Part shown: piece by piece, positions 1-64,000 of the stretch
Layout of the letters: every line of letters starts with the position of its first letter
How positions within the stretch are numbered: the first letter of the stretch is position 1
DNA from: Flavobacterium lindanitolerans
GTDB lineage: Bacteria; Bacteroidota; Bacteroidia; Flavobacteriales; Flavobacteriaceae
Length of the DNA stretch: 64,000 bases
Assembly: GCF_002846575.1 (NCBI RefSeq)
Contig: NZ_PJND01000007.1
Span: forward strand, 1,550,001 to 1,614,000
Direction of reading: 5' to 3'
Position numbers and translations under genes: made by a program
Notes under the pieces: model-generated
The model's input: the letters and a program-made list of their open reading frames with translations, nothing else
What the model was told of the DNA's origin: nothing
Database searches by the model: none

Positions 1-403
1 TGTTTATTAAGTTATGAAGAAAATGGTTCTCATCGTAATAATAATTGTATTCCGGAGTATATTTTTCCTTTCCTTTTTCTTCATAAAAAGAATTTATGAT
101 TTTGGAATTTTCCGGAAATACAACATTGCCTTCTTTGTAGAAATTATCAAACCATTCTTCTCCTTTCTTAGGATCACCCACGTATTTTGAATAATGGCAA
201 TATTTTCGAGGCTGTATGTAATGGATTGACAGCATTGAAACAGAATCCAAATTGGTCTCAGTATATTTATTCAGATACAATTTCAAATTGGCCAGTTCAA
301 TTTGCATCAGATTTCGGGAAAATGTATTTTTAAATGACTTTTGCGCATAGGTCAAATTGCCTATAAAGAATATGCAGATTAATAAGTTTTTAAAGTTTTT
401 CAT
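1..403 (-). CDS. Secreted protein of unknown function, cut by the window edge
   Basis: The frame opens with ATG at 403 and stays open to base 2, giving 134 codons with no stop, so the C terminus lies outside the window. The first 20 residues form a clear signal peptide (basic start, hydrophobic run, then TYA before Q), so the product is probably exported to the periplasm or outer membrane. I recognise no domain in the rest, which is rich in Tyr, Asn and Lys. It starts 4 bp after the stop of the methylmalonyl-CoA mutase small subunit and is on the same strand, so it is probably co-transcribed with it. The mutase large subunit often follows the small one, so it may lie beyond this gene. Confidence 0.6.
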   Translation of the reverse strand, partial: MKNFKNLLICIFFIGNLTYAQKSFKNTFSRNLMQIELANLKLYLNKYTETNLDSVSMLSIHYIQPRKYCHYSKYVGDPKKGEEWFDNFYKEGNVVFPENSKIINSFYEEKGKEKYTPEYNYYYDENHFLHNLIN

Positions 404-407
404 AACC

Positions 408-1781
408 TTATCCGTTTTCTTTTTCGCTTTCCAAACGTTCCTGTTCCATTTTTTCTGCCAATCGTTTTTCTATGATTGGTGTTACCAGCGTTTTTCTAGG
501 TTTTGATTTTACAAAAGGAAATAGCTCCAGGTCGTGGCTCATCCTGTCATTTTTGTTAGGATATTTATTGGTTCCCAACAGGATTTCTTTTCCTGAATCA
601 AACAAATCCTGTTCTTTTGCAGCACTCTCCTGAATTTTTCTTTGAATAGTGCCTTCAATCAATTGTGTAATTAAACCACCGTTTGCTTCGATGTCTTTGA
701 ACAGGGCTAAAGCTTTTTCGGCTAATTGCTCTGTTAATGTTTCTATATAATAGCTTCCGTCTGCCGGATTATTGACCTTGTCAAAATAGCTTTCGTGTTT
801 TAGTACCAGAAGTTGGTTTCTTGAAATGCGATCCCCAAATTCGTTGTCTTTATGGTATAAGGAATCGTATGCCAGATTCGAAACGGCATCCGCACCGCCT
901 AAAATCGCACTCATGCATTCTGTGGTGGTGCGAAGCATATTTACGTTATAATCGTAGAGTGTTTTGTTTCTTTTGGTTGGGACAGCAAGTATGTGGCAGC
1001 CTGAATTATGGTCGTATTCTTTAGCCAAAAGGTCAAAAAGCAGGCGTAGGGCACGCAGTTTTGCAATCTCGAAAAAATAATTTGTTCCCACAGCTACCTG
1101 AAATGTGATGGGCTTTGAAACGGTTGCCATCCGGTTAAAGTATTCATTGGCATGGGCTAGCATATAAGCCAGTTGCTGGACAATATTGGCTCCGGCATTT
1201 TGATAAAGGCTTCCGTCAATGCTAAGGAAATTCGCATTTTGGCAAGAGATGGAAATTCTATTCAGAAGGTTAAAGTCGGAATCAAGATTCGTGTGCCAGT
1301 TGCCCTCTTTTGCCAGTTTTCCAATCGGGTCAATTTGTATAAAAAAGTTGGCGTTTCTGTTTTTGGCAATGGTGTCGATTTTTTTGACGAAATCGATTGA
1401 AAGGAATGATAAATGGAAGTAAACGGTTATCGTTTCTAACGGAAGTTTTTCCAATAGTTTAGCTATATCCAGATTTTCATCTTCTATAGTAAACCCGATA
1501 CTTTCTGCTCCTCTGGACAGGGTTTCCAAGGCACGATTTACAGATTTATCCAAATCATGTACGAAAATATTCTGGACTATTTTGAAAGCGGTTTCTTTTT
1601 CTGAGAAAGAAAGCGGGTTTTCAAATTCGTCAATATGGTAGAAGGGCTTTACTTTGATGCCCTCCGGACTTTCCCAGATTAGCGTTTCGTTATAATCTGC
1701 TCCTTTGAGTTCGTACTGAATCTGCTGCTTCCATTGTTTGGAAGTTACTGGATTGAAGTCGTCAAATAGATGGTCGGCCAT
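408..1781 (-). CDS. mutA: Methylmalonyl-CoA mutase small (beta) subunit
   Basis: A 457-residue protein resembling the small subunit of heterodimeric methylmalonyl-CoA mutase, which with the B12-binding large subunit interconverts methylmalonyl-CoA and succinyl-CoA in the cytosol. The TIM-barrel region is recognisable, for example the stretch around ADAVSNLAYDSLY and the NPADGSYYIETLT segment typical of the family. There is no C-terminal cobalamin-binding domain, as expected for small subunits, and the length fits shorter Bacteroidota versions. The large subunit is not in the window; a small secreted protein follows 4 bp downstream instead. The MeaB chaperone for this enzyme lies far away at 60.3-61.4 kb. 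The family call rests on overall resemblance; the enzyme's activity depends on the unseen partner. Confidence 0.88.
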   Translation of the reverse strand: MADHLFDDFNPVTSKQWKQQIQYELKGADYNETLIWESPEGIKVKPFYHIDEFENPLSFSEKETAFKIVQNIFVHDLDKSVNRALETLSRGAESIGFTIEDENLDIAKLLEKLPLETITVYFHLSFLSIDFVKKIDTIAKNRNANFFIQIDPIGKLAKEGNWHTNLDSDFNLLNRISISCQNANFLSIDGSLYQNAGANIVQQLAYMLAHANEYFNRMATVSKPITFQVAVGTNYFFEIAKLRALRLLFDLLAKEYDHNSGCHILAVPTKRNKTLYDYNVNMLRTTTECMSAILGGADAVSNLAYDSLYHKDNEFGDRISRNQLLVLKHESYFDKVNNPADGSYYIETLTEQLAEKALALFKDIEANGGLITQLIEGTIQRKIQESAAKEQDLFDSGKEILLGTNKYPNKNDRMSHDLELFPFVKSKPRKTLVTPIIEKRLAEKMEQERLESEKENG

Positions 1782-1831
1782 TTTTAGGTTATGTTGTTCT
1801 GCTAAAACTGTTAATCTTCGCAGAGATAATA

Positions 1832-2182
1832 TTATAATGATTTGCTTTGCTCTTCTTCTGGCAGGTCTTCTTCAAATTCGATAATATATATGTCTTCGCT
1901 GTCGCGTTTCATATAGTATTTTTCACGGGCATATTTTTCAATCTGATCAGGATTCTTGAGCAGTTTTATTTTTTCTTCGTCGAGTTTAATCTCGTCCTGA
2001 TAATATTTTTTATTGTCTTCCAGTTCTTTTATTTCCTTGTTAAGAATTCTATGGTCTAGCAGGGAATAATTGTCAAGAAAAACCATCCAGGCTATAAAAA
2101 GCGCCAATACCAATACATATCTGTTTCCGAGAAATCTCAGAAAAGGATAACGGCTGATTATATTTTTGAACGGATTTTTCAT
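1832..2182 (-). CDS. FtsB/DivIC-like septum formation initiator
   Basis: A 116-residue bitopic membrane protein. A short basic cytoplasmic tail is followed by one membrane helix at about residues 22-37 and then a Lys/Glu-rich coiled coil at about 45-80. The segment KNPDQIEKYAREKYYMKR matches the conserved region of the FtsB/DivIC family, which bridges FtsQ and FtsL in the divisome and regulates septal peptidoglycan synthesis. The acidic tail (EEDLPEEEQ) is a common ending in Flavobacteria. It lies between uridine kinase (36 bp upstream) and mutA (50 bp downstream) on the same strand, so the three are probably an operon. I am confident of the family, less so of whether it acts as FtsB or DivIC. 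Confidence 0.85.
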   Translation of the reverse strand: MKNPFKNIISRYPFLRFLGNRYVLVLALFIAWMVFLDNYSLLDHRILNKEIKELEDNKKYYQDEIKLDEEKIKLLKNPDQIEKYAREKYYMKRDSEDIYIIEFEEDLPEEEQSKSL

Positions 2183-2218
2183 CCCTGAATTTTTACTTTA
2201 TAAAATTAGGAATAAAAA

Positions 2219-2827
2219 TTATAAAATACGCTGATTGATTACGGCCCGGACTACATCAATGGCCACGGTATTGTATTTGTCGTTTGGAATAATGATATCT
2301 GCAAAAGCTTTAGTTGGTTCGATAAATTGCTCGTGCATTGGTTTTAATGTTGTCTGGTAGCGGTTCAATACTTCTTCCATGTCGCGGCCTCTTTCGGCAA
2401 TATCACGTTTGAGGCGGCGAATCAGACGTTCATCCGGATCAGCGTGGACAAAGATTTTTATATCAAACATGTCGCGAAGCTCCGGATTGGCAAGAATCAG
2501 GATGCCTTCAACTATCATAACTTTTCTTGGATGCGTGTTGATAGTGTCTTCAGTACGGTTGTGCGTTACAAAAGAATAAACCGGCTGTTCTACATTTTTT
2601 CCGGCTTTTAAATCCTTTAAATGAGCAACTAACAATTCAAAATCGATGGCCCTTGGATGGTCAAAATTGATGAGTGCTCTTTCGTCAAAACTGAGATTAT
2701 GGTTTTCTCTGTAATAGGAGTCCTGAGAGATTATTCCAACTTCAGTCTGAGGTAATTCGTTCATAATTTGTTGGACAACAGTTGTTTTTCCGCTTCCGGT
2801 TCCGCCGGCAATTCCGATAATGAGCAT
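2219..2827 (-). CDS. udk: Uridine kinase
   Basis: A P-loop kinase of 202 residues that phosphorylates uridine and cytidine to UMP and CMP in the pyrimidine salvage pathway. The Walker A motif GTGSGKTT is at residues 9-16, followed by SQDSYY and the FDHPRAIDFELL segment typical of uridine kinases, then the RLKRDIAERGR region. The frame is open up to an ATG at 2857, but I chose the internal ATG at 2827: the product then starts MLIIGIAGG as in homologues, and the upstream ATG falls inside a TATTTTTG promoter box at 2855-2862. The gene appears to be first in an operon with the FtsB-like gene and mutA. Confidence 0.93.
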   Translation of the reverse strand: MLIIGIAGGTGSGKTTVVQQIMNELPQTEVGIISQDSYYRENHNLSFDERALINFDHPRAIDFELLVAHLKDLKAGKNVEQPVYSFVTHNRTEDTINTHPRKVMIVEGILILANPELRDMFDIKIFVHADPDERLIRRLKRDIAERGRDMEEVLNRYQTTLKPMHEQFIEPTKAFADIIIPNDKYNTVAIDVVRAVINQRIL

Positions 2828-2854
2828 AAGGGTTGTGTTATGTTTTTCTTTTGG

Positions 2855-2862
2855 CAAAAATA
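2855..2862 (-). promoter_or_regulatory. Candidate -7 box for udk (TATTTTTG on the minus strand)
   Basis: Reads TATTTTTG on the minus strand, matching the Bacteroidota TAnnTTTG -7 element. It lies 28 bp upstream of the chosen udk start and supports that start. I see no clear TTTG box at the expected upstream distance. Confidence 0.45.
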
Positions 2863-3012
2863 GAAATTATATTGAGAGTGGTTTTTGTTTTTTAGGGAAA
2901 TGTTTCAGCGGAGAATTGGAGTTCTGATTAATTGAGAAAAAATTAATCCACAAGCAACAGAATTTTATTAATTTTAATAGGGCTGACAAATAGCAGATTA
3001 AAAATAAAAATT

Positions 3013-3468
3013 ATGGAAAAAAAGGAACTGACCATTAAGGCAGCAATCCAAATACTCAAGCCTGTATCTGAAGTGTTTGAAGCGATTGTTGATCCTGAAA
3101 AAATGGCAAATTATTTTATTGCGAAAGGTTCGGGTAGGATGGAGGAAGGGATAGAAATTGAATGGAAATTTCCTGAATTTGATATGCAATTCCCGATTAC
3201 GGTTGGCAAAATCGAAAAGGACAAGTATGTATCGTATTATTGGGATGTCAATAAAAAGAAAAATCTGGTAGAAATAACCTTATCGTCTTTTGGAAAAGAT
3301 ACTGTTGTAACGGTTACTGAGAAAGGAATGGAAAATAATGAAGAAGGAATTAGCTGGCTGATGGGAAATACGGAAGGTTGGGCAAATTTTCTAGCCTGTC
3401 TTAAAGCGTATCTGGAATATGGTATCAACCTTAGAAAAGGAGCCTTTGAATTTAGGAGAGAAGATTAA
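3013..3468 (+). CDS. SRPBCC/AHSA1-like protein
   Basis: A 151-residue soluble protein with the START-like helix-grip fold of the SRPBCC superfamily. The N terminus (IQILKPVSEVFEAIVDPEKM) and the alternating beta pattern leading to TEKGMENNEEG and a long C-terminal helix with W and LKAYLEYG are typical of AHSA1/Aha1-type proteins. Members bind hydrophobic ligands or act as Hsp90 co-chaperone-like proteins; the ligand here cannot be inferred. It is a single gene, divergent from udk and convergent with the giant gene, separated from the latter by a bidirectional terminator. Start ATG is preceded by an A-rich leader. Confidence 0.8.
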   Translation: MEKKELTIKAAIQILKPVSEVFEAIVDPEKMANYFIAKGSGRMEEGIEIEWKFPEFDMQFPITVGKIEKDKYVSYYWDVNKKKNLVEITLSSFGKDTVVTVTEKGMENNEEGISWLMGNTEGWANFLACLKAYLEYGINLRKGAFEFRRED

Positions 3469-3550
3469 AGAGAGGTTCACCTGAGAATTTTTATTTTAGC
3501 CACAGATTAAAATGATTACGCAGATTTGGGAAACCTGAATCTGGATAAAT

Positions 3551-3586
3551 AAAAAAACACGCCCAAATATGGGCGTGCTTTTTTTT
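3551..3586. terminator. Bidirectional intrinsic terminator
   Basis: An inverted repeat (CACGCCCA ... TGGGCGTG, 4-base loop) is flanked by A7 on the left and T9 on the right. It lies between the converging SRPBCC gene and the giant surface-protein gene, so it can stop transcription from both sides. Confidence 0.85.
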
Positions 3587-3600
3587 AGGTTATTACTATT

Positions 3601-6600
3601 TTATTTTTTGACGACTTTTACAGTCGATTTTTTTCCATTTGACATGACGGATAAGGCGTAGGTTCCGTCAGGCAAATCGCCAAGGAATAGCCTTACTTCC
3701 GCAGAATGGTCGTCGTGTTTTCTCACCATCTGACCCATGAGGTTGTATACCTCAATCGAATCGATGGTTTCCGAACACTGGATGTTCAGGTAATCTTCCA
3801 CCGGATTCGGATAGTACTTAAAGGTCAATTTTTGCGGTTTTCCAACACCCAGTGCCGCATTTACCGCAACGGCAAGAGGAAGACTCGGGCAATGCCCGTC
3901 TTCAATAGCAACGGCATAATAGGTTGCCCCGTCAACCAGTTGGGTAGCGGTAGGCAATGGGTTGGTATTGTTTACCGCGTCATTGTAGCTGGCGTACCAG
4001 GTTACATTTGCAGGCGTTACCACAAGGTCTGCTATGGTAGCTCCTTCTTCGAACTCTTGCAATGGTGCTCCTTGCGGAGTTGGCAGCCTGTCGTTCAGGG
4101 TGACGATGACCAGTGTCCTTTCCGGGCTTTCGCATCCGTTGACCGTTTGCGAGGCATAATAGGTCGTTCCGTCTACCAGCGGCGTATTGCCTGGAAGTTC
4201 CTGTGTTGCATTGGCAGAAGCATACCATTTTACCTGCGTCCCCTGTATTGCAAGGTTGCTTATGGTAGGATTGGCGGTACTACAGAATTCCTGTATTTCT
4301 TCCGCAACAGGCGGTACTACTTCCTGAGGCTGGGTGATGGTAAATACCTTTGTGATTACGGAACCGTTGGCATCGGTTACCGTAACGGTATAGATTCCTG
4401 CTGCCAGTCCTGCTGCGGTTGGCGCCGTTCCTCCGTTTGGTGACCATGAATAGGAGTATGGTGCCGTTCCTCCGGATATGCTGACTGTAGCCGAACCGTC
4501 AGAACTTCCATAACATGTTACGTTTGTCTGGGAGGAATCTGTTATGGCCAATGTTTCCATAATGGTAAAATCGGCTCCGGTATAAACGATGTCATAATTA
4601 TTTCCTGCGTTTAGTGTCCCCTGTGTGATAGGGTAGGTTCCGGCAGTTTCGCCTGCGGTTCTTACCAATGATCCGGTAAGTACCGCCTGTGTATCTCCAT
4701 TGACTAAACCTGTTACGGTGTATGTCAATACCGGGTCAGTCGTTCCGTAGGTTTTCGATTTCGCATCAGCAACGATGTTCAGTGTTGCTTTGGTGATGTT
4801 GAAATCGGCACCGGTATAGGCGATATCATAGTTTCCGCTTACGGCCAGTGTCCCCTGGTTGATGGCATAGGTTCCTATGTCTTCGCCTGCCGTTCTTGTC
4901 AAGGTTCCCGTGATAACCGTTTGGTCGTCACCGTTTGCCAGTCCTGTAACGGTATAAGTCAATACAGGGTCAGCCGTTCCGTAGGCTTTTGATTTCGCAT
5001 CTGCAACGATGTTCAGGGTTGCCTTCGTGATATTGAAATCCGCGCCGGTATAGGCGATGTCATAGTTTCCGCTTACTGCCAGTGTTCCATGGTTGATGGC
5101 ATAGGTTCCGATGTTTTCACCGGCAATTCTTGTCAAGGTTCCCGTGATAACCGTATGGTCGTCACCGTTTGCCAGTCCTGTAACGGTATAAGTCAATACA
5201 GGGTCAGCCGTTCCATAGGCTTTTGATTTCGCATCGGCTACGATGTTCAAGGTTGCTTTTGTGATGTTGAAATCGGCACCGGTGTAGGCGATGTCATAGT
5301 TTCCGCTTACTGCCAGTGTCCCCTGGTTGATGGCATAGGTTCCGATGTTTTCGCCTGCCGTTCTTGTCAATGCTCCCGTGATAACCGTTTGGTCGTCACC
5401 GTTTGCCAATCCCGTAACGGTATAGGTCAGTGCCGGGTCAGCCGTTCCATAGGTTTTCGACTTGGCATCAGCAACGATGTTCAGTGTTGCTTTGGTGATG
5501 TTGAAATCGGCACCGGTGTAGGCAATGTCGTAATTTCCGCTTACGGCCAGTGTTCCCTGGTTGATGGCATAGGTTCCTATGTTTTCACCGGCTGTTCTTG
5601 TTAGATTTCCGGTAATTACTGCATCGGTATCTCCATTCACCAAACCTGTAAAAGTATAGGTCAATGCCGGGTCAGCCGTTCCGTATACTTTTGACTTGGC
5701 ATCTGCAACAATGTTCAAGGTTGCTTTTGTGATGTTGAAATCGGCCCCGGTGTAGGCGATGTCATAGTTTCCGCTTACGGCCAGTGTTCCCTGGTTGATG
5801 GCATAGGTTCCTATATTTTCGCCTGCAATTCTTGACAATTCTCCCGTGATAACCGTTTGGTCATCTCCGTTTGCCAACCCTGTAACGGTATAGGTCAATG
5901 CCGGGTCAGCCGTTCCGTAGGCTTTTGATTTCGCATCTGCAACAATGTTCAAGGTTGCTTTTGTGATATTGAAATCAGCACCGGTGTAAGAGATAATATA
6001 ATTTTCAGCATTTAATGTTCCTTGTCCAATGGCGTAGGTTCCTACATCTTCTCCGGCTGTTCTGGTAAGCAATCCAGTTAATACAGTTTCTGTATCTCCG
6101 TTTACCCATCCGTTAGTGACGTATGTCAATATTGGGTCTTCAGTTCCGTATATTTTGCTAATAGTGTCGGCGGTTACTGTCAGATTCGCTTTGTTGATTG
6201 TCAATCTAAAAATAACATCCGCTGCCGGATTATAGGTTTCGTTGCCCGCTTGTTTTGCGGTGATATCAACTTCTCCTGCTTTATTGATTTTCAGTTTCCA
6301 TTTGTTTCCGTCTGTACTGTCCTGGAAAGCTTCAGCTATGCTATTATCAGCAGATACGTAGCCTACTTCAAGCCCTGAACTTGCCGTAGCAGTAGGTACA
6401 AAAGGCATATCACCATAGGTTTTGACCATATCAGTAGCCGTAATGGTTTGCGATAATCCACAGCTTTCTCCGCTTGGACTGTCACCTGTAATGGTCCAGC
6501 CTTTGGTAGTGGTCAATAGGGTTCTTGCCGCTTCGGCATTGGTTCCGTATTGTCTGCCTTCCGCTCCGAGGCTAAGCCCTGATGGTGTGTTTGGATTGGC

Positions 6601-9600
6601 TGCCCATCCTTGTAACGTAAACGAATAGTTTTGACAATCCATTACTGAATTGTTCAGCATATTGTCCATCGTTACAGCAGGGTTGAGTTGCCATGTGCCT
6701 ATGTTTTGGTTAAATGTTTGTGCATTATAAAACATGCCGGACATATTAGTGACCTTTTGCGTGTCCCAGTTACTTATATCCTTATTAAAGCCACGATTGC
6801 CTGAAAACATATAGCTCATGTTGATTACATTTGCGGTATTCCAGTTGCCTATATTTTGGTTGAATGCTTGGGCATAATTAAACAGGCCGGACATATCAGT
6901 TACCTTTTGAGTGTCCCAGCCACTGATGTCCTGATTGAAAACCCGTGTACCATAAAACATACTTCCCATATTGGTTACATTTGAAGTGTTCCAGCTGCTG
7001 ATATTGTGATTGAAAGCATATGCATTTGACAACATACTTCCCATATTGGTTACATTCGATGTATTCCAGCCGCCAATAGGCTGATTAAAGGCATAAGCAT
7101 TTGCAAACATTGCAAACATATTGGTTACATTCGATGTATTCCAGTTGGATATGTCCTGATTAAATGCTACGGCATAATTAAACATGGTGGACATATTGGT
7201 TACATTTTGTGTATTCCAGCTGCTGATATTTTGATTGAAAGCATAAGCATTTGCAAACATGCCGAACATATTGGTTACATTTTGTGTATTCCAGTTGCCT
7301 ACATTCTGGTTAAAAATGTGTGCACCATAAAACAGATAGAACATATTGGCTACATTCGCTGTATTCCAGGTGCCTATATTGGCGGGGCCATTGAGGGAGT
7401 AACATCCCTGAAACATACTGGATATATCGCTAACGTTGCTCAAATCGGGTACATCAGTTGCGGTTATATTCAGGTTATGACAGTCCATGAACGCATTTTT
7501 CATTGTACTCCATTGTACCGTACCCCATTGTGTAACATCAATCAATTTTAATCGTTCAGGGTTCAGCTGCGGGTTTCTGATTTTAATTGCTTTGAGATTG
7601 TCTGGTTTGAGATTCAGGGTAATGATTTCGTTTACAGGCAGTCCGGAAATATTAACTTCGTAAGTGCCTGCTGCAATTGTTCCGCTACCGCTGATACCTC
7701 CCGAGGCTTTCCAGAAATAGTCTACTGATGTGCCGGGAGAAATGGTTGGATAAAACCTGATCGTATTGCCGGAATTTGGCTTGCTCATGTCCCATACCGT
7801 GACAAAGTCTCCTGTTGCGGCTGTAATGGTAAAGTCTGCTCCGGTGAAAGAAATGGTATAGTTTTCAGCATCTAATGTCCCTTGAGATATAGCATAGAGT
7901 CCTACGGCTTCGCCGGCTGCTCTGCTCAATGTTCCTGTCAGTGCAGTCTGGTCATCTCCATTCACTAATCCGGTAGCCGTATAGGTCAGTGCCGGGTCTG
8001 TCGTGCCGTATTCTTTGGATAATGCATTTGCTGTTATGGATAAAGGAGCCTTGTTGATGGTTAATGTAAAAATGACATCTGCCGCCGGAATGTAGGTATC
8101 GTTACCTATTTGTTTTGCCGTGATATTGACTACTCCTGCTTTATTGATTTTCAGTTTCCATTTGTTACCGTCTGCACTGTCCTGAAAGGCTTCTGCGATG
8201 CTGTTATCAGCAGATACGTAGCTTACCTCAAGCCCTGAACTTGCCGTAGCAGTAGGTACAAAAGGCGCATCGCCGTAGGTTTTTACCATATCAGTAGCTG
8301 TAATGGTTTGATCAAGCCCGCAGTTTTGCCCACTTGGCCCGCCGTCTGTAATGGTCCAGCCTTTGGTGTTGGTTAAAAAGTTTCTTGCCCTTTCAGCATT
8401 AGTGCCGTATTGTCTGCCTCTAGCTCCCAGATCACGTCCTGATGGTGTGTTTGGATTGTTTGCCCATCCTTGTAGTGTAAACGAGTAGTTCTGGCAATCT
8501 ATTCCTGAATTGCTTAACATATTGGTTATATCTACATTTGGATTGAGCTGCCAGTTGCCAATATTTTGATTAAAGGCAGTAGCATTTAAAAACATGTATC
8601 CCAAACGAAGTACTGAAGAAACATTCCAATGGCTTAGGTCCTGATTAAAGGAGCTTGCATAATTGAACATACCAGACATATCGGTCACTGCAGTAATATT
8701 CCAGTTACCTATGGGTTTATTAAATGCAGTTGCCGAATCAAACATACCGCTCATATTGGTTACTGCTGAGGTATTCCAGTTGCCAATATCCTGGTTAAAA
8801 TTTTTGGCACTGGCAAACATAATTTCCATATTGGTTACCACAGCAGTATTCCAGTTGCCAATAGGCTGGTTAAATGCTTTGGCATAAAAAAACATCCCAG
8901 TCATATCCGTCACGGCAGCGGTATTCCAACTACTGATGTTTTGGTTAAAGGCTTCGGCATTTCTAAACATATAGCTCATATTGGTTACATTTGATGTATT
9001 CCAATTGCTGATATCTTTATTAAAGACCAATGCATAGGCAAACATTGTACTCATATTGGTTACGTTTGCCGTACTCCAGTTGCTAATGTCCTGATTAAAA
9101 ACATTCGTATTATTGAACATATAGCTCATATCGGTTACATTTGCTGTATTCCAATTGCTTATATTTTGATTGAATGATCTGGCAATAGTAAACATATAAC
9201 TCATGTTGGTCACATTTGCCGTATTCCAACTGCTAATATCCTGATTAAAAGCAACGGCAATGTAAAACAAACCCTCCATATCGGTTACATTTGCTGTATT
9301 CCAACTGTTGATGTTAGCAGGACCGGTAAGCGACTGGCAGTTTCTAAACATGTTTCGCATAGAACGTACTGCACTCAAATCAGGTATATCAGTAGCGGTA
9401 ATATTGAGATTGACACAATCATTAAAGGCATTTTCCATTGTGCTCCAGGCTACGTCACCCCATTGGATAATGTCTACAAGACGTCGCTTGTCGTTGCTAC
9501 TGATGGCTGCGATACTAATAGCTTTTATTTCAGAACCAATACTCAGAGTGATGATTTCGCCGGCGGGCAGACCTGTTATCTGGGCGGAATTGTTTGTTGT

Positions 9601-12600
9601 CAGTGTACCACTACCACTGCTACCTCCTGATGATGTCCAGATATAGCTTACTGGTGCATTTTGGTAGGTGGTAATTCCAAAATGCAGGCTGGTGGGCGTG
9701 CTTTGGCTTTCAGAAGATCTGCTCATATCCCAAACGGTAACAAACGGTCTTCCGCAGATAGTACCGCTTGGGCTGTCGCCAGTAATGGTCCAGCCTTTGG
9801 TGGTGGTCAGCGATGTACGTGCTGCTAAGGCACTGGTGCCGTATTGTCTGTATAAAGCTCCAAGGTTACGCCCTGAGGGTGTATTGGAATTGGCTGCCCA
9901 GCCTCTGAGCGTTGCAGAATAATTGGTACAATCCAAACCCGACTGGCTCAACATATTAGTCATTTTTACAACAGGATTCAGTTGCCAGTCACCTATGTTT
10001 TGGTTAAATGACTGAGCTCCCTGAAACATTGCTTCCATAGTTGTTACGTTTGCTGTATTCCAGTTGCCTATGTTCTGATTAAATACCGGATTACTTCTAA
10101 ACATCTCCTCCATATTGGTTACGTTTGCCGTATTCCAGTTACTGATGTCCTGATTAAATATCGGACTCTCTCGAAACATATAACCCATATGGATCACGTT
10201 TGCTGTATTCCAGTTGCCTATGTTCTGATTAAATACCCAGGCGTTCCAAAACATTCCCCCCATAGAGGTTACTTTTGCTGTATTCCAGTTACCTATGTTC
10301 TGGTTGAAGACCTGTGTGTAAGAAAACATACTTCCCATATTGGTAACATTTTCTGTATTCCAGTTGCCAATATTGCCATTAAAAGCGTAGGCATATTGAA
10401 ACATGCCTTCCATGTTGGTTACCTTTGACGTATTCCAACTGCCAATCTCTTGATTGAAAACCAAAGCAAATGAAAACATCTTTGACATATTGGTTACGTT
10501 AGCTGTGTTCCAGCTGCTGATGTTCTGGTTAAATGCCTGAGCAAACTGAAACATTGCTTCCATATCGTTCACCTTTTCGGTATTCCAGCCGCTGATATTC
10601 TGATTGAAGGCTGAGGCTCCTCTGAACATGTAAGCCATGGTGGTTACATTTCGTGTATCCCAATTGCTGATGTCCTGATTGAAACGGGTTGCCCTGCTAA
10701 AAACCTGAATCATATTGGTTACATTTGACGTGTTCCAGCTTCCTATGTTGGCCGGACCAGTGAGTGAGGAACAGTCCGCAAACATGCTTCTCATATTGGT
10801 TACCCTGCTCAGGTCTGGCATGTCTGTAGCTGTAACATCGAGGTTAGAACACTGTACAAACGCATTTTGCATACTGCGCCATTCAGCGGTTCCCCATTGG
10901 GCAACGTCGATAAGGCGTGGGTCGTTAAAGACACTAAAAGCCGCCAGATTCTCAGGTTTTACGTGAAGTGTAATCGTTGGCTTATTGGCGGGTATGGTAA
11001 TTTGAAGGTTACCCGAAGTAGTAACGGTGCCACTACCGGTGCTGCCATCGGGCGCTGTCCAGAAATATCTGACCTGATTGTTTGGCGATGGTAACGTAGT
11101 AATGTTGATCGTTATCCTTGTATTGGTACTTGCTTTGGTCATGTCCCATACGGTAATAAAATCTCCGGTAGCATTGGTGATGGTAAAATCGGCTCCGGTA
11201 TAGCTAATGGTATAGTTAGCTGCTGATAAGGTTCCCTGTGTAATGGGATAAGTGCCCATGGCTTCACCAATGGCTCTTTGCAAAGTGCCAAAAATTACAG
11301 CCGGAGTATCGCCATTTACCAATCCGCTGGTGGTAAAGGTCAGTACCGGATCTGCCGTGCCAAATTCTTTTGACCTGGCGTCGGCTGTTACGTTTAAAGG
11401 AGCTTTGTTTATCGTTAGTCTAAAAATAACATCCGGAGCCGGAGTATATATTTCATTTCCGGGCTGTTTTGCGGTAATATTGACTTGTCCTGCTTTTTTG
11501 ATTTTTAGTTTCCATTTGTTGTTGTCTGCACTGTCCCTAAAGGCTTCTGCAATACTGTTATCTGCGGAAATATAGCTGACTTCCAGACCGGAACTTGCCG
11601 TGGCCGTTGGCACAAAAGGTATATCGCCGTAGGTTTTGACCATATCGGCTACTGTAATGGTTTGTGAACGTCCGCAACTTTGCCCGCTAGGGCTGTCTCC
11701 AATAATAATCCAGCCTTTGGTGTTAGTCAAAAAGGTTCTTGATGCTGTGACATTGTTGCCATATTGTAGGCCCAATGTTCCAAGTCTGCGTCCGGCAGGC
11801 GTGTTTGGATTGTTGGCCCAGCCATTCAGTGTTGCTGAGTAGTTAACGCAGTCTAAACTGGATTCATCGAACATACTACCCATATTTACAGAAGCATTAA
11901 GCTGCCAGTTACCAAGGTCATGATTGAATCTACCTGTTCTGTAAAACATCTCTCTCATATCTGTTACGGAAGCTGTATTCCAGTTGCTCAAGTTTTGATT
12001 AAAAACTTTGGCATTCTGAAACATATAACCCATATTGGTTACGTTTGCCGTATTCCAGTTGCCTATGTTTTGATTGAAGGTATAAGTATAACCAAACATA
12101 AAGTCCATATTTTTTACTGAAATGGTATTCCAACGACTGATGTCCTGATTGAAAGTTTCTGCCTGATAAAACATAGCACGCATATTGGTCACTTTTTTAG
12201 TATCCCAGTTGCCAACATTCTGATTAAATGCTTTTGCGTCTTGAAAAAGACCTTCCATAGTAGTCACATTCGCTGTATTCCAACTGCCTATATTGCCGTT
12301 AAAAACGAAAGCCTGCTTAAACAAAGCGGACATATCGGTTATGTTTTCAGTATTCCAACTTTCTATGTTGGGAACGGTTTGAAGTTCCGCACATCCGTAA
12401 AACATCCCCTTCATGCTGCTTACTCCTGTAAGATTTGGAATATCTGTAGCGGTTACTCTTAGGTAAGTACAAGCTAAGAATGCATTTTCCATACTTTTCC
12501 ATGCTACGTTACCCCATTGAGAAATGTTCACAAGTCGTTTTGGCTCAATTTGGTTAAAAGCGGTGAATTCAGGTGCTATACTTAATGTAATTAATTCATT

Positions 12601-13101
12601 TGCAGGCAAACCTATAATTGTTGCCTGAGCACTGTTTGCAGGTATAGTGCCACTACCACTATTGCCATTAGATGCGGTCCAGCTATAGTTAACCGGTGTA
12701 TTAGGCAAGGTTGTAATACCAAAACGCAAAGCCGTAGAACTACCTAACGGTCCGTGAGGTTTGCTCATGTCCCAAACAGTAATAAAGTTTTCCGGGGCGA
12801 CAGTATTGGCTTCCGGTATTGAAACTGTTTCTGTAACGCCGGTAGCTGCGTTGGTGTTCTGAAGGTAATTTTTACCTATAGGAGTTTTATAGGTGCTACT
12901 GTTACTGGTTGTATTGTGTGCGTCTTTTTTATAGAATACACTACTATCATCCGGCATATTGTCAATAAAGCTGTATAATACAGATTTTGTAGCCAATACG
13001 GTTGCCACATCATTGTTTGATGATAAATGTTTGTTTGCAAAGCTATGGATATAGCCCAAAAGCAAAAAGGCCAATAAATAAGTAGAATGTAATTTTCTCA
13101 T
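3601..13101 (-). CDS. Giant BspA-like repeat surface protein with MBG domains and T9SS sorting tail
   Basis: A 3166-residue secreted protein. A signal peptide covers about residues 1-22. Four blocks of 25-residue BspA-like (DUF285) repeats of the form FNQNIGNWNTANVTNMxxMF follow at about 207-427, 740-1057, 1210-1534 and 1854-2154, roughly 40 repeats in total. Each block is preceded by a WDMS...QWG segment and closed by a Cys-containing NYSATLxGWA...TKGW segment. MBG/YDG-type domains follow block 1, block 3 and block 4, the last as seven tandem copies (about 2299-2845). Then come a SprB-like repeat (about 2848-2925), two Ig-like segments with YYA motifs, and a C-terminal type IX secretion sorting domain (YYPNPVEDYLNI...YNLMGQMV, basic end). 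It is probably exported by T9SS and displayed on the surface as an adhesin. It stands alone, ends at a strong terminator, and has 870 bp of non-coding DNA upstream. Ligand unknown. Confidence 0.9.
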   Translation of the reverse strand: MRKLHSTYLLAFLLLGYIHSFANKHLSSNNDVATVLATKSVLYSFIDNMPDDSSVFYKKDAHNTTSNSSTYKTPIGKNYLQNTNAATGVTETVSIPEANTVAPENFITVWDMSKPHGPLGSSTALRFGITTLPNTPVNYSWTASNGNSGSGTIPANSAQATIIGLPANELITLSIAPEFTAFNQIEPKRLVNISQWGNVAWKSMENAFLACTYLRVTATDIPNLTGVSSMKGMFYGCAELQTVPNIESWNTENITDMSALFKQAFVFNGNIGSWNTANVTTMEGLFQDAKAFNQNVGNWDTKKVTNMRAMFYQAETFNQDISRWNTISVKNMDFMFGYTYTFNQNIGNWNTANVTNMGYMFQNAKVFNQNLSNWNTASVTDMREMFYRTGRFNHDLGNWQLNASVNMGSMFDESSLDCVNYSATLNGWANNPNTPAGRRLGTLGLQYGNNVTASRTFLTNTKGWIIIGDSPSGQSCGRSQTITVADMVKTYGDIPFVPTATASSGLEVSYISADNSIAEAFRDSADNNKWKLKIKKAGQVNITAKQPGNEIYTPAPDVIFRLTINKAPLNVTADARSKEFGTADPVLTFTTSGLVNGDTPAVIFGTLQRAIGEAMGTYPITQGTLSAANYTISYTGADFTITNATGDFITVWDMTKASTNTRITINITTLPSPNNQVRYFWTAPDGSTGSGTVTTSGNLQITIPANKPTITLHVKPENLAAFSVFNDPRLIDVAQWGTAEWRSMQNAFVQCSNLDVTATDMPDLSRVTNMRSMFADCSSLTGPANIGSWNTSNVTNMIQVFSRATRFNQDISNWDTRNVTTMAYMFRGASAFNQNISGWNTEKVNDMEAMFQFAQAFNQNISSWNTANVTNMSKMFSFALVFNQEIGSWNTSKVTNMEGMFQYAYAFNGNIGNWNTENVTNMGSMFSYTQVFNQNIGNWNTAKVTSMGGMFWNAWVFNQNIGNWNTANVIHMGYMFRESPIFNQDISNWNTANVTNMEEMFRSNPVFNQNIGNWNTANVTTMEAMFQGAQSFNQNIGDWQLNPVVKMTNMLSQSGLDCTNYSATLRGWAANSNTPSGRNLGALYRQYGTSALAARTSLTTTKGWTITGDSPSGTICGRPFVTVWDMSRSSESQSTPTSLHFGITTYQNAPVSYIWTSSGGSSGSGTLTTNNSAQITGLPAGEIITLSIGSEIKAISIAAISSNDKRRLVDIIQWGDVAWSTMENAFNDCVNLNITATDIPDLSAVRSMRNMFRNCQSLTGPANINSWNTANVTDMEGLFYIAVAFNQDISSWNTANVTNMSYMFTIARSFNQNISNWNTANVTDMSYMFNNTNVFNQDISNWSTANVTNMSTMFAYALVFNKDISNWNTSNVTNMSYMFRNAEAFNQNISSWNTAAVTDMTGMFFYAKAFNQPIGNWNTAVVTNMEIMFASAKNFNQDIGNWNTSAVTNMSGMFDSATAFNKPIGNWNITAVTDMSGMFNYASSFNQDLSHWNVSSVLRLGYMFLNATAFNQNIGNWQLNPNVDITNMLSNSGIDCQNYSFTLQGWANNPNTPSGRDLGARGRQYGTNAERARNFLTNTKGWTITDGGPSGQNCGLDQTITATDMVKTYGDAPFVPTATASSGLEVSYVSADNSIAEAFQDSADGNKWKLKINKAGVVNITAKQIGNDTYIPAADVIFTLTINKAPLSITANALSKEYGTTDPALTYTATGLVNGDDQTALTGTLSRAAGEAVGLYAISQGTLDAENYTISFTGADFTITAATGDFVTVWDMSKPNSGNTIRFYPTISPGTSVDYFWKASGGISGSGTIAAGTYEVNISGLPVNEIITLNLKPDNLKAIKIRNPQLNPERLKLIDVTQWGTVQWSTMKNAFMDCHNLNITATDVPDLSNVSDISSMFQGCYSLNGPANIGTWNTANVANMFYLFYGAHIFNQNVGNWNTQNVTNMFGMFANAYAFNQNISSWNTQNVTNMSTMFNYAVAFNQDISNWNTSNVTNMFAMFANAYAFNQPIGGWNTSNVTNMGSMLSNAYAFNHNISSWNTSNVTNMGSMFYGTRVFNQDISGWDTQKVTDMSGLFNYAQAFNQNIGNWNTANVINMSYMFSGNRGFNKDISNWDTQKVTNMSGMFYNAQTFNQNIGTWQLNPAVTMDNMLNNSVMDCQNYSFTLQGWAANPNTPSGLSLGAEGRQYGTNAEAARTLLTTTKGWTITGDSPSGESCGLSQTITATDMVKTYGDMPFVPTATASSGLEVGYVSADNSIAEAFQDSTDGNKWKLKINKAGEVDITAKQAGNETYNPAADVIFRLTINKANLTVTADTISKIYGTEDPILTYVTNGWVNGDTETVLTGLLTRTAGEDVGTYAIGQGTLNAENYIISYTGADFNITKATLNIVADAKSKAYGTADPALTYTVTGLANGDDQTVITGELSRIAGENIGTYAINQGTLAVSGNYDIAYTGADFNITKATLNIVADAKSKVYGTADPALTYTFTGLVNGDTDAVITGNLTRTAGENIGTYAINQGTLAVSGNYDIAYTGADFNITKATLNIVADAKSKTYGTADPALTYTVTGLANGDDQTVITGALTRTAGENIGTYAINQGTLAVSGNYDIAYTGADFNITKATLNIVADAKSKAYGTADPVLTYTVTGLANGDDHTVITGTLTRIAGENIGTYAINHGTLAVSGNYDIAYTGADFNITKATLNIVADAKSKAYGTADPVLTYTVTGLANGDDQTVITGTLTRTAGEDIGTYAINQGTLAVSGNYDIAYTGADFNITKATLNIVADAKSKTYGTTDPVLTYTVTGLVNGDTQAVLTGSLVRTAGETAGTYPITQGTLNAGNNYDIVYTGADFTIMETLAITDSSQTNVTCYGSSDGSATVSISGGTAPYSYSWSPNGGTAPTAAGLAAGIYTVTVTDANGSVITKVFTITQPQEVVPPVAEEIQEFCSTANPTISNLAIQGTQVKWYASANATQELPGNTPLVDGTTYYASQTVNGCESPERTLVIVTLNDRLPTPQGAPLQEFEEGATIADLVVTPANVTWYASYNDAVNNTNPLPTATQLVDGATYYAVAIEDGHCPSLPLAVAVNAALGVGKPQKLTFKYYPNPVEDYLNIQCSETIDSIEVYNLMGQMVRKHDDHSAEVRLFLGDLPDGTYALSVMSNGKKSTVKVVKK
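4567..6205 (-). repeat. Seven tandem 234-bp repeats encoding MBG-type domains
   Basis: The marker GAAATCGGCACCGG or a close variant recurs at 4567, 4801, 5035, 5269, 5503, 5737 and 5971, exactly 234 bp (78 codons) apart. Five inner copies are nearly identical in DNA; the outer two are more diverged. Each unit encodes a segment of the form ATLNIVADAKSK...TYGTADP...GADFNIT. Confidence 0.9.
6640..7540 (-). repeat. BspA-like 75-bp repeat block 4 (about 10 units)
   Basis: About ten 75-bp units encode FNQ(N/D)I(G/S)xWNT(A/S/Q)NVTNMxxMF repeats. Each unit carries the NVTNM motif and a terminal aromatic/hydrophobic turn. The block is followed toward the C terminus by the conserved Cys-containing cap. 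Confidence 0.85.
8500..9450 (-). repeat. BspA-like 75-bp repeat block 3 (about 11 units)
   Basis: About eleven units of 25 codons. Several units vary at the NxT position (SAVTNM, TAVTDM, AAVTDM), so this block is more diverged than block 2. Confidence 0.85.
9930..10870 (-). repeat. BspA-like 75-bp repeat block 2 (about 11 units)
   Basis: About eleven units of 25 codons with the consensus FNQNIGNWNTANVTNM. No MBG domain separates this block from block 3, unlike the other block junctions. Confidence 0.85.
11850..12480 (-). repeat. BspA-like 75-bp repeat block 1 (about 7-8 units)
   Basis: The N-terminal and shortest block, with seven or eight 25-codon units. It is followed by the Cys-containing cap and one MBG domain. 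Confidence 0.82.
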
Positions 13102-13974
13102 CTTTAAATCAATTTAATTTGTTCTCAATCCCGATTCTTTATAGGAATCATTAAATTAGAAGCTATTCCAGACAGCGATTGCTGTAGAATTGCTACAAAA
13201 GGGACTCATAGACAGATGCGGAATTGTTTCCGAAAACTGCATAATCAGTCGAATGCTATTAAAGATGAGTAAATAAAAATACGCTACCGCGGAACCGCAG
13301 GACTGGGTTTCCGGTTAAGGGTTACACGCTTAAAATTTTTAGATAAGGCAAGACTATTGAATTTCGAAACCTATTTCGATTGGATGTAGGATGAAATCAT
13401 ATTGTATGCTTTTGAACGGATGTAATCCGTCAAAACAGTTTGCTTGCAAGAATGGGAGTAATTCTTATCTATAACTGATAAAAGGTAATAAGGCGCCGTT
13501 TATTTGTTTCCATTTTTGAGGTTCCGGACATCCCTGTTGTGAGGAAGACTTTGATAAAATCTAAATCATTTTGGCCTGTAAGTGTTTTCATATGTGCTTA
13601 TTTTCAGGGTGTAAATATATAGAGAATTTAATTACATGACCTAGCGGTTTAATCTTTTTAACAGTAAGTTAACCGGTATTTTTAAAATAATTAACTTTAA
13701 AAGTAAGTATTTTAAGGTATAAACGTTAATGTTTATAATATAATAAAATATGATGCTTTTCAATTTTATGGTATTGCAATTGTTCATGATTTTGTTGTTT
13801 TATATCCAAAACTATTTCTTTTGAAAAGAAGTTAAACGTTGCTAAATCACATAAAAGAATACCTGTCAAAACGAGATTTTTGAATCTGCAAATTGATAAT
13901 GGATTGTATCTTTATTCCTGTTTATCCTTTTACGTATATTTGGCATAAAAGCAAAATAAGCCTTTGCCATTTTT
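13102..13974. other. 873-bp non-coding region between the giant gene and the SDR gene
   Basis: No convincing gene is present. The stretch is AT-rich toward the right. It contains a long imperfect inverted repeat at about 13411-13434 (ACGGAT-gta-ATCCGT core extended by TTTTG/CAAAA) and a candidate promoter for the SDR gene near its right end. I did not find a clear -7 box close to the start of the giant gene on the minus strand. Confidence 0.5.
13911..13942 (+). promoter_or_regulatory. Candidate promoter for the SDR operon
   Basis: A TATATTTG box at 13935-13942 matches TAnnTTTG. A TTTA element sits 21 bp upstream at 13911-13914 in the expected -33 place. The start codon follows 32 bp downstream. 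Confidence 0.4.
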
Positions 13975-14691
13975 ATGAAAAAAGCAATTATCATTGGTGC
14001 CACATCCGGAATTGGAAAAGAACTGGCCAAAATTCTTTCAAATAACGGATATAAGGTAGGCCTAACGGGTAGGAGAAAGCAACTACTTGAAGATATCCAG
14101 ACTGGAAATCCACAAGCTTTTGAAATCTTACAGTTAGACATTACAGAAATCGACACGCTTTCAAATAAACTCGATGAATTGGTTTATAAATTAGGAGGTA
14201 TGGATTTGCTGGTTATAAGTTCCGGAACAGGAGACCTTAATCCTATACTTGACTTCGATATAGAAAAAAAGACTATTGATACTAACGTTACCGGATTTAC
14301 CTTTGTTGCAGACTGGACTTATCAATACTTTGAAAAACAGCAATCCGGACATTTAGTAGGTATTACATCGCTTGCGGGCTTACGGGGCAATCGTATTGCA
14401 CCCTCATATAATGCCAGCAAATCCTATCAGATTAATTACCTGGAAGGATTACGGCAAAAGGCTGGAAAAGCAAAACTTGACATGACCGTAACCGATATTC
14501 GTCCCGGTTTTGTTGCTACCGATATGGCTAAGGGTGATGGGCAGTTTTGGGTAGCAACTCCCAAAAAAGCGGCAAAGCAAATCTATGCTGCAATTCGTAA
14601 TAAAAAACGAACAGCCTACATAACAAAAAGATGGAGTTTGATTGCTTTACTCTTAAAAATTTTGCCAAAACGGATGTATGAAAAAATGTAA
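13975..14691 (+). CDS. Short-chain dehydrogenase/reductase
   Basis: A 238-residue classical SDR. The glycine-rich cofactor motif GATSGIG is at residues 8-14, with TGRR at the end of the second strand, which favours NADP(H). The catalytic Ser132, Tyr145 and Lys149 (YNASK) are all present, so it should be an active oxidoreductase. The substrate cannot be told from sequence; overall it resembles membrane-associated DltE/YqjQ-like SDRs with a hydrophobic, basic C terminus. The DUF1826-like gene follows after 17 bp, so the two are probably co-transcribed. Confidence 0.88.
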   Translation: MKKAIIIGATSGIGKELAKILSNNGYKVGLTGRRKQLLEDIQTGNPQAFEILQLDITEIDTLSNKLDELVYKLGGMDLLVISSGTGDLNPILDFDIEKKTIDTNVTGFTFVADWTYQYFEKQQSGHLVGITSLAGLRGNRIAPSYNASKSYQINYLEGLRQKAGKAKLDMTVTDIRPGFVATDMAKGDGQFWVATPKKAAKQIYAAIRNKKRTAYITKRWSLIALLLKILPKRMYEKM

Positions 14692-14708
14692 ACAGGCTTT
14701 ATTAAAAT

Positions 14709-15404
14709 ATGAGTAACAGATTTTTTGATAACAAACAGGTTGGAGTAGTTGCTACATTTGCTGAATTGATGAATACCGATTTTCAGGGAAATACCAATGC
14801 ACTATGCTGGCACAGAAATTTAGACGGAGATTTTAAAGAAATTGTGTTTAAGTTGCAATTAAAGCAAAATATTACCGAAGTTTCCGTAGATGATCTTTTA
14901 ACATTACAATTATCAGAAAAGGGGAGTGTAGCCAGAGAAATTATCTTAAACGATCTGCAATTATTAACCGATTTCGGAGCGTCGCCTTCTCTTAATTTGT
15001 TGAAACGCTATGAACGGGATGAGGAGTTCGATTTTATTTCAACCGATGTCTATTCCTGGCATGTAGACCGTTCGCCTGTGGGTACAGATACTTTTTTATG
15101 TACTTATTATGGAGCTGCAAGTGATATTATAACAAATGATGAGGTCCTACAAAAAATCCTGATTCCGGAAGTTCGTGAAAAGCTGAAAGAGTTACACGAC
15201 GGACCGGAATCAGAATTTGAAGATTTTTTAAAAGAGAATTATTTTGATCTGCATTATCAGGCTAAACCAAATGCTGAACCTGTTAATTTAGGATTGGGAC
15301 ATCTTTGGAGATTGGCAGTTGATCATCCGGAGCAAAAGGTTTTGCCTTGTGTGCATAGGGCTCCTGTGGAAAAAGGGGAGTATAGGCTGTTATTGATTTG
15401 TTAG
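14709..15404 (+). CDS. DUF1826-like protein with a possible Fe(II)-binding HxD...H...R pattern
   Basis: A 231-residue soluble protein. The segment SWHVDRSPVGTDTFLCTYYG at about residues 116-135 and the ending HRAPVEKGEYRLLL resemble DUF1826 proteins. His118, Asp120, His216 and Arg227 are spaced like the two-His-one-carboxylate iron site plus 2-oxoglutarate-binding Arg of Fe(II) dioxygenases. That is my inference from residue pattern, not a known assignment. It lies 17 bp after the SDR gene on the same strand and converges with the NTF2-like gene. Confidence 0.55.
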   Translation: MSNRFFDNKQVGVVATFAELMNTDFQGNTNALCWHRNLDGDFKEIVFKLQLKQNITEVSVDDLLTLQLSEKGSVAREIILNDLQLLTDFGASPSLNLLKRYERDEEFDFISTDVYSWHVDRSPVGTDTFLCTYYGAASDIITNDEVLQKILIPEVREKLKELHDGPESEFEDFLKENYFDLHYQAKPNAEPVNLGLGHLWRLAVDHPEQKVLPCVHRAPVEKGEYRLLLIC

Positions 15405-15459
15405 GGGTTGTCCAAATAAAAAGCCCCAAGGAAAGTCAGAACTTTATTTCTAGTTACCT

Positions 15460-15837
15460 CTATACCGCCACACAACTTCCCGCAATAACTTTTAATTGAC
15501 CGTCAAACATTTTCCAAACCCGCAGATAACGAAAATTCCCTTCAAAGTTTTGCTCCAGCATTTTTCCTTTAAGCTTTGATGATAACGTAACCACAACGTT
15601 TTGGTCGATTTGCTTTATAGAGTCTATGGATGAAGTGATTTCTTCTAAAACCAGGTTTCCGGATTTGTGGGTTTCCAAATCGGTTTTCTTGGTAATGACT
15701 TCACCGCTTGGAAGAACAAAAAGCAAATCGTCGTGAAGCAATTGTTCCAGAATTTCGACATCGCTTTTCTTCATCGCTTCGCGAAGTTGATTTTCAATTT
15801 CCAATATTTTTTGTTCGGTAAGAAGAGGTGAGCTCAT
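15460..15837 (-). CDS. DUF4440/NTF2-like protein
   Basis: A 125-residue protein of the NTF2-like (SnoaL/DUF4440) fold. It starts with a long helix (ILEIENQLREAMKKSDVEILEQLLHDDLLFVLPSGE), which is the typical DUF4440 opening, followed by four beta strands with the RYLRVWK segment. Such proteins form small cone-shaped barrels that bind small ligands; some are enzymes and many have no known function. It stands alone, with no signal peptide, and marks the last gene of chromosomal character before the island. Confidence 0.8.
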   Translation of the reverse strand: MSSPLLTEQKILEIENQLREAMKKSDVEILEQLLHDDLLFVLPSGEVITKKTDLETHKSGNLVLEEITSSIDSIKQIDQNVVVTLSSKLKGKMLEQNFEGNFRYLRVWKMFDGQLKVIAGSCVAV

Positions 15838-15898
15838 AAGTTAATTTTTTACGAATCTAAATATACAAAAAAATTAGCTTCACTTAGCTCGTTCCTTG

Positions 15899-15956
15899 CT
15901 TGCGGCTCTGCGTCTTTGCGAGGAACTATTTCACGCAAAGGCGCAGAGTCGCAAAG
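15899..15956. repeat. Dispersed palindromic (REP-like) repeat, copy 1
   Basis: Two arms of 20 bp (15901-15920 and 15934-15953) pair at 18 of 20 positions around a 13-base loop. The arms carry CTCTGCGTCTTTGCG and CGCAAAGGCGCAGAG. A second copy with the same loop (AACTATTT) lies at about 40434-40495. Confidence 0.75.
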
Positions 15957-16338
15957 TTTATAAATAATAGGAGTATTGATTTTGACTGTCTGATTTTGCC
16001 TTCTTCAATCAGTGGAATTATTATAATCTGTGGCTTAAAACAAAAAATTGCAATTCATTTGAGTTCTTTCAAAATCAATTTTTCTTTAGGCTGTGTCCAA
16101 AAACAAAAAAGCCCCGACTTTCGTCAGAGCTTTTATTACTTTGTCGTCCTGTCGGGACAATTTTCGAACCATTTTTTAGAAGATCTAAGGAAATTGGTGT
16201 CAGTAGACGAGGATTATTTCAGTTTTTAAAATTTTTTTTTTGAATAAAGTATAAATCTTCCAATGCTATCTAAAAAAATAGCTTCATTAATTTGCCATAT
16301 ATTAAATTTGTCTTTAAAGATGATTCAACATCCAAAAT
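15957..16338. other. Intergenic stretch at the left edge of the island
   Basis: No convincing gene. A terminator-like hairpin lies at about 16105-16134 (AAAAAAGCCCCGAC, TTTC loop, GTCAGAGCTTTT). A degenerate relative, TGTCCAAATAAAAAGCCCC, is at about 15409-15427. The rest is AT-rich sequence without recognisable features. Confidence 0.45.
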
Positions 16339-16473
16339 CTACTTTTTTGAACTCTTGGAAGGCTTCAGACTTGGGGTATTCTCGGGAGTGCTTTTGTTAT
16401 CCCGTTGCCTACGATCCGGCTTTCCTGTAGAATCTGCAATTCTTTTGGGCCTGGTTTTAATGCCATAATTCAC
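16339..16473 (-). CDS. Possible 44-residue basic small protein
   Basis: Starting from GTG at 16473, this frame encodes 44 residues rich in Lys, Arg, Pro and Ser (for example KTRPKRIADSTGKPDRRQRD). The composition looks protein-like rather than random. No known family. A well-placed AGGAGG lies just upstream of an alternative ATG at 16466 in another frame, which would give only 33 unremarkable residues, so the start is uncertain. It may be real, a remnant or chance. Confidence 0.28.
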   Translation of the reverse strand: MNYGIKTRPKRIADSTGKPDRRQRDNKSTPENTPSLKPSKSSKK

Positions 16474-17176
16474 CTCCTTTATTTAAGTTACTACATAATA
16501 CCGAATTTAATAAAATATAAGATTTTAAACAAGCATTTTATTAAAATACATATACTAGAGTGAGTTGTCCCATCAATAAAGAATTTATTTCCTATATGTT
16601 TTCCATTAATAAAGAAAGGTACAATATATACTCCATATCTCGCTAATAATTTCCTTCGTTATAGCCTATTTAAGTATTTGCCAAATTAAATTAGTCACAC
16701 GATAGTCTTACTTTGCAACTTAAAAGGTAAGGCTATAGTGTTACATATTTTTTTATCTATTTTTTCATCGATGGACTTTTAATTGAGCTTAAAGCCTTGC
16801 CTCTCTGCTTCTATGGCAAGCCCAAGTATTTTGCTATTTTAAAAATAATGGTCTCCAATTTGGCATAATATAAAAACCGCAGAAAATTTTCTGGGTGTTT
16901 ATAGAAAGTAAGCTCAATTTTCTTTTCGAGCGGATACCCCTACAACCATACCAGATTAAAATAGTCTAGAAAAAATACATTCAATCTTTTCGAATAAGCT
17001 TCGCCACCGTCTGTCTGCTGTTCAGGAAAATCCTGCCGATTATCGCTGTGTTAAAAACGTTCAATGCGGATTTCAGCAGTTCATTAATTGAATTTCAGTT
17101 CAGCCAAGTTATCCAATTTGCCGGAAATGAATTCTGTTTTCTCAGCGCTATGGGATTGCTCTCTTTAATTTCCATC
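16474..17176. other. 703-bp gene-poor stretch downstream of the STAND gene
   Basis: AT-rich DNA with only short, interrupted reading frames. Just after the stop of the STAND gene, on its strand, one frame encodes about 26 residues, a TGA, and then about 37 more with helical character (NELLKSALNVFN...), which may be remains of a small gene. Nothing else is recognisable. Confidence 0.4.
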
Positions 17177-20100
17177 TTAAAAAAAATCTCCTTCTTCACT
17201 TTTAGAAACATAAATTGGTTGCGCAGGGAAATAAGTCTTGATCTTTTGAAAGTAATCCTTCCTGAGTATTAAGTCGGTTCCTGTAAGCTTTGGAATTTCA
17301 TCCCGGAGGTTATTGTGATATCCGTCTCCTGTGTAGTCGCAGCTCCAGGTGCGCATTTTTAGCACAATTTCACCCTCATGGTTTTTTGCTACTAAGCCTT
17401 GCTGCGTCCGCACTGTACGCAAACCAAGCTGCGTAACCAGGCTGGGATTCAACCACAATATCTTGAAATTCTCGATCGGGTCGTCCTGCAGTATAGAAAA
17501 TATAATGTTTTCATCAATTTCAAAATCAATGTTTCGCCTCCACCAAAGTTGAAATGGAAATGGAGAGTATCTGGAATAAGGCAGCCGGTTTTTTTTAGGC
17601 GCAGATGAAAAAACAACGGCTCCGTAGGATTTATAGGCTTCAAGTTTGAAGATAGCACCTTCATGCAGTTCATTCTCCTGGTGCGCAATCCGGATCCAAT
17701 CGGGTTGTTCGTCTATCAACGAGTGAGTTGAAGTTACTTCCATTTCCTGAGGCCGTTTCAAGTCAGTAGGCCGCAAACCAAATGCATTGCCATGCGTGGC
17801 CATTGCATCGATTGCAAGCATCAACCCATAAGTTAAGCCCTCCTCAGAATCCATTTCTGACCAATCTCTCAGTTCATCGTAATGATCTTCATTGAGTATT
17901 CTTTGCTGGTGTTCTGCGAAGTAAATATGCGGAACCATTCTTTTATGCGCACGGTTTGCATACGCTTCAAAAATATCTTCGTAGCTGGTAGCATAGGTTT
18001 CGCTGAACTTGCTAAAAGCCTGTTCCAGGTCCACTCCGAAGTCCTCGTAGATCCTGAACCTACGGTTCATATTGAAAAGATAGTTGTAATGACCTTCTGA
18101 AATAGATGGATAAGAAAAACTAGGGTTAAGACTGATCTGACTGACCTTTAAACCATATAATTTTGCGATGATCAAATCGGTGTGAAAATACCTAGACGGA
18201 AAGCCTTTTTTGAGCTGTTCTTCAAAATGCTTATGAAAGTTACGGTCTTTGTCTTTCTCGGCCATGATGAACTGAAGGATGATGGATTCCGTTGATTTTT
18301 CAAACAGTTTCCTGTTCTCGAAGAACCATTGAAATGGTTTGATCAGCTTTTCAGGTTGCCTTTCCAGAAACATTTCCAGAGCAGCGGTTGTCAACCGATA
18401 TCTTTCAATGGTGTTTGCACGGTAACGGCAGATCAGTATTGACAGCAATATTTCTTCATCATTCATTTCCAATGGGTTGCCCGCTTCCTGTTGCCAGTCA
18501 ATCTGGTCCTGGGATGGCAGGCGATAAGAGGTCATGGTCATCAAATTTTGCCACATCATTTCGATAGTGTTATTGTCGTAGCCAAGATCCACAAGGAGTT
18601 TAATCAGATTAGCTGAAAATTCACTGCTGAAACCTATTTCCAAATAGGCCGGAAGTAGTTCGAAAAGATGCGTAAATGCCATTTCGGGGTTGAGCGCATG
18701 TGCTTTGACAAACGCTTCCTGATTAACAAACTTCTGGAACCAACCCCCGCGGTCATTGAGGAACCTGCAGACCCAGTAATAGCACTCGATGTCATTGCCG
18801 GTAGCAAATACATCATCTAGGCTGAGCTTGCCGGAATACCTGTTGTTGTTTTTGTTGACAATAGTTGAAACCAGTTCTTTCAAAGAATCTGTCAGTTCCA
18901 GAAATCCATCCAGTACATAGCCCAGTGAATTGAGGTCGCCGGATTGAAGTTTGTCTGATTCAAAATAGGCAAGCAATTCGGTTTCACTCATGTTAGAAAA
19001 CTCGGCCCTTTCTACCAGATGATCATACCAATGTTGCTGTTGGCCTGTAGAATAGTTTCGATCATTTTTGTATTTAACCTGTCCAAAGGACTTTCCCAGG
19101 GTCTGGTTGTACTCGCTGACCAGGACGTCACTCCGGTGCCTGTTGTTTCTGGGTCTCATGGCAGGAATGATCCTGGCAGCTAATTTTTCCGCAAGGGCAG
19201 GATTATAGGGCAGTAATTTATGATAAAGGTTCAGACAGTATTGTATGAAATCACTTCCGTCACGTACTGGGAAACTCAATGCGAGCCAGGCTTCCAGTTC
19301 AGGATTTACCGATCCGTCAAGTTTTACCAGCAGATCTACCAGTGAACCTTCCGCCCGCCAATCGTATCTTAAAGCAACCAATTGATGCAGCAGATATACC
19401 ATAGATTGGGACAGGTCAATTTCGAGGAAACTTTTAAACCAGAGTTCAGGAAAGTACGCGGTTTCCTTGCCGTCGGTATGGTCAACGGCTGAATCGACCA
19501 TCATTCTGCTCAACCGGAGCGTTTCGTTGATATTTACAGGTGATACTCTAGCATAAGCCTTTACTCCTTCTATCACATCGACCAGCGTCATATCCTTTCT
19601 CATGGTATAGGCGAGCGCAAATTGGATAGCCTTTTGGAAATAGCCCAAAGCTCTATCTTTATCCTTGGATAAGGCGGCGATAGATGCCAGTCGAAGGTTG
19701 TATTCAGCAATGTCACCATGCAGGTGATATTCTTCCTTTTGTTCAGTGATGCTTTCAAAAACCTGGTTGATGTAGGCTATATTTTCTGGGCAGGCATATT
19801 CAGAAAGCATCCCGAACAGCTTGTCGGTTGTCAATGGTCCGGTATTGGTCCTTTGAATACTGGTGGCAACATTGTTGCTGACTTCAACCAATGTGTCGAT
19901 CGTTTCTTTCCACTGCTGCGAAGTCTTCAGGAAATTCAGCCCCTGATGAATTGAGTTCAGGATGATGCCGTGGATGGAGTACAGATCGCAGGTTCTAGGC
20001 TTACCACGAAATGGTTCAGTATCGTATGCCAGGTAATCAAATGCCGATTTGACATCAGCATAGGCAGAGTCCGAATTGACCCTCATGATCTTTATTGTAT

Positions 20101-22822
20101 AAATCAACCAGTTATAAAACCAATTTTTGCCTTTGAAAAGCTTTACTAAAACCTCATGCAGCTCATCATCATTACTGTGGAGACGACTGACCTCTATGAA
20201 TTTTATGATGATATCCTCTTCTTTATGGAACACATTGTCGAAACTGATGATTTCTCCAGCTAGCCTGATGATCTCATCACGGTCAACTGCGACAGAAGGA
20301 GCTTCCTGATAATCGATGATTTTGGCAATCGCTGGAAATTCCGATTGCAGTTCTTTGATCTGGCTTTGATTTTTAAACAGCTTGAATTCCTCCCTAAATG
20401 TTTCACTCAGCTCACCTTCCCCAATTTTCAGCAATTTTTTCGCAATTTTGGCAATCCGCTTTCGTTCATCCAGTACAAGCATCCCCCTCAAAAAATATTT
20501 GAACTGTTCCTGTTTAACTGGCTTTCCGGGCTTGAAAAAATCCATATACACGCTCCAGGGAGCTGCCGAGCCATTTTGATCACATATATAACAGGCCTGC
20601 AAGCCTTTATAAAGGCTCATGGTTGGCAATCCGTCAAAAAGCAGGTATTCACTGACAGTGCCATAGCCAAATATTTTGCCCAGGGTCTCGGCGTAGAGTG
20701 AGAACATTTCGTCAAAATCCTCCGCGCAGCTGTGTATTACTTTGTTGATCTCATTGAGCAGGATGATGTTCTTGAAATCCTTGCTCCGGCAAGCAGAGTC
20801 AACGAAGTATTTATAATTCCTTTCGATCAGTTCCCAGGAATAGCCGTTGATTATACTATCGGTTACAAAGGTGTGGTTAAGCAATGCGAGGGTTTCTGTA
20901 TAATTGTCCCCTTCAAACAAAAACTGTAGAAAATACCGGTAGCTTTTGCGGTAGGTAAAGAAGTCCTTGGTTTGGAACCACTCTTGAATGGGTTTGAAAA
21001 TCTTTTTTTCTACCGGGATGTTGCGTGACCTGAGATGCTCAAGAATAAACCTTCTGAAACTTTCATGGTAGATCCTGTAACCACTTTTAGTCAGGTTCAG
21101 GGTTAGGACTGGTGACAGGATCTTTAGAGATTCATCAACATAATCACCTGCGAGGGTAATCTCCTGCAGTTCGGTTTTTGTTAAACTAAAGCTGACTCCG
21201 GAAAGCACCTGAGGCACTTCCTCCCTGGTGTTTAGCTGACTGAGCAGATACTGGTAATACTGGCTGAGGTTAAATGAATAGTCTGGTAGCAGCCGAAGTT
21301 CGGCTAGGGTTGGATTTTTGCGCTTTTCTATGTCATCCAGAAGGTACTTCAGGTAAAGCGGGTTGCCATTGCTCTTTTCCAGTAAAAACCGGGATAGCTT
21401 TAGGTCCTTCGTTAAAAGCAGGTTGTTGATATCCCGGTTTTTGAGGAGTCTTTTGATATCGGTTTCTTTCCAGTCGGGCAAACTGACAATCTCGAATTCA
21501 TTAATCAGTCTGAGTTGATCAATATATTGCGAGGTTACTACAATTTTTACATTTGGAGAGGCTTTTAGCTTGGCGATATTTTCAATGATCGCAATGTCCT
21601 GCTTGCTGATATTTGAATAGTTCCGATAGGTCGCAATCCGCTCAATATGATCAAGGCCGTCAATGAAAACGTAGGTTGGTTCATCAATATGGAGCAGCAA
21701 CCTATTCAGTTCGTTCAGATTGCTGGCGAATTTTTGTTCTTTAATTTCTTTCAGTCTCGGAAATGTTTCAATAAGTTCAGCAATCAGGTTTCCATAAAAT
21801 ACATTGACTTTGATCCTTTCCTGTTGATAAGAGTCGTCAAGTTTGGTATAGCAGTAATGCCGGACAACCTTAGCCCCATGCTTACGGAGAATTTTGGTCA
21901 GGTTTTCTACGAACCATGATTTTCCGCTTCCGGGTTCACCGACCAGGATTACTTTGCTTTTTCTCTGAGTATCCTTAACAAACTCATTCAGTTTGGTCTT
22001 CCTCAGGACATTTTCATGTTCCACGATGGGGAAGTTTTGCGCTATTGATCCATAATCTGTGACCAGATTGAGTTCATGGAATAAATTGCCGGAGCTGATG
22101 TTTTGCCCCCTGCTTCGGGATCTTTTGATAATCGCAAGCAGCGTCAGGACGAATGTTTCCACCCTCCAGTGATCGTTGGGAAATATTCCAACACCCAAAT
22201 TTCTGGCTTGGTTAAGTACTAAAACTTCCAGCTCTCCGGGCTGATCTAAATTGAGGCTCAGTTTGGGCATCTCTACTTCGATCATCATGGCCTTACAGAA
22301 TTGCAGAAAGTTGTCACGATTTATATTCTGGGATTCCGCTTTGAAGCGTCTCCATGAACTTAGCGGCTCAGCATTTTCGGGCCATATCCTTGCTCCGTCA
22401 ATCTCGTAAACCGTAGTCTTATGATTGCTGAATGTTCCGATCCCACTTTTTTCATTCAATATCTCCAGTAATGTGTCTTGGGGCGGTAGCCAGGACAAGC
22501 AGATGCGAAATTCTGTATTTTCCTTCTGCGGATTGTTTTGCCAGGCCTTATATAAAGTGTCTATGGAAAGCTGGTAGGCCGTTTCACTGGACAGATCATT
22601 TTTGCAAAGGCGGTGATTGCTGTCAGCGTTACTGTATTTGATCTGTTTTTTAAATTTTTTGTCCTGCCGGATTATCGTCAGGTCATCAATTTTATCGTCG
22701 GCGAACTCTTTTCTGTCAATGAAGAACTCACTGACGTTTTCATTCAATATTTCCTGGAGAATAAAATAGCAGGTCAGCAGATCCTGGTATTCATATCCTT
22801 CGTGTGCATTTGAAAGTGCCAT
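17177..22822 (-). CDS. Avs-like STAND NTPase with N-terminal Cap4-type (DUF4297) nuclease
   Basis: An 1881-residue protein. Residues 1-110 resemble the Cap4/DUF4297 dsDNA endonuclease: GYEYQDL near the start, Asp46/Asp47 in IDDLTI, and the QIK motif at 60-62, a D...QxK version of the PD-(D/E)xK site. A STAND/NACHT-type NTPase follows, with Walker A GEPGSGKS at 295-302 and Walker B YVFIDGLDHIER at 384-395. From about 600 to 1600 the chain is helical, like a TPR-type sensor array, and a distinct C-terminal domain ends it. This layout (nuclease, STAND ATPase, large helical sensor) matches AVAST/Avs antiviral proteins, which recognise phage proteins and then oligomerise to activate the effector. 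It is encoded alone. By eye its GC is higher than that of the neighbouring operon. Which Avs type, if any, is unresolved. Confidence 0.72.
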   Translation of the reverse strand: MALSNAHEGYEYQDLLTCYFILQEILNENVSEFFIDRKEFADDKIDDLTIIRQDKKFKKQIKYSNADSNHRLCKNDLSSETAYQLSIDTLYKAWQNNPQKENTEFRICLSWLPPQDTLLEILNEKSGIGTFSNHKTTVYEIDGARIWPENAEPLSSWRRFKAESQNINRDNFLQFCKAMMIEVEMPKLSLNLDQPGELEVLVLNQARNLGVGIFPNDHWRVETFVLTLLAIIKRSRSRGQNISSGNLFHELNLVTDYGSIAQNFPIVEHENVLRKTKLNEFVKDTQRKSKVILVGEPGSGKSWFVENLTKILRKHGAKVVRHYCYTKLDDSYQQERIKVNVFYGNLIAELIETFPRLKEIKEQKFASNLNELNRLLLHIDEPTYVFIDGLDHIERIATYRNYSNISKQDIAIIENIAKLKASPNVKIVVTSQYIDQLRLINEFEIVSLPDWKETDIKRLLKNRDINNLLLTKDLKLSRFLLEKSNGNPLYLKYLLDDIEKRKNPTLAELRLLPDYSFNLSQYYQYLLSQLNTREEVPQVLSGVSFSLTKTELQEITLAGDYVDESLKILSPVLTLNLTKSGYRIYHESFRRFILEHLRSRNIPVEKKIFKPIQEWFQTKDFFTYRKSYRYFLQFLFEGDNYTETLALLNHTFVTDSIINGYSWELIERNYKYFVDSACRSKDFKNIILLNEINKVIHSCAEDFDEMFSLYAETLGKIFGYGTVSEYLLFDGLPTMSLYKGLQACYICDQNGSAAPWSVYMDFFKPGKPVKQEQFKYFLRGMLVLDERKRIAKIAKKLLKIGEGELSETFREEFKLFKNQSQIKELQSEFPAIAKIIDYQEAPSVAVDRDEIIRLAGEIISFDNVFHKEEDIIIKFIEVSRLHSNDDELHEVLVKLFKGKNWFYNWLIYTIKIMRVNSDSAYADVKSAFDYLAYDTEPFRGKPRTCDLYSIHGIILNSIHQGLNFLKTSQQWKETIDTLVEVSNNVATSIQRTNTGPLTTDKLFGMLSEYACPENIAYINQVFESITEQKEEYHLHGDIAEYNLRLASIAALSKDKDRALGYFQKAIQFALAYTMRKDMTLVDVIEGVKAYARVSPVNINETLRLSRMMVDSAVDHTDGKETAYFPELWFKSFLEIDLSQSMVYLLHQLVALRYDWRAEGSLVDLLVKLDGSVNPELEAWLALSFPVRDGSDFIQYCLNLYHKLLPYNPALAEKLAARIIPAMRPRNNRHRSDVLVSEYNQTLGKSFGQVKYKNDRNYSTGQQQHWYDHLVERAEFSNMSETELLAYFESDKLQSGDLNSLGYVLDGFLELTDSLKELVSTIVNKNNNRYSGKLSLDDVFATGNDIECYYWVCRFLNDRGGWFQKFVNQEAFVKAHALNPEMAFTHLFELLPAYLEIGFSSEFSANLIKLLVDLGYDNNTIEMMWQNLMTMTSYRLPSQDQIDWQQEAGNPLEMNDEEILLSILICRYRANTIERYRLTTAALEMFLERQPEKLIKPFQWFFENRKLFEKSTESIILQFIMAEKDKDRNFHKHFEEQLKKGFPSRYFHTDLIIAKLYGLKVSQISLNPSFSYPSISEGHYNYLFNMNRRFRIYEDFGVDLEQAFSKFSETYATSYEDIFEAYANRAHKRMVPHIYFAEHQQRILNEDHYDELRDWSEMDSEEGLTYGLMLAIDAMATHGNAFGLRPTDLKRPQEMEVTSTHSLIDEQPDWIRIAHQENELHEGAIFKLEAYKSYGAVVFSSAPKKNRLPYSRYSPFPFQLWWRRNIDFEIDENIIFSILQDDPIENFKILWLNPSLVTQLGLRTVRTQQGLVAKNHEGEIVLKMRTWSCDYTGDGYHNNLRDEIPKLTGTDLILRKDYFQKIKTYFPAQPIYVSKSEEGDFF

Positions 22823-23021
22823 ATTTATTTGATTACGTTAAGTAAATTAATTTCAAATCTTATTTCTTTATTATCCTATTATCGAACGATCCTACCACCA
22901 TTCTAAATCTAGTTCGGATAGGCCCTGACTAACGTTTTAAATCCATGGGGAAGGCTAAAAAGACTTTCTCTCTGAAGTGATAAGGCGGCCTGGATTCTAG
23001 CTGAAGTTCCTAGTGGTACTT

Positions 23022-23285
23022 CTAAGCAGCGAGTATGATTTCCATACAGGCTTTTTCAGCTACAGCTTTTTGTTCAGCATTTTTTGTCTGTGAAACAGTC
23101 ATTTTTCTGCAATGTAATAGGCCATCCATCTGCCCAGGGTATCCCGGCGGAGTACCTTGATCAATACTATCCTGCCACTCATCAAAGCTTTCATCTTTGG
23201 GTCTGAATTTAATTTCAGGTACCTCGTCCATCCAATCGGATATCCAGTACCCATCCTCTCGGATGGTAACCTGGTCTGCCAGCAT
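23022..23285 (-). pseudogene. Small hypothetical gene, probably truncated by an in-frame stop
   Basis: The intact part encodes 87 acidic residues without a known domain (WISDWMDEVPEIKF, PGYPGQMDG). The same frame continues upstream through EYNSWEG, meets a TGA at 23307-23309, and then stays open with protein-like sequence back past an ATG at 23354 (MIAALRLLRSSPLLE). One nonsense change would therefore have split a roughly 110-residue gene that started 29 bp after the GHKL gene's stop. It may instead be translated from 23285 as a shorter protein. Function unknown; its place suggests a third gene of the helicase-GHKL operon. Confidence 0.45.
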
Positions 23286-23382
23286 TCCTTCCCAAGAATT
23301 ATATTCTCATTCCAAAAGGGGGCTGGACCTGAGCAGGCGTAAAGCAGCGATCATCACCGCGTGCTTATTATACTGGACGTGC

Positions 23383-26300
23383 TCATAATTCCTGTGGTTT
23401 TTCAAGTTTCATAAAATATAGTTCAGGGTCTTTTTCGTTCACATTGAATACTCTGGCTAAATAATAGGCTTCATTATCATTGGTTTCAAAAACAAATTTC
23501 CACTCCCTTGTACTTATCGGCATAGCAATGTGATCAGCATTGGATATATCGGTTATGGTAGCCTTTACCTGTATGTATATGGTATTACCATTGCTTAACT
23601 TGGCTTTCAGGTCATACTTACCACCAGTGTCAACGATGTAATGCTTTTCTCCTTCAAAATCAATTATGGAATTATTATTTTCAGTTTTCGAAAGGTTTAC
23701 CCAATCTACTTCAAAATTCTTTTTCTTTAGCTCTTTATAAACAAATGCTTCACCCTTCCAGCCATTTTCGAAGTTTCTTCTTGTCTGTTCCTCATCAGGT
23801 TCATAGCTCAATTCGGGATTCCAGCCTTTGCTTAATTCTTCAAGTTCCAGTAAGCGCTCTATCTTTTCAGAAGTTAATTCAGGATGATCTTTCAAGATTG
23901 ACAGAGCAGATTCAAGATTTATATCTTTGGATATAATTGCAAGCTCTTTAATTGTTTCTGCTTTAGCTCCCGATTTTACTATGTCAGCAAAATCAGCACT
24001 CATGCCACTTTTTAATATTTCATCAAATTGATTTCTTTCTTCTAAGCCATAAGTGTTTAATACAATGCCTGATCTTTTGCGATTGAAACTTTTAAATAAC
24101 TCATCCATACGTGTAATCGTTTCCTTATGCGCAGAAATCCATTTGTCCAATTCTCTGATTGGTTGTTTAACGCTGTCATTATTTTGCTCTTTTATAACAA
24201 CATCATCAAGCTGGCTGCAAATCCACTTGAGATCACGATTGTCATTCAATTTTATAGACACACCATTATGTAATAAATTTCCCCTGCATTCCACACCAAA
24301 ATCTTTAAGAATGTTCTTTAACTCAACAGGTATGTTATCATCATTAAAGATTTCGCTATTAAATTTGCATAACTCATTTAACTGGTTTGGAATAATTGCA
24401 TATTTGGATAATAAATGATATTGATTATTTTCAAATGCGATGGAAAATTGAATAAGATCATTAAGAAAGACATCAAGAGGATACATTTGGTCCTTTTCAG
24501 CTTCTGAGTATTCATCTTTCACCTCTGGATAGTTTACGTTGAAAAGATGCTGAGAGAGACCATTTAAGTCGACAAGCTCTGAAACTTTTTTGAGAATCGT
24601 TTTAATTGCCCAAAGTTGACACGGTTTATAATCAAAATCATCTAAACCTGTGACTTCTTCCAACTTATCATTCACCTTATCAGGAAAGATACGTGCTGCA
24701 AACCTATGAAGCGTTTCAAAATCAGCTTCTGAGTCAGTAAAAGAATAGCCAATAAGTTCGAATAATCCTTCATTCAATTGTATTTCTTCTTCCTCTTTAA
24801 GCTTTCCTGAAAACGACTTCTCTATTTTGTCTTTAATTCTGTCTGAAGCATGTTTTATTGTCAACTTACTTTCTCGCTCGAATATGGTCATCTCATTCCT
24901 TACCAATTTCTCATACCAATTATCTCCGGTAGTTCTCAGTACATTTTTAATTTGAAATGGAACATTTATATCCCTACTCAAATCTTTCTTTTCCCTAAAG
25001 ATTGATTCGGGTGTTTGATCAGGAAAAACTTTTAATGGGTTTTCTTTTCTATCCAATAACTCTTTGTTTTCATCTTCTGCAAACTGGATAATTTTATTTA
25101 ATGCGCTAAAGGCCTCTTCATTGGTAGAAAAGTATTTCTTGCTGAATTCAGTAAAATTACCCTCATCCTGAATAAGTAATAAAAGCTTTTCAAGAGTAAA
25201 ATCAAAGTCTGCGCCTAACCAGCTTTCTGTATTAGCCTCTATAATATTCTTCCATATCTCTACATCATCTTTCCGTGGAATTTTATCACCTATAAGATAT
25301 TGACACAATGCCCAAAATTCATCCAGCTTATCACTACTGTATATGGGGAACTTTGCATCTTTAGGTTTAATACGTGTAGTGCTGTGTTCCGTTGCTACAA
25401 TATCGGCATCTAAAATTTCTTTCCTTATCTCCTGTTGTATGTTTTGTTGATACCAAATCTTATCAACATCAATAGGTAAATCGGATTTAGCCAAATAATG
25501 AATATTTTCCCATTTCTTTTCACTCGCAAAAGAAAGGAGCTGTTTATAGAGTCCAATAGATTTCTCAAATATTGCTCTATTTAAATGAACTTTCTTATCA
25601 TATTGAAAACTCCCTGATAGATTAAGAGACACGCTACTTCGTGTATCATCTGCTGGATTAAAAAGAGAGCTATTAATGATTACGGGAAATGGAAATGTTT
25701 CAGAGCCAACCAATGGAAATGAAATGAATTTACGTGGTGTTGCTTCATTAGGAAAAAGTATCTTGTATTTGCTTTCTCCAATATTTTCAACTGGTATAGA
25801 AATCGTTAAGGCACCATGCTTTTCAGAAACCTTTGCTATTTCGATAAGAGCTTTATCATTTTCGGTTTCCTTTTCAATTCTTACAATGGAAACGCTATCA
25901 AATGTTAAGGGTTTTAATTTAGTATATGTAGTTACCTTTCCATATTCTATTACTTTAACACTATTGATCTTTTCAACAAATGAAAGCGTAAAGGGAATTG
26001 ACTTATGAAGGTCTGCAATTCCAATTTCTGCTGTTTTCTTTCCTTCGGCATCATATTCATAAACAAACTTGGTGTAACATTTACTACCTTCTTTATAATC
26101 ACTAATATTGTTTTCTGTATCGTTTGATTGTTCCAGTTCTGTAAATGAAGCAAAGGATTTCTTTACCTTCTCTTTCATCTGATCTGGAGTTTCTGCTTCC
26201 CGATCTAGAGAAATAAAAAAGGATTTTATTCTATCACTTGTTGTATAAATACTCTCAAGAGAAATCTTTTTACTTAACAAATAAGTGGTCATGAAACCTG

Positions 26301-26694
26301 TGCCGAACCGACCTGAAGTGTTAAGGAACTTTTTTGCATCGTCATTATTAATACCTTCTTCACTAAATAAGCGATCAAAAAAGGTCTGTTTTTCATCATC
26401 AGTATAACTTGGGGCTTTAGTAGAACGCTGGCTGAGTATTGCCAGCAAATTACTATGTTGAAAGGGGCTTCCATTATGTGAAAACTCAACGGCTGAGTCT
26501 GTTAAGTTTATCTCAATTTGCCCATCATCAGTGATTACATCTTTGGCATTTTGCAATAACTCCCAAACCCACCTTCTTGCACTTTGAGGATCCCCTGATA
26601 ATTCAATGTTGATGTTATTGTAAAGTTTCTGTCCAATACTTTCCAGCCCTTCCTGGGCTAAAAGCTCTTGAGTACGCATTTGGTTTTCAGGCAT
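23383..26694 (-). CDS. GHKL (HSP90-like) ATPase with C-terminal DUF3883-type nuclease domain
   Basis: An 1103-residue protein. The N terminus is a GHKL/sacsin-type ATPase: N-box WELLQNAKD at residues 44-52, a modified G1 region (SHNGSPF at about 72-78) and the G2 box GRFGTGF at 128-134. The long middle part has no domain I recognise. The C terminus (about 970-1103) resembles DUF3883, with GKYDLKAKL followed by IYIQVKAT (Gln1042, Lys1044), a D...QxK pattern of the PD-(D/E)xK nuclease fold. GHKL-DUF3883 proteins are common in defence islands. It follows the helicase gene after 43 bp on the same strand, so the two are an operon and probably act together on foreign DNA. It is AT-rich. Catalytic activity is inferred, not shown. 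Confidence 0.75.
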   Translation of the reverse strand: MPENQMRTQELLAQEGLESIGQKLYNNINIELSGDPQSARRWVWELLQNAKDVITDDGQIEINLTDSAVEFSHNGSPFQHSNLLAILSQRSTKAPSYTDDEKQTFFDRLFSEEGINNDDAKKFLNTSGRFGTGFMTTYLLSKKISLESIYTTSDRIKSFFISLDREAETPDQMKEKVKKSFASFTELEQSNDTENNISDYKEGSKCYTKFVYEYDAEGKKTAEIGIADLHKSIPFTLSFVEKINSVKVIEYGKVTTYTKLKPLTFDSVSIVRIEKETENDKALIEIAKVSEKHGALTISIPVENIGESKYKILFPNEATPRKFISFPLVGSETFPFPVIINSSLFNPADDTRSSVSLNLSGSFQYDKKVHLNRAIFEKSIGLYKQLLSFASEKKWENIHYLAKSDLPIDVDKIWYQQNIQQEIRKEILDADIVATEHSTTRIKPKDAKFPIYSSDKLDEFWALCQYLIGDKIPRKDDVEIWKNIIEANTESWLGADFDFTLEKLLLLIQDEGNFTEFSKKYFSTNEEAFSALNKIIQFAEDENKELLDRKENPLKVFPDQTPESIFREKKDLSRDINVPFQIKNVLRTTGDNWYEKLVRNEMTIFERESKLTIKHASDRIKDKIEKSFSGKLKEEEEIQLNEGLFELIGYSFTDSEADFETLHRFAARIFPDKVNDKLEEVTGLDDFDYKPCQLWAIKTILKKVSELVDLNGLSQHLFNVNYPEVKDEYSEAEKDQMYPLDVFLNDLIQFSIAFENNQYHLLSKYAIIPNQLNELCKFNSEIFNDDNIPVELKNILKDFGVECRGNLLHNGVSIKLNDNRDLKWICSQLDDVVIKEQNNDSVKQPIRELDKWISAHKETITRMDELFKSFNRKRSGIVLNTYGLEERNQFDEILKSGMSADFADIVKSGAKAETIKELAIISKDINLESALSILKDHPELTSEKIERLLELEELSKGWNPELSYEPDEEQTRRNFENGWKGEAFVYKELKKKNFEVDWVNLSKTENNNSIIDFEGEKHYIVDTGGKYDLKAKLSNGNTIYIQVKATITDISNADHIAMPISTREWKFVFETNDNEAYYLARVFNVNEKDPELYFMKLEKPQEL

Positions 26695-26737
26695 ATTTGA
26701 TGATTTTGTTTCTAAATAATATTTTCAATTATTTTCA

Positions 26738-29700
26738 TTATTCACTGGTCATTACAAAGAAGCTATTCCCTGTCTTTTTTAATAGTAAATCAGTTGCTCC
26801 AAGTAATTTCAAGTGTTCTGTTTCTTTTTCAATAGCCTTTTTAGAAATACCTGGTTGCACAACATAGATATTGAATTCAAGTTCACAATATCCTGATGTT
26901 ATCATATTTAATAAGGTATTCATTTCTTCATCCCCGCCAATTTCGTATCTACTTGTTTTTCCTTGGTTAATCCGTGAATTTTGGCGTCTAACCATATGTT
27001 GCAGAAGCTCATAAGTGGTATGTCTCCAATGAAAGCTTCTTTGTGCTTGACCACAAACCTCATATAGATCCTTTAAGCGACCTCCACTTTGTGATTTTGA
27101 TGAAAACTTACAATGGTACAAGTCTATTTTTATTCTGCTGTCGCCACCCTCCCAAAATTTTATCGCTACAATATCACTCGCTTCATTGGCATCATCGTCG
27201 TCAAATATTATTTTATAATCAGTATTAGATTTTAGCTTTTCAATAATATGATATTGAATTGAGTCTGCTCTCTTTTCCTGTTTTTGTGATTCTTTCCGAA
27301 TGTCTGTACCTGTCCATTCTAAAGCAAGTATTTTGGAGGTATCAAAAAGGTTGATTTTCCCTTTAAAAGGAAAGAAGATATTATTATACATTTTGGAATT
27401 GTCATGGAACCAAGTCACAGGAGGAAAATCATAAAATAATTCTGCTATATCTATTTCGTTTCCTTTGTAAGTAATTACAAAAGGCATAGTTCCAACCAAT
27501 TCATATCTATAACCACGTCCAATCTTGGGATCTAATACAAGTTTATAGTCGATGGCATTCTGATTCGACTCTATCGAGAATTCAACATAATCACGGCCAT
27601 AAGAGTTCAATTTAACATTAAAATCAACTACAGGAATACCTCTGTGCAAAGTCATGGAGGTATAAGCATATAATTCTTCGTTCCATTTCATGGCTACAGG
27701 AACTTTGTTCGCAGGAAGTTCTGTAATCAATTCTGGTTTCTGAATGAATTTGAAAATGTCTTGTGTATCTATGGAATCATCCAAAAGCTTGTTACCAAGA
27801 CTATCACACCATTGGCAGAAATCGGGAATACTTTTCACCAATTTAGTCCAAACTCTACCTTTGGAGGAGCAACCAATTGTGACCTTATCTCCATTCTCAT
27901 AGCCGACTCCGAAAAGATTTGAACTGGATTTAGTATCCTTGTCCAATTCATCCAGACCACTCACGATAGAATTCCCTGCATACATAGTGAAACTGATGGG
28001 ACCATCTAAAGTAGACTTTAAACCTAAATTAAATAGCTCTAATTGAAATACTCCATCCAGGCACTTATAGATATCAGCCTCATTAAACAAACTTTTATTG
28101 GCACCTACAATGGCTTCGGCAAGTTTATCATGTGTTGTTCCATTATTTGTACTGTTTATATAGAGTAGTTTCTGTTCTTCGTTCAGATATACTATATAGA
28201 GATCATATTGACAGTTTAGCAAATCGTCTATTTTCCCCCATTTTACAGGATCCACTTTTTTTGCAACAATAACGAGTAGATTTTTTTCTTCATGTTCTAC
28301 TGATACTGTTTCATATTTTTCTTCATTAAAACAAGATGTATAATTCTGTGGTTCCCATTCGATCTTATCATCAAATAACCTGAAGACAACTGTGCTCATC
28401 GCTGGCGTTATATTTCGCAATGGAATTTTTGCCGGGATCTCAGCATCTGAAAAATTCTGAAAAAAGTCTTGTTCTTCTTTTACTGAGCCTATTATATCTT
28501 CATTCGCCATACTGATAATTTTATCCCAGTCCGAATCTTTTTGATATAATTTTTTCAAAGTCCCCTTTAGCTCCGGATCTGCAATATTGGCTACTATAGA
28601 CGCATTGCCCAATTTTAATATTGATTCGCGCGTAAACCTTCCAAAGAACTGAAATGAGGTTGTGATGTTTTTATGCAAATCGTGCAATGCACAAATTTTT
28701 AACTGAGGAAGGTCAAATCCTTCTCCAAGCATATCTACACATACAATTATTTTATGTTTTCCCGCAATAATGTCTTCCAATATTTTCTTGCGAATTGTCT
28801 GTTTAATACCACTATGAATAAATACCGGATTGTACTTCTGATATGGTTTGTAGATTTTTTCAAACACCTCTTCAGCTTTAGACATTGTATCCACCCTTGC
28901 CATCAGTATATGGTCGTATTTTTCCTCTATATCTTTTTCCAAAATGGAAATTGCTTTCTCTGCAATAAGTTGATCAGATTTCAGAGGGTTAAATTCTAGA
29001 ATAGGATGAAAAACAATTTGTTTGTAATAATTGTCTCTTTGGGCGAGTGAGAGGGGATAATCATAAATCACCTTACCTTGTAAACGTTTCTTGTCATTTC
29101 TAAATGGAGTCGCCGTGAATAACAAAATAGGTTTATTAAAAGTTTCAAATTGTACTTTAATGTTATTCCACTCTTTTGCCTGACTATGGTGTGCTTCATC
29201 CATAATTAAAAGATTGCACCAATTAAGCAATGCCCCCTTTATTTTCGTATCACCACTCAGTATCCCTGTAATTATTTGCGGAGTGGAAATAATTACATTT
29301 GATTCAAACAAAGTATTTGCATCGTCTATGCTTTTTATACCCGTTTTTAGGAAACCTACAATAGGGTTTTTGGCAGAAGAGGAAACAATCTGAAACCTTT
29401 TATCTTTGAGAACACCCAGAGATTTGAATTTATTGAAAATTTGGGTTCTCAATGAGGCCGAGGGAACGACTACCAATAAGCCCTGACACTTTTCTGCTAT
29501 AGTTAAGCATAGCATTGTTTCAGTCTTACCTGTTCCAGTAGGCATTACAACTACAGCAGGTTTGGTTGAAATACTCCAATGTGAGAGGATGGAATGTAAT
29601 GCACCAATTTGTGGAGGTCTAAGTCCAAATTGAGTAATATTACCAGTTTCATCTTTGACTTCCTTTTTGTAATTAAATTTCCCTTCCCAAGTCTGAAGGA

Positions 29701-30025
29701 TATTTTTGTGATCAGGAAGTTTTATATACTCTGCTTTCTTTTTACATTTCGAAAGAATTGCAATGGTCAGTTTTTCATACTCTTCAAGCAATGTGAATAC
29801 AGCATCATAATTTTGTGGGATCTGGCTTTTAATTGTTGAGATAAAATACTTTGAACCATTTTCGGAAAGAAATTCATATCCTGAAAACTTACTTCCATTA
29901 AATTTCCTTATAATGCCTTGTTCAACTCCAATATAATATTCTTTTTTATTGCCGTTGATACTTTTTATATATGTACAATTGAAAATAATTTCAATTTTTT
30001 CCTCCGGAAATAGGCTGTTCATCAT
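26738..30025 (-). CDS. DEAH-type superfamily 2 helicase, probable defence protein
   Basis: A 1095-residue SF2 helicase. After an N-terminal region of about 135 residues come the Q-like segment FGLRPPQIGAL, Walker A MPTGTGKTE (161-169), DEAHH (276-280), motif III FTATPF (about 303-308) and, in the second RecA domain, GEGFDLPQL and the arginine-finger motif QFFGRFTRES. The remaining 550 residues form a large C-terminal region without a domain I recognise. It shares the overall plan of helicases in defence and type I/III restriction systems but is not an obvious HsdR, HamB or DISARM protein. Its gene is first in the operon with the GHKL-DUF3883 gene. It is transcribed divergently from the recombinase across a 239-bp region with a palindrome. 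Confidence 0.78.
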   Translation of the reverse strand: MMNSLFPEEKIEIIFNCTYIKSINGNKKEYYIGVEQGIIRKFNGSKFSGYEFLSENGSKYFISTIKSQIPQNYDAVFTLLEEYEKLTIAILSKCKKKAEYIKLPDHKNILQTWEGKFNYKKEVKDETGNITQFGLRPPQIGALHSILSHWSISTKPAVVVMPTGTGKTETMLCLTIAEKCQGLLVVVPSASLRTQIFNKFKSLGVLKDKRFQIVSSSAKNPIVGFLKTGIKSIDDANTLFESNVIISTPQIITGILSGDTKIKGALLNWCNLLIMDEAHHSQAKEWNNIKVQFETFNKPILLFTATPFRNDKKRLQGKVIYDYPLSLAQRDNYYKQIVFHPILEFNPLKSDQLIAEKAISILEKDIEEKYDHILMARVDTMSKAEEVFEKIYKPYQKYNPVFIHSGIKQTIRKKILEDIIAGKHKIIVCVDMLGEGFDLPQLKICALHDLHKNITTSFQFFGRFTRESILKLGNASIVANIADPELKGTLKKLYQKDSDWDKIISMANEDIIGSVKEEQDFFQNFSDAEIPAKIPLRNITPAMSTVVFRLFDDKIEWEPQNYTSCFNEEKYETVSVEHEEKNLLVIVAKKVDPVKWGKIDDLLNCQYDLYIVYLNEEQKLLYINSTNNGTTHDKLAEAIVGANKSLFNEADIYKCLDGVFQLELFNLGLKSTLDGPISFTMYAGNSIVSGLDELDKDTKSSSNLFGVGYENGDKVTIGCSSKGRVWTKLVKSIPDFCQWCDSLGNKLLDDSIDTQDIFKFIQKPELITELPANKVPVAMKWNEELYAYTSMTLHRGIPVVDFNVKLNSYGRDYVEFSIESNQNAIDYKLVLDPKIGRGYRYELVGTMPFVITYKGNEIDIAELFYDFPPVTWFHDNSKMYNNIFFPFKGKINLFDTSKILALEWTGTDIRKESQKQEKRADSIQYHIIEKLKSNTDYKIIFDDDDANEASDIVAIKFWEGGDSRIKIDLYHCKFSSKSQSGGRLKDLYEVCGQAQRSFHWRHTTYELLQHMVRRQNSRINQGKTSRYEIGGDEEMNTLLNMITSGYCELEFNIYVVQPGISKKAIEKETEHLKLLGATDLLLKKTGNSFFVMTSE

Positions 30026-30173
30026 GACTTAAATTTAACATATTTACAAGTCAGATATCAACTATTATATTTTTCCTATGACCTTATTGGTTTATATTCT
30101 TCAATCAATCTAAATATACAGACTTTCAACAACTTGTATTACCTACAAATATATTAAAAAAAGAAATTGAGCA

Positions 30174-30191
30174 ATTACGGAAAACCGTATT
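30174..30191. promoter_or_regulatory. Palindrome in the divergent helicase/recombinase intergenic region
   Basis: TACGG-AAAA-CCGTA is a perfect 5-bp inverted repeat, extended to about 8 bp with one mismatch. It lies between the divergent helicase and recombinase genes and could be an operator for a DNA-binding regulator. No such regulator is encoded nearby. Confidence 0.3.
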
Positions 30192-30264
30192 TACACAATA
30201 ATTTCAAGAGTTTAATTGCATAATTAATTTTCCATTAATACGCTCACGTTATTATTAGAAAATT

Positions 30265-31911
30265 ATGTCAACAGCAATTATTTACATCCGTGTCAGCACA
30301 GACGAACAAGCACAAAAAGGATACTCTCAACGTAGCCAAGAAGAAAAATTAAATAAATATTGTAGAGACAATCATATTGAAATTGTCCAGACCATATTTG
30401 AAGATCATTCGGCAAAAAACTTTGACCGACCAGCCTGGACTTCAATGATAAAAGAATTAAACATGAATAGAGCTACAAGACCAAACCTTATTCTATTTAC
30501 TCGCTGGGATAGATTTAGTAGGAATACAGCAAATGCGTATTATACAATAACCCAACTTCAAAAGATTGGAATTGAACCCCAAGCTACAGATCAACCTTTG
30601 GATATGTCAGTACCTGAAAACAAAGTATTATTAGCAATGTATATAGTCACAGCAGAAGTAGAGAATGACCGAAGGTCTTTAAACATTAAGCAAGGCATAC
30701 ACAAAGCCAAAAAGGAAGGAAGATATATGGGGCGAGCACCTATAGGTTATCTCAATATATCGTTACCAGATGGCACAAAAACAATCGTACCCCGTGAGCC
30801 AGAGGCAACATTGATCAAAAAGGCATTTCGAGACTTCGATGAAAATATATCAGTTCGTTCTTACCACAAAACCGTTCTTAGAGGTGGGTTAAAATGTAGT
30901 TTAAATGCTTTCTTCAATATACTTCAAAATCCAGTCTACTGTGGTAAAATAAGAGTTCCATCTTTAAATGGAAAAACTATAGTAGAGGTTCAAGGAATCC
31001 ATAAACCTTTAATTTCAATAGAAATTTTTGATGAAGTACAATCAAGAATTAAACGACGCGACAAAAAATACATTAAACAAAGCGACAATAGTGAGCTTAT
31101 GTTTAGAGGAATACTCAGTTGTCCTCTTTGTTCAAAAAAAATGTCTGGAAGTGGTTCAAAAGGAAGGTCCAAAAAGTACTTTTATTATCATTGTTCTTCT
31201 TCTTGTGGTTATCGAGTAAGGGCAGATCAAGTAAATGAAAACTTATTATCAGGGATTCGTTTGCTAAAACCAAATGTGGAATATACTCCAATTTTCGAAG
31301 ATCTTATCAGAAAGATTTATGGCAAATTGTACGAACAAAAATCTATTGATAAAACCAATATCAATAGATCATTATATAAAATGATAGAACGAGTTGCTAA
31401 TGCAAGGGAACTTTTAGTAAAAGGTACAATTGACGAAGAAGATTACCATTCAATAAAATCAGACTGCGAAAATAGAATTGGCATCTTAGGCACACAACTC
31501 AATGATGCTTATAAACTTGATATACAGCAGAAGCAGAGTTTAAAAAAGCTTACGAAATGTTTCTTAAAGCCCGCTCTTATTTTTCGTGGTACAGACAATT
31601 CCATAGAATTAAAAGTTGCTTCGTTGTTCTTGAATAAAGATTTTGTATATAGCGATGCCGACTTTACAAGTCACTTGAAAGATGAGGTTCGGATCGTTTA
31701 TGTATCTCAGCACTCTAATACAAAAGAGAACTTTGAAGAAGCAGGAGTCATTAAAAACATTAGCAAAGAACAAGAAGATATAATCTCGAATGTTATAGAA
31801 ATTGAACTAATCAAAGGGAATAAAATATCAACTCAAAATGCCACTAAGGTTTTATCCTTCCTGTTAAAACTTGCAGAAATTTGCATTTCTATCAAAATCA
31901 AGATCGGTTGA
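30265..31911 (+). CDS. Large serine recombinase (integrase)
   Basis: A 548-residue site-specific recombinase. The N-terminal resolvase-type catalytic domain begins with YIRVSTDEQ, with nucleophile Ser11 and the Arg cluster TRWDRFSRN at about 79-87. The Recombinase domain follows (about 155-265), then a zinc ribbon with Cys286, Cys289, Cys310 and Cys314, and a coiled-coil region (about 340-430) of the kind that controls the direction of serine integrases. All key parts seem intact. Such enzymes insert and excise islands and prophages; here it is the likely agent that moved this island. It reads toward tRNA-Pro, and the DNA between them may hold one attachment-site half. Confidence 0.92.
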   Translation: MSTAIIYIRVSTDEQAQKGYSQRSQEEKLNKYCRDNHIEIVQTIFEDHSAKNFDRPAWTSMIKELNMNRATRPNLILFTRWDRFSRNTANAYYTITQLQKIGIEPQATDQPLDMSVPENKVLLAMYIVTAEVENDRRSLNIKQGIHKAKKEGRYMGRAPIGYLNISLPDGTKTIVPREPEATLIKKAFRDFDENISVRSYHKTVLRGGLKCSLNAFFNILQNPVYCGKIRVPSLNGKTIVEVQGIHKPLISIEIFDEVQSRIKRRDKKYIKQSDNSELMFRGILSCPLCSKKMSGSGSKGRSKKYFYYHCSSSCGYRVRADQVNENLLSGIRLLKPNVEYTPIFEDLIRKIYGKLYEQKSIDKTNINRSLYKMIERVANARELLVKGTIDEEDYHSIKSDCENRIGILGTQLNDAYKLDIQQKQSLKKLTKCFLKPALIFRGTDNSIELKVASLFLNKDFVYSDADFTSHLKDEVRIVYVSQHSNTKENFEEAGVIKNISKEQEDIISNVIEIELIKGNKISTQNATKVLSFLLKLAEICISIKIKIG

Positions 31912-32084
31912 AAAAAAGAAAATATTTAAAAGCGTGGACATGGTTCGAATCCTTTAAACATATTCCCATATTCTTGACTTTTGACTCAAAATAAGCTCAA
32001 AAATACTGATATGGTGATTCTTTAATTAAAGGGAATTTTTACAGGAAGCCTTGCTATAGTAATAAAAAAGGGATTAAAATGAAA

Positions 32085-32120
32085 AATGGCACCATTTGTC
32101 TTCCAATGGCACCATTTGTC
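32085..32120. repeat. Two 16-bp direct repeats next to tRNA-Pro
   Basis: AATGGCACCATTTGTC occurs at 32085-32100 and again at 32105-32120, spaced by TTCC. Each copy contains the inverted arms AATGG and CCATT. It lies between the recombinase gene and the 3' end of tRNA-Pro. It may be an attachment-site or regulatory element; no second location was seen in the window. Confidence 0.6.
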
Positions 32121-32127
32121 GTTTTAG

Positions 32128-32202
32128 TCGGGGTGGCAGGATTCGAACCTGCGGCCTCCTGCTCCCAAAGCAGGCGCGATAACCGGGCTACGCTACACCC
32201 CG
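32128..32202 (-). tRNA. tRNA-Pro (anticodon TGG)
   Basis: On the minus strand the acceptor arms CGGGGTG and CACCCCG pair fully. The anticodon arm is CCTGC-TTTGGGA-GCAGG, giving TGG, and the T arm contains GGTTCGAATCC. Discriminator A is followed by CT, so the CCA end is not encoded. It sits at the right edge of the island, upstream of trxB and on the opposite strand. Confidence 0.95.
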
Positions 32203-32305
32203 AAAAGGTGAGTGCAAATATAAGACTATATTTTTATTCTGCAACAGAAAAAAAAGAAATAAGAGAATATTATTTTTAGATAGTTAAAACTAATCCGTTT
32301 ATGCA

Positions 32306-32334
32306 TTTAATCTTTCGATAAAAATGTACTTTTG
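32306..32334 (+). promoter_or_regulatory. Promoter of trxB
   Basis: TACTTTTG at 32327-32334 matches the Bacteroidota -7 box TAnnTTTG, with TTT(A) 18 bp upstream at the -33 position. It lies 31 bp before the chosen trxB start and overlaps an upstream in-frame ATG at 32332, ruling that start out. Confidence 0.6.
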
Positions 32335-32364
32335 CGTTGGAAAAAAATAATTCACTATACTATT

Positions 32365-33312
32365 ATGTCTGATACTATTGAAAAAATAAAATGTTTGATT
32401 ATAGGCTCCGGGCCTGCTGGATATACTGCTGCAATTTATGCCGCCCGTGCGGATATGAAACCTGTTATGTATACCGGTATGGAACCTGGGGGACAATTAA
32501 CCACCACGACAGAAGTTGATAACTTTCCTGGCTATCCGGAAGGTATTGACGGGCCAACCATGATGATACAACTACAGCAACAGGCGGAACGTTTTGGAAC
32601 AGAAGTTAGAATTGGAATGGTTACTGCTGTTGAATTTTCAAAAGAAAAAGGAGGGTGGCATAAAATTACGGTTGACGGAAGCAAGGAAGTCCTTGCTCAA
32701 ACGGTAATTATTTCTACCGGAGCTACGGCAAAATATCTTGGATTGCCAAGTGAACAAAAATTACGCGGTGGCGGAGTTTCTGCCTGCGCGGTTTGCGACG
32801 GATTTTTCTACAGAAACCAGGATGTTGCCATTGTTGGAGCAGGAGATACCGCTGCCGAGGAAGCCACCTATCTTGCCAATATTTGTAAAAGCGTAACCAT
32901 GCTGGTTCGAAAAGATGTGATGCGAGCTTCTAAAGCGATGCAGCACCGTGTTGAAAACACACCTAACCTGAAAGTGCTTTTTAATACAGAAGTAGAAGAA
33001 GTTGTGGGTGACCAGGTAGTAGAAGGTCTAAAAATGATTAACAATGCAACAGGTGAAAAATCGGAAATTGCTATTACCGGATTATTTATCGCGATAGGGC
33101 ACAAGCCAAATACAGACATCTTTAAAGGACAGTTGGATATGGATGAAACGGGCTATTTGATTACGTCCGGAAAAACAACCAAAACAAACCTTCCGGGAGT
33201 TTTTGCTTCGGGCGATGTTCAGGATAAAGAATACCGTCAGGCAATTACTGCGGCTGGTTCAGGCTGTATGGCAGCTTTGGATGCAGAACGTTATCTGGCA
33301 ACATTACATTAA
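32365..33312 (+). CDS. trxB: Thioredoxin reductase
   Basis: A 315-residue flavoenzyme that passes electrons from NADPH through FAD and a redox disulfide to thioredoxin in the cytosol. The FAD-binding GSGPAGYTAA is at about residues 15-24, the redox pair CAVC at 141-144, the NADPH-binding GAGDTAAEEA at about 156-165, and the second FAD motif FASGDVQD near the C terminus. Length and motifs are fully typical of low-molecular-weight bacterial TrxB. The start was set at MSDTIEK because the longer frame begins inside the promoter. It is a single gene followed by a strong terminator. Confidence 0.96.
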   Translation: MSDTIEKIKCLIIGSGPAGYTAAIYAARADMKPVMYTGMEPGGQLTTTTEVDNFPGYPEGIDGPTMMIQLQQQAERFGTEVRIGMVTAVEFSKEKGGWHKITVDGSKEVLAQTVIISTGATAKYLGLPSEQKLRGGGVSACAVCDGFFYRNQDVAIVGAGDTAAEEATYLANICKSVTMLVRKDVMRASKAMQHRVENTPNLKVLFNTEVEEVVGDQVVEGLKMINNATGEKSEIAITGLFIAIGHKPNTDIFKGQLDMDETGYLITSGKTTKTNLPGVFASGDVQDKEYRQAITAAGSGCMAALDAERYLATLH

Positions 33313-33331
33313 TCTACAAATGTATACGATA

Positions 33332-33362
33332 AAAAAATCCGGGCATTGCCCGGATTTTTTAT
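33332..33362. terminator. Bidirectional terminator between trxB and a GIN-domain gene
   Basis: AATCCGGGC-ATT-GCCCGGATT is a GC-rich stem flanked by a run of A on the left and T on the right. It separates the converging trxB and DUF2807 genes. Confidence 0.88.
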
Positions 33363-33383
33363 TTATGATTGTTGTTTGCGAGA

Positions 33384-34217
33384 CTATTTGATTGGCTTTT
33401 TCATAAGTACCGCGCTGTCGGTAAAATTTTTGATTTCAATTTTCTGGTCACCATACAACTGCAATTCTGATTTGCCTCCTGCTTCTATGATGGCTTTTAC
33501 ACTAACCTGTATGCTTCCGTTAGCATAAGCTTCGGTAATGATTTCAGCATTTTTGGCATTCAGGTTTTTTCCTGTAAAATTAGCATTGTTGTCCAGACGT
33601 AATTTTAAATCCACGATATCGCCTTCAATAACTGCCGTCGATTTTTGGTACATATCAAATTTTAGAGATTCAGAAGAAATCAGTGCTTTCATATTGGCAC
33701 TTTTACTCAGTTCGACTGCCGCAGTTTCTGCTTTTACATTCAGTTCTATTTTGGATTTGTCGTTGGCAAAAATGGTAAACCAACGCGACTTGACATTTAA
33801 AAACAGTTTTGTATAGTCGAATGTCTTAAAGGTAATGTTATCCAGTTCAATGTCAGAAAGCGCGTTAATTGTTGCTTCATTTTTCGCCGTCACCATTTTA
33901 AAGTCATCGGTATACGTAACCTTGACACTTAGTTTCTTATAGCTGGTTACATTTTTCGTGGTTGTAAGGCGCAAAGTACCTCCGTTCAGGCTGGATTCGA
34001 TTATTTCATGAAGATTTTCATCTGCCTCAATTTCCAGCGCATTGTTATCACCCTTGACAAGGAAGATTTCAATATTGTCTTCTACTTCCAGGTTTTCAAA
34101 ACTTTGGATTTCGCGGGGTGCTATGGTAACGACTTTGGTACCTTTAATTCTTTCCTTGCTTTGTGCAAAGGAAACGGCTGTTGTCAAAATGACGGCAAAT
34201 AGAATAAGTCTTCTCAT
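33384..34217 (-). CDS. Secreted GIN-domain (DUF2807) protein, third paralogue
   Basis: A 277-residue protein with a signal peptide (MRRLILFAVILTTAVSFAQ). The rest is a GIN/DUF2807 beta-helix-like domain, recognisable from VEDNIEIFLVKGDNNALEIEADENL. The family is described as putative auto-transporter adhesin-like; real functions are unknown. I set the start at 34217 because the longer frame adds 38 residues upstream of the signal peptide. It is one of three DUF2807 genes around padR-pspC, but a terminator at 34337-34362 separates it from the others, so it probably has its own promoter (TATATTTG on the minus strand at 34240-34247). Confidence 0.82.
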   Translation of the reverse strand: MRRLILFAVILTTAVSFAQSKERIKGTKVVTIAPREIQSFENLEVEDNIEIFLVKGDNNALEIEADENLHEIIESSLNGGTLRLTTTKNVTSYKKLSVKVTYTDDFKMVTAKNEATINALSDIELDNITFKTFDYTKLFLNVKSRWFTIFANDKSKIELNVKAETAAVELSKSANMKALISSESLKFDMYQKSTAVIEGDIVDLKLRLDNNANFTGKNLNAKNAEIITEAYANGSIQVSVKAIIEAGGKSELQLYGDQKIEIKNFTDSAVLMKKPIK

Positions 34218-34239
34218 TATAATGTAAGGATTGTTTTCA

Positions 34240-34247
34240 CAAATATA
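34240..34247 (-). promoter_or_regulatory. Candidate -7 box for the third GIN-domain gene
   Basis: TATATTTG on the minus strand matches TAnnTTTG and lies 22 bp upstream of the chosen start at 34217. No obvious -33 element was seen. Confidence 0.4.
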
Positions 34248-34336
34248 AATAAAGATTGCTAACGTTTTGTGGAAGGATGAATTTTTAGGAACTTGTCTTT
34301 TTATGGAGGAAATAACAGAAGTTATAAGCAAAAAAA

Positions 34337-34362
34337 ATCCCGATAAAAACTATCGGGATTTT
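34337..34362 (-). terminator. Terminator of the padR-pspC-GIN operon
   Basis: AATCCCGATA and TATCGGGATT form a 10-bp stem with a short A/C loop, flanked by A on one side and T on the other. It lies just after the stop of the lipoprotein GIN gene. Confidence 0.8.
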
Positions 34363-34365
34363 TAA

Positions 34366-35082
34366 TTATTCATTTTTGCTGATACCGCCTCCGGAATCAG
34401 CATTTTGTTTTAATGAGTTCCTTGGAGTATTGTTGTAGCTTATATTTCCGCCACTGCTGGCTTCGGCATCCAGTGTCAGAATGGGGTGGGCACTAATGGT
34501 AGCAGCACTGGAAGCAACGGCAATAACGTCATTTGCTAACAATTGATCAGCATCGATTTCGCTGGCGCTGGAAGAATCGGCTTTAAATTTTAGGGCTTTG
34601 CCTTTTAAATCTACAGAACTGGCACTACTGCTGTTGCAGGTAAGTTCGTCGGCTTCAACGGCAATATCAATTCCGGCGGCACTGCTTGCATCAACCAAAA
34701 GTTTGTCGGTTATCAGCGTACCTATGCTGGTAATTTTTGAGGCACTGGACGCTTCGAGGCTAACAATTACAGGCAGTTTTACTTTGATTTTTCTGGCATC
34801 AATATTTCTGAAGGTATTGGAATCTGCTTCAATATGGAGTATTCCGTTTTCAACTCTCGTTATAATATGCGAAAGCAGATTTTCATCAGCTTCAACAACT
34901 ACCTGATAGGCATCGCCCTGTTCTACTTCTACTTCAAGGGCGTTGCTTACGTTGATTCCTTTAAAACCGGTTACATTTCGAGTCTCTACCCTAACATTTC
35001 CACTGCCGGTTATTGTTCTTTCATTTGTGTAACGGCATGAAGAAAAGAACAGTGCAAATAGCAGGGCTATAATTAATTTCAT
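34366..35082 (-). CDS. GIN-domain (DUF2807) lipoprotein
   Basis: A 238-residue lipoprotein: MKLIIALLFALFFSSC is a signal peptide ending in a lipobox-like SSC. The DUF2807 domain follows (SNALEVEVEQGDAYQVVVEADENL) with many Ser/Ala-rich turns (SSASEIDADQ), typical of a right-handed beta solenoid. The frame could start 8 residues earlier at 35106, 2 bp after pspC's stop, but the later ATG gives a better signal peptide. It follows pspC directly and is probably co-transcribed with padR-pspC. Likely at the inner face of the outer membrane. Confidence 0.85.
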   Translation of the reverse strand: MKLIIALLFALFFSSCRYTNERTITGSGNVRVETRNVTGFKGINVSNALEVEVEQGDAYQVVVEADENLLSHIITRVENGILHIEADSNTFRNIDARKIKVKLPVIVSLEASSASKITSIGTLITDKLLVDASSAAGIDIAVEADELTCNSSSASSVDLKGKALKFKADSSSASEIDADQLLANDVIAVASSAATISAHPILTLDAEASSGGNISYNNTPRNSLKQNADSGGGISKNE

Positions 35083-35108
35083 GAAATAAATTATAATTCG
35101 AATCATAA

Positions 35109-36914
35109 TTAGTTGTTTTTAATGATTACTCCGTTTTTATCCATTTTTAAACCTTTTGGCTTATTACCTTGTGGTCCTTCTGTTCCTTCTTTTTTTATTT
35201 GTACGCTTTTGTCATTAATTGTTACAGTTGTTGAAGAATTTTGGCCATTCTGTATATTCTGGCGTTGCATTTCACGCTCTACCTCAAGTCGGGCCTCTTG
35301 TTCCGCTTCTCTGGCTATTTGTTCTTCATCAATCCAGACTTCTCCTTCTCCCTCTCCATGTACATCCGCACAATTTAAGCATTTTACCTGAGAAGATTGC
35401 ATTTGATAGATATAAATGTCAGAATCAAACCACAAGTCAAAGAAACCATTATCTGTATGGTCGTAATTTTGTACGGTCATATCCGGTTTGAAGTAGGTTC
35501 CTTCCGGAAGATACAGGAAGATTTCTACTTTTTGATGGCGGTATTTGTTTTTGCTGTCAGTTAGCAGGTAATTGTCCAGTAGTAACTGATTTCCTTTGAA
35601 TTTGTAGCCGTAATTGATTTTTTCAGCTCTTTCTCTGGCGGCAGCAAACGATTTGCCTTCTGCTTTTTTCTCTATCTGGATGTATGGCGTTTTTTCATCG
35701 GTTTTCAAAATACGCAGGGTCACATTATTGGAATAGATAACCATTGTTTTTGCGGAATCTTGTGCGAACAGGAAATCTTCCCTGTCATAGATGCTTTTTG
35801 CAAAATAGTCATTGTATGTAAATTTGATTTGTAAAGTATCTTTCGGATTCAGGTCGAATTTTTGCTTTTGCACTACTTTGGCATCAAATGCTACTTCTGT
35901 GGCTTGCTGTAATCCTAAAGCGACTAAGGTTCCAATTGAGATTATCCAAAGTGCCAGTAAAGTATATTTGGCAGGATTTCCGATAGACTTCATATTGGTA
36001 ATCAATAGTTTCAATCCCAATATCAAAAGGAAGAAGAAAGGAATTCCAATAGCTATCAGAATTAACATTCCAACAATCCAAAGTGGCACGTCTGTAAAAT
36101 TGTCGATATAGCTTTGCCATGGAAAATCTACCATTGAAAATGAACCGGCAGTGATAAATCCGATTACAAGTGATGCCAACGTTGCAGAAGCAACAACAAC
36201 AAGAAAAGCACCAATTAATTTTCCAAAAATAGAGAAGATTTTAAGCAGAACGTCACTTAGACTGCTCCCGATTCTTTCACCGGCATTTCTGGCCTGGTTG
36301 CCAAATTTGTCGTAATCTACATTTTTGAATTTTTCAGAAATAGTGTCGAATTCCTGACGGACTTTTTTCTCAATATTTGAAATTGTTACGGGTTCACCGG
36401 TCATCTCCAACTTTTCGGTTGTGGTGATGGCTGCCGGCATTAGAATCCATAAGATAATGTAGATTAAAAATCCTGTACCAAAGCCCAAAAGAAGGATTAC
36501 CATGATAATACGTAACCATAACGGGTCGATTCCAAGGTAATGTCCAAACCCAGCCAATACACCACCCACCATTGAATTGTCTTTGTCGCGGTATAACTTT
36601 TTAGTTCTTCTTCTGGAAAAGTTATAGGCAGGTTCTGCCACTTCCTCATCATCAATTCGGTAGTCTTCCGGCTGTCCCATTACCGTAATAATCTCTTCTA
36701 CATCCTTCAGACCTACGACTTGTTTTTCGCCACGGTTTTTTTCGGTAAGCAATTCAGCAATTCGCATTTCGATATCCTTCATAATCTCGTCTTTTCCGGT
36801 TGAGTTTGACAAGGAACGCTTAACAGCTTCGAAATAGCGATTTAATTTTTGATATGCATCTTCATCAATATGAAAGAACATACCTCCTAAGTTAATATTT
36901 ACTGTTTTGTTCAT
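35109..36914 (-). CDS. PspC-domain membrane protein
   Basis: A 601-residue inner-membrane protein. Residues 1-90 form a cytosolic domain found ahead of PspC in Bacteroidota (NINLGGMFFHIDEDAYQKL). The PspC domain is at about 105-162 (LYRDKDNSMVGGVLAGFG, then a membrane helix pair ending in LWILMPAA). Four or more further helices lie at about 230-340, and then a soluble part without known domain ends in a charged tail. PspC proteins sense envelope stress. The gene overlaps neither neighbour but is 5 bp after padR and 2-26 bp before the GIN lipoprotein gene, so the three form an operon probably repressed by the PadR protein. Confidence 0.9.
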   Translation of the reverse strand: MNKTVNINLGGMFFHIDEDAYQKLNRYFEAVKRSLSNSTGKDEIMKDIEMRIAELLTEKNRGEKQVVGLKDVEEIITVMGQPEDYRIDDEEVAEPAYNFSRRRTKKLYRDKDNSMVGGVLAGFGHYLGIDPLWLRIIMVILLLGFGTGFLIYIILWILMPAAITTTEKLEMTGEPVTISNIEKKVRQEFDTISEKFKNVDYDKFGNQARNAGERIGSSLSDVLLKIFSIFGKLIGAFLVVVASATLASLVIGFITAGSFSMVDFPWQSYIDNFTDVPLWIVGMLILIAIGIPFFFLLILGLKLLITNMKSIGNPAKYTLLALWIISIGTLVALGLQQATEVAFDAKVVQKQKFDLNPKDTLQIKFTYNDYFAKSIYDREDFLFAQDSAKTMVIYSNNVTLRILKTDEKTPYIQIEKKAEGKSFAAARERAEKINYGYKFKGNQLLLDNYLLTDSKNKYRHQKVEIFLYLPEGTYFKPDMTVQNYDHTDNGFFDLWFDSDIYIYQMQSSQVKCLNCADVHGEGEGEVWIDEEQIAREAEQEARLEVEREMQRQNIQNGQNSSTTVTINDKSVQIKKEGTEGPQGNKPKGLKMDKNGVIIKNN

Positions 36915-36919
36915 GATGA

Positions 36920-37249
36920 TTATTTTTGGCTGGTTATAATGTTTACGGCATCAGACAATTCCGTCCACGTGCCATTTAATTCTTTTAAAAATTGTTTTCC
37001 TAATTCGGTCAGGCCGTAATATTTTCTTGGCGGCCCCGATGTCGATTCTTCCCAACGATAGTTCAGAAGACCGTCGTTTTTCAATCTTGTCAGCAACGGA
37101 TAAACCGTTCCTTCTACAACAAGCAGTTTGGCATTTTTTAGAGTGTCAAGTATTTCTGAAGTATAAGCATCCTTCTCTTTTAAGACGGATAAGATACAGA
37201 ACTCTAACACTCCTTTGCGCATCTGGGCTTTAGTGTTTTCAATGTTCAT
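36920..37249 (-). CDS. PadR-family transcriptional regulator
   Basis: A 109-residue winged-helix protein. MRKGVLEFCILSVLKEKDAY at the start, GTVYPLLTRLKNDGLL in the recognition region and GPPRKYYGLTELG in the wing are hallmarks of the short PadR subfamily (PadR-s2 type), which lacks a long C-terminal dimerisation domain. It is the first gene ahead of pspC (5-bp gap), so it probably controls its own operon in answer to an unknown envelope signal. Confidence 0.92.
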   Translation of the reverse strand: MNIENTKAQMRKGVLEFCILSVLKEKDAYTSEILDTLKNAKLLVVEGTVYPLLTRLKNDGLLNYRWEESTSGPPRKYYGLTELGKQFLKELNGTWTELSDAVNIITSQK

Positions 37250-37289
37250 ATATGTGCTTTTAAAATTTTAATTAATTGTGTTTTTTACT

Positions 37290-38060
37290 TTATTCAGGAG
37301 TATTCCATGTAATGGCTCCGGATTTGTTGACAATGGCAAAAGAGTCATAGCCTGTTTTTAAATTCTCCGGATTTCCGAAAAAGGTTATCGAAGAAGCATC
37401 TGTGGCTTTGGCAATCTTCTCTCTGGCATTGAGCAGGGCAGATGATTTTGTGTCTGCCGTTGCCGTCATCTTGTCGACAAAGAAATTTTTAGCATTACAA
37501 TAAGCGCCTGAACTTGTATTGATGGTTGCTTTTTTGGCTTTCCCTGTAAGGCTAACCGTTGCACCGCTTTTGAACATTCCGGTAAAAGAATCGGTTTCAA
37601 ATCTTCCGCTGAAAAGAGAACCCGAACTCACTTTTACACTAACTCTTGAATTGGGAAGTACGGTTCCCCTGAAATAAGAATCGGATAAAATTTCGATTTT
37701 AATATCGTCTGAAGTTACCGGATTTTCAAAAAATAATTTTGATTTTGAAGAGGCTTTGAACGAATTGACATTTTTAGCCGCCACGAAAACTTTTGAAATG
37801 CTTTCATTTTGTTTTTTATTTCTTTTTACATGATAAATTCTTAAGGTTTTTCCATCTGTCTCAGTAATAATGGAATCAAGTCCATCTTTGCTGTCTCCCT
37901 CTACTCGTATTGAATTTTCGTCACTTTCCATATAAAATAATTCAATTCCTGATTCTACTTCTATTTTTGAAAAATCATTGACTTTTCTGTTTTCTGATAC
38001 CTGGGCATAGCCTGTCAAAGCTGCCATTGCCATTGCTGTTGTGATGATGAATTTTAACAT
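37290..38060 (-). CDS. Secreted GIN-domain (DUF2807) protein, first paralogue
   Basis: A 256-residue protein with a signal peptide (MLKFIITTAMAMAALTGYAQ). DUF2807 is recognisable in VESGIELFYMESDENSIRVEGD and in the repeated short strands (SSGSLFSGRFETDSF). It is upstream of padR by 40 bp on the same strand and may be read into that operon. Function unknown; it is presumably exported to the periplasm or surface. It is clearly diverged from the two other paralogues, so the cluster is not a recent triplication. Confidence 0.82.
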   Translation of the reverse strand: MLKFIITTAMAMAALTGYAQVSENRKVNDFSKIEVESGIELFYMESDENSIRVEGDSKDGLDSIITETDGKTLRIYHVKRNKKQNESISKVFVAAKNVNSFKASSKSKLFFENPVTSDDIKIEILSDSYFRGTVLPNSRVSVKVSSGSLFSGRFETDSFTGMFKSGATVSLTGKAKKATINTSSGAYCNAKNFFVDKMTATADTKSSALLNAREKIAKATDASSITFFGNPENLKTGYDSFAIVNKSGAITWNTPE

Positions 38061-38075
38061 AACTGTTCGTTTTTT

Positions 38076-38117
38076 GATTGATGATTGATGATTGATGATG
38101 ATTGATTGATGGTTTTT
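38076..38117. repeat. GATT/GATGATT low-complexity repeat
   Basis: Irregular copies of GATTGATGATT fill the gap between the DUF4870 gene and the GIN-domain gene. A similar run at about 38177-38206 lies inside the 3' end of the DUF4870 coding region. Confidence 0.7.
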
Positions 38118-38162
38118 GGATGATTAGTCCTGATATTATATTTTCTTCATGGCTTTGGATGG

Positions 38163-38705
38163 TTAAACTGTTTCGCTTTCTGATTGATGATTGATTGATG
38201 ATTCGTTTTCTTCTGAAATTTCAGTTTTGTTTTCCTCTTTTTTCTCTGTCTTAAGAAAGTTGATGGTTAGCGGATATTTGTATAATTCTCCGTTTGCGGC
38301 TTTGATAGATGCATAAATTATTAAGAAGAATTCGGCAACTTTTAATGTAAAGAAGAGAACTGCTGCGGTTATGCCTATAATCACAATTCCGGTAATATGC
38401 TCCAGATGAAAATTATCGATTATAAAGTCATCGTTGTAGACAATGGCGTTGATAGGTATGTTTTTGAAAATAGTAACGATGAAAATCGGAATAGCAATCA
38501 GGCATAATAGTAAAGAATACAATAGAAGACTAAGTTGAAAGTTGATGGTTTGTCTTCCATGATGGTCAATATAGTCCGAATCTTTTTTACTGGCTCCCCA
38601 AATAATTATCGGAAAAATATAATTCCCAAATGGAATAAAATATTGTGTCAATGTACTTAAATGTACAAAGGCGCTGGTCGTTTTTTGATTTGATGATGTT
38701 TCCAT
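38163..38705 (-). CDS. DUF4870-domain membrane protein
   Basis: A 180-residue integral membrane protein. It opens with SAFVHLSTLTQYFIPFGNYIFPIIIW and DHHGRQTINFQLS, the typical DUF4870 signature, followed by two more long hydrophobic helices (about 60-85 and 108-135). The C-terminal 35 residues are hydrophilic and Glu/Ser-rich; part is encoded by a GATT-type low-complexity DNA repeat. Function unknown; family members often accompany PspC and stress-response clusters, as here. A candidate -7 box TATATTTG lies upstream on the minus strand at 38735-38742. Confidence 0.85.
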   Translation of the reverse strand: METSSNQKTTSAFVHLSTLTQYFIPFGNYIFPIIIWGASKKDSDYIDHHGRQTINFQLSLLLYSLLLCLIAIPIFIVTIFKNIPINAIVYNDDFIIDNFHLEHITGIVIIGITAAVLFFTLKVAEFFLIIYASIKAANGELYKYPLTINFLKTEKKEENKTEISEENESSINHQSESETV

Positions 38706-38734
38706 GATGTAAAAGTATATAATAATATCCTATG

Positions 38735-38742
38735 CAAATATA
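38735..38742 (-). promoter_or_regulatory. Candidate -7 box for the DUF4870 gene
   Basis: TATATTTG on the minus strand, 30 bp upstream of the DUF4870 start, matches TAnnTTTG. The -33 element is not clear. Confidence 0.42.
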
Positions 38743-38950
38743 TGGCTAAAAAACAGTATCTTGTTTTACATAGTACTTATATTTAACAAAAAATTAACAA
38801 ATACAAAATCTTTAAAAATAAATTAAGTACCTGATATTTAGTATGTAATGCGTTTTTTGTCTTTTATCTGCCGTCTATTTATCTATCATCTTTTTTATCT
38901 TTTTCCTCCAAATCAATTAATATTTAGTATATTTCAAAAAAAATAAACTG

Positions 38951-39403
38951 ATGGAATTTACAGCCGGAAAACTCAATAAATTTCTTTTTTTTAAACTGCC
39001 TTCTGCTTTTTTGTGCGGTGTAAGAGTACAGAAAATCGATTTGGAGCGTTGTGTCGTTACCGTGAAGCATCGATGGATTAATCAGAATCCTTTTAATTCG
39101 ATGTATTTTGCTGTTCAGGCCATGGCGGCAGAATTATCTACCGGAGCTTTGGTCATGTACCATATAAAAAGAAGCAACAGAAAAATATCCATGTTGGTTG
39201 CCAACAATAAAGGGAATTTTACAAAAAAAGCAACGGGAAGAATTGTTTTTACCTGCCAGGATGGACATCTGATTGAAGATGCCGTAAAGCGTACAATACA
39301 AACCGGAGAAGGGCAAACCTTCTGGATGAAATCTATTGGTATTAATGAAAAAGGGGAGCAGGTTTCCGAAATGGATTTTGAATGGAGTATAAGAGTGAAG
39401 TAA
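38951..39403 (+). CDS. DUF4442 (hotdog-fold thioesterase-like) protein
   Basis: A 150-residue protein of the DUF4442 family, related to PaaI-type hotdog thioesterases. The stretch NPFNSMYFAVQAMAAELSTGALV corresponds to the central hotdog helix, followed by beta strands (KISMLVANNKGNFTKKATGRIVFTCQDG). It could act on acyl-thioesters, but no substrate can be assigned. It stands alone upstream of the TIGR01777 gene, which has its own promoter. Confidence 0.82.
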   Translation: MEFTAGKLNKFLFFKLPSAFLCGVRVQKIDLERCVVTVKHRWINQNPFNSMYFAVQAMAAELSTGALVMYHIKRSNRKISMLVANNKGNFTKKATGRIVFTCQDGHLIEDAVKRTIQTGEGQTFWMKSIGINEKGEQVSEMDFEWSIRVK

Positions 39404-39445
39404 TTTCCTGACAGGACTTTGCCGTTAAACCTACCTTAATTAACA

Positions 39446-39475
39446 TTTTATTACGCTGATGCACTCGTAAATTTG
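39446..39475 (+). promoter_or_regulatory. Promoter of the TIGR01777 oxidoreductase gene
   Basis: TAAATTTG at 39468-39475 matches TAnnTTTG, with TTTT 18-19 bp upstream at the -33 position. The start codon is 22 bp downstream. Confidence 0.55.
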
Positions 39476-39497
39476 ACATACAGAAAATTTATACGCT

Positions 39498-40403
39498 ATG
39501 AAAATTTTGATTACAGGAGCAACGGGTCTGATAGGAACAGAGTTAGTTTCCCTGTTATTGCAAAACGGAATCACAATCCATTATCTGACCACTTCTAAAA
39601 AAGAAATAAAAAATGAGCCTAATTATCAGGGCTTTTATTGGAATCCGCAACAAGGTGTTATTGATGAAAAGGCAATTGTAGGGGTAAATACCATTGTACA
39701 TTTGGCCGGAGCGTCTATTTCTATGCGCTGGACTTCAAAAAATAAACAGGAAATTATCGAGAGCCGTACTTTAACCACAAATTTGCTTTACAGGATATTG
39801 AAATCGCATCCGCATCAGGTAAGGCATTTTGTTTCGGCATCCGCCATAGGAATTTATCCGGACAGCCTTACTGCTTTTTATACAGAAGACAATAAATCGG
39901 TTGATAATTCATTCCTGGGGCAGGTAGTAGTGAAATGGGAGGAAGCTGTCGATAACTTTAAAAGATTAAATATTAAGGTTTGTAAAATAAGAACCGGCCT
40001 TGTGCTTTCCGAAAAAGGGGGTATGCTGAAAGAATTGCTCAAGCCAATAAAAGTTGGAATGGGTTCTGCTTACGGTTCAGGAAAGCAATGGCAATCCTGG
40101 ATACATATTCATGATTTAGTGCATTTGTATCATTTTGCCATCCAGCACGAATGGGAAGGTGTCTACAATGCTACTGCTCCAAATCCGGTCGATAATCATG
40201 AGTTGGTCAAAAAAACGGCTGCTATTCTTGAAAAGCCTTTTTTTATGCCTAATGTCCCGGAATTTCTTCTCAAACTGCTTTTGGGCGAAATGTATATATT
40301 GCTGGTTTCAAGCCAGAATGTTAGTTCGCAAAAAGCTCAGGACAACGGGTTTGTATTTAAATACAGGACTTTAGATAAGGCTCTGGAAAATCTTTTAGGC
40401 TGA
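39498..40403 (+). CDS. TIGR01777-family NAD(P)-dependent epimerase-like oxidoreductase
   Basis: A 301-residue extended SDR. The cofactor motif GATGLIG is at residues 7-13. Family-typical features include YWNPQQGVID, VHLAGASISMRW, the SASAIGIYPD segment and the C-terminal RPxxP-like region in a diverged form (KPFFMPNVPEFLLKLLLGEM). Homologues (YfcH, SDR39U1) bind NADP(H); the physiological substrate is unknown. It is a single gene, followed by a REP-like repeat and a strong bidirectional terminator. Confidence 0.88.
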   Translation: MKILITGATGLIGTELVSLLLQNGITIHYLTTSKKEIKNEPNYQGFYWNPQQGVIDEKAIVGVNTIVHLAGASISMRWTSKNKQEIIESRTLTTNLLYRILKSHPHQVRHFVSASAIGIYPDSLTAFYTEDNKSVDNSFLGQVVVKWEEAVDNFKRLNIKVCKIRTGLVLSEKGGMLKELLKPIKVGMGSAYGSGKQWQSWIHIHDLVHLYHFAIQHEWEGVYNATAPNPVDNHELVKKTAAILEKPFFMPNVPEFLLKLLLGEMYILLVSSQNVSSQKAQDNGFVFKYRTLDKALENLLG

Positions 40404-40433
40404 TAAAAATAAATCAGCAATCACTCTTTAATA

Positions 40434-40495
40434 AACTTTGCGATTCTGCTTCTTTGCGGCAACTATTTTACGCAAAGGCGCCGCGCCGCAAAAGA
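40434..40495. repeat. Dispersed palindromic (REP-like) repeat, copy 2
   Basis: TTTGCGATTCTGCTTCTTTGCG and the opposite arm CGCAAAGGCGCCGCGCCGCA flank a loop with AACTATTTTA. It aligns along its length with the element at 15899-15956, with less perfect arms. Confidence 0.72.
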
Positions 40496-40528
40496 TATAA
40501 CTTATCAGGATATAGAGTTTCTTAAAAA

Positions 40529-40566
40529 TAAAAAGAGCTCCATTTCAACAAATGGAGCTCTTTTTG
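40529..40566. terminator. Bidirectional terminator between TIGR01777 and YceI genes
   Basis: AAAGAGCTCCATTT and AAATGGAGCTCTTT form a perfect stem with loop CAAC, flanked by A and T runs. It lies between converging genes. Confidence 0.88.
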
Positions 40567-40580
40567 GGGTGAATTAACAA

Positions 40581-41255
40581 TTATTTCTTAGCAGTAATGC
40601 TAACCTTAAGTTCGATGTCGTCATTGATAAATTTGTCTCCCAGATTGTCAAATACAGATTTTGACCCGTAGTTCACATTCCAAAGCGTTCTGTTGATAGT
40701 AAAAGGGTCGCTGACAAGTGTCACCGTATTTCCGTCAACAGTTACGGTAGCAGGAAACTTTACGTTTTTTGTAATACCTTTCATGGTCAGGTTACCTTCT
40801 ACAGCCGTTTTTCCGTTTTCAGTCACGGCTTTTGTAATTTCAAAAGTAGACTGAGGATATTTTTTTACGTTGAAGAAATGGTCAAAGTCTTCTTCAGTAC
40901 CACCAGTTCCTTTTAAGTGGCCTTCCAAATCTTCTTTTCCGTCACCGGCTTTCAGGTCGGTTACGGTAATCGTATTCATATCAATAGTAAATTTACCGCT
41001 ATCCAATACATTGTCTTTTATAGAAACCGTTCCGTCACTAAGATTAATTGTTCCGGTATGTTTTCCTGTCGGTTTGGAACCGGTCCAGTCAATTTTTGAA
41101 TTCCCTTTGTCAACTGTATAGGATACAGCTTCACCAGATGCTTCTTTTACAGCACCCGCTTCAGTAGTTTCGGCTTCAGCTGCTTTGTCATTTTTGCAGG
41201 AAACTGTCAGGGTTAATGCAGATAAAATTAATAGAGATGCGATACGATTCTTCAT
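40581..41255 (-). CDS. YceI-family lipoprotein
   Basis: A 224-residue lipoprotein with a lipobox (LTLTVSC, Cys20) and a short Glu/Ala-rich linker. The YceI lipocalin-like barrel follows: VDKGNSKIDWTGSKPTGKHTG at its start, then LEGHLKG..FFNVKKYPQSTFEIT and GNLTMKGITKNVKFP. YceI proteins bind isoprenoid or other lipid-like molecules in the periplasm. It is a single gene between two terminating or promoter regions and runs convergently with the TIGR01777 gene. Confidence 0.92.
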   Translation of the reverse strand: MKNRIASLLILSALTLTVSCKNDKAAEAETTEAGAVKEASGEAVSYTVDKGNSKIDWTGSKPTGKHTGTINLSDGTVSIKDNVLDSGKFTIDMNTITVTDLKAGDGKEDLEGHLKGTGGTEEDFDHFFNVKKYPQSTFEITKAVTENGKTAVEGNLTMKGITKNVKFPATVTVDGNTVTLVSDPFTINRTLWNVNYGSKSVFDNLGDKFINDDIELKVSITAKK

Positions 41256-41378
41256 AAGATTTAATTTTTTAGCTTAGCAAACATATCAAATTCAGGCCAA
41301 AAATATCTTAAAATTATATTAAAATCAAAATGTTTTCAGGGTTTTAGGTTCTAATATAGGAGAAAAAAAGCGTGACAA

Positions 41379-41411
41379 TTTGACATTTTAAAACAATTGG
41401 CAGTACTTTTG
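41379..41411 (+). promoter_or_regulatory. Promoter of grpE-dnaJ
   Basis: TTTG at 41379-41382 and TACTTTTG at 41404-41411, with a 21-bp spacer, match the Bacteroidota consensus. The expected start of transcription near 41418 excludes the upstream in-frame ATG at 41397 as the grpE start. I saw no CIRCE element. Confidence 0.65.
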
Positions 41412-41432
41412 CAATCCCTTGAAAAGCAGAAA

Positions 41433-42011
41433 ATGAAAATTAAGAATATATTTAAAAGTAAAAATACTATGAATGCTGAAAATCAAGACAAAGAGCAGGA
41501 AATCGATGACGCAACTTTAGAAGCTAACGCAAATGGAGAGCAGTTAATTGTTGAAGAATTAAGCGTTGAAGAGCAACTGACCCAGGATTTGGCAGCCGAA
41601 AAAGACAAGTTTATCCGTCTTTTTGCAGAATTCGAAAACTATAAAAGAAGAACTGCAAAAGAACGAATTGATTTATTCAAAACGGCCAATCAGGAAGTTC
41701 TTCTGGCATTATTGCCTGTTTTGGATGATTTTGACAGGGCTCAGGTTGAAATTTCGAAATCCGGTGACGAAAACCTTCTAAAAGGTGTTGAATTGATTCA
41801 CGAGAAACTAAGAACAACTTTGGCATCAAAGGGTCTTGAAGGAGTTGACGTAAAAGCAGGTGATTCATTTGACCCTGATTTTGCGGAGGCAATTACACAA
41901 ATCCCTGCACCTTCGGCCGATTTGAAAGGCAAGATTGTTGATGTTGTAGAGAAAGGATATAAATTGGGCGACAAAATTATCCGTTTCCCTAAAGTGGTAA
42001 TCGGACAGTAA
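41433..42011 (+). CDS. grpE: Nucleotide exchange factor GrpE
   Basis: A 192-residue GrpE, which releases ADP from DnaK in the heat-shock chaperone cycle. An acidic, variable N terminus is followed by the long dimerising helix (AAEKDKFIRLFAEFENYKRRTAKERID) and the C-terminal beta domain ending KGYKLGDKIIRFPKVVIG. The start was put at 41433 because the earlier ATG lies before the predicted transcription start; 41469 (MNAENQ) is another possibility. dnaJ follows after 54 bp and a terminator follows dnaJ, so they form an operon. dnaK is not nearby. Confidence 0.94.
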   Translation: MKIKNIFKSKNTMNAENQDKEQEIDDATLEANANGEQLIVEELSVEEQLTQDLAAEKDKFIRLFAEFENYKRRTAKERIDLFKTANQEVLLALLPVLDDFDRAQVEISKSGDENLLKGVELIHEKLRTTLASKGLEGVDVKAGDSFDPDFAEAITQIPAPSADLKGKIVDVVEKGYKLGDKIIRFPKVVIGQ

Positions 42012-42065
42012 TGACTCGTCATGCTGTAGAAAATCCTACAGCATTTCAATGCTAAAAATGAAAAA

Positions 42066-43184
42066 ATGAAACAAGATTTTTACGAAATATTAGGAATTTC
42101 AAAATCTGCAGATGCTGCTGCAATCAAAAAGGCATACCGAAAGAAAGCAATAGAATTCCATCCTGATAAGAATCCGGGAAATAAGGAAGCAGAAGAAAAT
42201 TTTAAGAAAGCGGCAGAAGCTTATGAAGTTTTGAGCGACCCTCAAAAGAAGGCAAAATACGACCAGTACGGACACCAGGCATTTGATGGCGCAGGTGGTT
42301 TTGGTGGCGGAGGTATGAATATGGATGATATTTTCAGCCAGTTCGGAGATATTTTCGGCAGCGCTTTTGGAGCCGGTTTTGGTGGTTTCGGAGGTGGAAA
42401 CTCGGGTCCGCGAAGAGTGAAAGGAAGCAATTTGAGAATCAAGGTAAAACTGACCTTAGAGGAAATTGCCAATGGTGTTGAGAAAAAGGTAAAGGTCAAA
42501 AGAAAAGTACAGGCTAAAGATGCCCATTATAAAACCTGCCCTACCTGTAACGGTCAAGGTCAGGTAATGAGAGTTACCAATACAATTTTAGGAAGAATGC
42601 AGTCGGCAACAACCTGTCATACTTGCGGTGGTTCGGGTCAGGTGCTTGAAAGCAAGCCTAAAGATGCGGATGCTCAGGGAATGATTATGGTTGATGAAAC
42701 CGTTTCTATCAAAATTCCGGCCGGTGTAGTAGACGGAATGCAGTTAAAAGTTTCCAATAAAGGAAATGATGCGCCGGGAAGCAACAGTATTCCGGGCGAT
42801 TTGATTGTTGCAATTGAAGAAGTCGAACACGAATTTTTAAAACGTGAAGGCGAAAACCTGCATCTGGACTTGTATATAAGTTTCCCGGAAGCTGTTTTGG
42901 GAGTCACAAGAGATATCGAAGCAGTAAACGGAAAAGTAAGAATCAAGTTGGAAGAAGGTATACAGTCAGGTAAGATTCTTCGCCTGAAAGGCAAAGGAAT
43001 TCCAAGCATCAACGGTTATGGAAATGGTGATTTACTGGTGCATGTAAACGTTTGGACACCAAAAAATTTGAATAAAGAACAAAAACAATTTTTTGAAAAA
43101 TCAATTACAGAAGAAAATTTTATCCCAAAACCAGAGAAGAGTGAAAAATCTTTTTTTGAAAAAGTTAAGGATATGTTTTCATAA
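42066..43184 (+). CDS. dnaJ: Chaperone DnaJ with a reduced zinc-finger domain
   Basis: A 372-residue DnaJ, the J-domain co-chaperone that delivers substrates to DnaK and stimulates its ATPase. The J domain has HPD at 32-34, followed by a Gly/Phe-rich linker (about 74-113) and the two-part C-terminal substrate domain. The cysteine-rich domain has only two CxxCxGxG motifs (Cys158/161 and Cys184/187) instead of four. By position these are motifs 2 and 3, which build zinc site II; site I is missing. I believe this is a lineage trait in Flavobacteria rather than damage. It is second in the operon after grpE. Confidence 0.95.
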
Positions 43185-43204
43185 TAATTCAAAAATTTTT
43201 ATAT

Positions 43205-43240
43205 TTGGAAATTACTAGGCAACTAGTAATTTTCTTTTTC
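43205..43240 (+). terminator. Terminator of the grpE-dnaJ operon
   Basis: AAATTACTAG-GCAA-CTAGTAATTT is a perfect 10-bp stem followed by TCTTTTTC. It lies 20-50 bp after dnaJ's stop. Confidence 0.75.
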
Positions 43241-43379
43241 ATAGCAATTTTTCCCATCCTTGTGCAAATAGGGGTGGGTTTTTTTTTGAAATTCGCATAA
43301 ATTTTGCCTTCAAATTCCTTATTTTTACAGACTCATGGACCTTTAGGCCCTATTGAAGAAATAAATCCAAAAAAACATA

Positions 43380-44303
43380 ATGAGTAACATACTTGAAGTT
43401 AAAAATGTAGTCAAGCAATATGGCGATTATACTGCCTTAAACAATGTTTCGCTACAGGTTCCTAAAGGGAGCATATACGGACTTCTTGGTCCTAATGGCG
43501 CTGGAAAAACCTCGCTAATCCGAATTATCAATCAAATAACAATGCCGGATAGCGGCACTGTTTTTTTGGATGGGGAACAATTAAAGCCGGAACACGTTCA
43601 GCATATTGGATACATGCCGGAGGAAAGAGGTTTGTACAAAACTATGAAGGTTGGCGAACAGGCACTTTATCTTGCCCAGTTGAAAGGACTTTCAAAAGCG
43701 GAAGCCAAAAAGCAGCTGGATTATTGGTTTGACCGACTTGAAATTCAGGGTTGGTGGAATAAAAAAATTCAGGAACTCTCAAAAGGAATGGCTCAAAAAA
43801 TCCAATTTGTAGTAACCGTTCTGCACAAACCCAAACTTTTGATTTTTGATGAACCTTTTAGCGGTTTCGATCCTGTGAATGCCAATCTGATAAAGGACGA
43901 AATCCTGGAACTGAAAAAACAGGGTTCTACAATTATCTTTTCTACTCACAGAATGGAAAGCGTGGAAGAGCTTTGTGATGATATTGCCTTGATTCACCGA
44001 TCCAATAAACTGATTGAGGGAAAACTGCATGACGTCAAGAAAGAATACAGAACCAATAGTTTCCAGGTAGGGATTATGACTTCAAATGTAGAAGGATTGA
44101 TGTATCAGCTCACTCAGAAATTTACTGTTGGACAGACCAGCTTCAAGACACTCAATGACGATTTAAAACTGGAAGTACAGATTGGAGATTCTTCACCTAA
44201 TGAATTGTTGAATATCCTGACGCAGATGGGTCAGGTGACACATTTCGTGGAAAAAATACCAAGCGTTAACGATATTTTTATCCAAACAGTAAGCGATAAA
44301 TAG
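43380..44303 (+). CDS. ABC transporter ATP-binding protein (NatA-like)
   Basis: A 307-residue ABC ATPase. Walker A GPNGAGKT is at 37-44, the signature motif is the weak LSKGMAQK, and Walker B is LLIFDEPF with the switch His in FSTHR. A C-terminal DUF4162-type extension of about 85 residues is typical of NatA-like exporters. It is followed after 68 bp by the matching ABC-2 permease. The pair probably exports Na+, a drug or a peptide; NatAB is only a similarity. It begins a plus-strand run of six genes. Confidence 0.9.
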   Translation: MSNILEVKNVVKQYGDYTALNNVSLQVPKGSIYGLLGPNGAGKTSLIRIINQITMPDSGTVFLDGEQLKPEHVQHIGYMPEERGLYKTMKVGEQALYLAQLKGLSKAEAKKQLDYWFDRLEIQGWWNKKIQELSKGMAQKIQFVVTVLHKPKLLIFDEPFSGFDPVNANLIKDEILELKKQGSTIIFSTHRMESVEELCDDIALIHRSNKLIEGKLHDVKKEYRTNSFQVGIMTSNVEGLMYQLTQKFTVGQTSFKTLNDDLKLEVQIGDSSPNELLNILTQMGQVTHFVEKIPSVNDIFIQTVSDK

Positions 44304-44371
44304 TTGCGGTTTGAAAGCATTATATCATGCCAAAAATCACTAAATCATAAATCGGAAATCTAAAATCTAAA

Positions 44372-45676
44372 ATGAGCGTATTATCACTAATCATAAAAAG
44401 AGAATTTGTTGCAAAGGTTCGTAACAAATCATTTATCGTCATGACTTTCCTGAGCCCTTTGCTTATGGTAGGGCTTGTGGCATTTGTAGCCTATCTGAGT
44501 ACGATGAAGTCAGATGTCAAGGAAATCGCAATCCATGATGAATCCAATCTTTTTGTCAAGGAATTCAAGAATTCAGACGAATACCATTATCTTGACCGTT
44601 CCAATGTCGATTTAAAAGTATTGAAAGACAGTATTATGGCCGAAAAATATGAGGCTGTTTTGTATATTCCGAAAGTGGATGACAATAAAGAACTGTCCAA
44701 AAAAATACAGTATATTTCTAATGACAGTCCAAGTCTTTCCTATATAGACGATTTGGAAAGCATTATTGCCCAAAAACTCACAAAATCTAATTTTGAAAAG
44801 GCCAATCTCGATACATTGGCCATCAGAAATGCCGAAGCACAGGTGGACATTAGCCTTGCAAAAGCATCGGGTGAGGAAACGGTAAAAGGACTCAACGAAA
44901 TCAAGATTTTTATAGGAGCCGCTTTTGGTTACCTTATTATGATGTTCATCATTATTTACGGAAATATGGTGATGAGAAGCGTTATCGAAGAAAAAACCAA
45001 TCGTATTATTGAAATTATTATTTCATCTGTAAAGCCGTTCAAGCTAATGTTGGGTAAAATTATTGGAACTTCTTTGGCGGGCGTACTGCAATTTGTAATC
45101 TGGGCATTACTTGGAGGAATATTGTTGTTTGTCGTTTCGGTATTTCTAGGTATTAATATAGGGGCATCTTCATCAATGTCTCCTGAAATGATGGCGACGG
45201 CTAATGAGGGAATTTCTGGCAATATGCAGCTTTATGTCAATGAATTTAGAAATCTGCCAATAGTAACATTGCTGGTTTCGTTTATCGTTTATTTTATTGG
45301 AGGTTACTTTTTATACAGCTCCATTTATGCAGCAATTGGTGCTGCCGTTGACAATGAAACCGATTCGCAACAATTCCTTTTGCCAATCATCCTTCCATTA
45401 ATGCTTGGTGTTTATGTAGGTTTCTTTAGCGTACTAAACGACCCTCATGGAACCGTAGCCACCGTATTCTCATTCATTCCGCTTACCTCGCCAATTGTCA
45501 TGCTGATGCGAATTCCTTTTGGCGTGCCGTGGTGGCAAATAGTGGTTTCTCTGGTATTGCTGTTCGGAACGTTCTTTTTGGTGGTGTGGTTTGCTTCAAA
45601 AATTTATAGAATTGGTATTCTGATGTATGGCAAAAAACCTACCTGGAAAGAACTTTACAAATGGCTTAAATATTAA
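44372..45676 (+). CDS. ABC-2 type permease (NatB-like)
   Basis: A 434-residue membrane protein with the ABC-2 family plan. One N-terminal helix (about 22-42) is followed by a large periplasmic domain (about 45-175) and then five or six helices. The segment NMVMRSVIEEKTNRIIEIIISSVKPFKLMLGKI is the family's coupling region. It is the membrane partner of the ATPase encoded just upstream, and the two likely form an exporter. The transported molecule is unknown. The NtrC-like regulator gene begins 22 bp after its stop. Confidence 0.9.
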   Translation: MSVLSLIIKREFVAKVRNKSFIVMTFLSPLLMVGLVAFVAYLSTMKSDVKEIAIHDESNLFVKEFKNSDEYHYLDRSNVDLKVLKDSIMAEKYEAVLYIPKVDDNKELSKKIQYISNDSPSLSYIDDLESIIAQKLTKSNFEKANLDTLAIRNAEAQVDISLAKASGEETVKGLNEIKIFIGAAFGYLIMMFIIIYGNMVMRSVIEEKTNRIIEIIISSVKPFKLMLGKIIGTSLAGVLQFVIWALLGGILLFVVSVFLGINIGASSSMSPEMMATANEGISGNMQLYVNEFRNLPIVTLLVSFIVYFIGGYFLYSSIYAAIGAAVDNETDSQQFLLPIILPLMLGVYVGFFSVLNDPHGTVATVFSFIPLTSPIVMLMRIPFGVPWWQIVVSLVLLFGTFFLVVWFASKIYRIGILMYGKKPTWKELYKWLKY

Positions 45677-45698
45677 ACGCAAAGTAAAAGATTAAGAT

Positions 45699-46862
45699 AT
45701 GCCCAAAATATTGATTATAGAAGACGAAGCAGCAATCAGGAGAGTACTCGTGAAGATTCTTTCTGAAGAAAATGATTCGTATGTTGTTGAGGAAGCCGAA
45801 GACGGCCAGCAAGGACTTGAAAAAATCAAGAATGATGATTATGACCTGGTGCTTTGCGATATCAAAATGCCTAAAATGGACGGTGTCGAAGTTCTCGAAG
45901 CCGTAAAGAAAATCAAGCCTGAAATTCCAATGGTGATGATTTCCGGACATGGTGATTTGGAAACGGCCATCAATACGATGCGTCTCGGGGCTTTTGATTA
46001 TATTTCAAAACCGCCGGATTTGAACAGGCTTTTGAATACCGTTCGCAATGCGCTTGACAAAAAGAAGCTTGTTGTTGAAAACAAAATATTGAAGAAAAAA
46101 GTAAGCAAGAATTATGAGATGATTGGCGACAGCGAAGCCATCAACCATATCAAGCAGATTATTGAAAAAGTAGCCCAGACCGATGCAAGGGTTCTGATTA
46201 CCGGGCCAAACGGAACCGGAAAAGAACTGGTAGCACACCAGCTTCATGAAAGAAGCGAACGTTCTGCAGCACCTTTAATTGAAGTAAACTGTGCTGCGAT
46301 TCCTTCGGAATTAATTGAAAGCGAATTGTTTGGGCATGTTAAAGGAGCCTTTACTTCTGCCGTAAAAGACAGGGCAGGGAAATTTGAAGCAGCAGATAAA
46401 GGAACCATCTTCCTTGATGAAATAGGAGATATGAGCCTTTCTGCCCAGGCCAAAGTATTGCGTGCCTTACAGGAAAACATGATCACGAGGGTAGGTGCCG
46501 ATAAAGATATTAAGGTAGATGTGAGAGTGGTTGCCGCTACCAATAAAGATTTGAAAAAAGAAATCGAGGAAGGCCGTTTTCGTGAAGATTTATACCACAG
46601 ATTGGCCGTTATTCTGATTAAAGTACCCGCGTTAAATGACAGGCGCGATGACATACCTTTATTAATACACCATTTCACTGAAAAAATAGCAGCTGAACAG
46701 GGAAATGCACCTAAACAGTTTTCTGATGAAGCCATAGCACTTTTGAAAGAATATGATTGGACAGGAAACATCAGGGAATTAAGAAACGTTGTGGAACGCT
46801 TGATTATTCTTGGCGGAAACGAAATTTCCGAAACAGATGTAAAGCTTTTTGCCAGCAAATAA
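45699..46862 (+). CDS. NtrC-like response regulator with AAA+ domain but no DNA-binding domain
   Basis: A 387-residue protein. The receiver domain (1-120) carries the phosphoacceptor Asp54 in LVLCDIKMP and the conserved Lys in YISKPP. The AAA+ domain has Walker A GPNGTGKE (169-176), Walker B GTIFLDEIGD (235-244) and the R-finger region RFREDLYHRL. The sigma54-contacting GAFTGA loop reads GAFTSA (216-221). The protein ends right after the AAA+ lid (VKLFASK), so the usual Fis-type HTH is missing. It could act without direct DNA binding or on another target. Its cognate kinase is not in the window. It is in line with the ABC exporter genes and the half DEAD-box gene. Confidence 0.9.
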   Translation: MPKILIIEDEAAIRRVLVKILSEENDSYVVEEAEDGQQGLEKIKNDDYDLVLCDIKMPKMDGVEVLEAVKKIKPEIPMVMISGHGDLETAINTMRLGAFDYISKPPDLNRLLNTVRNALDKKKLVVENKILKKKVSKNYEMIGDSEAINHIKQIIEKVAQTDARVLITGPNGTGKELVAHQLHERSERSAAPLIEVNCAAIPSELIESELFGHVKGAFTSAVKDRAGKFEAADKGTIFLDEIGDMSLSAQAKVLRALQENMITRVGADKDIKVDVRVVAATNKDLKKEIEEGRFREDLYHRLAVILIKVPALNDRRDDIPLLIHHFTEKIAAEQGNAPKQFSDEAIALLKEYDWTGNIRELRNVVERLIILGGNEISETDVKLFASK

Positions 46863-46904
46863 CAGCTTCCCTGGGAATGCATTCAGGACGTTATACAATA
46901 TAAG

Positions 46905-47543
46905 ATGAAATTAAAAAAAATAAACGAAAAGCTTCAAATAGCTTTGGTTGAAAACGGACTTGTTGAGGCCAACGAAATGCAGCAGGAAACTTTTTCAACC
47001 ATAAAGAGTGGTGCTGATTGCGTCATTATTGCACCGGAAAAATCAGGAAAAACGACGACATTGGTCATCAATGTAATCCAACGACTTGAAAAAGCATTTG
47101 AGGAATCTCCCAGAGCCCTGATTGTTGTTGAAAGCAAAGAGAAAATGCTGGAAATGAAACAGCTTTTCGAAAAATTAGGCAACTATACAGATCTTCGTGT
47201 GTATGGTGTTCATGACAAAGGCGATATTGATTTTGATAAAAACCAGATTTCTCTGGGAATCGATGTTTTGATTGGAACGCCAAACCGTTTGAGCGATATG
47301 TTTTCATCAGCAGGATTTGATGTCAACCGCTTGAAAATGTTCATTATTGAAGATACTGATGATTTGCTGAGGTTGCGTTTTGATACCAAACTGGCAAGGA
47401 TTTCAGAGTCAATGGGCAAAACACAAAGAATTTATTTTTCAGAAAATATCACAGAAAGAGTGGATAGCTTTGCAGACCGGACAATGGTCGAGCCTCTGTT
47501 TTTTGAGATGGATGATTGGGAAGAGGAAGAAGAAACAGAATAA
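46905..47543 (+). CDS. Half DEAD-box protein (N-terminal RecA domain only)
   Basis: A 212-residue protein with only the first RecA-like domain of a DEAD-box helicase. The Q motif (MQQETF, 25-30), a Walker A-like APEKSGKTT (43-51) and motif Ib GTPNRL (124-129) remain. Motif II DEAD is replaced by EDTDD (149-153), and motif III SAT is changed to YFSEN. The second RecA domain is absent and the protein ends in an acidic tail (DDWEEEEE). The clean stop and following genes suggest it is a stable protein, not a broken gene. It cannot be a normal helicase; it may bind nucleotide or RNA. The DUF2007 gene follows after about 20 bp. Confidence 0.82.
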   Translation: MKLKKINEKLQIALVENGLVEANEMQQETFSTIKSGADCVIIAPEKSGKTTTLVINVIQRLEKAFEESPRALIVVESKEKMLEMKQLFEKLGNYTDLRVYGVHDKGDIDFDKNQISLGIDVLIGTPNRLSDMFSSAGFDVNRLKMFIIEDTDDLLRLRFDTKLARISESMGKTQRIYFSENITERVDSFADRTMVEPLFFEMDDWEEEEETE

Positions 47544-47563
47544 CACAACTAAAAAAAACAGAA

Positions 47564-47779
47564 ATGGGACTAATGAAAGTATTCTCAGGAGATGAGATTT
47601 TGGCAATAGCTTTAAAAACAAAACTGGAAGAAGCAGGTATTGAAACATTAATGCGAAATAACAACCAGTCTGCAATTGTTCTGGGAACAGGAGGCAGTAT
47701 TGCTGTTGAGATTTTTATTGATGAATCAAAATATGGAAAAGCCGACCCGATAATTACGGATTTCAAAATGAACCTTTAA
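47564..47779 (+). CDS. DUF2007-domain small protein
   Basis: A 71-residue protein of the DUF2007 (signal-transducing PII-like fold) family. MKVFSGDEILAIALKTKLEEAGIETLMRN is the family's typical opening, followed by SAIVLG and VEIFIDES. Function unknown. The frame extends up to 47516, inside the previous gene, but the ATG at 47564 (MGLMKVF) or 47573 (MKVF) matches the family's start. It lies between the half DEAD-box gene and the GNAT gene, all on the plus strand. Confidence 0.85.
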   Translation: MGLMKVFSGDEILAIALKTKLEEAGIETLMRNNNQSAIVLGTGGSIAVEIFIDESKYGKADPIITDFKMNL

Positions 47780-47788
47780 TAATCGGAT

Positions 47789-48313
47789 ATGAGGACTTCT
47801 ATAGAAACCGAAAGATTGCTCCTGAGGGAGCTGCAGCCTTCAGACGATGTGGGTATCTTTGAACTGGATTCCAATCCGGCAGTTCATACCTATCTTGGAA
47901 AAAATCCGGTTACAGATATTGAGCAGGTTCGTGAAGCAATTGCAAATATCCGTCAGCAATATCTGGAAAATGGAATTGGGCGTTGGGCCGTAATCTTAAA
48001 AGAAACAGGTGAATTTATTGGCTGGTCCGGTTTGAAATTGAATAAGAATGTCAACGGACACGACACCTATTATGATTTAGGCTACCGTTTTATAGAAAAG
48101 CATTGGGGCAAAGGCTACGCCTGTGAAACGGCAAAAGCTTTTGTTGATTTTGGCTTTAATGAAATGAAGCTGGAAAAAATCAATGCCTACGCTGATTTTG
48201 ATAATTTCGCTTCCCGAAAAGTACTCGAAAAAGCAGGATTACACTTTGTAAATTTCTTTGATGAGGACGGCATTTCGCAAGCCTGGTATGAAATAAAGAA
48301 CCCGAATAGCTAA
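47789..48313 (+). CDS. GNAT-family N-acetyltransferase (RimJ/RimL type)
   Basis: A 174-residue acetyltransferase of the RimJ/RimL/Acetyltransf_3 type. It starts ETERLLLRELQPSD, contains the acetyl-CoA binding motif A (HWGKGYACETAKAF) and ends with motif B (NFASRKVLEKAGL). It transfers acetyl from acetyl-CoA to an amino group, possibly on a ribosomal protein or a small molecule; the substrate is unknown. It is the last gene of the plus-strand run. Its 3' end forms half of a terminator hairpin shared with the converging gene. Confidence 0.9.
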   Translation: MRTSIETERLLLRELQPSDDVGIFELDSNPAVHTYLGKNPVTDIEQVREAIANIRQQYLENGIGRWAVILKETGEFIGWSGLKLNKNVNGHDTYYDLGYRFIEKHWGKGYACETAKAFVDFGFNEMKLEKINAYADFDNFASRKVLEKAGLHFVNFFDEDGISQAWYEIKNPNS

Positions 48314-48327
48314 CTATTCGGGTTCTT
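48296..48327. terminator. Bidirectional terminator made from the coding ends of two genes
   Basis: AAGAACCCGAATAG and CTATTCGGGTTCTT form a perfect 14-bp stem with loop CTAA. The left arm is the end of the GNAT gene and the right arm the end of the AI-2E transporter gene on the other strand. Both stop codons lie in or beside the loop. Confidence 0.85.
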
Positions 48328-49426
48328 CCATTTTTTCAATGATGGCTTGTTCAGTTTCCGTAACGGGAATTTTCGGAGTGCTGTCATCTTCTCCCAAAAC
48401 ATAGCCCCAAGGTTTCAGTCCGTCGACCCGGTCAAAAATGACCTTAAAAATAGCGATAATCGGGATGGATAAAAACATTCCTTTAATCCCCCAGATTAAT
48501 TCTCCCAAAACCAAACCGAGTAACGCAGTAAGTGTGTTTATCTTTACTTTGGAACCTACAATCTTTGGCATGACATAATTGCTGTCAATCAAATGAATCA
48601 GAAAGACACTGAAAATAACCAGCAGTACAGACGTAGAATTCATCGTTGAAAATGTCAGCAGGACGGTAAGTATCAGCGAAGTCAGTATGCCAATATATGG
48701 AATGACATTAAAAATTCCTGTAATCAGTCCTAATAAGAAAGCATATTTTATTCCGATAATTTCAAAAGCGGTACATGCCAATACAGAAACAATCAGCATT
48801 TGGAGAAAGAGTCCGACTATATATTTCTTGACAATATATTGTATGTTGAAAACAACATCATACACAACGGCAGAGTGTTTTTCCTTGAATAACGAAACCA
48901 AAAAAGTGAGTAATAACCGGCGGTGGAGCAATATAAAAAAGGTATATAAAAAAATAAATACCAAAAAAAGCATAACCGACGAAACAGACAATAAGGTCTG
49001 TCCCAATATAGAGGTTCCTTTGCTTAAAGCCTCTGTCGTGGCAGAATTGATATAACTGATTTGTTCGTGATTGTCAATATTAAAAGTGTCTGAAATCCAA
49101 TCCTGCAAAGTAGTAGATGTGGCCAAAAGCTGTTCTTTAAAGGCCGGAAGGTCATTGGTCAGGTCGCTCAATTGATTCAAAAGCAGATAGGCTATGGATG
49201 TGATGGCGAGTACCAAAGCAAGCAATACGGTAGCCGATGATAACGAACGGGGAAACTTCCAGCGTTTTTCTAAAAAGTTAGCAAAAGGTAGTAGTAATAA
49301 AGAAAATAAAAAAGCAAAAATAAGAGGTGCCAGTAGGGTCTCTCCAATAATAGCGAGATAGAACAAGCCGATGATAGAAACCAGAACATGGGCAAGCCGC
49401 GTATAAAAAGGTGTAGTTTTAGACAT
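48314..49426 (-). CDS. AI-2E family transporter
   Basis: A 370-residue integral membrane protein with about eight helices, of the AI-2E (YhhQ/TqsA/PerM-like) family. The helix pairs near the N terminus, the cytosolic coiled region (TNDLPAFKEQLLATSTTLQDW) and the C-terminal GLVLGELIWGIKGMFLSIPIIAIFK motif fit. Members export or permeate small molecules such as autoinducer-2 or Na+/H+; the substrate here is not known. It is a single gene, convergent with the GNAT gene and divergent from the ABC-F gene. Confidence 0.9.
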   Translation of the reverse strand: MSKTTPFYTRLAHVLVSIIGLFYLAIIGETLLAPLIFAFLFSLLLLPFANFLEKRWKFPRSLSSATVLLALVLAITSIAYLLLNQLSDLTNDLPAFKEQLLATSTTLQDWISDTFNIDNHEQISYINSATTEALSKGTSILGQTLLSVSSVMLFLVFIFLYTFFILLHRRLLLTFLVSLFKEKHSAVVYDVVFNIQYIVKKYIVGLFLQMLIVSVLACTAFEIIGIKYAFLLGLITGIFNVIPYIGILTSLILTVLLTFSTMNSTSVLLVIFSVFLIHLIDSNYVMPKIVGSKVKINTLTALLGLVLGELIWGIKGMFLSIPIIAIFKVIFDRVDGLKPWGYVLGEDDSTPKIPVTETEQAIIEKMEEPE

Positions 49427-49498
49427 TAGTAAAATCTTTACTATAAATATAAGTCAATTAATTTTGAATTCTCTATCAGTATTACCAGTTTTTTCAGA

Positions 49499-49528
49499 TT
49501 GCCTAATTCCTTAATTGCGTTATCTTTG
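49499..49528 (+). promoter_or_regulatory. Promoter of the ABC-F gene
   Basis: TTG at 49499-49501 and TATCTTTG at 49521-49528, with a 19-bp spacer, fit the Bacteroidota consensus exactly. The start codon is 53 bp downstream. Confidence 0.7.
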
Positions 49529-49581
49529 CACCTTCAAAAATCCGGGAGGCGGATTTAGCAATCAATTTCATAGCATATCAG

Positions 49582-51216
49582 ATGATTACAGTAAACGATA
49601 TTTCAGTACAGTTTGGAGGCACTACGCTTTTCAGCGATGTTACTTTTTCCATAAATGAAAATGACAAAATAGCCCTTATGGGTAAAAATGGAGCCGGAAA
49701 ATCAACGCTTCTAAAAATAATAGCGGGCCAAAACAAACCGTCCGGAGGAAATATCTCTGCACCAAAAGATGCTGTGATTGCCTATCTTCCGCAACATTTA
49801 CTCACTAAAGATGAAACAACGGTTATGGAGGAAACTTCAAAAGCGTTTAGCGGAATCTTTAAGATGAAGGCTGAAATCGACGAACTGAACGAACAACTGA
49901 CAATCCGTACCGATTACGAGTCTGATGATTATATGAAACTCATTGAAAGGGTTTCTGATTTGAGCGAGAAATATTATGCCATTGAAGAAATCAATTACGA
50001 AGCGGAAGTGGAGAAAATCCTGATGGGATTAGGCTTCGTAAGAGAAGATTTCACACGCCTGACTTCTGAATTTTCAGGAGGTTGGAGAATGCGTATCGAA
50101 CTGGCTAAAATATTATTGCAAAAACCGGATTTGATATTGCTGGATGAGCCTACAAACCACATGGATATCGAATCTATCCAATGGTTGGAAGATTTTCTTA
50201 TCAATTCTGCAAAAGCAGTAGTGGTCATTTCGCACGACAGGGCTTTTGTCGATAATATCACCAACCGTACGATTGAAGTAACAATGGGAAGGATTTATGA
50301 CTATAAAGCCAAGTATTCCCAATATCTGGAATTGAGAAAAGACAGAAGAGCACATCAGCTGAAAGCTTATGAAGAACAGCAGAAGATGATTGCAGAAAAT
50401 ATGGAATTCATCGAGCGTTTTAAAGGAACCTATTCCAAAACATTACAGGTACAATCGCGTGTGAAAATGCTTGAAAAATTAGTGCCTGTTGAGGTTGATG
50501 AGGTTGATAATTCTGCTTTGCGATTGAAATTCCCCCCATCCGTACGTTCCGGACAATATCCTGTAGTCGTTAAGGATTTGTCGAAATCATATGGCGACCA
50601 TGTGGTGTTTAAAGATGCCAATATCGTAATTGAAAGAGGAGAGAAGGTAGCCTTTGTGGGAAAAAATGGGGAAGGAAAATCAACCATGATTAAGGCAATC
50701 ATGAAGGAAATTGGCATAGACAGCGGTGCGGTTGAAATAGGGCACAATGCGCAAATTGGCTATTTCGCCCAAAACCAGGCTTCTTTATTAGACGAAAACG
50801 CTACTATTTTTGAAACTATTGACAGCATAGCCGTTGGTGAAATCCGTACACAGATTAAAAATATTCTGGGCGCTTTTATGTTTAGCGGTGATGATACGAC
50901 TAAAAAAGTAAAAGTGCTTTCGGGAGGTGAAAAAACACGTCTGGCGATGATTAAACTATTGCTGGAACCGGTAAACCTTTTGATTCTGGATGAGCCATCC
51001 AACCACCTCGATATGAAAACAAAAGATATTATCAAGGATGCGCTTCGCGATTTTGACGGAACCTTGATTCTGGTATCCCACGACCGTGATTTTCTTGACG
51101 GACTGGCCACAAAAGTATTTGAATTTGGAAACAAAAGAGTGAAGGAACATTTTGAGGATATTACCGGATTCCTGGCCCATAAAAAGATGGAGAGCCTTAG
51201 AGAAATTGAGAAATAA
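49582..51216 (+). CDS. ABC-F family ATPase
   Basis: A 544-residue soluble protein with two ABC domains and no membrane part. The first has Walker A GKNGAGKST (34-42) and signature FSGGWRMR; the second has GKNGEGKST and LSGGEKTR. Both domains carry Walker B (ILLDEPTNHMD and ILDEPSNHLD). The linker (about 240-300) contains the long helices of the P-site tRNA-interacting motif. ABC-F proteins act on the ribosome in translation or in antibiotic resistance; overall similarity is to the YbiT group. It is a single gene with its own promoter and terminator. Confidence 0.93.
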   Translation: MITVNDISVQFGGTTLFSDVTFSINENDKIALMGKNGAGKSTLLKIIAGQNKPSGGNISAPKDAVIAYLPQHLLTKDETTVMEETSKAFSGIFKMKAEIDELNEQLTIRTDYESDDYMKLIERVSDLSEKYYAIEEINYEAEVEKILMGLGFVREDFTRLTSEFSGGWRMRIELAKILLQKPDLILLDEPTNHMDIESIQWLEDFLINSAKAVVVISHDRAFVDNITNRTIEVTMGRIYDYKAKYSQYLELRKDRRAHQLKAYEEQQKMIAENMEFIERFKGTYSKTLQVQSRVKMLEKLVPVEVDEVDNSALRLKFPPSVRSGQYPVVVKDLSKSYGDHVVFKDANIVIERGEKVAFVGKNGEGKSTMIKAIMKEIGIDSGAVEIGHNAQIGYFAQNQASLLDENATIFETIDSIAVGEIRTQIKNILGAFMFSGDDTTKKVKVLSGGEKTRLAMIKLLLEPVNLLILDEPSNHLDMKTKDIIKDALRDFDGTLILVSHDRDFLDGLATKVFEFGNKRVKEHFEDITGFLAHKKMESLREIEK

Positions 51217-51220
51217 TAAT

Positions 51221-51253
51221 AAAAAAACCGATAGCCCAGCTATCGGTTTTTTT
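51221..51253. terminator. Bidirectional terminator after the ABC-F gene
   Basis: AAAACCGATAG and CTATCGGTTTT form an 11-bp stem with a short CCCAG-type loop, flanked by A and T runs. The right end touches the stop of the converging small gene. Confidence 0.85.
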
Positions 51254-51617
51254 ATTTTACTACTCTATGCCAAGCGCTGGTATTTAGTTCTTTCTTCCAG
51301 TCTTCTCCAAATTTCCCCGACAAATAGGTAAATACATGATGATTGTACAGTTTGTAATAATCAAAATCTCTTGTGGCTACACAACCCGAATCATGATAAC
51401 GGATGCCGTATTTTTCCTGAAACGCTAAATCTTCTTTTTTGATTACAGAAACAATTCCGCCACGAAGATGAATAGTAATGCTATTACTTTTAAGGTCATT
51501 TTCAAAATTGGTTTTGGCAGACATGGCAGCGTATTTTGTGCATCCGATTTCATTTTGTTTCTGGCCAAATGCAAGTGGCGAAATTAACAGTACGATTATA
51601 TAAATATACTTTTTCAT
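51252..51617 (-). CDS. Secreted protein of unknown function
   Basis: A 121-residue protein with a signal peptide (MKKYIYIIVLLISPLAFGQ). The mature part has two Cys residues (GCTKY and DSGCVATRD), which could form a disulfide, and a Tyr/His-rich segment. I recognise no domain, though it looks like a conserved flavobacterial protein. It follows the VWA gene after 6 bp on the same strand and is probably the last gene of the ECF sigma operon. Confidence 0.7.
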   Translation of the reverse strand: MKKYIYIIVLLISPLAFGQKQNEIGCTKYAAMSAKTNFENDLKSNSITIHLRGGIVSVIKKEDLAFQEKYGIRYHDSGCVATRDFDYYKLYNHHVFTYLSGKFGEDWKKELNTSAWHRVVK

Positions 51618-51623
51618 CTTGCT

Positions 51624-54389
51624 TTATTTTACGCTATCCACCAATCGGATAAACTCGGCCTTATAGCCTTCCTCATCATTAGATAATCCTTCTTTTGCCA
51701 ATTTTTTGATGTCGTTTAAAGATTTATTCGGAATCAGGTTTGAATCTCTTAATTTTAATCCAAACCATGCAACTGCGGCAGAAAATTTAAAATCATTAGA
51801 AGCGGCATTCAATGGGATAGATTTATTCCCGACAACATTTGTCAATTCAATACTTTTTTCACCATCAGGTTTTTTGTACCGGAATTTTATGGTTGCCAGC
51901 TCATCATTGTAGGATGTATTGTTTTCCTGGGCGTTAGTGTATTTTAAGTCGGGTGTTTTACCGGCAAACTCACTGTTTACTCCAACAGGAATAATTTCAT
52001 ATAAAGCCGTAACGGTGTGGCCGCTTCCTAATTCGCCGGCATCAATAGCATCATTGGTAAAATCTTCGGTTTTTAATTTTCGTTTTTCATAACCAATCAG
52101 GCGATAAGACTGAACGTGTTTTGGATTAAACTCAATTTGGATTTTTACATCTTTGGCAATGGCGAAAAGCGTACCCTTGAATTCTTTTCCTAAAAAGCGG
52201 TTGGCTTCCTGAATATTGTCGATATACGCATGGTTCCCGTTTCCTTTATTGGCCAGGGTCTGCATTTTACTGTCTTTATAATTTCCCATGCCATAACCCA
52301 GGCAGGTAAGGAAAACACCCGATTTCCTTTTTTCTTCGATAAGCGTTTCCATGTCGGCATTGGATGATTTTCCAACATTAAAATCACCGTCTGTTGCCAG
52401 AATAACCCTGTTGTTTCCGTTTTTGATAAAATTTTCCTGTGCTGTTTTATACGCCAACTCAATTCCTTCACCTCCAGCCGTACTGCCACCAGCATTTAGT
52501 TTCTCTAAAGCATCAATAATGGTCTTTTTGTCGTCTCCGGAAGTAGGAGGTAAAACCATTCCGGCAGCTCCGGCATACACTACAATAGAAACCTTATCCT
52601 CTTTTCTCAGTTCATTAACCAGAATCTTTAGTGACTGTTTTAGCAATGGCAACTTGTTCTCTTCATCCATAGAGCCGGAAACATCAATCAAAAAAACTAA
52701 ATTGGAAGCTGGTAGCTTTTCAGTAGGGATAATTTTTCCCTGCAACCCTATTTTCAATAATTTGTGTTTCGGATTCCATGGTGCATCGCTGTATTCTGTT
52801 TGTATAGAAAACGGATCTTCTCCTTTTGGCTGTTCATAACTGTATTTAAAGAAGTTGACCATTTCTTCAACTCGTACAGCATTTTTTGGTACTTCCTGAC
52901 CATTATTTATAAATCGGCGTATATTGGTATAAGAGGCATTATCCACGTCAATCGAAAAAGTAGAAAGCGGTTCGCTCTTAGGATTTTCAAACGGATTTTC
53001 AACAAACGGATTATAGTCTTCTGTATGTTCATCCGTTCTATAAACTTCGGTATTTTTCTTTTGTTTTAATTCCCGAAGTTTTTTTCTTAATTCTCTTTTA
53101 GAAAGTTTTTGATTAGTACCATTTTTAGTCTTAATTACGATTACTCCATTAATACCCCTATTGCCATAAATAGCTGTTGCCGAAGCATCTTTTAAAACAG
53201 TGATTTCTTCAATATTGTTTTGAGTGAGCTTTCTGAAACCTTCTTCATCCACAGGCATGCCATCTACAATATACAATGGCTCATTATTGTCATTAACAGA
53301 TCCATTACCTCTAATAACAATAGAGGTGTCTCCGCCGGGTTGTCCGCTTCCGGTACCTATGTTCAAACCGGCAACTGCCCCTTGTAACGATTGGATAGTA
53401 GGATTACCGTTTTTGTCTCCATCTCTATAAAGTTTGTTATCCGTTGAATTATTTTGAGCTATATGTCCGTTTGCAAAAGAACCTGATGGATCCAATGCAG
53501 CTTCTTTTTTAGATTTACGTCCTGATTCAATTGGTTTTACTGCGGCTGATGATTTTGTTCTTTTTGTAGAAGTATATGCGGTTACAATTACTTCGCTAAG
53601 CATTTCGGAGCTTTCTGATAGTGCAATATCCAATCTGGATTGATCTTTAACGGGAACAGTTGTTGATTTATAGCCCACAAAAGAGAAAGCCAGTTGTTCG
53701 TTAGGATTAACCGCAATGCTATATTTTCCGTCATAATCAGTTTGTGTGCCGCGGGTTGTTCCTTTAACAACTACATTAACGCCAGGCAAAGGCAAATTTT
53801 GACCGTCAACTACGGTTCCTATTACAGTTTTTTCATTTGTAACCGGATCGGTTTTAGTTTCGGCAACAATAATTTTTGCCTCTTTAAGTGTTTCTGCTTT
53901 TGGCTTGGCCTGTGTTATTTCTACCCCGGCTATTTCTGTAGCTTTACTATAGACTTCCTCTTTTTCTTTGGTGTCTTCAGCAACTGCCACAGCATCTGTT
54001 TTTATACTGACAGCCTTACTTTTAATAATTTTAGAAGTTTTAGTTTCTGTCTTTTCAGGTTTTACAGTAATATCAGAATTGTCAACAACGGCTTCTTTTT
54101 CAGAATTAGAAATCGTGTTTTCTTTTTCCTGAGTTACTACAGGATTTTTTGGAGTATCGATTGTAGTTTCGTCTGTTTTTAGAAATTGATAGCCTAAAGA
54201 AAAGAACAAAAGAAGCGAAGCAGCAATCCCGATTTTTTTCCAAAGCGCTATTGTTTTTTTATCATCTTTCTTATCCAGCTTTTCTTCAACACGGTTCCAG
54301 ACTTTTTCCATAGCCGGAAAGTCTTTCGTCTCTGCCTTTTTTGAGGCATCTTTGAATTGTTCGAATATTTTATCTTGATTTTCCATCAC
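51624..54389 (-). CDS. Fusion of anti-sigma-like N terminus, carboxypeptidase-like domain, TonB-plug domain and VWA domain
   Basis: A 921-residue protein. Residues 1-52 are cytosolic, followed by one membrane helix (54-70) and a charged linker. Then come a CarboxypepD_reg-like domain (188-260), a SusC-like plug domain (about 328-422, with PLYIVDGMPV and DASATAIYGNRGINGVI), and a YfbK-type VWA region (from 456) with MIDAS motif DVSGS (569-573). There is no beta-barrel, so it is not a receptor. It starts (GTG 54389 or ATG 54386) at the stop of the ECF sigma gene, where an anti-sigma factor is usually found, and its short cytosolic part plus one helix could serve as one. I infer a surface or periplasmic sensor that controls the sigma factor. 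Confidence 0.85.
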   Translation of the reverse strand: MMENQDKIFEQFKDASKKAETKDFPAMEKVWNRVEEKLDKKDDKKTIALWKKIGIAASLLLFFSLGYQFLKTDETTIDTPKNPVVTQEKENTISNSEKEAVVDNSDITVKPEKTETKTSKIIKSKAVSIKTDAVAVAEDTKEKEEVYSKATEIAGVEITQAKPKAETLKEAKIIVAETKTDPVTNEKTVIGTVVDGQNLPLPGVNVVVKGTTRGTQTDYDGKYSIAVNPNEQLAFSFVGYKSTTVPVKDQSRLDIALSESSEMLSEVIVTAYTSTKRTKSSAAVKPIESGRKSKKEAALDPSGSFANGHIAQNNSTDNKLYRDGDKNGNPTIQSLQGAVAGLNIGTGSGQPGGDTSIVIRGNGSVNDNNEPLYIVDGMPVDEEGFRKLTQNNIEEITVLKDASATAIYGNRGINGVIVIKTKNGTNQKLSKRELRKKLRELKQKKNTEVYRTDEHTEDYNPFVENPFENPKSEPLSTFSIDVDNASYTNIRRFINNGQEVPKNAVRVEEMVNFFKYSYEQPKGEDPFSIQTEYSDAPWNPKHKLLKIGLQGKIIPTEKLPASNLVFLIDVSGSMDEENKLPLLKQSLKILVNELRKEDKVSIVVYAGAAGMVLPPTSGDDKKTIIDALEKLNAGGSTAGGEGIELAYKTAQENFIKNGNNRVILATDGDFNVGKSSNADMETLIEEKRKSGVFLTCLGYGMGNYKDSKMQTLANKGNGNHAYIDNIQEANRFLGKEFKGTLFAIAKDVKIQIEFNPKHVQSYRLIGYEKRKLKTEDFTNDAIDAGELGSGHTVTALYEIIPVGVNSEFAGKTPDLKYTNAQENNTSYNDELATIKFRYKKPDGEKSIELTNVVGNKSIPLNAASNDFKFSAAVAWFGLKLRDSNLIPNKSLNDIKKLAKEGLSNDEEGYKAEFIRLVDSVK

Positions 54390-54925
54390 TATTTTGCTTT
54401 TTGATAATAAAGGTTATTGACCAGTTCTTTTAGTTTGGTCTTCGCGACATTCAGTTGTGATTTAGACGTTCCTTCTGAAATATCAAGCGTTTTGGCAATT
54501 TCTTTGTGAGAATAGCCCTCAATGGCAAAAAGGTTGAAAATGGTTCGGCATCCTTCGGGAATAAAATTCAATAGGTTAAGCAGATCTTCTTCCTCCAGAT
54601 CGGTCATGTGATTTGTAATCGGCTGTGAAATGATTTTCACGTCGTCAAGATACATGTTGAAGTTGATGTTTTTCTTAAGCGACAGTAAGCATTGATTGAC
54701 CGCAATTTTTCTGGCCCAGGCTTCAAAAGCCCGGACTTCCTTCAATTGATCGATTTTCGTGAAAATAGTGTAAAAAGCATCGGCCAACGCTTCTTCTATT
54801 TCTTCCTCTTTTTTCAGGTACCGCTTGCAAGTCCGGTACAGCTTAGGAGCCAAAAGCTCATACACCTGACGCTGTGCGTCCCGTTGCATTTTTCTGCAGG
54901 CTGTAATTAGTTTTTCGTCTATCAC
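54389..54925 (-). CDS. ECF-type RNA polymerase sigma factor
   Basis: A 178-residue sigma-70 family protein. Region 2 includes EEEIEEALADAFYTIFTKIDQ and the FEAWARKIAVNQ segment; region 4 has the HTH GYSHKEIAKTLDISEGTSKSQLNVAKTKLKE. The start codon GTG fits the family's opening (IDEKLITACRKMQRDAQRQVYELL). It overlaps the VWA fusion gene by one base, so translation is probably coupled. It resembles ECF factors that direct outer-membrane genes in Bacteroidota; its target promoters are unknown. Confidence 0.92.
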   Translation of the reverse strand: MIDEKLITACRKMQRDAQRQVYELLAPKLYRTCKRYLKKEEEIEEALADAFYTIFTKIDQLKEVRAFEAWARKIAVNQCLLSLKKNINFNMYLDDVKIISQPITNHMTDLEEEDLLNLLNFIPEGCRTIFNLFAIEGYSHKEIAKTLDISEGTSKSQLNVAKTKLKELVNNLYYQKAK

Positions 54926-54990
54926 AATAAATGTCTTTCCTGTATAGAGAGAGAAAAAGATAAAAAGGTTGGAATGAGGTGGAAAAATTT

Positions 54991-55080
54991 TTGATTTATG
55001 ATGTAGGATTTATGATATAAGATTTATGATTTATACCTACCTAAAATCTAAAATCTAAAATCTAAAATCTGAAATCTAAT
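54991..55080. repeat. AAATC-type low-complexity repeat
   Basis: GATTTATGATT-like words are followed by four or five tandem copies of AAAATCT in the gap between the DUF6929-like gene and the sigma factor gene. Related words (AAATCATAAATC, AAATCTAAAATC) occur at 44331-44374, 59118-59160 and 59478-59505. Confidence 0.65.
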
Positions 55081-55081
55081 A

Positions 55082-55927
55082 TCACTTATCCAAAGTAAGC
55101 TTATATATATCCGACTTCAAATCGTCATTGTCTTTATCCTCACAAAGCAAAAATTCAATGGTCTTGTCGTTTTCTTTGTAAACCGTCAGTCCTTCAAATT
55201 TGTGGGTGTCGGTTATCTTTTGGGTAAAATCAATTTTCATTTTTTCAATGTCCAGTCTGCCAATAAATGTTCCAAGAACAGCTCCGTCATCATAAGTTGA
55301 CTTGGTATTTTCGACAGTTGCTAAAAAGTAAATTTTTCCATCAACGCGAACGGCATCTGTAAAAGAACTCTGTATACTCTTTATTTTGGGCAGTTTATAA
55401 GAATTATATAAAACAGAAAAATCATCTGTCAGGTTATTTCCGCCAATGGTAAAAATTCCGTTTTTACCGGAAGCACCGTTGCCACGATTGAAAAGAAACC
55501 AGTTTTCGCCATTGTAAACAGCACCTTCAATATTAAAATCTTCCGGTTTTGTATTTCCAAAACTTTGCATGACCAGATAGAGGTCGGTCAAATCGGTTTC
55601 TTTAATTTTTTCCTTTTTGTCTACATCAAAATGTATCATCCTGTTTCGGTTTTCGGTAGAACCGGAACCAAAAATATAGCAATCTTCTCCAAAGCCGGTA
55701 ATAGATTCAAAATCGGGCTTTTGGGCTTTAGGAATATTTTCAGCAGGTGTGCCTGTTGGCATTTCTATGATTTTGTGCGATTCCAGACTTTTACTATCCA
55801 TATTGTATTCATAGAGCACACTACTGTTATCGGAAATTATGAAAAGCGAATTGTCTCTAAAAACTAATCCTGAGGCGGAACCTATTCCGATAATCTGAAA
55901 TAATAATTCAAGCTTAAATTTTTGCAT
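55082..55927 (-). CDS. DUF6929-like beta-propeller-type protein
   Basis: A 281-residue protein. Repeated strands such as GLVFRDNSLFIISDNSSVLYEYN, GFGEDCYIFGSGSTENRN and GAVYNGENWFLFNRGNG suggest a beta propeller, and overall it resembles the DUF6929/SdiA-regulated-like proteins common in Flavobacteria. There is no evident signal peptide, so it may be cytosolic or the start may be mis-set. It stands alone between the sigma factor operon and ppk2. No function can be assigned. Confidence 0.62.
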   Translation of the reverse strand: MQKFKLELLFQIIGIGSASGLVFRDNSLFIISDNSSVLYEYNMDSKSLESHKIIEMPTGTPAENIPKAQKPDFESITGFGEDCYIFGSGSTENRNRMIHFDVDKKEKIKETDLTDLYLVMQSFGNTKPEDFNIEGAVYNGENWFLFNRGNGASGKNGIFTIGGNNLTDDFSVLYNSYKLPKIKSIQSSFTDAVRVDGKIYFLATVENTKSTYDDGAVLGTFIGRLDIEKMKIDFTQKITDTHKFEGLTVYKENDKTIEFLLCEDKDNDDLKSDIYKLTLDK

Positions 55928-56035
55928 GGTCTATGTTTCTTTGAAGAAGTATTGAAAATGTGGTTTGGAAATAAATTTACAGTTAGAACGCGGATTCTTA
56001 GGATAAATATATACATTTATGTAAAATAATATCCT

Positions 56036-56917
56036 ATGAGAACGATAAATACAGACGATTTCAAAATTACCGGCCCAACAAAACTATCAGACCTGCCTAC
56101 GTTTATAGACCTCAAAGCTACAAAAGACGAAATAAAGGATGCTCTTGATGAGACGCGTGAAGCCTTAAGTGATTTGCAGGATAAAATGTACGCCCATAAC
56201 CGTTACAGTGTTCTGGTTTGTCTTCAGGGAATGGACACTTCCGGCAAGGACAGCCTGATTCGGGAAGTTTTTAGGGAATTTAATCCAAGGGGAGTAGTGG
56301 TGCATAGTTTTAAAACGCCTACTTCTGCCGAACTGGAACACGACTATTTATGGAGACATTATATTGCTTTGCCTGAAAAAGGAAAGTTTGCGGTGTTTAA
56401 CAGGACACATTATGAAAATGTTCTGGTCACGCGGGTCCATCCGGAATATATCCTAAACGAAAATCTGCCTGGAATTGAAGCTGTTGAAGATATTCCGAAA
56501 GATTTTTGGAAAAAGCGAATGAAGCAAATAGCCCATTTCGAGAATCATATAGCTGAAAATGGAACGATTGTTTTGAAGTTTTTCCTGCATTTGAGCAAGG
56601 AAGAACAAAGACAGCGTCTTTTAAGGCGACTTGAAAAAGAAAAGCACAACTGGAAATTTTCGCCCGGCGATTTAAAAGAAAGAGGTTTCTGGGATGATTA
56701 TCAACGCTATTATGAAGAAGCCATTAATGAAACATCTAAAGAAAAAGCACCTTGGTATGTAATACCGGCAGACGATAAGGATGCCTGTCGTTTGCTTTTG
56801 GCAAAAGTAATATGGGACGTTTTGTCACAGCACAAAGACATAAAATATCCTGAATTGGAAGACAAGGTCAAAGACAATATGTCGTTTTATAAAAACGAAC
56901 TGACCAATGAACACTAA
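56036..56917 (+). CDS. ppk2: Polyphosphate kinase 2 family protein
   Basis: A 293-residue PPK2, which uses polyphosphate to phosphorylate nucleotides (for example AMP or ADP), or makes polyphosphate in reverse. Walker A GMDTSGKD is at 65-72, the lid region FNPRGVVVHSFKTPT at about 82-96 and the Walker B-like FNRTHYENVL at 121-130. In many PPK2 proteins this reads DRSWYNR, so the FNRTHYEN form is a variant. The C-terminal W..IPADDK segment is conserved. It is a single gene with a terminator just after it. Confidence 0.92.
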   Translation: MRTINTDDFKITGPTKLSDLPTFIDLKATKDEIKDALDETREALSDLQDKMYAHNRYSVLVCLQGMDTSGKDSLIREVFREFNPRGVVVHSFKTPTSAELEHDYLWRHYIALPEKGKFAVFNRTHYENVLVTRVHPEYILNENLPGIEAVEDIPKDFWKKRMKQIAHFENHIAENGTIVLKFFLHLSKEEQRQRLLRRLEKEKHNWKFSPGDLKERGFWDDYQRYYEEAINETSKEKAPWYVIPADDKDACRLLLAKVIWDVLSQHKDIKYPELEDKVKDNMSFYKNELTNEH

Positions 56918-56919
56918 AA

Positions 56920-56954
56920 ATAAAAAAGCCTTGATAATTCAAGGCTTTTTTTAT
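56920..56954. terminator. Bidirectional terminator after ppk2
   Basis: AAAAAGCCTTGA and TCAAGGCTTTTT form a strong stem with a short loop, flanked by A and T runs. It lies between ppk2 and the converging beta-barrel gene. Confidence 0.88.
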
Positions 56955-56962
56955 ATAAAAAA

Positions 56963-57508
56963 TTAAAGTCTAAATCCGTAGGCCAGACGTAATGCCAATT
57001 GGCCGACTCCTTCGCCATTTTCTCTTGGAAAATCATTGTAGTATTCATAACGAATGCTGGCATCAAAGTATTTATTGGCATAACCAATTCCAGGTGATAA
57101 TAATAAGCTGGTCTTATCATAATCATTAGTTACAGGAATGGCGGCTCCAAGTTCGCCAAGCACATAAAAACGATTTTCCCAAACAAAAGCTTTAAAACCG
57201 GCTTTGGCAGGAATGAAACCCAAGTCAGGAATATCATCTCCTATAAACAAATTGGTAAATCCGGTAGTAAACGTAATCGAATACCTTTGATTCAGGTCAT
57301 ACTGGATTCTGGCATCGGCTCCTAATGAAAAATCATAAGGGTCATCAAAAATAAAACCTCCGTTAATTCCAAACCCTAAACGAAACCCTTGGTCATAATT
57401 TTCAGTAGCGCCAATTGCAGAAGTGGTTTCCTGGGCCGACATAGTAGCTGTCGTTAGAACCGTAGAGCAAAGTAAAAATAAGCCGGTAATTGATTTCAAA
57501 ATTTTCAT
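56963..57508 (-). CDS. Small outer-membrane beta-barrel protein
   Basis: A 181-residue protein with a signal peptide (cut after about residue 25, MSAQ). The mature chain has alternating hydrophobic strands with aromatic girdle residues (FRLGFGINGGFIF, YSITFTTGFTNLF, FDASIRYEYYNDF) and ends in the aromatic LRLAYGFRL, as outer-membrane barrels do. About eight strands are expected. Its function is unknown. It is a single gene between ppk2 and the MATE gene. Confidence 0.8.
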   Translation of the reverse strand: MKILKSITGLFLLCSTVLTTATMSAQETTSAIGATENYDQGFRLGFGINGGFIFDDPYDFSLGADARIQYDLNQRYSITFTTGFTNLFIGDDIPDLGFIPAKAGFKAFVWENRFYVLGELGAAIPVTNDYDKTSLLLSPGIGYANKYFDASIRYEYYNDFPRENGEGVGQLALRLAYGFRL

Positions 57509-57701
57509 AGATCAGGTTTTAAAAGTTATTACTATAAATTTAACAATAATAACGCCACTCCTCCAAATGTTAATTTTTAAAGTATTGTTAAAAGGTTAAC
57601 ATCCTGATAAGGCTTTGATTGCAAGTGAATTGTAATATTTGTGAAATTTTTCCTAAAAAAATTAAATATTTTTAAAAGTGTGGAATTGTAGGATATGGTG
57701 C

Positions 57702-57709
57702 TATCTTTG
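57702..57709 (+). promoter_or_regulatory. Candidate -7 box for the MATE gene
   Basis: TATCTTTG matches TAnnTTTG and lies 22 bp before the GTG at 57732. The -33 element is weak. It excludes the upstream ATG at 57678 as the start. Confidence 0.48.
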
Positions 57710-57731
57710 CCACACAATTTTCTACACAATC

Positions 57732-59123
57732 GTGAACTTACAACAATACACCAAAGAATTTTCATATAACCTGAAATTAGCTTACCCTATTATTTTGGGT
57801 ATGCTTGGCCATACACTAATAGGAATAGTCGATAATATAATGGTAGGCAAATTGGGTGCTGCCGAATTAGCTGCCGTTTCACTTGGAAACAGCTTTATTT
57901 TTATTGCAATTTCCTTAGGTATTGGTTTCTCGACAGCCATTACGCCTATTATTGCGCAGGCTGATGCAGAAAAGGATAATATAAAGATAAGGTCGGCTTT
58001 TCACCACGGTTTATTTTTGTGTGGCATCTTAGGACTCACATTGTTTGGCGTTATCGTATTGGCAAAGCCGCTAATGTATTATATGGGGCAACCGGATGAG
58101 GTTATTGCTTTGGCAAAGCCTTATATTGATTGGGTCGCTTTTTCTTTAATCCCGATGGTTATTTACCAGGGATACAAACAATTTGCAGACGGGCTTTCAA
58201 TGACAAAATATTCGATGTATGCCATTATTATGGCTAATGTTGTGCACGTGGTGTTGAACTACCTGCTCATATATGGAATATGGTTTTTTCCGCGTATGGG
58301 TATTATTGGCGCGGCGCTTGGAACAGTTATTTCCAGAATTATGATGGTGGTGTTTATGCACATCATTTTATCTAAAAATGAAAAGCTGACAGCCTATTTC
58401 CAAAATTTCAGTTTTCAGGAACTTAAAAAATCCATGCTTAAAAAAATCATCGGTCTTGGATTGCCTTCGGCCATGCAGATGTTTTTTGAGGTAGCACTTT
58501 TCACAGCTGCTATCTGGCTTTCGGGGTCTTTGGGTAAAATCAGCCAGGCCGCCAACCAGATTGCTTTAAGTTTAGCTTCGGCAACTTTTATGTTTGCGAT
58601 GGGATTGAGCGTAACCGCCATGATTCGTGTGAGCAACCAGAAAGGATTGAAAGACTATAAAAAACTGCTGGTAGTTGCCCGTTCGATTTTTCTTCTGGCA
58701 ATTATCATTGAGGTAGTATTTGCAATAGGATTTGTACTTTTCCATCAATTCTTACCGCATTTGTTCCTCAATATGGAAAACAGCGCCTTGCTTGTAGACA
58801 ATGAAGAAGTAATAGCTATTGCTGCCAAACTATTACTGGTGGCAGCCGTGTTCCAGATTTCAGACGGAATACAGGTAGTAGTATTAGGAGCATTAAGAGG
58901 ACTCCAGGATGTAAAAGTGCCAATGTATATTACATTTGCCGCCTATTGGGTAGTAGGGTTTCCGGTTTCGTACTATTTAGGAAAACATACAGACCTTAAG
59001 GCAACAGGAATATGGATAGGTCTTCTGGCAGGTTTGACTGTTGCAGCGGTATTTTTGTATATTCGCTTTAATTATCTCACAAAAAAAATGATAAAAGAGG
59101 CTACTGTCGAAACAGCAATCTGA
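57732..59123 (+). CDS. MATE family efflux transporter
   Basis: A 463-residue membrane protein with about 12 helices in two pseudo-symmetric halves. The family motif GMLGHTLIGIVDNIMVGKLGAAELAAVSLG opens the first half; the second half repeats it in GLPSAMQMFFEVALF and KISQAANQIALSLAS. MATE (NorM-like) pumps export cationic drugs or metabolites in exchange for Na+ or H+. I chose GTG 57732 (then NLQQYTKEF) because the longer frame's first 18 residues overlap the promoter. The small acidic protein gene follows after 40 bp. Confidence 0.92.
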   Translation: MNLQQYTKEFSYNLKLAYPIILGMLGHTLIGIVDNIMVGKLGAAELAAVSLGNSFIFIAISLGIGFSTAITPIIAQADAEKDNIKIRSAFHHGLFLCGILGLTLFGVIVLAKPLMYYMGQPDEVIALAKPYIDWVAFSLIPMVIYQGYKQFADGLSMTKYSMYAIIMANVVHVVLNYLLIYGIWFFPRMGIIGAALGTVISRIMMVVFMHIILSKNEKLTAYFQNFSFQELKKSMLKKIIGLGLPSAMQMFFEVALFTAAIWLSGSLGKISQAANQIALSLASATFMFAMGLSVTAMIRVSNQKGLKDYKKLLVVARSIFLLAIIIEVVFAIGFVLFHQFLPHLFLNMENSALLVDNEEVIAIAAKLLLVAAVFQISDGIQVVVLGALRGLQDVKVPMYITFAAYWVVGFPVSYYLGKHTDLKATGIWIGLLAGLTVAAVFLYIRFNYLTKKMIKEATVETAI

Positions 59124-59163
59124 AATCATAAATCTGAAATCATAAATCAAAAATCCAAACAAT

Positions 59164-59391
59164 ATGGAACTACCAAAATTTTTATTAGGCGACAATACTG
59201 ATTTCCCGGATGATATCTTTGTTATCCATATGGACTATCCAAGGTTTATTATTAATCTGAAAGACGATGAAGTTGAGTTTCTGGAAGAAGCAGAAGATCT
59301 GGATGAAGGAGAATTAAATCAGGTAATGGAAGGCCTGATTACAGAAGCAAATGAGTTTTATGACAGGGAAGTGGGGAGATATGAGGAATAG
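59164..59391 (+). CDS. Conserved small acidic protein of unknown function
   Basis: A 75-residue, strongly acidic protein (about one residue in three is Asp or Glu). It starts LPKFLLGDNTDFPDDIFVIHMDYPRF and has a C-terminal helix. The sequence looks conserved and well folded rather than random, but I know no function. It follows the MATE gene at 40 bp on the same strand across an AAATC-type repeat and might be read with it. Confidence 0.7.
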   Translation: MELPKFLLGDNTDFPDDIFVIHMDYPRFIINLKDDEVEFLEEAEDLDEGELNQVMEGLITEANEFYDREVGRYEE

Positions 59392-59693
59392 TTGATAGTT
59401 CATAGAGGATAGTTGATAGTTTATAGTTTTTGGTGCTTGTTAGAATATGTTTGGTTAAAAATATAGTATAATAACATCCAAAATCATAAATCCAAAATAA
59501 AACCTTCCAATAAAAAACGGTTGTAAAGCGGCTAACAGTGCTGTTTTACAGCCGTTTTTTTTTTAATACATTAATTGATTTTCCAAAAATGTAAAAATCA
59601 AGGGGTAACAAAAAAACAATTTAATTGATATACTCTAAAGTCGGCGTAACCCGAAAAGCCAATCAAAGAGTAGGGATAATTAAATTACAAATT
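59392..59693. other. Intergenic region with short repeats and a terminator
   Basis: It contains imperfect tandem GATAGTT(C/T)ATAG words at about 59391-59430, an AAATC-type repeat at 59478-59505, a terminator at 59512-59564, and the AT-rich leader of the next gene. Confidence 0.55.
59512..59564 (+). terminator. Terminator downstream of the small acidic protein gene
   Basis: AAAACGGTTGTAAAGC and GCTGTTTTACAGCCGTTTT pair imperfectly around GGCTAACAGT, followed by a run of ten T. Confidence 0.7.
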
Positions 59694-60248
59694 ATGGAGA
59701 ATTTTAGAAACCTGGATTTAAAAAAATCCGAACAAAAAACAAACAGATTTGTATCGTTGATGGGGGTAAAAACGATAGTGGTAACACTATTTTTGACAGC
59801 ACTTATGGTAGGCTGTAGCAAGGATGATCAGCAGGAAACTGAGAATACGCCTGATACAGCAGCCAGAATTTACTACGATTATTTTATTGTACGGGCTTGG
59901 GGTGCCCACAACGTAGATTGTAGTCAGCCAGACGGTTTTTGCCATGAAATTTGGAGGATCACCTGGCGTAATTTAATTATGCCGCTACCAAACGGTGATA
60001 CTCCGGTGGGCGCACAAAATGTTGACGGATTATTTGTTATGAAGATTTATAAAAGCGCTCTTACTGAAGAACATGGTAGTGTATTGTTAAGGGATGGTGG
60101 TTATTATACTATTCCTAAAGGGCAAACCATTCCTAAGGAAGTAGCAAAGTCTTTAGGATTCAGATCAGATAAGTTACGTGAAGGAAGGTATAAAATTAAG
60201 GGAAATGATGAATTCTATACCATCTCAATACCGATAGCTGAAAACTAA
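59694..60248 (+). CDS. Lipoprotein of unknown function
   Basis: A 184-residue protein. A hydrophilic start of about 22 residues leads into a hydrophobic helix ending in a lipobox-like LMVGC at about residue 42, followed by SKDDQQE, as in Bacteroidota lipoproteins directed outward. The mature part has two Cys residues in NVDCSQPDGFCHE that may form a disulfide. No domain is recognised. The longer frame to 59625 was rejected because MENFRNLD after an A-rich leader is a better start. A terminator follows at 60272-60306. Confidence 0.68.
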   Translation: MENFRNLDLKKSEQKTNRFVSLMGVKTIVVTLFLTALMVGCSKDDQQETENTPDTAARIYYDYFIVRAWGAHNVDCSQPDGFCHEIWRITWRNLIMPLPNGDTPVGAQNVDGLFVMKIYKSALTEEHGSVLLRDGGYYTIPKGQTIPKEVAKSLGFRSDKLREGRYKIKGNDEFYTISIPIAEN

Positions 60249-60271
60249 ATTGTTTTTTACCCCAAACAAAG

Positions 60272-60306
60272 AAAGCCGCTTCCAATTTATTTTGGAGCGG
60301 TTTTTT
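60272..60306. terminator. Bidirectional terminator between the lipoprotein and meaB genes
   Basis: AAAGCCGCTTCCAA and TTGGAGCGGTTTTT pair with a short AT loop, with A and T runs outside. It separates converging genes. Confidence 0.82.
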
Positions 60307-61405
60307 ATTTAAGATTCTTACTGTTTTGATAGATTTGTAATAGATTTTGAGCAGCGGCAAACGGGGAGACTTCACTATTTTGTACCGCTTTTTTATTTTC
60401 CTCTAATAGATTTTTTATTTCAGGATGCTCAAAAAAGTGATTTTTTAACTGTTCGTTGATTGTTTCCAAAAGCCAATGTTGATTTTGGTCTTTTCTTCTC
60501 TCGAAAAAATAATCATTGCTTTTTGTTAATATGAGATATTCTGAAATCATTTCCCAGATTTCGGCAATGCCGTCATGTGTAATAGCGCTGCAAGTGGTGA
60601 CTTTAGGCTGCCAACCTGAGCTTTTTGCCGGAAACAGATGCAATGCTCTATTAAATTCGGTCTTGGCCATTTTGGCTTTTTTGATGTTGTCACCATCTGC
60701 TTTGTTGATGACTATGGCATCTGCCATTTCCATAATGCCTCTTTTTATTCCCTGAAGTTCATCACCGGCGCCAGCTATTTTCAAAAGCAGGAAGAAATCT
60801 ACCATACTGTGAACGGCAGTTTCGCTTTGTCCTACGCCAACAGTTTCAATAATGATGGTGTCAAATCCGCAGGCTTCGCATAAAATAATGGTTTCACGCG
60901 TTTTCCTGGCCACACCACCAAGCGTTTCTCCGGAAGCCGAAGGCCTGATGTAGGCATTTTCGTCCTTGACGAGTTCTTCCATACGGGTTTTGTCGCCTAA
61001 AATACTTCCATGTGATATGGTACTGCTGGGATCAACTGCCAATACGGCCACTTTTTTACCGGTTGCAGTTAGATAACGGCCAAAGGCTTCAATAAAAGTA
61101 CTCTTGCCGACACCAGGAACTCCCGTAATCCCGATTCTGACCGAATTATTGGCATGCGGAAGACAGGCCTGGATGATTTCGTTGGCTTTTTCAAGATGTT
61201 TGGGCTGTGTGCTTTCCACCAAAGTTATGGCACGGCTCAATGAAATTTTATCACCTTTTAAAATCCCGTCGATTAATTCTTGTGCTGAAGGTTGCTTCTT
61301 TCGGAATTGTATGATTTGGGCAACTGAGTTTTTGCCAACGCTTTCAGGTTGGCTGATTCCTTCTTTTTCTTTTAGCGCAGATTTATGTGGACCGGATTTA
61401 GACAC
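60305..61405 (-). CDS. meaB: Methylmalonyl-CoA mutase-associated GTPase MeaB/ArgK
   Basis: A 366-residue P-loop GTPase of the G3E/MeaB family, which loads adenosylcobalamin and protects methylmalonyl-CoA mutase. The P-loop GVPGVGKS is at about 95-102, followed by AVDPSSTISHGSILGDKTRM, the switch region ETVGVGQSE and the base-recognition VINKADGD. I set the start at GTG 61405 (then SKSGPHKSALKEKEGIS, a typical opening); the frame continues to an ATG at 61453, adding 16 hydrophobic residues that do not fit the family. The mutase small subunit is 59 kb away in this window. Confidence 0.9.
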   Translation of the reverse strand: MSKSGPHKSALKEKEGISQPESVGKNSVAQIIQFRKKQPSAQELIDGILKGDKISLSRAITLVESTQPKHLEKANEIIQACLPHANNSVRIGITGVPGVGKSTFIEAFGRYLTATGKKVAVLAVDPSSTISHGSILGDKTRMEELVKDENAYIRPSASGETLGGVARKTRETIILCEACGFDTIIIETVGVGQSETAVHSMVDFFLLLKIAGAGDELQGIKRGIMEMADAIVINKADGDNIKKAKMAKTEFNRALHLFPAKSSGWQPKVTTCSAITHDGIAEIWEMISEYLILTKSNDYFFERRKDQNQHWLLETINEQLKNHFFEHPEIKNLLEENKKAVQNSEVSPFAAAQNLLQIYQNSKNLK

Positions 61406-61500
61406 TATAGCAGTTTTGAAAGGTAAAAGTAATGAAAACAAAAACAGTTTCAAAAAGACGGCGCTTAAAGAAACTGTTTTTGGTATTGAATTGCGGAGTG

Positions 61501-62148
61501 TTAATAGGCAGCCGTAAATCGAACCTGATGATGTTTTGGGTTTTCAATTTCGTCAGCAATGACAACAGCCAAATCTTCAGCAGATAAGATGCTTCTCTGG
61601 TTTTCATCAAAAACAGGATTATCCAAACCAAGACGGTAGTTACCGGTTCTTCCGGTTGTGATTCCCTGGTGCATTTCAAAAGCCGGGCTAAAAAAGGCCC
61701 AGTCCAGCTCTTTTTCTTCTTTAAGAATGTTGAGATAATCTCGGGCAGCACTTGCTCCGGCGTGGTATTCTTTTGGAAAATCGGGAGTATCTACAGCCTG
61801 TAACCCGGGAGCTACAAAAAGGCTTCCGGCTCCTCCAATAGTAACAAATCTTTTTACATCAGAAAGCTTTACAGCTTCCTGTATCGCTTTAGAACCTGCT
61901 ATAAAATCATCATAGATATTCGGGTTGGTCCATCCGGAATTATAGGCACTTACAACGGCATCATGTCCTTTTAAGATTTGCGCCAATTCCTGAATATTGA
62001 ATATGTCTGCTGCAACATATTTTACATTTTGGATGTCGGATTTTTTCCCGTTTCTTGAAATTGCTGTTATTTCATGATGACGGTTGGCCAGTTCGGCGGT
62101 AATTTTTGAGCCTACAAATCCGGTGGCTCCAATAATTGCGATTTTCAT
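61501..62148 (-). CDS. NAD(P)H-binding oxidoreductase (YwnB-like)
   Basis: A 215-residue atypical SDR of the NAD(P)-binding/NmrA-like group. The cofactor motif GATGFVGSK is at residues 7-15, followed by SRNGKK (an NADP-type contact), GHDAVVSAYNSG and RFVTIGGAGSL. It resembles YwnB and similar proteins. The reaction is unknown. The Rrf2 regulator gene is 57 bp upstream on the same strand, the same pairing as ywnA-ywnB of Bacillus, so it is probably under that regulator's control. Confidence 0.85.
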   Translation of the reverse strand: MKIAIIGATGFVGSKITAELANRHHEITAISRNGKKSDIQNVKYVAADIFNIQELAQILKGHDAVVSAYNSGWTNPNIYDDFIAGSKAIQEAVKLSDVKRFVTIGGAGSLFVAPGLQAVDTPDFPKEYHAGASAARDYLNILKEEKELDWAFFSPAFEMHQGITTGRTGNYRLGLDNPVFDENQRSILSAEDLAVVIADEIENPKHHQVRFTAAY

Positions 62149-62205
62149 AATAGTATATGTTTTAAAAGTAATAAAAAAAGTTACAGTTTAGTTTAAAAAA
62201 AATAG

Positions 62206-62613
62206 CTAGAACTTATCTGAAAATTCAGTCAGTGAAATCGTACCTAATTGCTTGATGATTTTATCGTTAATATCTTCATATAGTTCGTCCAATTTTTTAT
62301 TGATGTTTTTTCCAACCGGACAATCCGGATTTGGGTCATTTTTAGAATAGCCCAAAGTCACTTTTTCAAAAGTCATTTTGAAAATGTCGTCAAGGTTAAT
62401 CTTCGCAGCGGGTTTTAATAATTTTGTACCGCCATTTTTTCCTTCTTTGCTTTCTACAATATTGTGTTTTTTGAGGTTGGCAATTTCTTTTCGAATCAGT
62501 ACCGGATGCAGGTTCATGCTCCCTGCAAGGAATTCTGAGGAAAGATATTCGTCAGGAAACTTAGACAGAAGGGTCAGGATATGAAGCGTTATTGCAAACT
62601 TGCCGGAAATCAT
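62206..62613 (-). CDS. Rrf2-family transcriptional regulator (YwnA-like)
   Basis: A 135-residue winged-helix protein. ISGKFAITLHILTLLSKFPDEYLSSEFLAGSMNLHPVLIRKEIANLKKHNIVES is the Rrf2 DNA-binding domain, followed by the GKNGGTKLLKPAAKI wing. Iron-sulfur Rrf2 proteins have three cysteines; this one has a single Cys98, so it does not bind a typical Fe-S cluster. It lies just upstream of the YwnB-like gene and probably controls it and itself, perhaps in response to an electrophile or redox change sensed without Fe-S. Confidence 0.9.
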   Translation of the reverse strand: MISGKFAITLHILTLLSKFPDEYLSSEFLAGSMNLHPVLIRKEIANLKKHNIVESKEGKNGGTKLLKPAAKINLDDIFKMTFEKVTLGYSKNDPNPDCPVGKNINKKLDELYEDINDKIIKQLGTISLTEFSDKF

Positions 62614-62718
62614 ACTGTAATAAAATATGTTACAAATTTATAACGATTTTATTTCTTAACAAATATTTTGGCTTTTTTTTATGATTCCGGGATGACTGAT
62701 AAATTGTAGGTAATGCCG

Positions 62719-62726
62719 TAAATTTG
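62719..62726 (+). promoter_or_regulatory. Candidate -7 box for the AEC transporter gene
   Basis: TAAATTTG matches TAnnTTTG, 70 bp before the start of the AEC gene. The -33 element is not clear. Confidence 0.42.
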
Positions 62727-62795
62727 CACTGTTTTCATCAATAAAAAAAACAAAAGACGGGATAGGTCTTAAACCTCCGTAATTTGAATATAAAA

Positions 62796-63707
62796 ATGGA
62801 TAGTATTATCTTGTTGTTTTTGTGCCTGCTGGTAGGATTTGTACTGCAAAGAGCTAAAAATTTCCCGGCGAATTCACATCAGGTATTGAACCAGTTCGTG
62901 ATTTATATCTCATTGCCGGCTCTGGCATTATTCTATATTCCTAAGATTGAAATCAGTTCCAAACTTTTATTTCCATTGGGTATAGCCTGGCTGGGTTTTT
63001 TATTTTCTTTCCTGTTTTTTTCGGTATTAGGAAGTTATTTCAAATGGTCGAGAAAATTAGTGGGTTGCCTTATTCTGATGGGTGGTTTAGGAAATACGGC
63101 TTTTGTTGGTTTTCCCGTAATAGAGGCTTTATATGGCAAAGAAGGAATGGAAACGGCTATAATTGTAGACCAGCCCGGTACGTTCGTAGTCATGGCAACT
63201 TTAGGGATTATTGTAGCATCGCTCTATTCAAGAGGTACTCCAAATCCCAAAGAAATTGTTTCAAAAATTTTGCTTTTTCCTCCTTTTCTGGCCTTTTTTG
63301 CAGCTTTGCTGATGAATGTCTTGGATGCCGATTTTAATGAAAACCTACAATTGGTTTTTCAGCGATTGGGAAGTACGGTAACACCAATAGCCCTTGTAGC
63401 GGTAGGTTTACAGATAAAAATACAGGAAAAAAGCAGGCATTGGAATTTTTTGGTTTTGGGATTGTTTTTCAAACTGATGATTACTCCGGCATTTTTTTAT
63501 GTCTTATATAAAATAATTTTTAACGGAAACGGAATCGAAACAGATGTTGCGATATTGGAGTCGGCTATGGCACCCATGATTACAGCATCAATCATTGCTT
63601 CAAATTATGGGCTCAAACCTAAGCTCAGCAGTATGATGATTGGCATTGGTATTCCGCTTTCGTTTATAACATTGGCCTTTTGGTATTGGGTTTTAATTAC
63701 TTTTTAA
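62796..63707 (+). CDS. AEC (auxin efflux carrier) family transporter
   Basis: A 303-residue membrane protein with about ten helices in two five-helix halves, of the AEC family (bacterial members move malate or other anions, or unknown substrates). Characteristic features are NQFVIYISLPALALFYIPK in the first half, GGLGNTAFVGFPVIEALYG in the middle and ESAMAPMITASIIASNYGL near the end. The frame can be read from TTG at 62784, but ATG 62796 (MDSIILLFLCLL) matches the family. The MFS gene follows 6 bp after its stop. Confidence 0.9.
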   Translation: MDSIILLFLCLLVGFVLQRAKNFPANSHQVLNQFVIYISLPALALFYIPKIEISSKLLFPLGIAWLGFLFSFLFFSVLGSYFKWSRKLVGCLILMGGLGNTAFVGFPVIEALYGKEGMETAIIVDQPGTFVVMATLGIIVASLYSRGTPNPKEIVSKILLFPPFLAFFAALLMNVLDADFNENLQLVFQRLGSTVTPIALVAVGLQIKIQEKSRHWNFLVLGLFFKLMITPAFFYVLYKIIFNGNGIETDVAILESAMAPMITASIIASNYGLKPKLSSMMIGIGIPLSFITLAFWYWVLITF

Positions 63708-63713
63708 AAAAAT

Positions 63714-64000
63714 ATGAAAGCAACAGATTTGAATTTTCAAGCTCAGGATAATAAGGAAGTAGCGCAAAAAACGGTCTATTCCATTCTTTTCTCTATAGCT
63801 TTTGCACATATGCTGAATGATTTGCTTCAGGCGGTCATTCCGTCTGTTTATCCCATATTAAAAGAAAGCTATAAGCTGTCATTTACGCAGATAGGACTGA
63901 TTACTTTTGCCTATCAGATGGCAGCTTCAATCCTGCAGCCGTTTGTAGGGTTTTATACAGACAAAAAGCCACAGCCTTATTCGCAGATTTACGGAATGCT
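63714..64000 (+). CDS. MFS transporter of the fosmidomycin-resistance (Fsr) type, partial
   Basis: The ATG at 63714 opens a frame that continues past the end of the window (95 codons seen). It starts hydrophilic, then shows SILFSIAFAHMLNDLLQAVIPSVYP, LSFTQIGLITFAYQMAASILQPFVGFYTDKKP, which are the N-terminal signatures of the Fsr-like MFS family (HMLND, GLIT, ASxxQP, TDKxP). It probably exports a small molecule or drug. It is 6 bp after the AEC gene and likely co-transcribed. Confidence 0.85.
   Translation, partial: MKATDLNFQAQDNKEVAQKTVYSILFSIAFAHMLNDLLQAVIPSVYPILKESYKLSFTQIGLITFAYQMAASILQPFVGFYTDKKPQPYSQIYGM

Follow-up and report, generated by a model that had tools for sequence, protein, structure and literature searches.

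A probable low-GC serine-recombinase cassette beside tRNA-Pro/trxB with two probably self-contained defence proteins, the Tiamat protein TmtA and a helicase-nuclease

A helicase gene and a GHKL-nuclease gene lie side by side in the 64,000-nucleotide stretch of DNA analysed here (the window), which is part of the 3.7-Mb genome of Flavobacterium lindanitolerans. We consider it likely, at a rough probability of 0.7, that they encode two self-contained defence proteins, TmtA and a helicase-nuclease, carried on a serine-recombinase cassette beside tRNA-Pro/trxB, and that they are not a new two-gene system. An earlier note on this DNA had proposed an undescribed two-gene module; it described the anatomy correctly and was probably right to suspect defence, but the 1103-aa protein is the TmtA of PADLOC, and the homologues of this gene and its neighbour were neither adjacent nor associated where this was testable, which is evidence against an undescribed two-gene system.

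Both open reading frames were found to be intact and exactly where the earlier note had placed them. The helicase gene comes first (positions 26738 to 30025, reverse strand) and encodes an SF2 protein of 1095 aa with a RadD/XPB-like motor, an unassigned middle region and a probable C-terminal PD-(D/E)XK nuclease. It is followed on the same strand, after a gap of 43 bp, by the TmtA-type gene (23383 to 26694, reverse strand), which encodes a GHKL ATPase and a NOV_C domain in 1103 aa. A scan for sigma-70-type promoters gave 31 sites compared with 31.7 in shuffled sequences, which is no excess.

The two genes share their base composition with a divergent gene for a 548-aa CcrB/XisF-like serine recombinase (30265 to 31911, forward strand), which matched Pfam Resolvase, Recombinase and Zn_ribbon_recom above their cut-offs and NCBIfam CcrB under its cut-off (E 1.5e-33). 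At 33.6% GC, the stretch from 23383 to 32122 (8.7 kb) is the poorest in GC among 277 stretches of the same size in the window, compared with 38.3% for the window as a whole, 41.4% to the left of the cassette back to udk and 37.7% to its right. The individual genes have 33.9% (TmtA), 34.3% (helicase) and 33.7% GC (recombinase), and the STAND gene on the left and trxB on the right 42.9% each; single genes elsewhere can be equally GC-poor, as is divIC outside the cassette (33.3%). Between the STAND gene and tmtA lies a stretch of 560 bp without an open reading frame (22823 to 23382), of higher GC and with stops in all six frames, perhaps a gene remnant. In 200-bp windows the GC content falls from 48% at 23200 to 36% at 23350, at the end of tmtA, which places the left edge of the cassette at about the right end of this stretch. 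On the right, the variable region ends at tRNA-Pro(TGG) (32127 to 32202, reverse strand), near whose 3' end conservation with relatives resumes.

Eight stretches from relatives were compared at this site. In two of them, trxB/tRNA-Pro stands next to the udk-divIC-mcmA homologues, directly in L158 and with one 123-aa open reading frame between them in L156; other genes follow trxB/tRNA-Pro in five, and the contig ends in one. The site between udk and tRNA-Pro/trxB is therefore variable. The genes that flank the extra DNA of the window (about 2.9 to 32.1 kb; 2858 to 32126) are neighbours in L156 and L158, and we infer that within this extra DNA a cassette of about 8.7 kb comprises the recombinase, the helicase and tmtA, and that the large serine recombinase probably moves it. 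In holding a large serine recombinase within DNA of distinct base composition, the proposed cassette is SCC-like. Between its two presumed edges no direct repeat exceeded 8 bp, and no tRNA-end or other attachment repeat was found; serine-recombinase sites can be short. As far as the available parts of the texts go, Tiamat is almost always chromosomal in Actinobacteria (PMC10482375) and lies in genomic islands and island hotspots in Pseudomonas (PMC12629846).

The variable site holds other genes as well. The STAND NTPase (17177 to 22822, reverse strand; 1881 aa) lies outside the low-GC cassette and has an Avs1b-like NTPase region and a very weak N-terminal match to a Cap4-like nuclease (E 0.35). 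Further left is a gene for a 3166-aa surface protein (3601 to 13101, reverse strand) with DUF285, MBG, SprB and secretion-tail domains. Among the relatives, tandem arrays come after the tRNA-Pro that lies beside trxB in L159 (5741 to 7523; 350 bp repeated 5.1 times) and L160 (8429 to 10597; 358 bp repeated 6.1 times), and L154 has a single open reading frame of the same kind (13678 to 13929). Each array unit combines a duplicate of the tRNA's last ~35 bp with a small open reading frame (81 to 124 aa as called) that by eye resembles a GIY-YIG (UPF0213) protein. These arrays resemble self-inserting elements with a tRNA gene as their target.

Tiamat, the known anti-phage system of TmtA, is said to have been described by Millman et al. 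in 2022. The 1103-aa protein matched the PADLOC model PDLC03967 (TmtA, Tiamat) with an E value of 3e-126 over residues 21 to 1049 (profile positions 21 to 948 of 1063), GHKL N-terminus included, and by this model match it is TmtA, with a predicted function. Its GHKL/sacsin-like ATPase part (25915 to 26694, reverse strand; about residues 1 to 260) carries the GHKL ATPase motifs of Tiamat and matched NCBIfam NF047352, sacsin SR1, Hsp90 and Top6B; NCBIfam sacsin_N scored above its cut-off (E 2e-16), and Pfam HATPase_c weakly, under its own (E 0.16). In all 28 aligned sequences the N-box residues E45, N49 and D52 are unchanged, as are H73-N74-G75, G131 and G133, which bears out the N-terminal GHKL domain of the earlier note. 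The N-terminal half of the predicted model resembles Hsp90, topoisomerase VI-B and sacsin, in a fold search that mainly covered the GHKL half (residues 1 to 503), and the TmtA profile found no solved structure by sequence at E 0.01.

The D...QVK motif that had been read at the C-terminus was likewise confirmed. This part of the protein (23386 to 23793, reverse strand; about residues 968 to 1103) is a probable PD-(D/E)XK nuclease with D1028 and Q1042xK1044; Pfam NOV_C (PF13020) matched residues 1022 to 1093 above its cut-off (E 1.2e-7), and D1028 and K1044 are kept in 26 and Q1042 in 24 of the 28 aligned sequences. The DUF3883 of the earlier note we take to be the same domain as NOV_C, and some relatives are named DUF3883 by their sources where Pfam gives PF13020. 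The plant NO VEIN proteins, for which PF13020 is named, are eukaryotic, and Tiamat calls on plant sequences have been reported in the available part of one text (PMC12409356).

The helicase matched Pfam ResIII (residues 133 to 309), DEAD (138 to 310) and Helicase_C (377 to 466), and the positions checked in Walker A, DEAH and motif VI were invariant in all 26 aligned sequences, the window's included, in agreement with the DEAH helicase first recognised here. In its predicted model the motor fold is nearest to RadD, FANCM and XPB/RIG-I-type helicases, with RadD and FANCM as the top matches; these matches mainly covered the motor (residues 113 to 507) and left most of the C-terminal half outside, and searches of solved structures by sequence returned motor matches only. 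The C-terminal ~550 residues had been described as unassigned, which stands for the middle region but overlooked the end. There (26741 to 27313, reverse strand; about residues 905 to 1095) E948, D951, H971xK973 and Q993 are invariant in 26/26 aligned sequences, and residues 923 to 1001 of the model have the order helix-strand-strand-strand-helix (alpha-beta-beta-beta-alpha). The conserved residues and the predicted secondary structure together suggest that the C-terminus is probably a PD-(D/E)XK nuclease.

No PADLOC 2.0 model covers the helicase specifically. Its best match there was PbeA (E 1.8e-13), over the helicase part only, and its match to HamB was weak (E 1e-7). No HamA/DUF1837 match was found in the four proteins scanned (17.2 to 31.9 kb), and the PADLOC scan of these four gave no Hachiman, Zorya, Druantia or restriction-modification (RM) assignment beyond weak domain matches, as the earlier note had expected. 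The same check, which that note had proposed, thus placed the 1103-aa protein in a described system and left the helicase without a specific model. Hna, in the available part of its description (PMC13381803), is an 845-aa, DinG-like single protein with an N-terminal SF2 motor and a C-terminal PD-(D/E)XK domain. The window's helicase is also a single protein with an N-terminal SF2 motor and a putative C-terminal PD-(D/E)XK; it differs in its length of 1095 aa, its RadD/XPB-like motor and its large middle region. Hna was considered as the helicase's family and dropped, by this comparison of descriptions, for its 845 aa and DinG-like character. The fold search gave no DinG-titled match among the 50 listed.

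The best 120 of 2865 helicase homologues (E 0.001) have at least 37% identity, nearly all over at least 87% of the length, and distant generic helicases may sit among the remainder. For both proteins, the closest relatives (up to 95 to 96% identity) are metagenomic.

To survey the pairing, two peptide patterns were used to find TmtA loci in named genomes; of the 227 obtained, the best 80 were kept (best identity 42%), and L078 was dropped for want of a TmtA frame above 80 bits, leaving 79 TmtA-type loci. The window's helicase family was found beside TmtA in none of these 79, of which 64 have at least 3.5 kb upstream and 47 have it on both sides, except for a weak match in L064 (59.7 bits, a level that any helicase might reach). 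Conversely, TmtA was downstream of the helicase in 0 of 28 loci from genomes, plasmids and viral contigs (7 of them from the same genus, 21 others), all with 3.5 kb or more of downstream sequence. Excluded as shorter were L083, L084, L096, L098, L101, L102, L104, L107 to L110, L113 and L123, several of them short versions of counted loci; L106 is without a strong helicase.

Association at the level of the genome was not seen either. Within the genus (398 genomes per search, at thresholds of 1e-60 for TmtA and 1e-150 for the helicase), TmtA was found in 22 genomes, the helicase in 8 and both in the window's own genome only, a test that is weak alone since 0.4 shared genomes, the window's own excluded, would be expected by chance. 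The helicase occurred in 1 of 39 TmtA-positive genomes, compared with 4/199 and 5/395 in general draws that each included the window's own genome, and TmtA in 1 of 7 helicase-positive genomes, there about 2.3 Mb away on the contig. The longest-contig sizes of at least 120 helicase and at least 97 TmtA homologues had no value in common, a comparison made by eye that is weak with one contig per cluster. These counts refer to the loci and genomes fetched, and the closest, metagenomic relatives of both proteins lie outside them. There is no conserved helicase-TmtA pairing in the loci read. Since one gene belongs to a described system and no adjacency tendency appeared in the loci read by the co-occurrence survey that the earlier note had called for, its two-gene claim is, on its own terms, half refuted.

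That the two genes form a functional two-component system, with the helicase sensing or remodelling foreign DNA and TmtA cutting it, is unlikely; such a partnership would be recent, specific to the lineage and fixed on a single cassette. The genes are adjacent and co-directional, 43 bp apart, within one low-GC stretch, an arrangement that also fits an operon working and moving as a unit, and the pairing of a helicase with a nuclease would recall HamB-HamA of Hachiman as the partial texts present it. Against this stand the 79 TmtA-type and 28 helicase loci without adjacency and the missing genome-level association. Both proteins moreover come with an ATPase and a probable nuclease of their own, and neither should therefore need the other's activity. 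A literature search over partial texts, with few subscription papers among them, found no published TmtA-helicase pair and no Schlafen partner of Tiamat.

The TmtA loci point to a different association. A Schlafen AlbA_2-type gene, sought one open reading frame to either side, adjoins the TmtA-type gene in 37 of 62 loci without detected NOV_C (between L026 and L080) and in none of 10 NOV_C-positive loci (Fisher p 0.0003, kinship ignored), a count that omits 7 of the 79 loci for lack of a downstream open reading frame (1 NOV_C-positive, 6 negative) and in which some 'negative' proteins of more than 1200 aa may hold a diverged domain. The Schlafen neighbours are 278 to 411 aa long, apart from one of 565 and another of 227; the two scanned by Pfam both contain AlbA_2, and that of L026 also TIR. 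The TmtA proteins of L029 and L026 match PDLC03967, are without detected NOV_C and have an adjoining Schlafen gene, whereas the window copy has NOV_C in cis and a helicase upstream. Most simply, TmtA would be a sensor that works either through a nuclease in cis or through a Schlafen-type effector in trans, the window copy belonging to the self-contained kind. The 52 neighbours of 11 NOV_C-positive loci matched 32 PADLOC families, including RM and reverse-transcriptase models. No TmtA was confirmed among viral contigs.

Defence genes also surround the helicase family. At E 1e-20, 205 PADLOC families (families, not proteins) were matched among 99 neighbours of the helicase from 18 loci of several phyla, compared with 1 among 72 controls from six Flavobacterium-like stretches. 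The neighbours vary and include Septu, Hachiman, Hhe, RM and DRT genes, with a HEPN protein in L086 and a type IIG methyltransferase in L087, so that in the loci read the helicase resides in defence islands but has no constant partner. That both families neighbour defence genes, when set against the control, agrees with what the earlier note had said of GHKL/DUF3883 proteins and SF2 helicases. By homology the family may be described as unnamed, widespread single-protein helicases, probably nucleases too, of defence islands, without a specific PADLOC 2.0 model.

Several further neighbours of helicase relatives were noted. A UG5-type reverse transcriptase lies beside the helicase in L111, and DndH/HerA- and AAA-type genes in L113. 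In Dyadobacter sp. CY356 a 1956-aa protein (L162, 2632 to 8502) adjoins a helicase relative and shares an NTPase region (23.7% over 376 columns, E 5e-12) with the STAND protein of the window.

It is quite unlikely that the helicase is a RadD-like repair or housekeeping enzyme and TmtA alone is defensive. The motor fold, nearest to RadD, FANCM and XPB/RIG-I-type helicases, would suit such a role, and one plasmid copy adjoins radA. RadD and other SF2 motors, however, match mainly residues 113 to 507, and the family is patchy (8/398 same-genus genomes) and found in mobile settings, on plasmids (56 records) and viral contigs (13 loci, one weak), and its neighbours include Septu, Hachiman, RM and DRT genes. 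It is also unlikely that the pair is a recent two-part variant of Tiamat, of a lineage otherwise metagenome-only so far; in such a variant, loading of the helicase-nuclease on phage DNA would license the nuclease of an ATP-clamped TmtA, and the two nucleases would act in turn.

Under the preferred reading of two self-contained proteins on one mobile cassette, the ~8.7-kb unit (about 23.38 to 32.12 kb) would have entered the variable site by tRNA-Pro/trxB through its Ccr/XisF-like serine recombinase. A phage signal might then be sensed by TmtA, whose Hsp90-like GHKL domain would close on ATP and thereby activate or position the protein's own C-terminal NOV_C nuclease. Separately, the RadD/XPB-like SF2 motor may load on a DNA structure and feed DNA to the helicase's own C-terminal PD-(D/E)XK domain, in the manner of Hna but not as a member of its family.

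These results remove one candidate two-gene system and leave two leads, a helicase-nuclease family and TmtA as a sensor chassis. The mechanism of Tiamat is given as unknown in the available part of a 2026 review (PMC12926258), and the split between effectors in cis and in trans, if true, would help to explain it.
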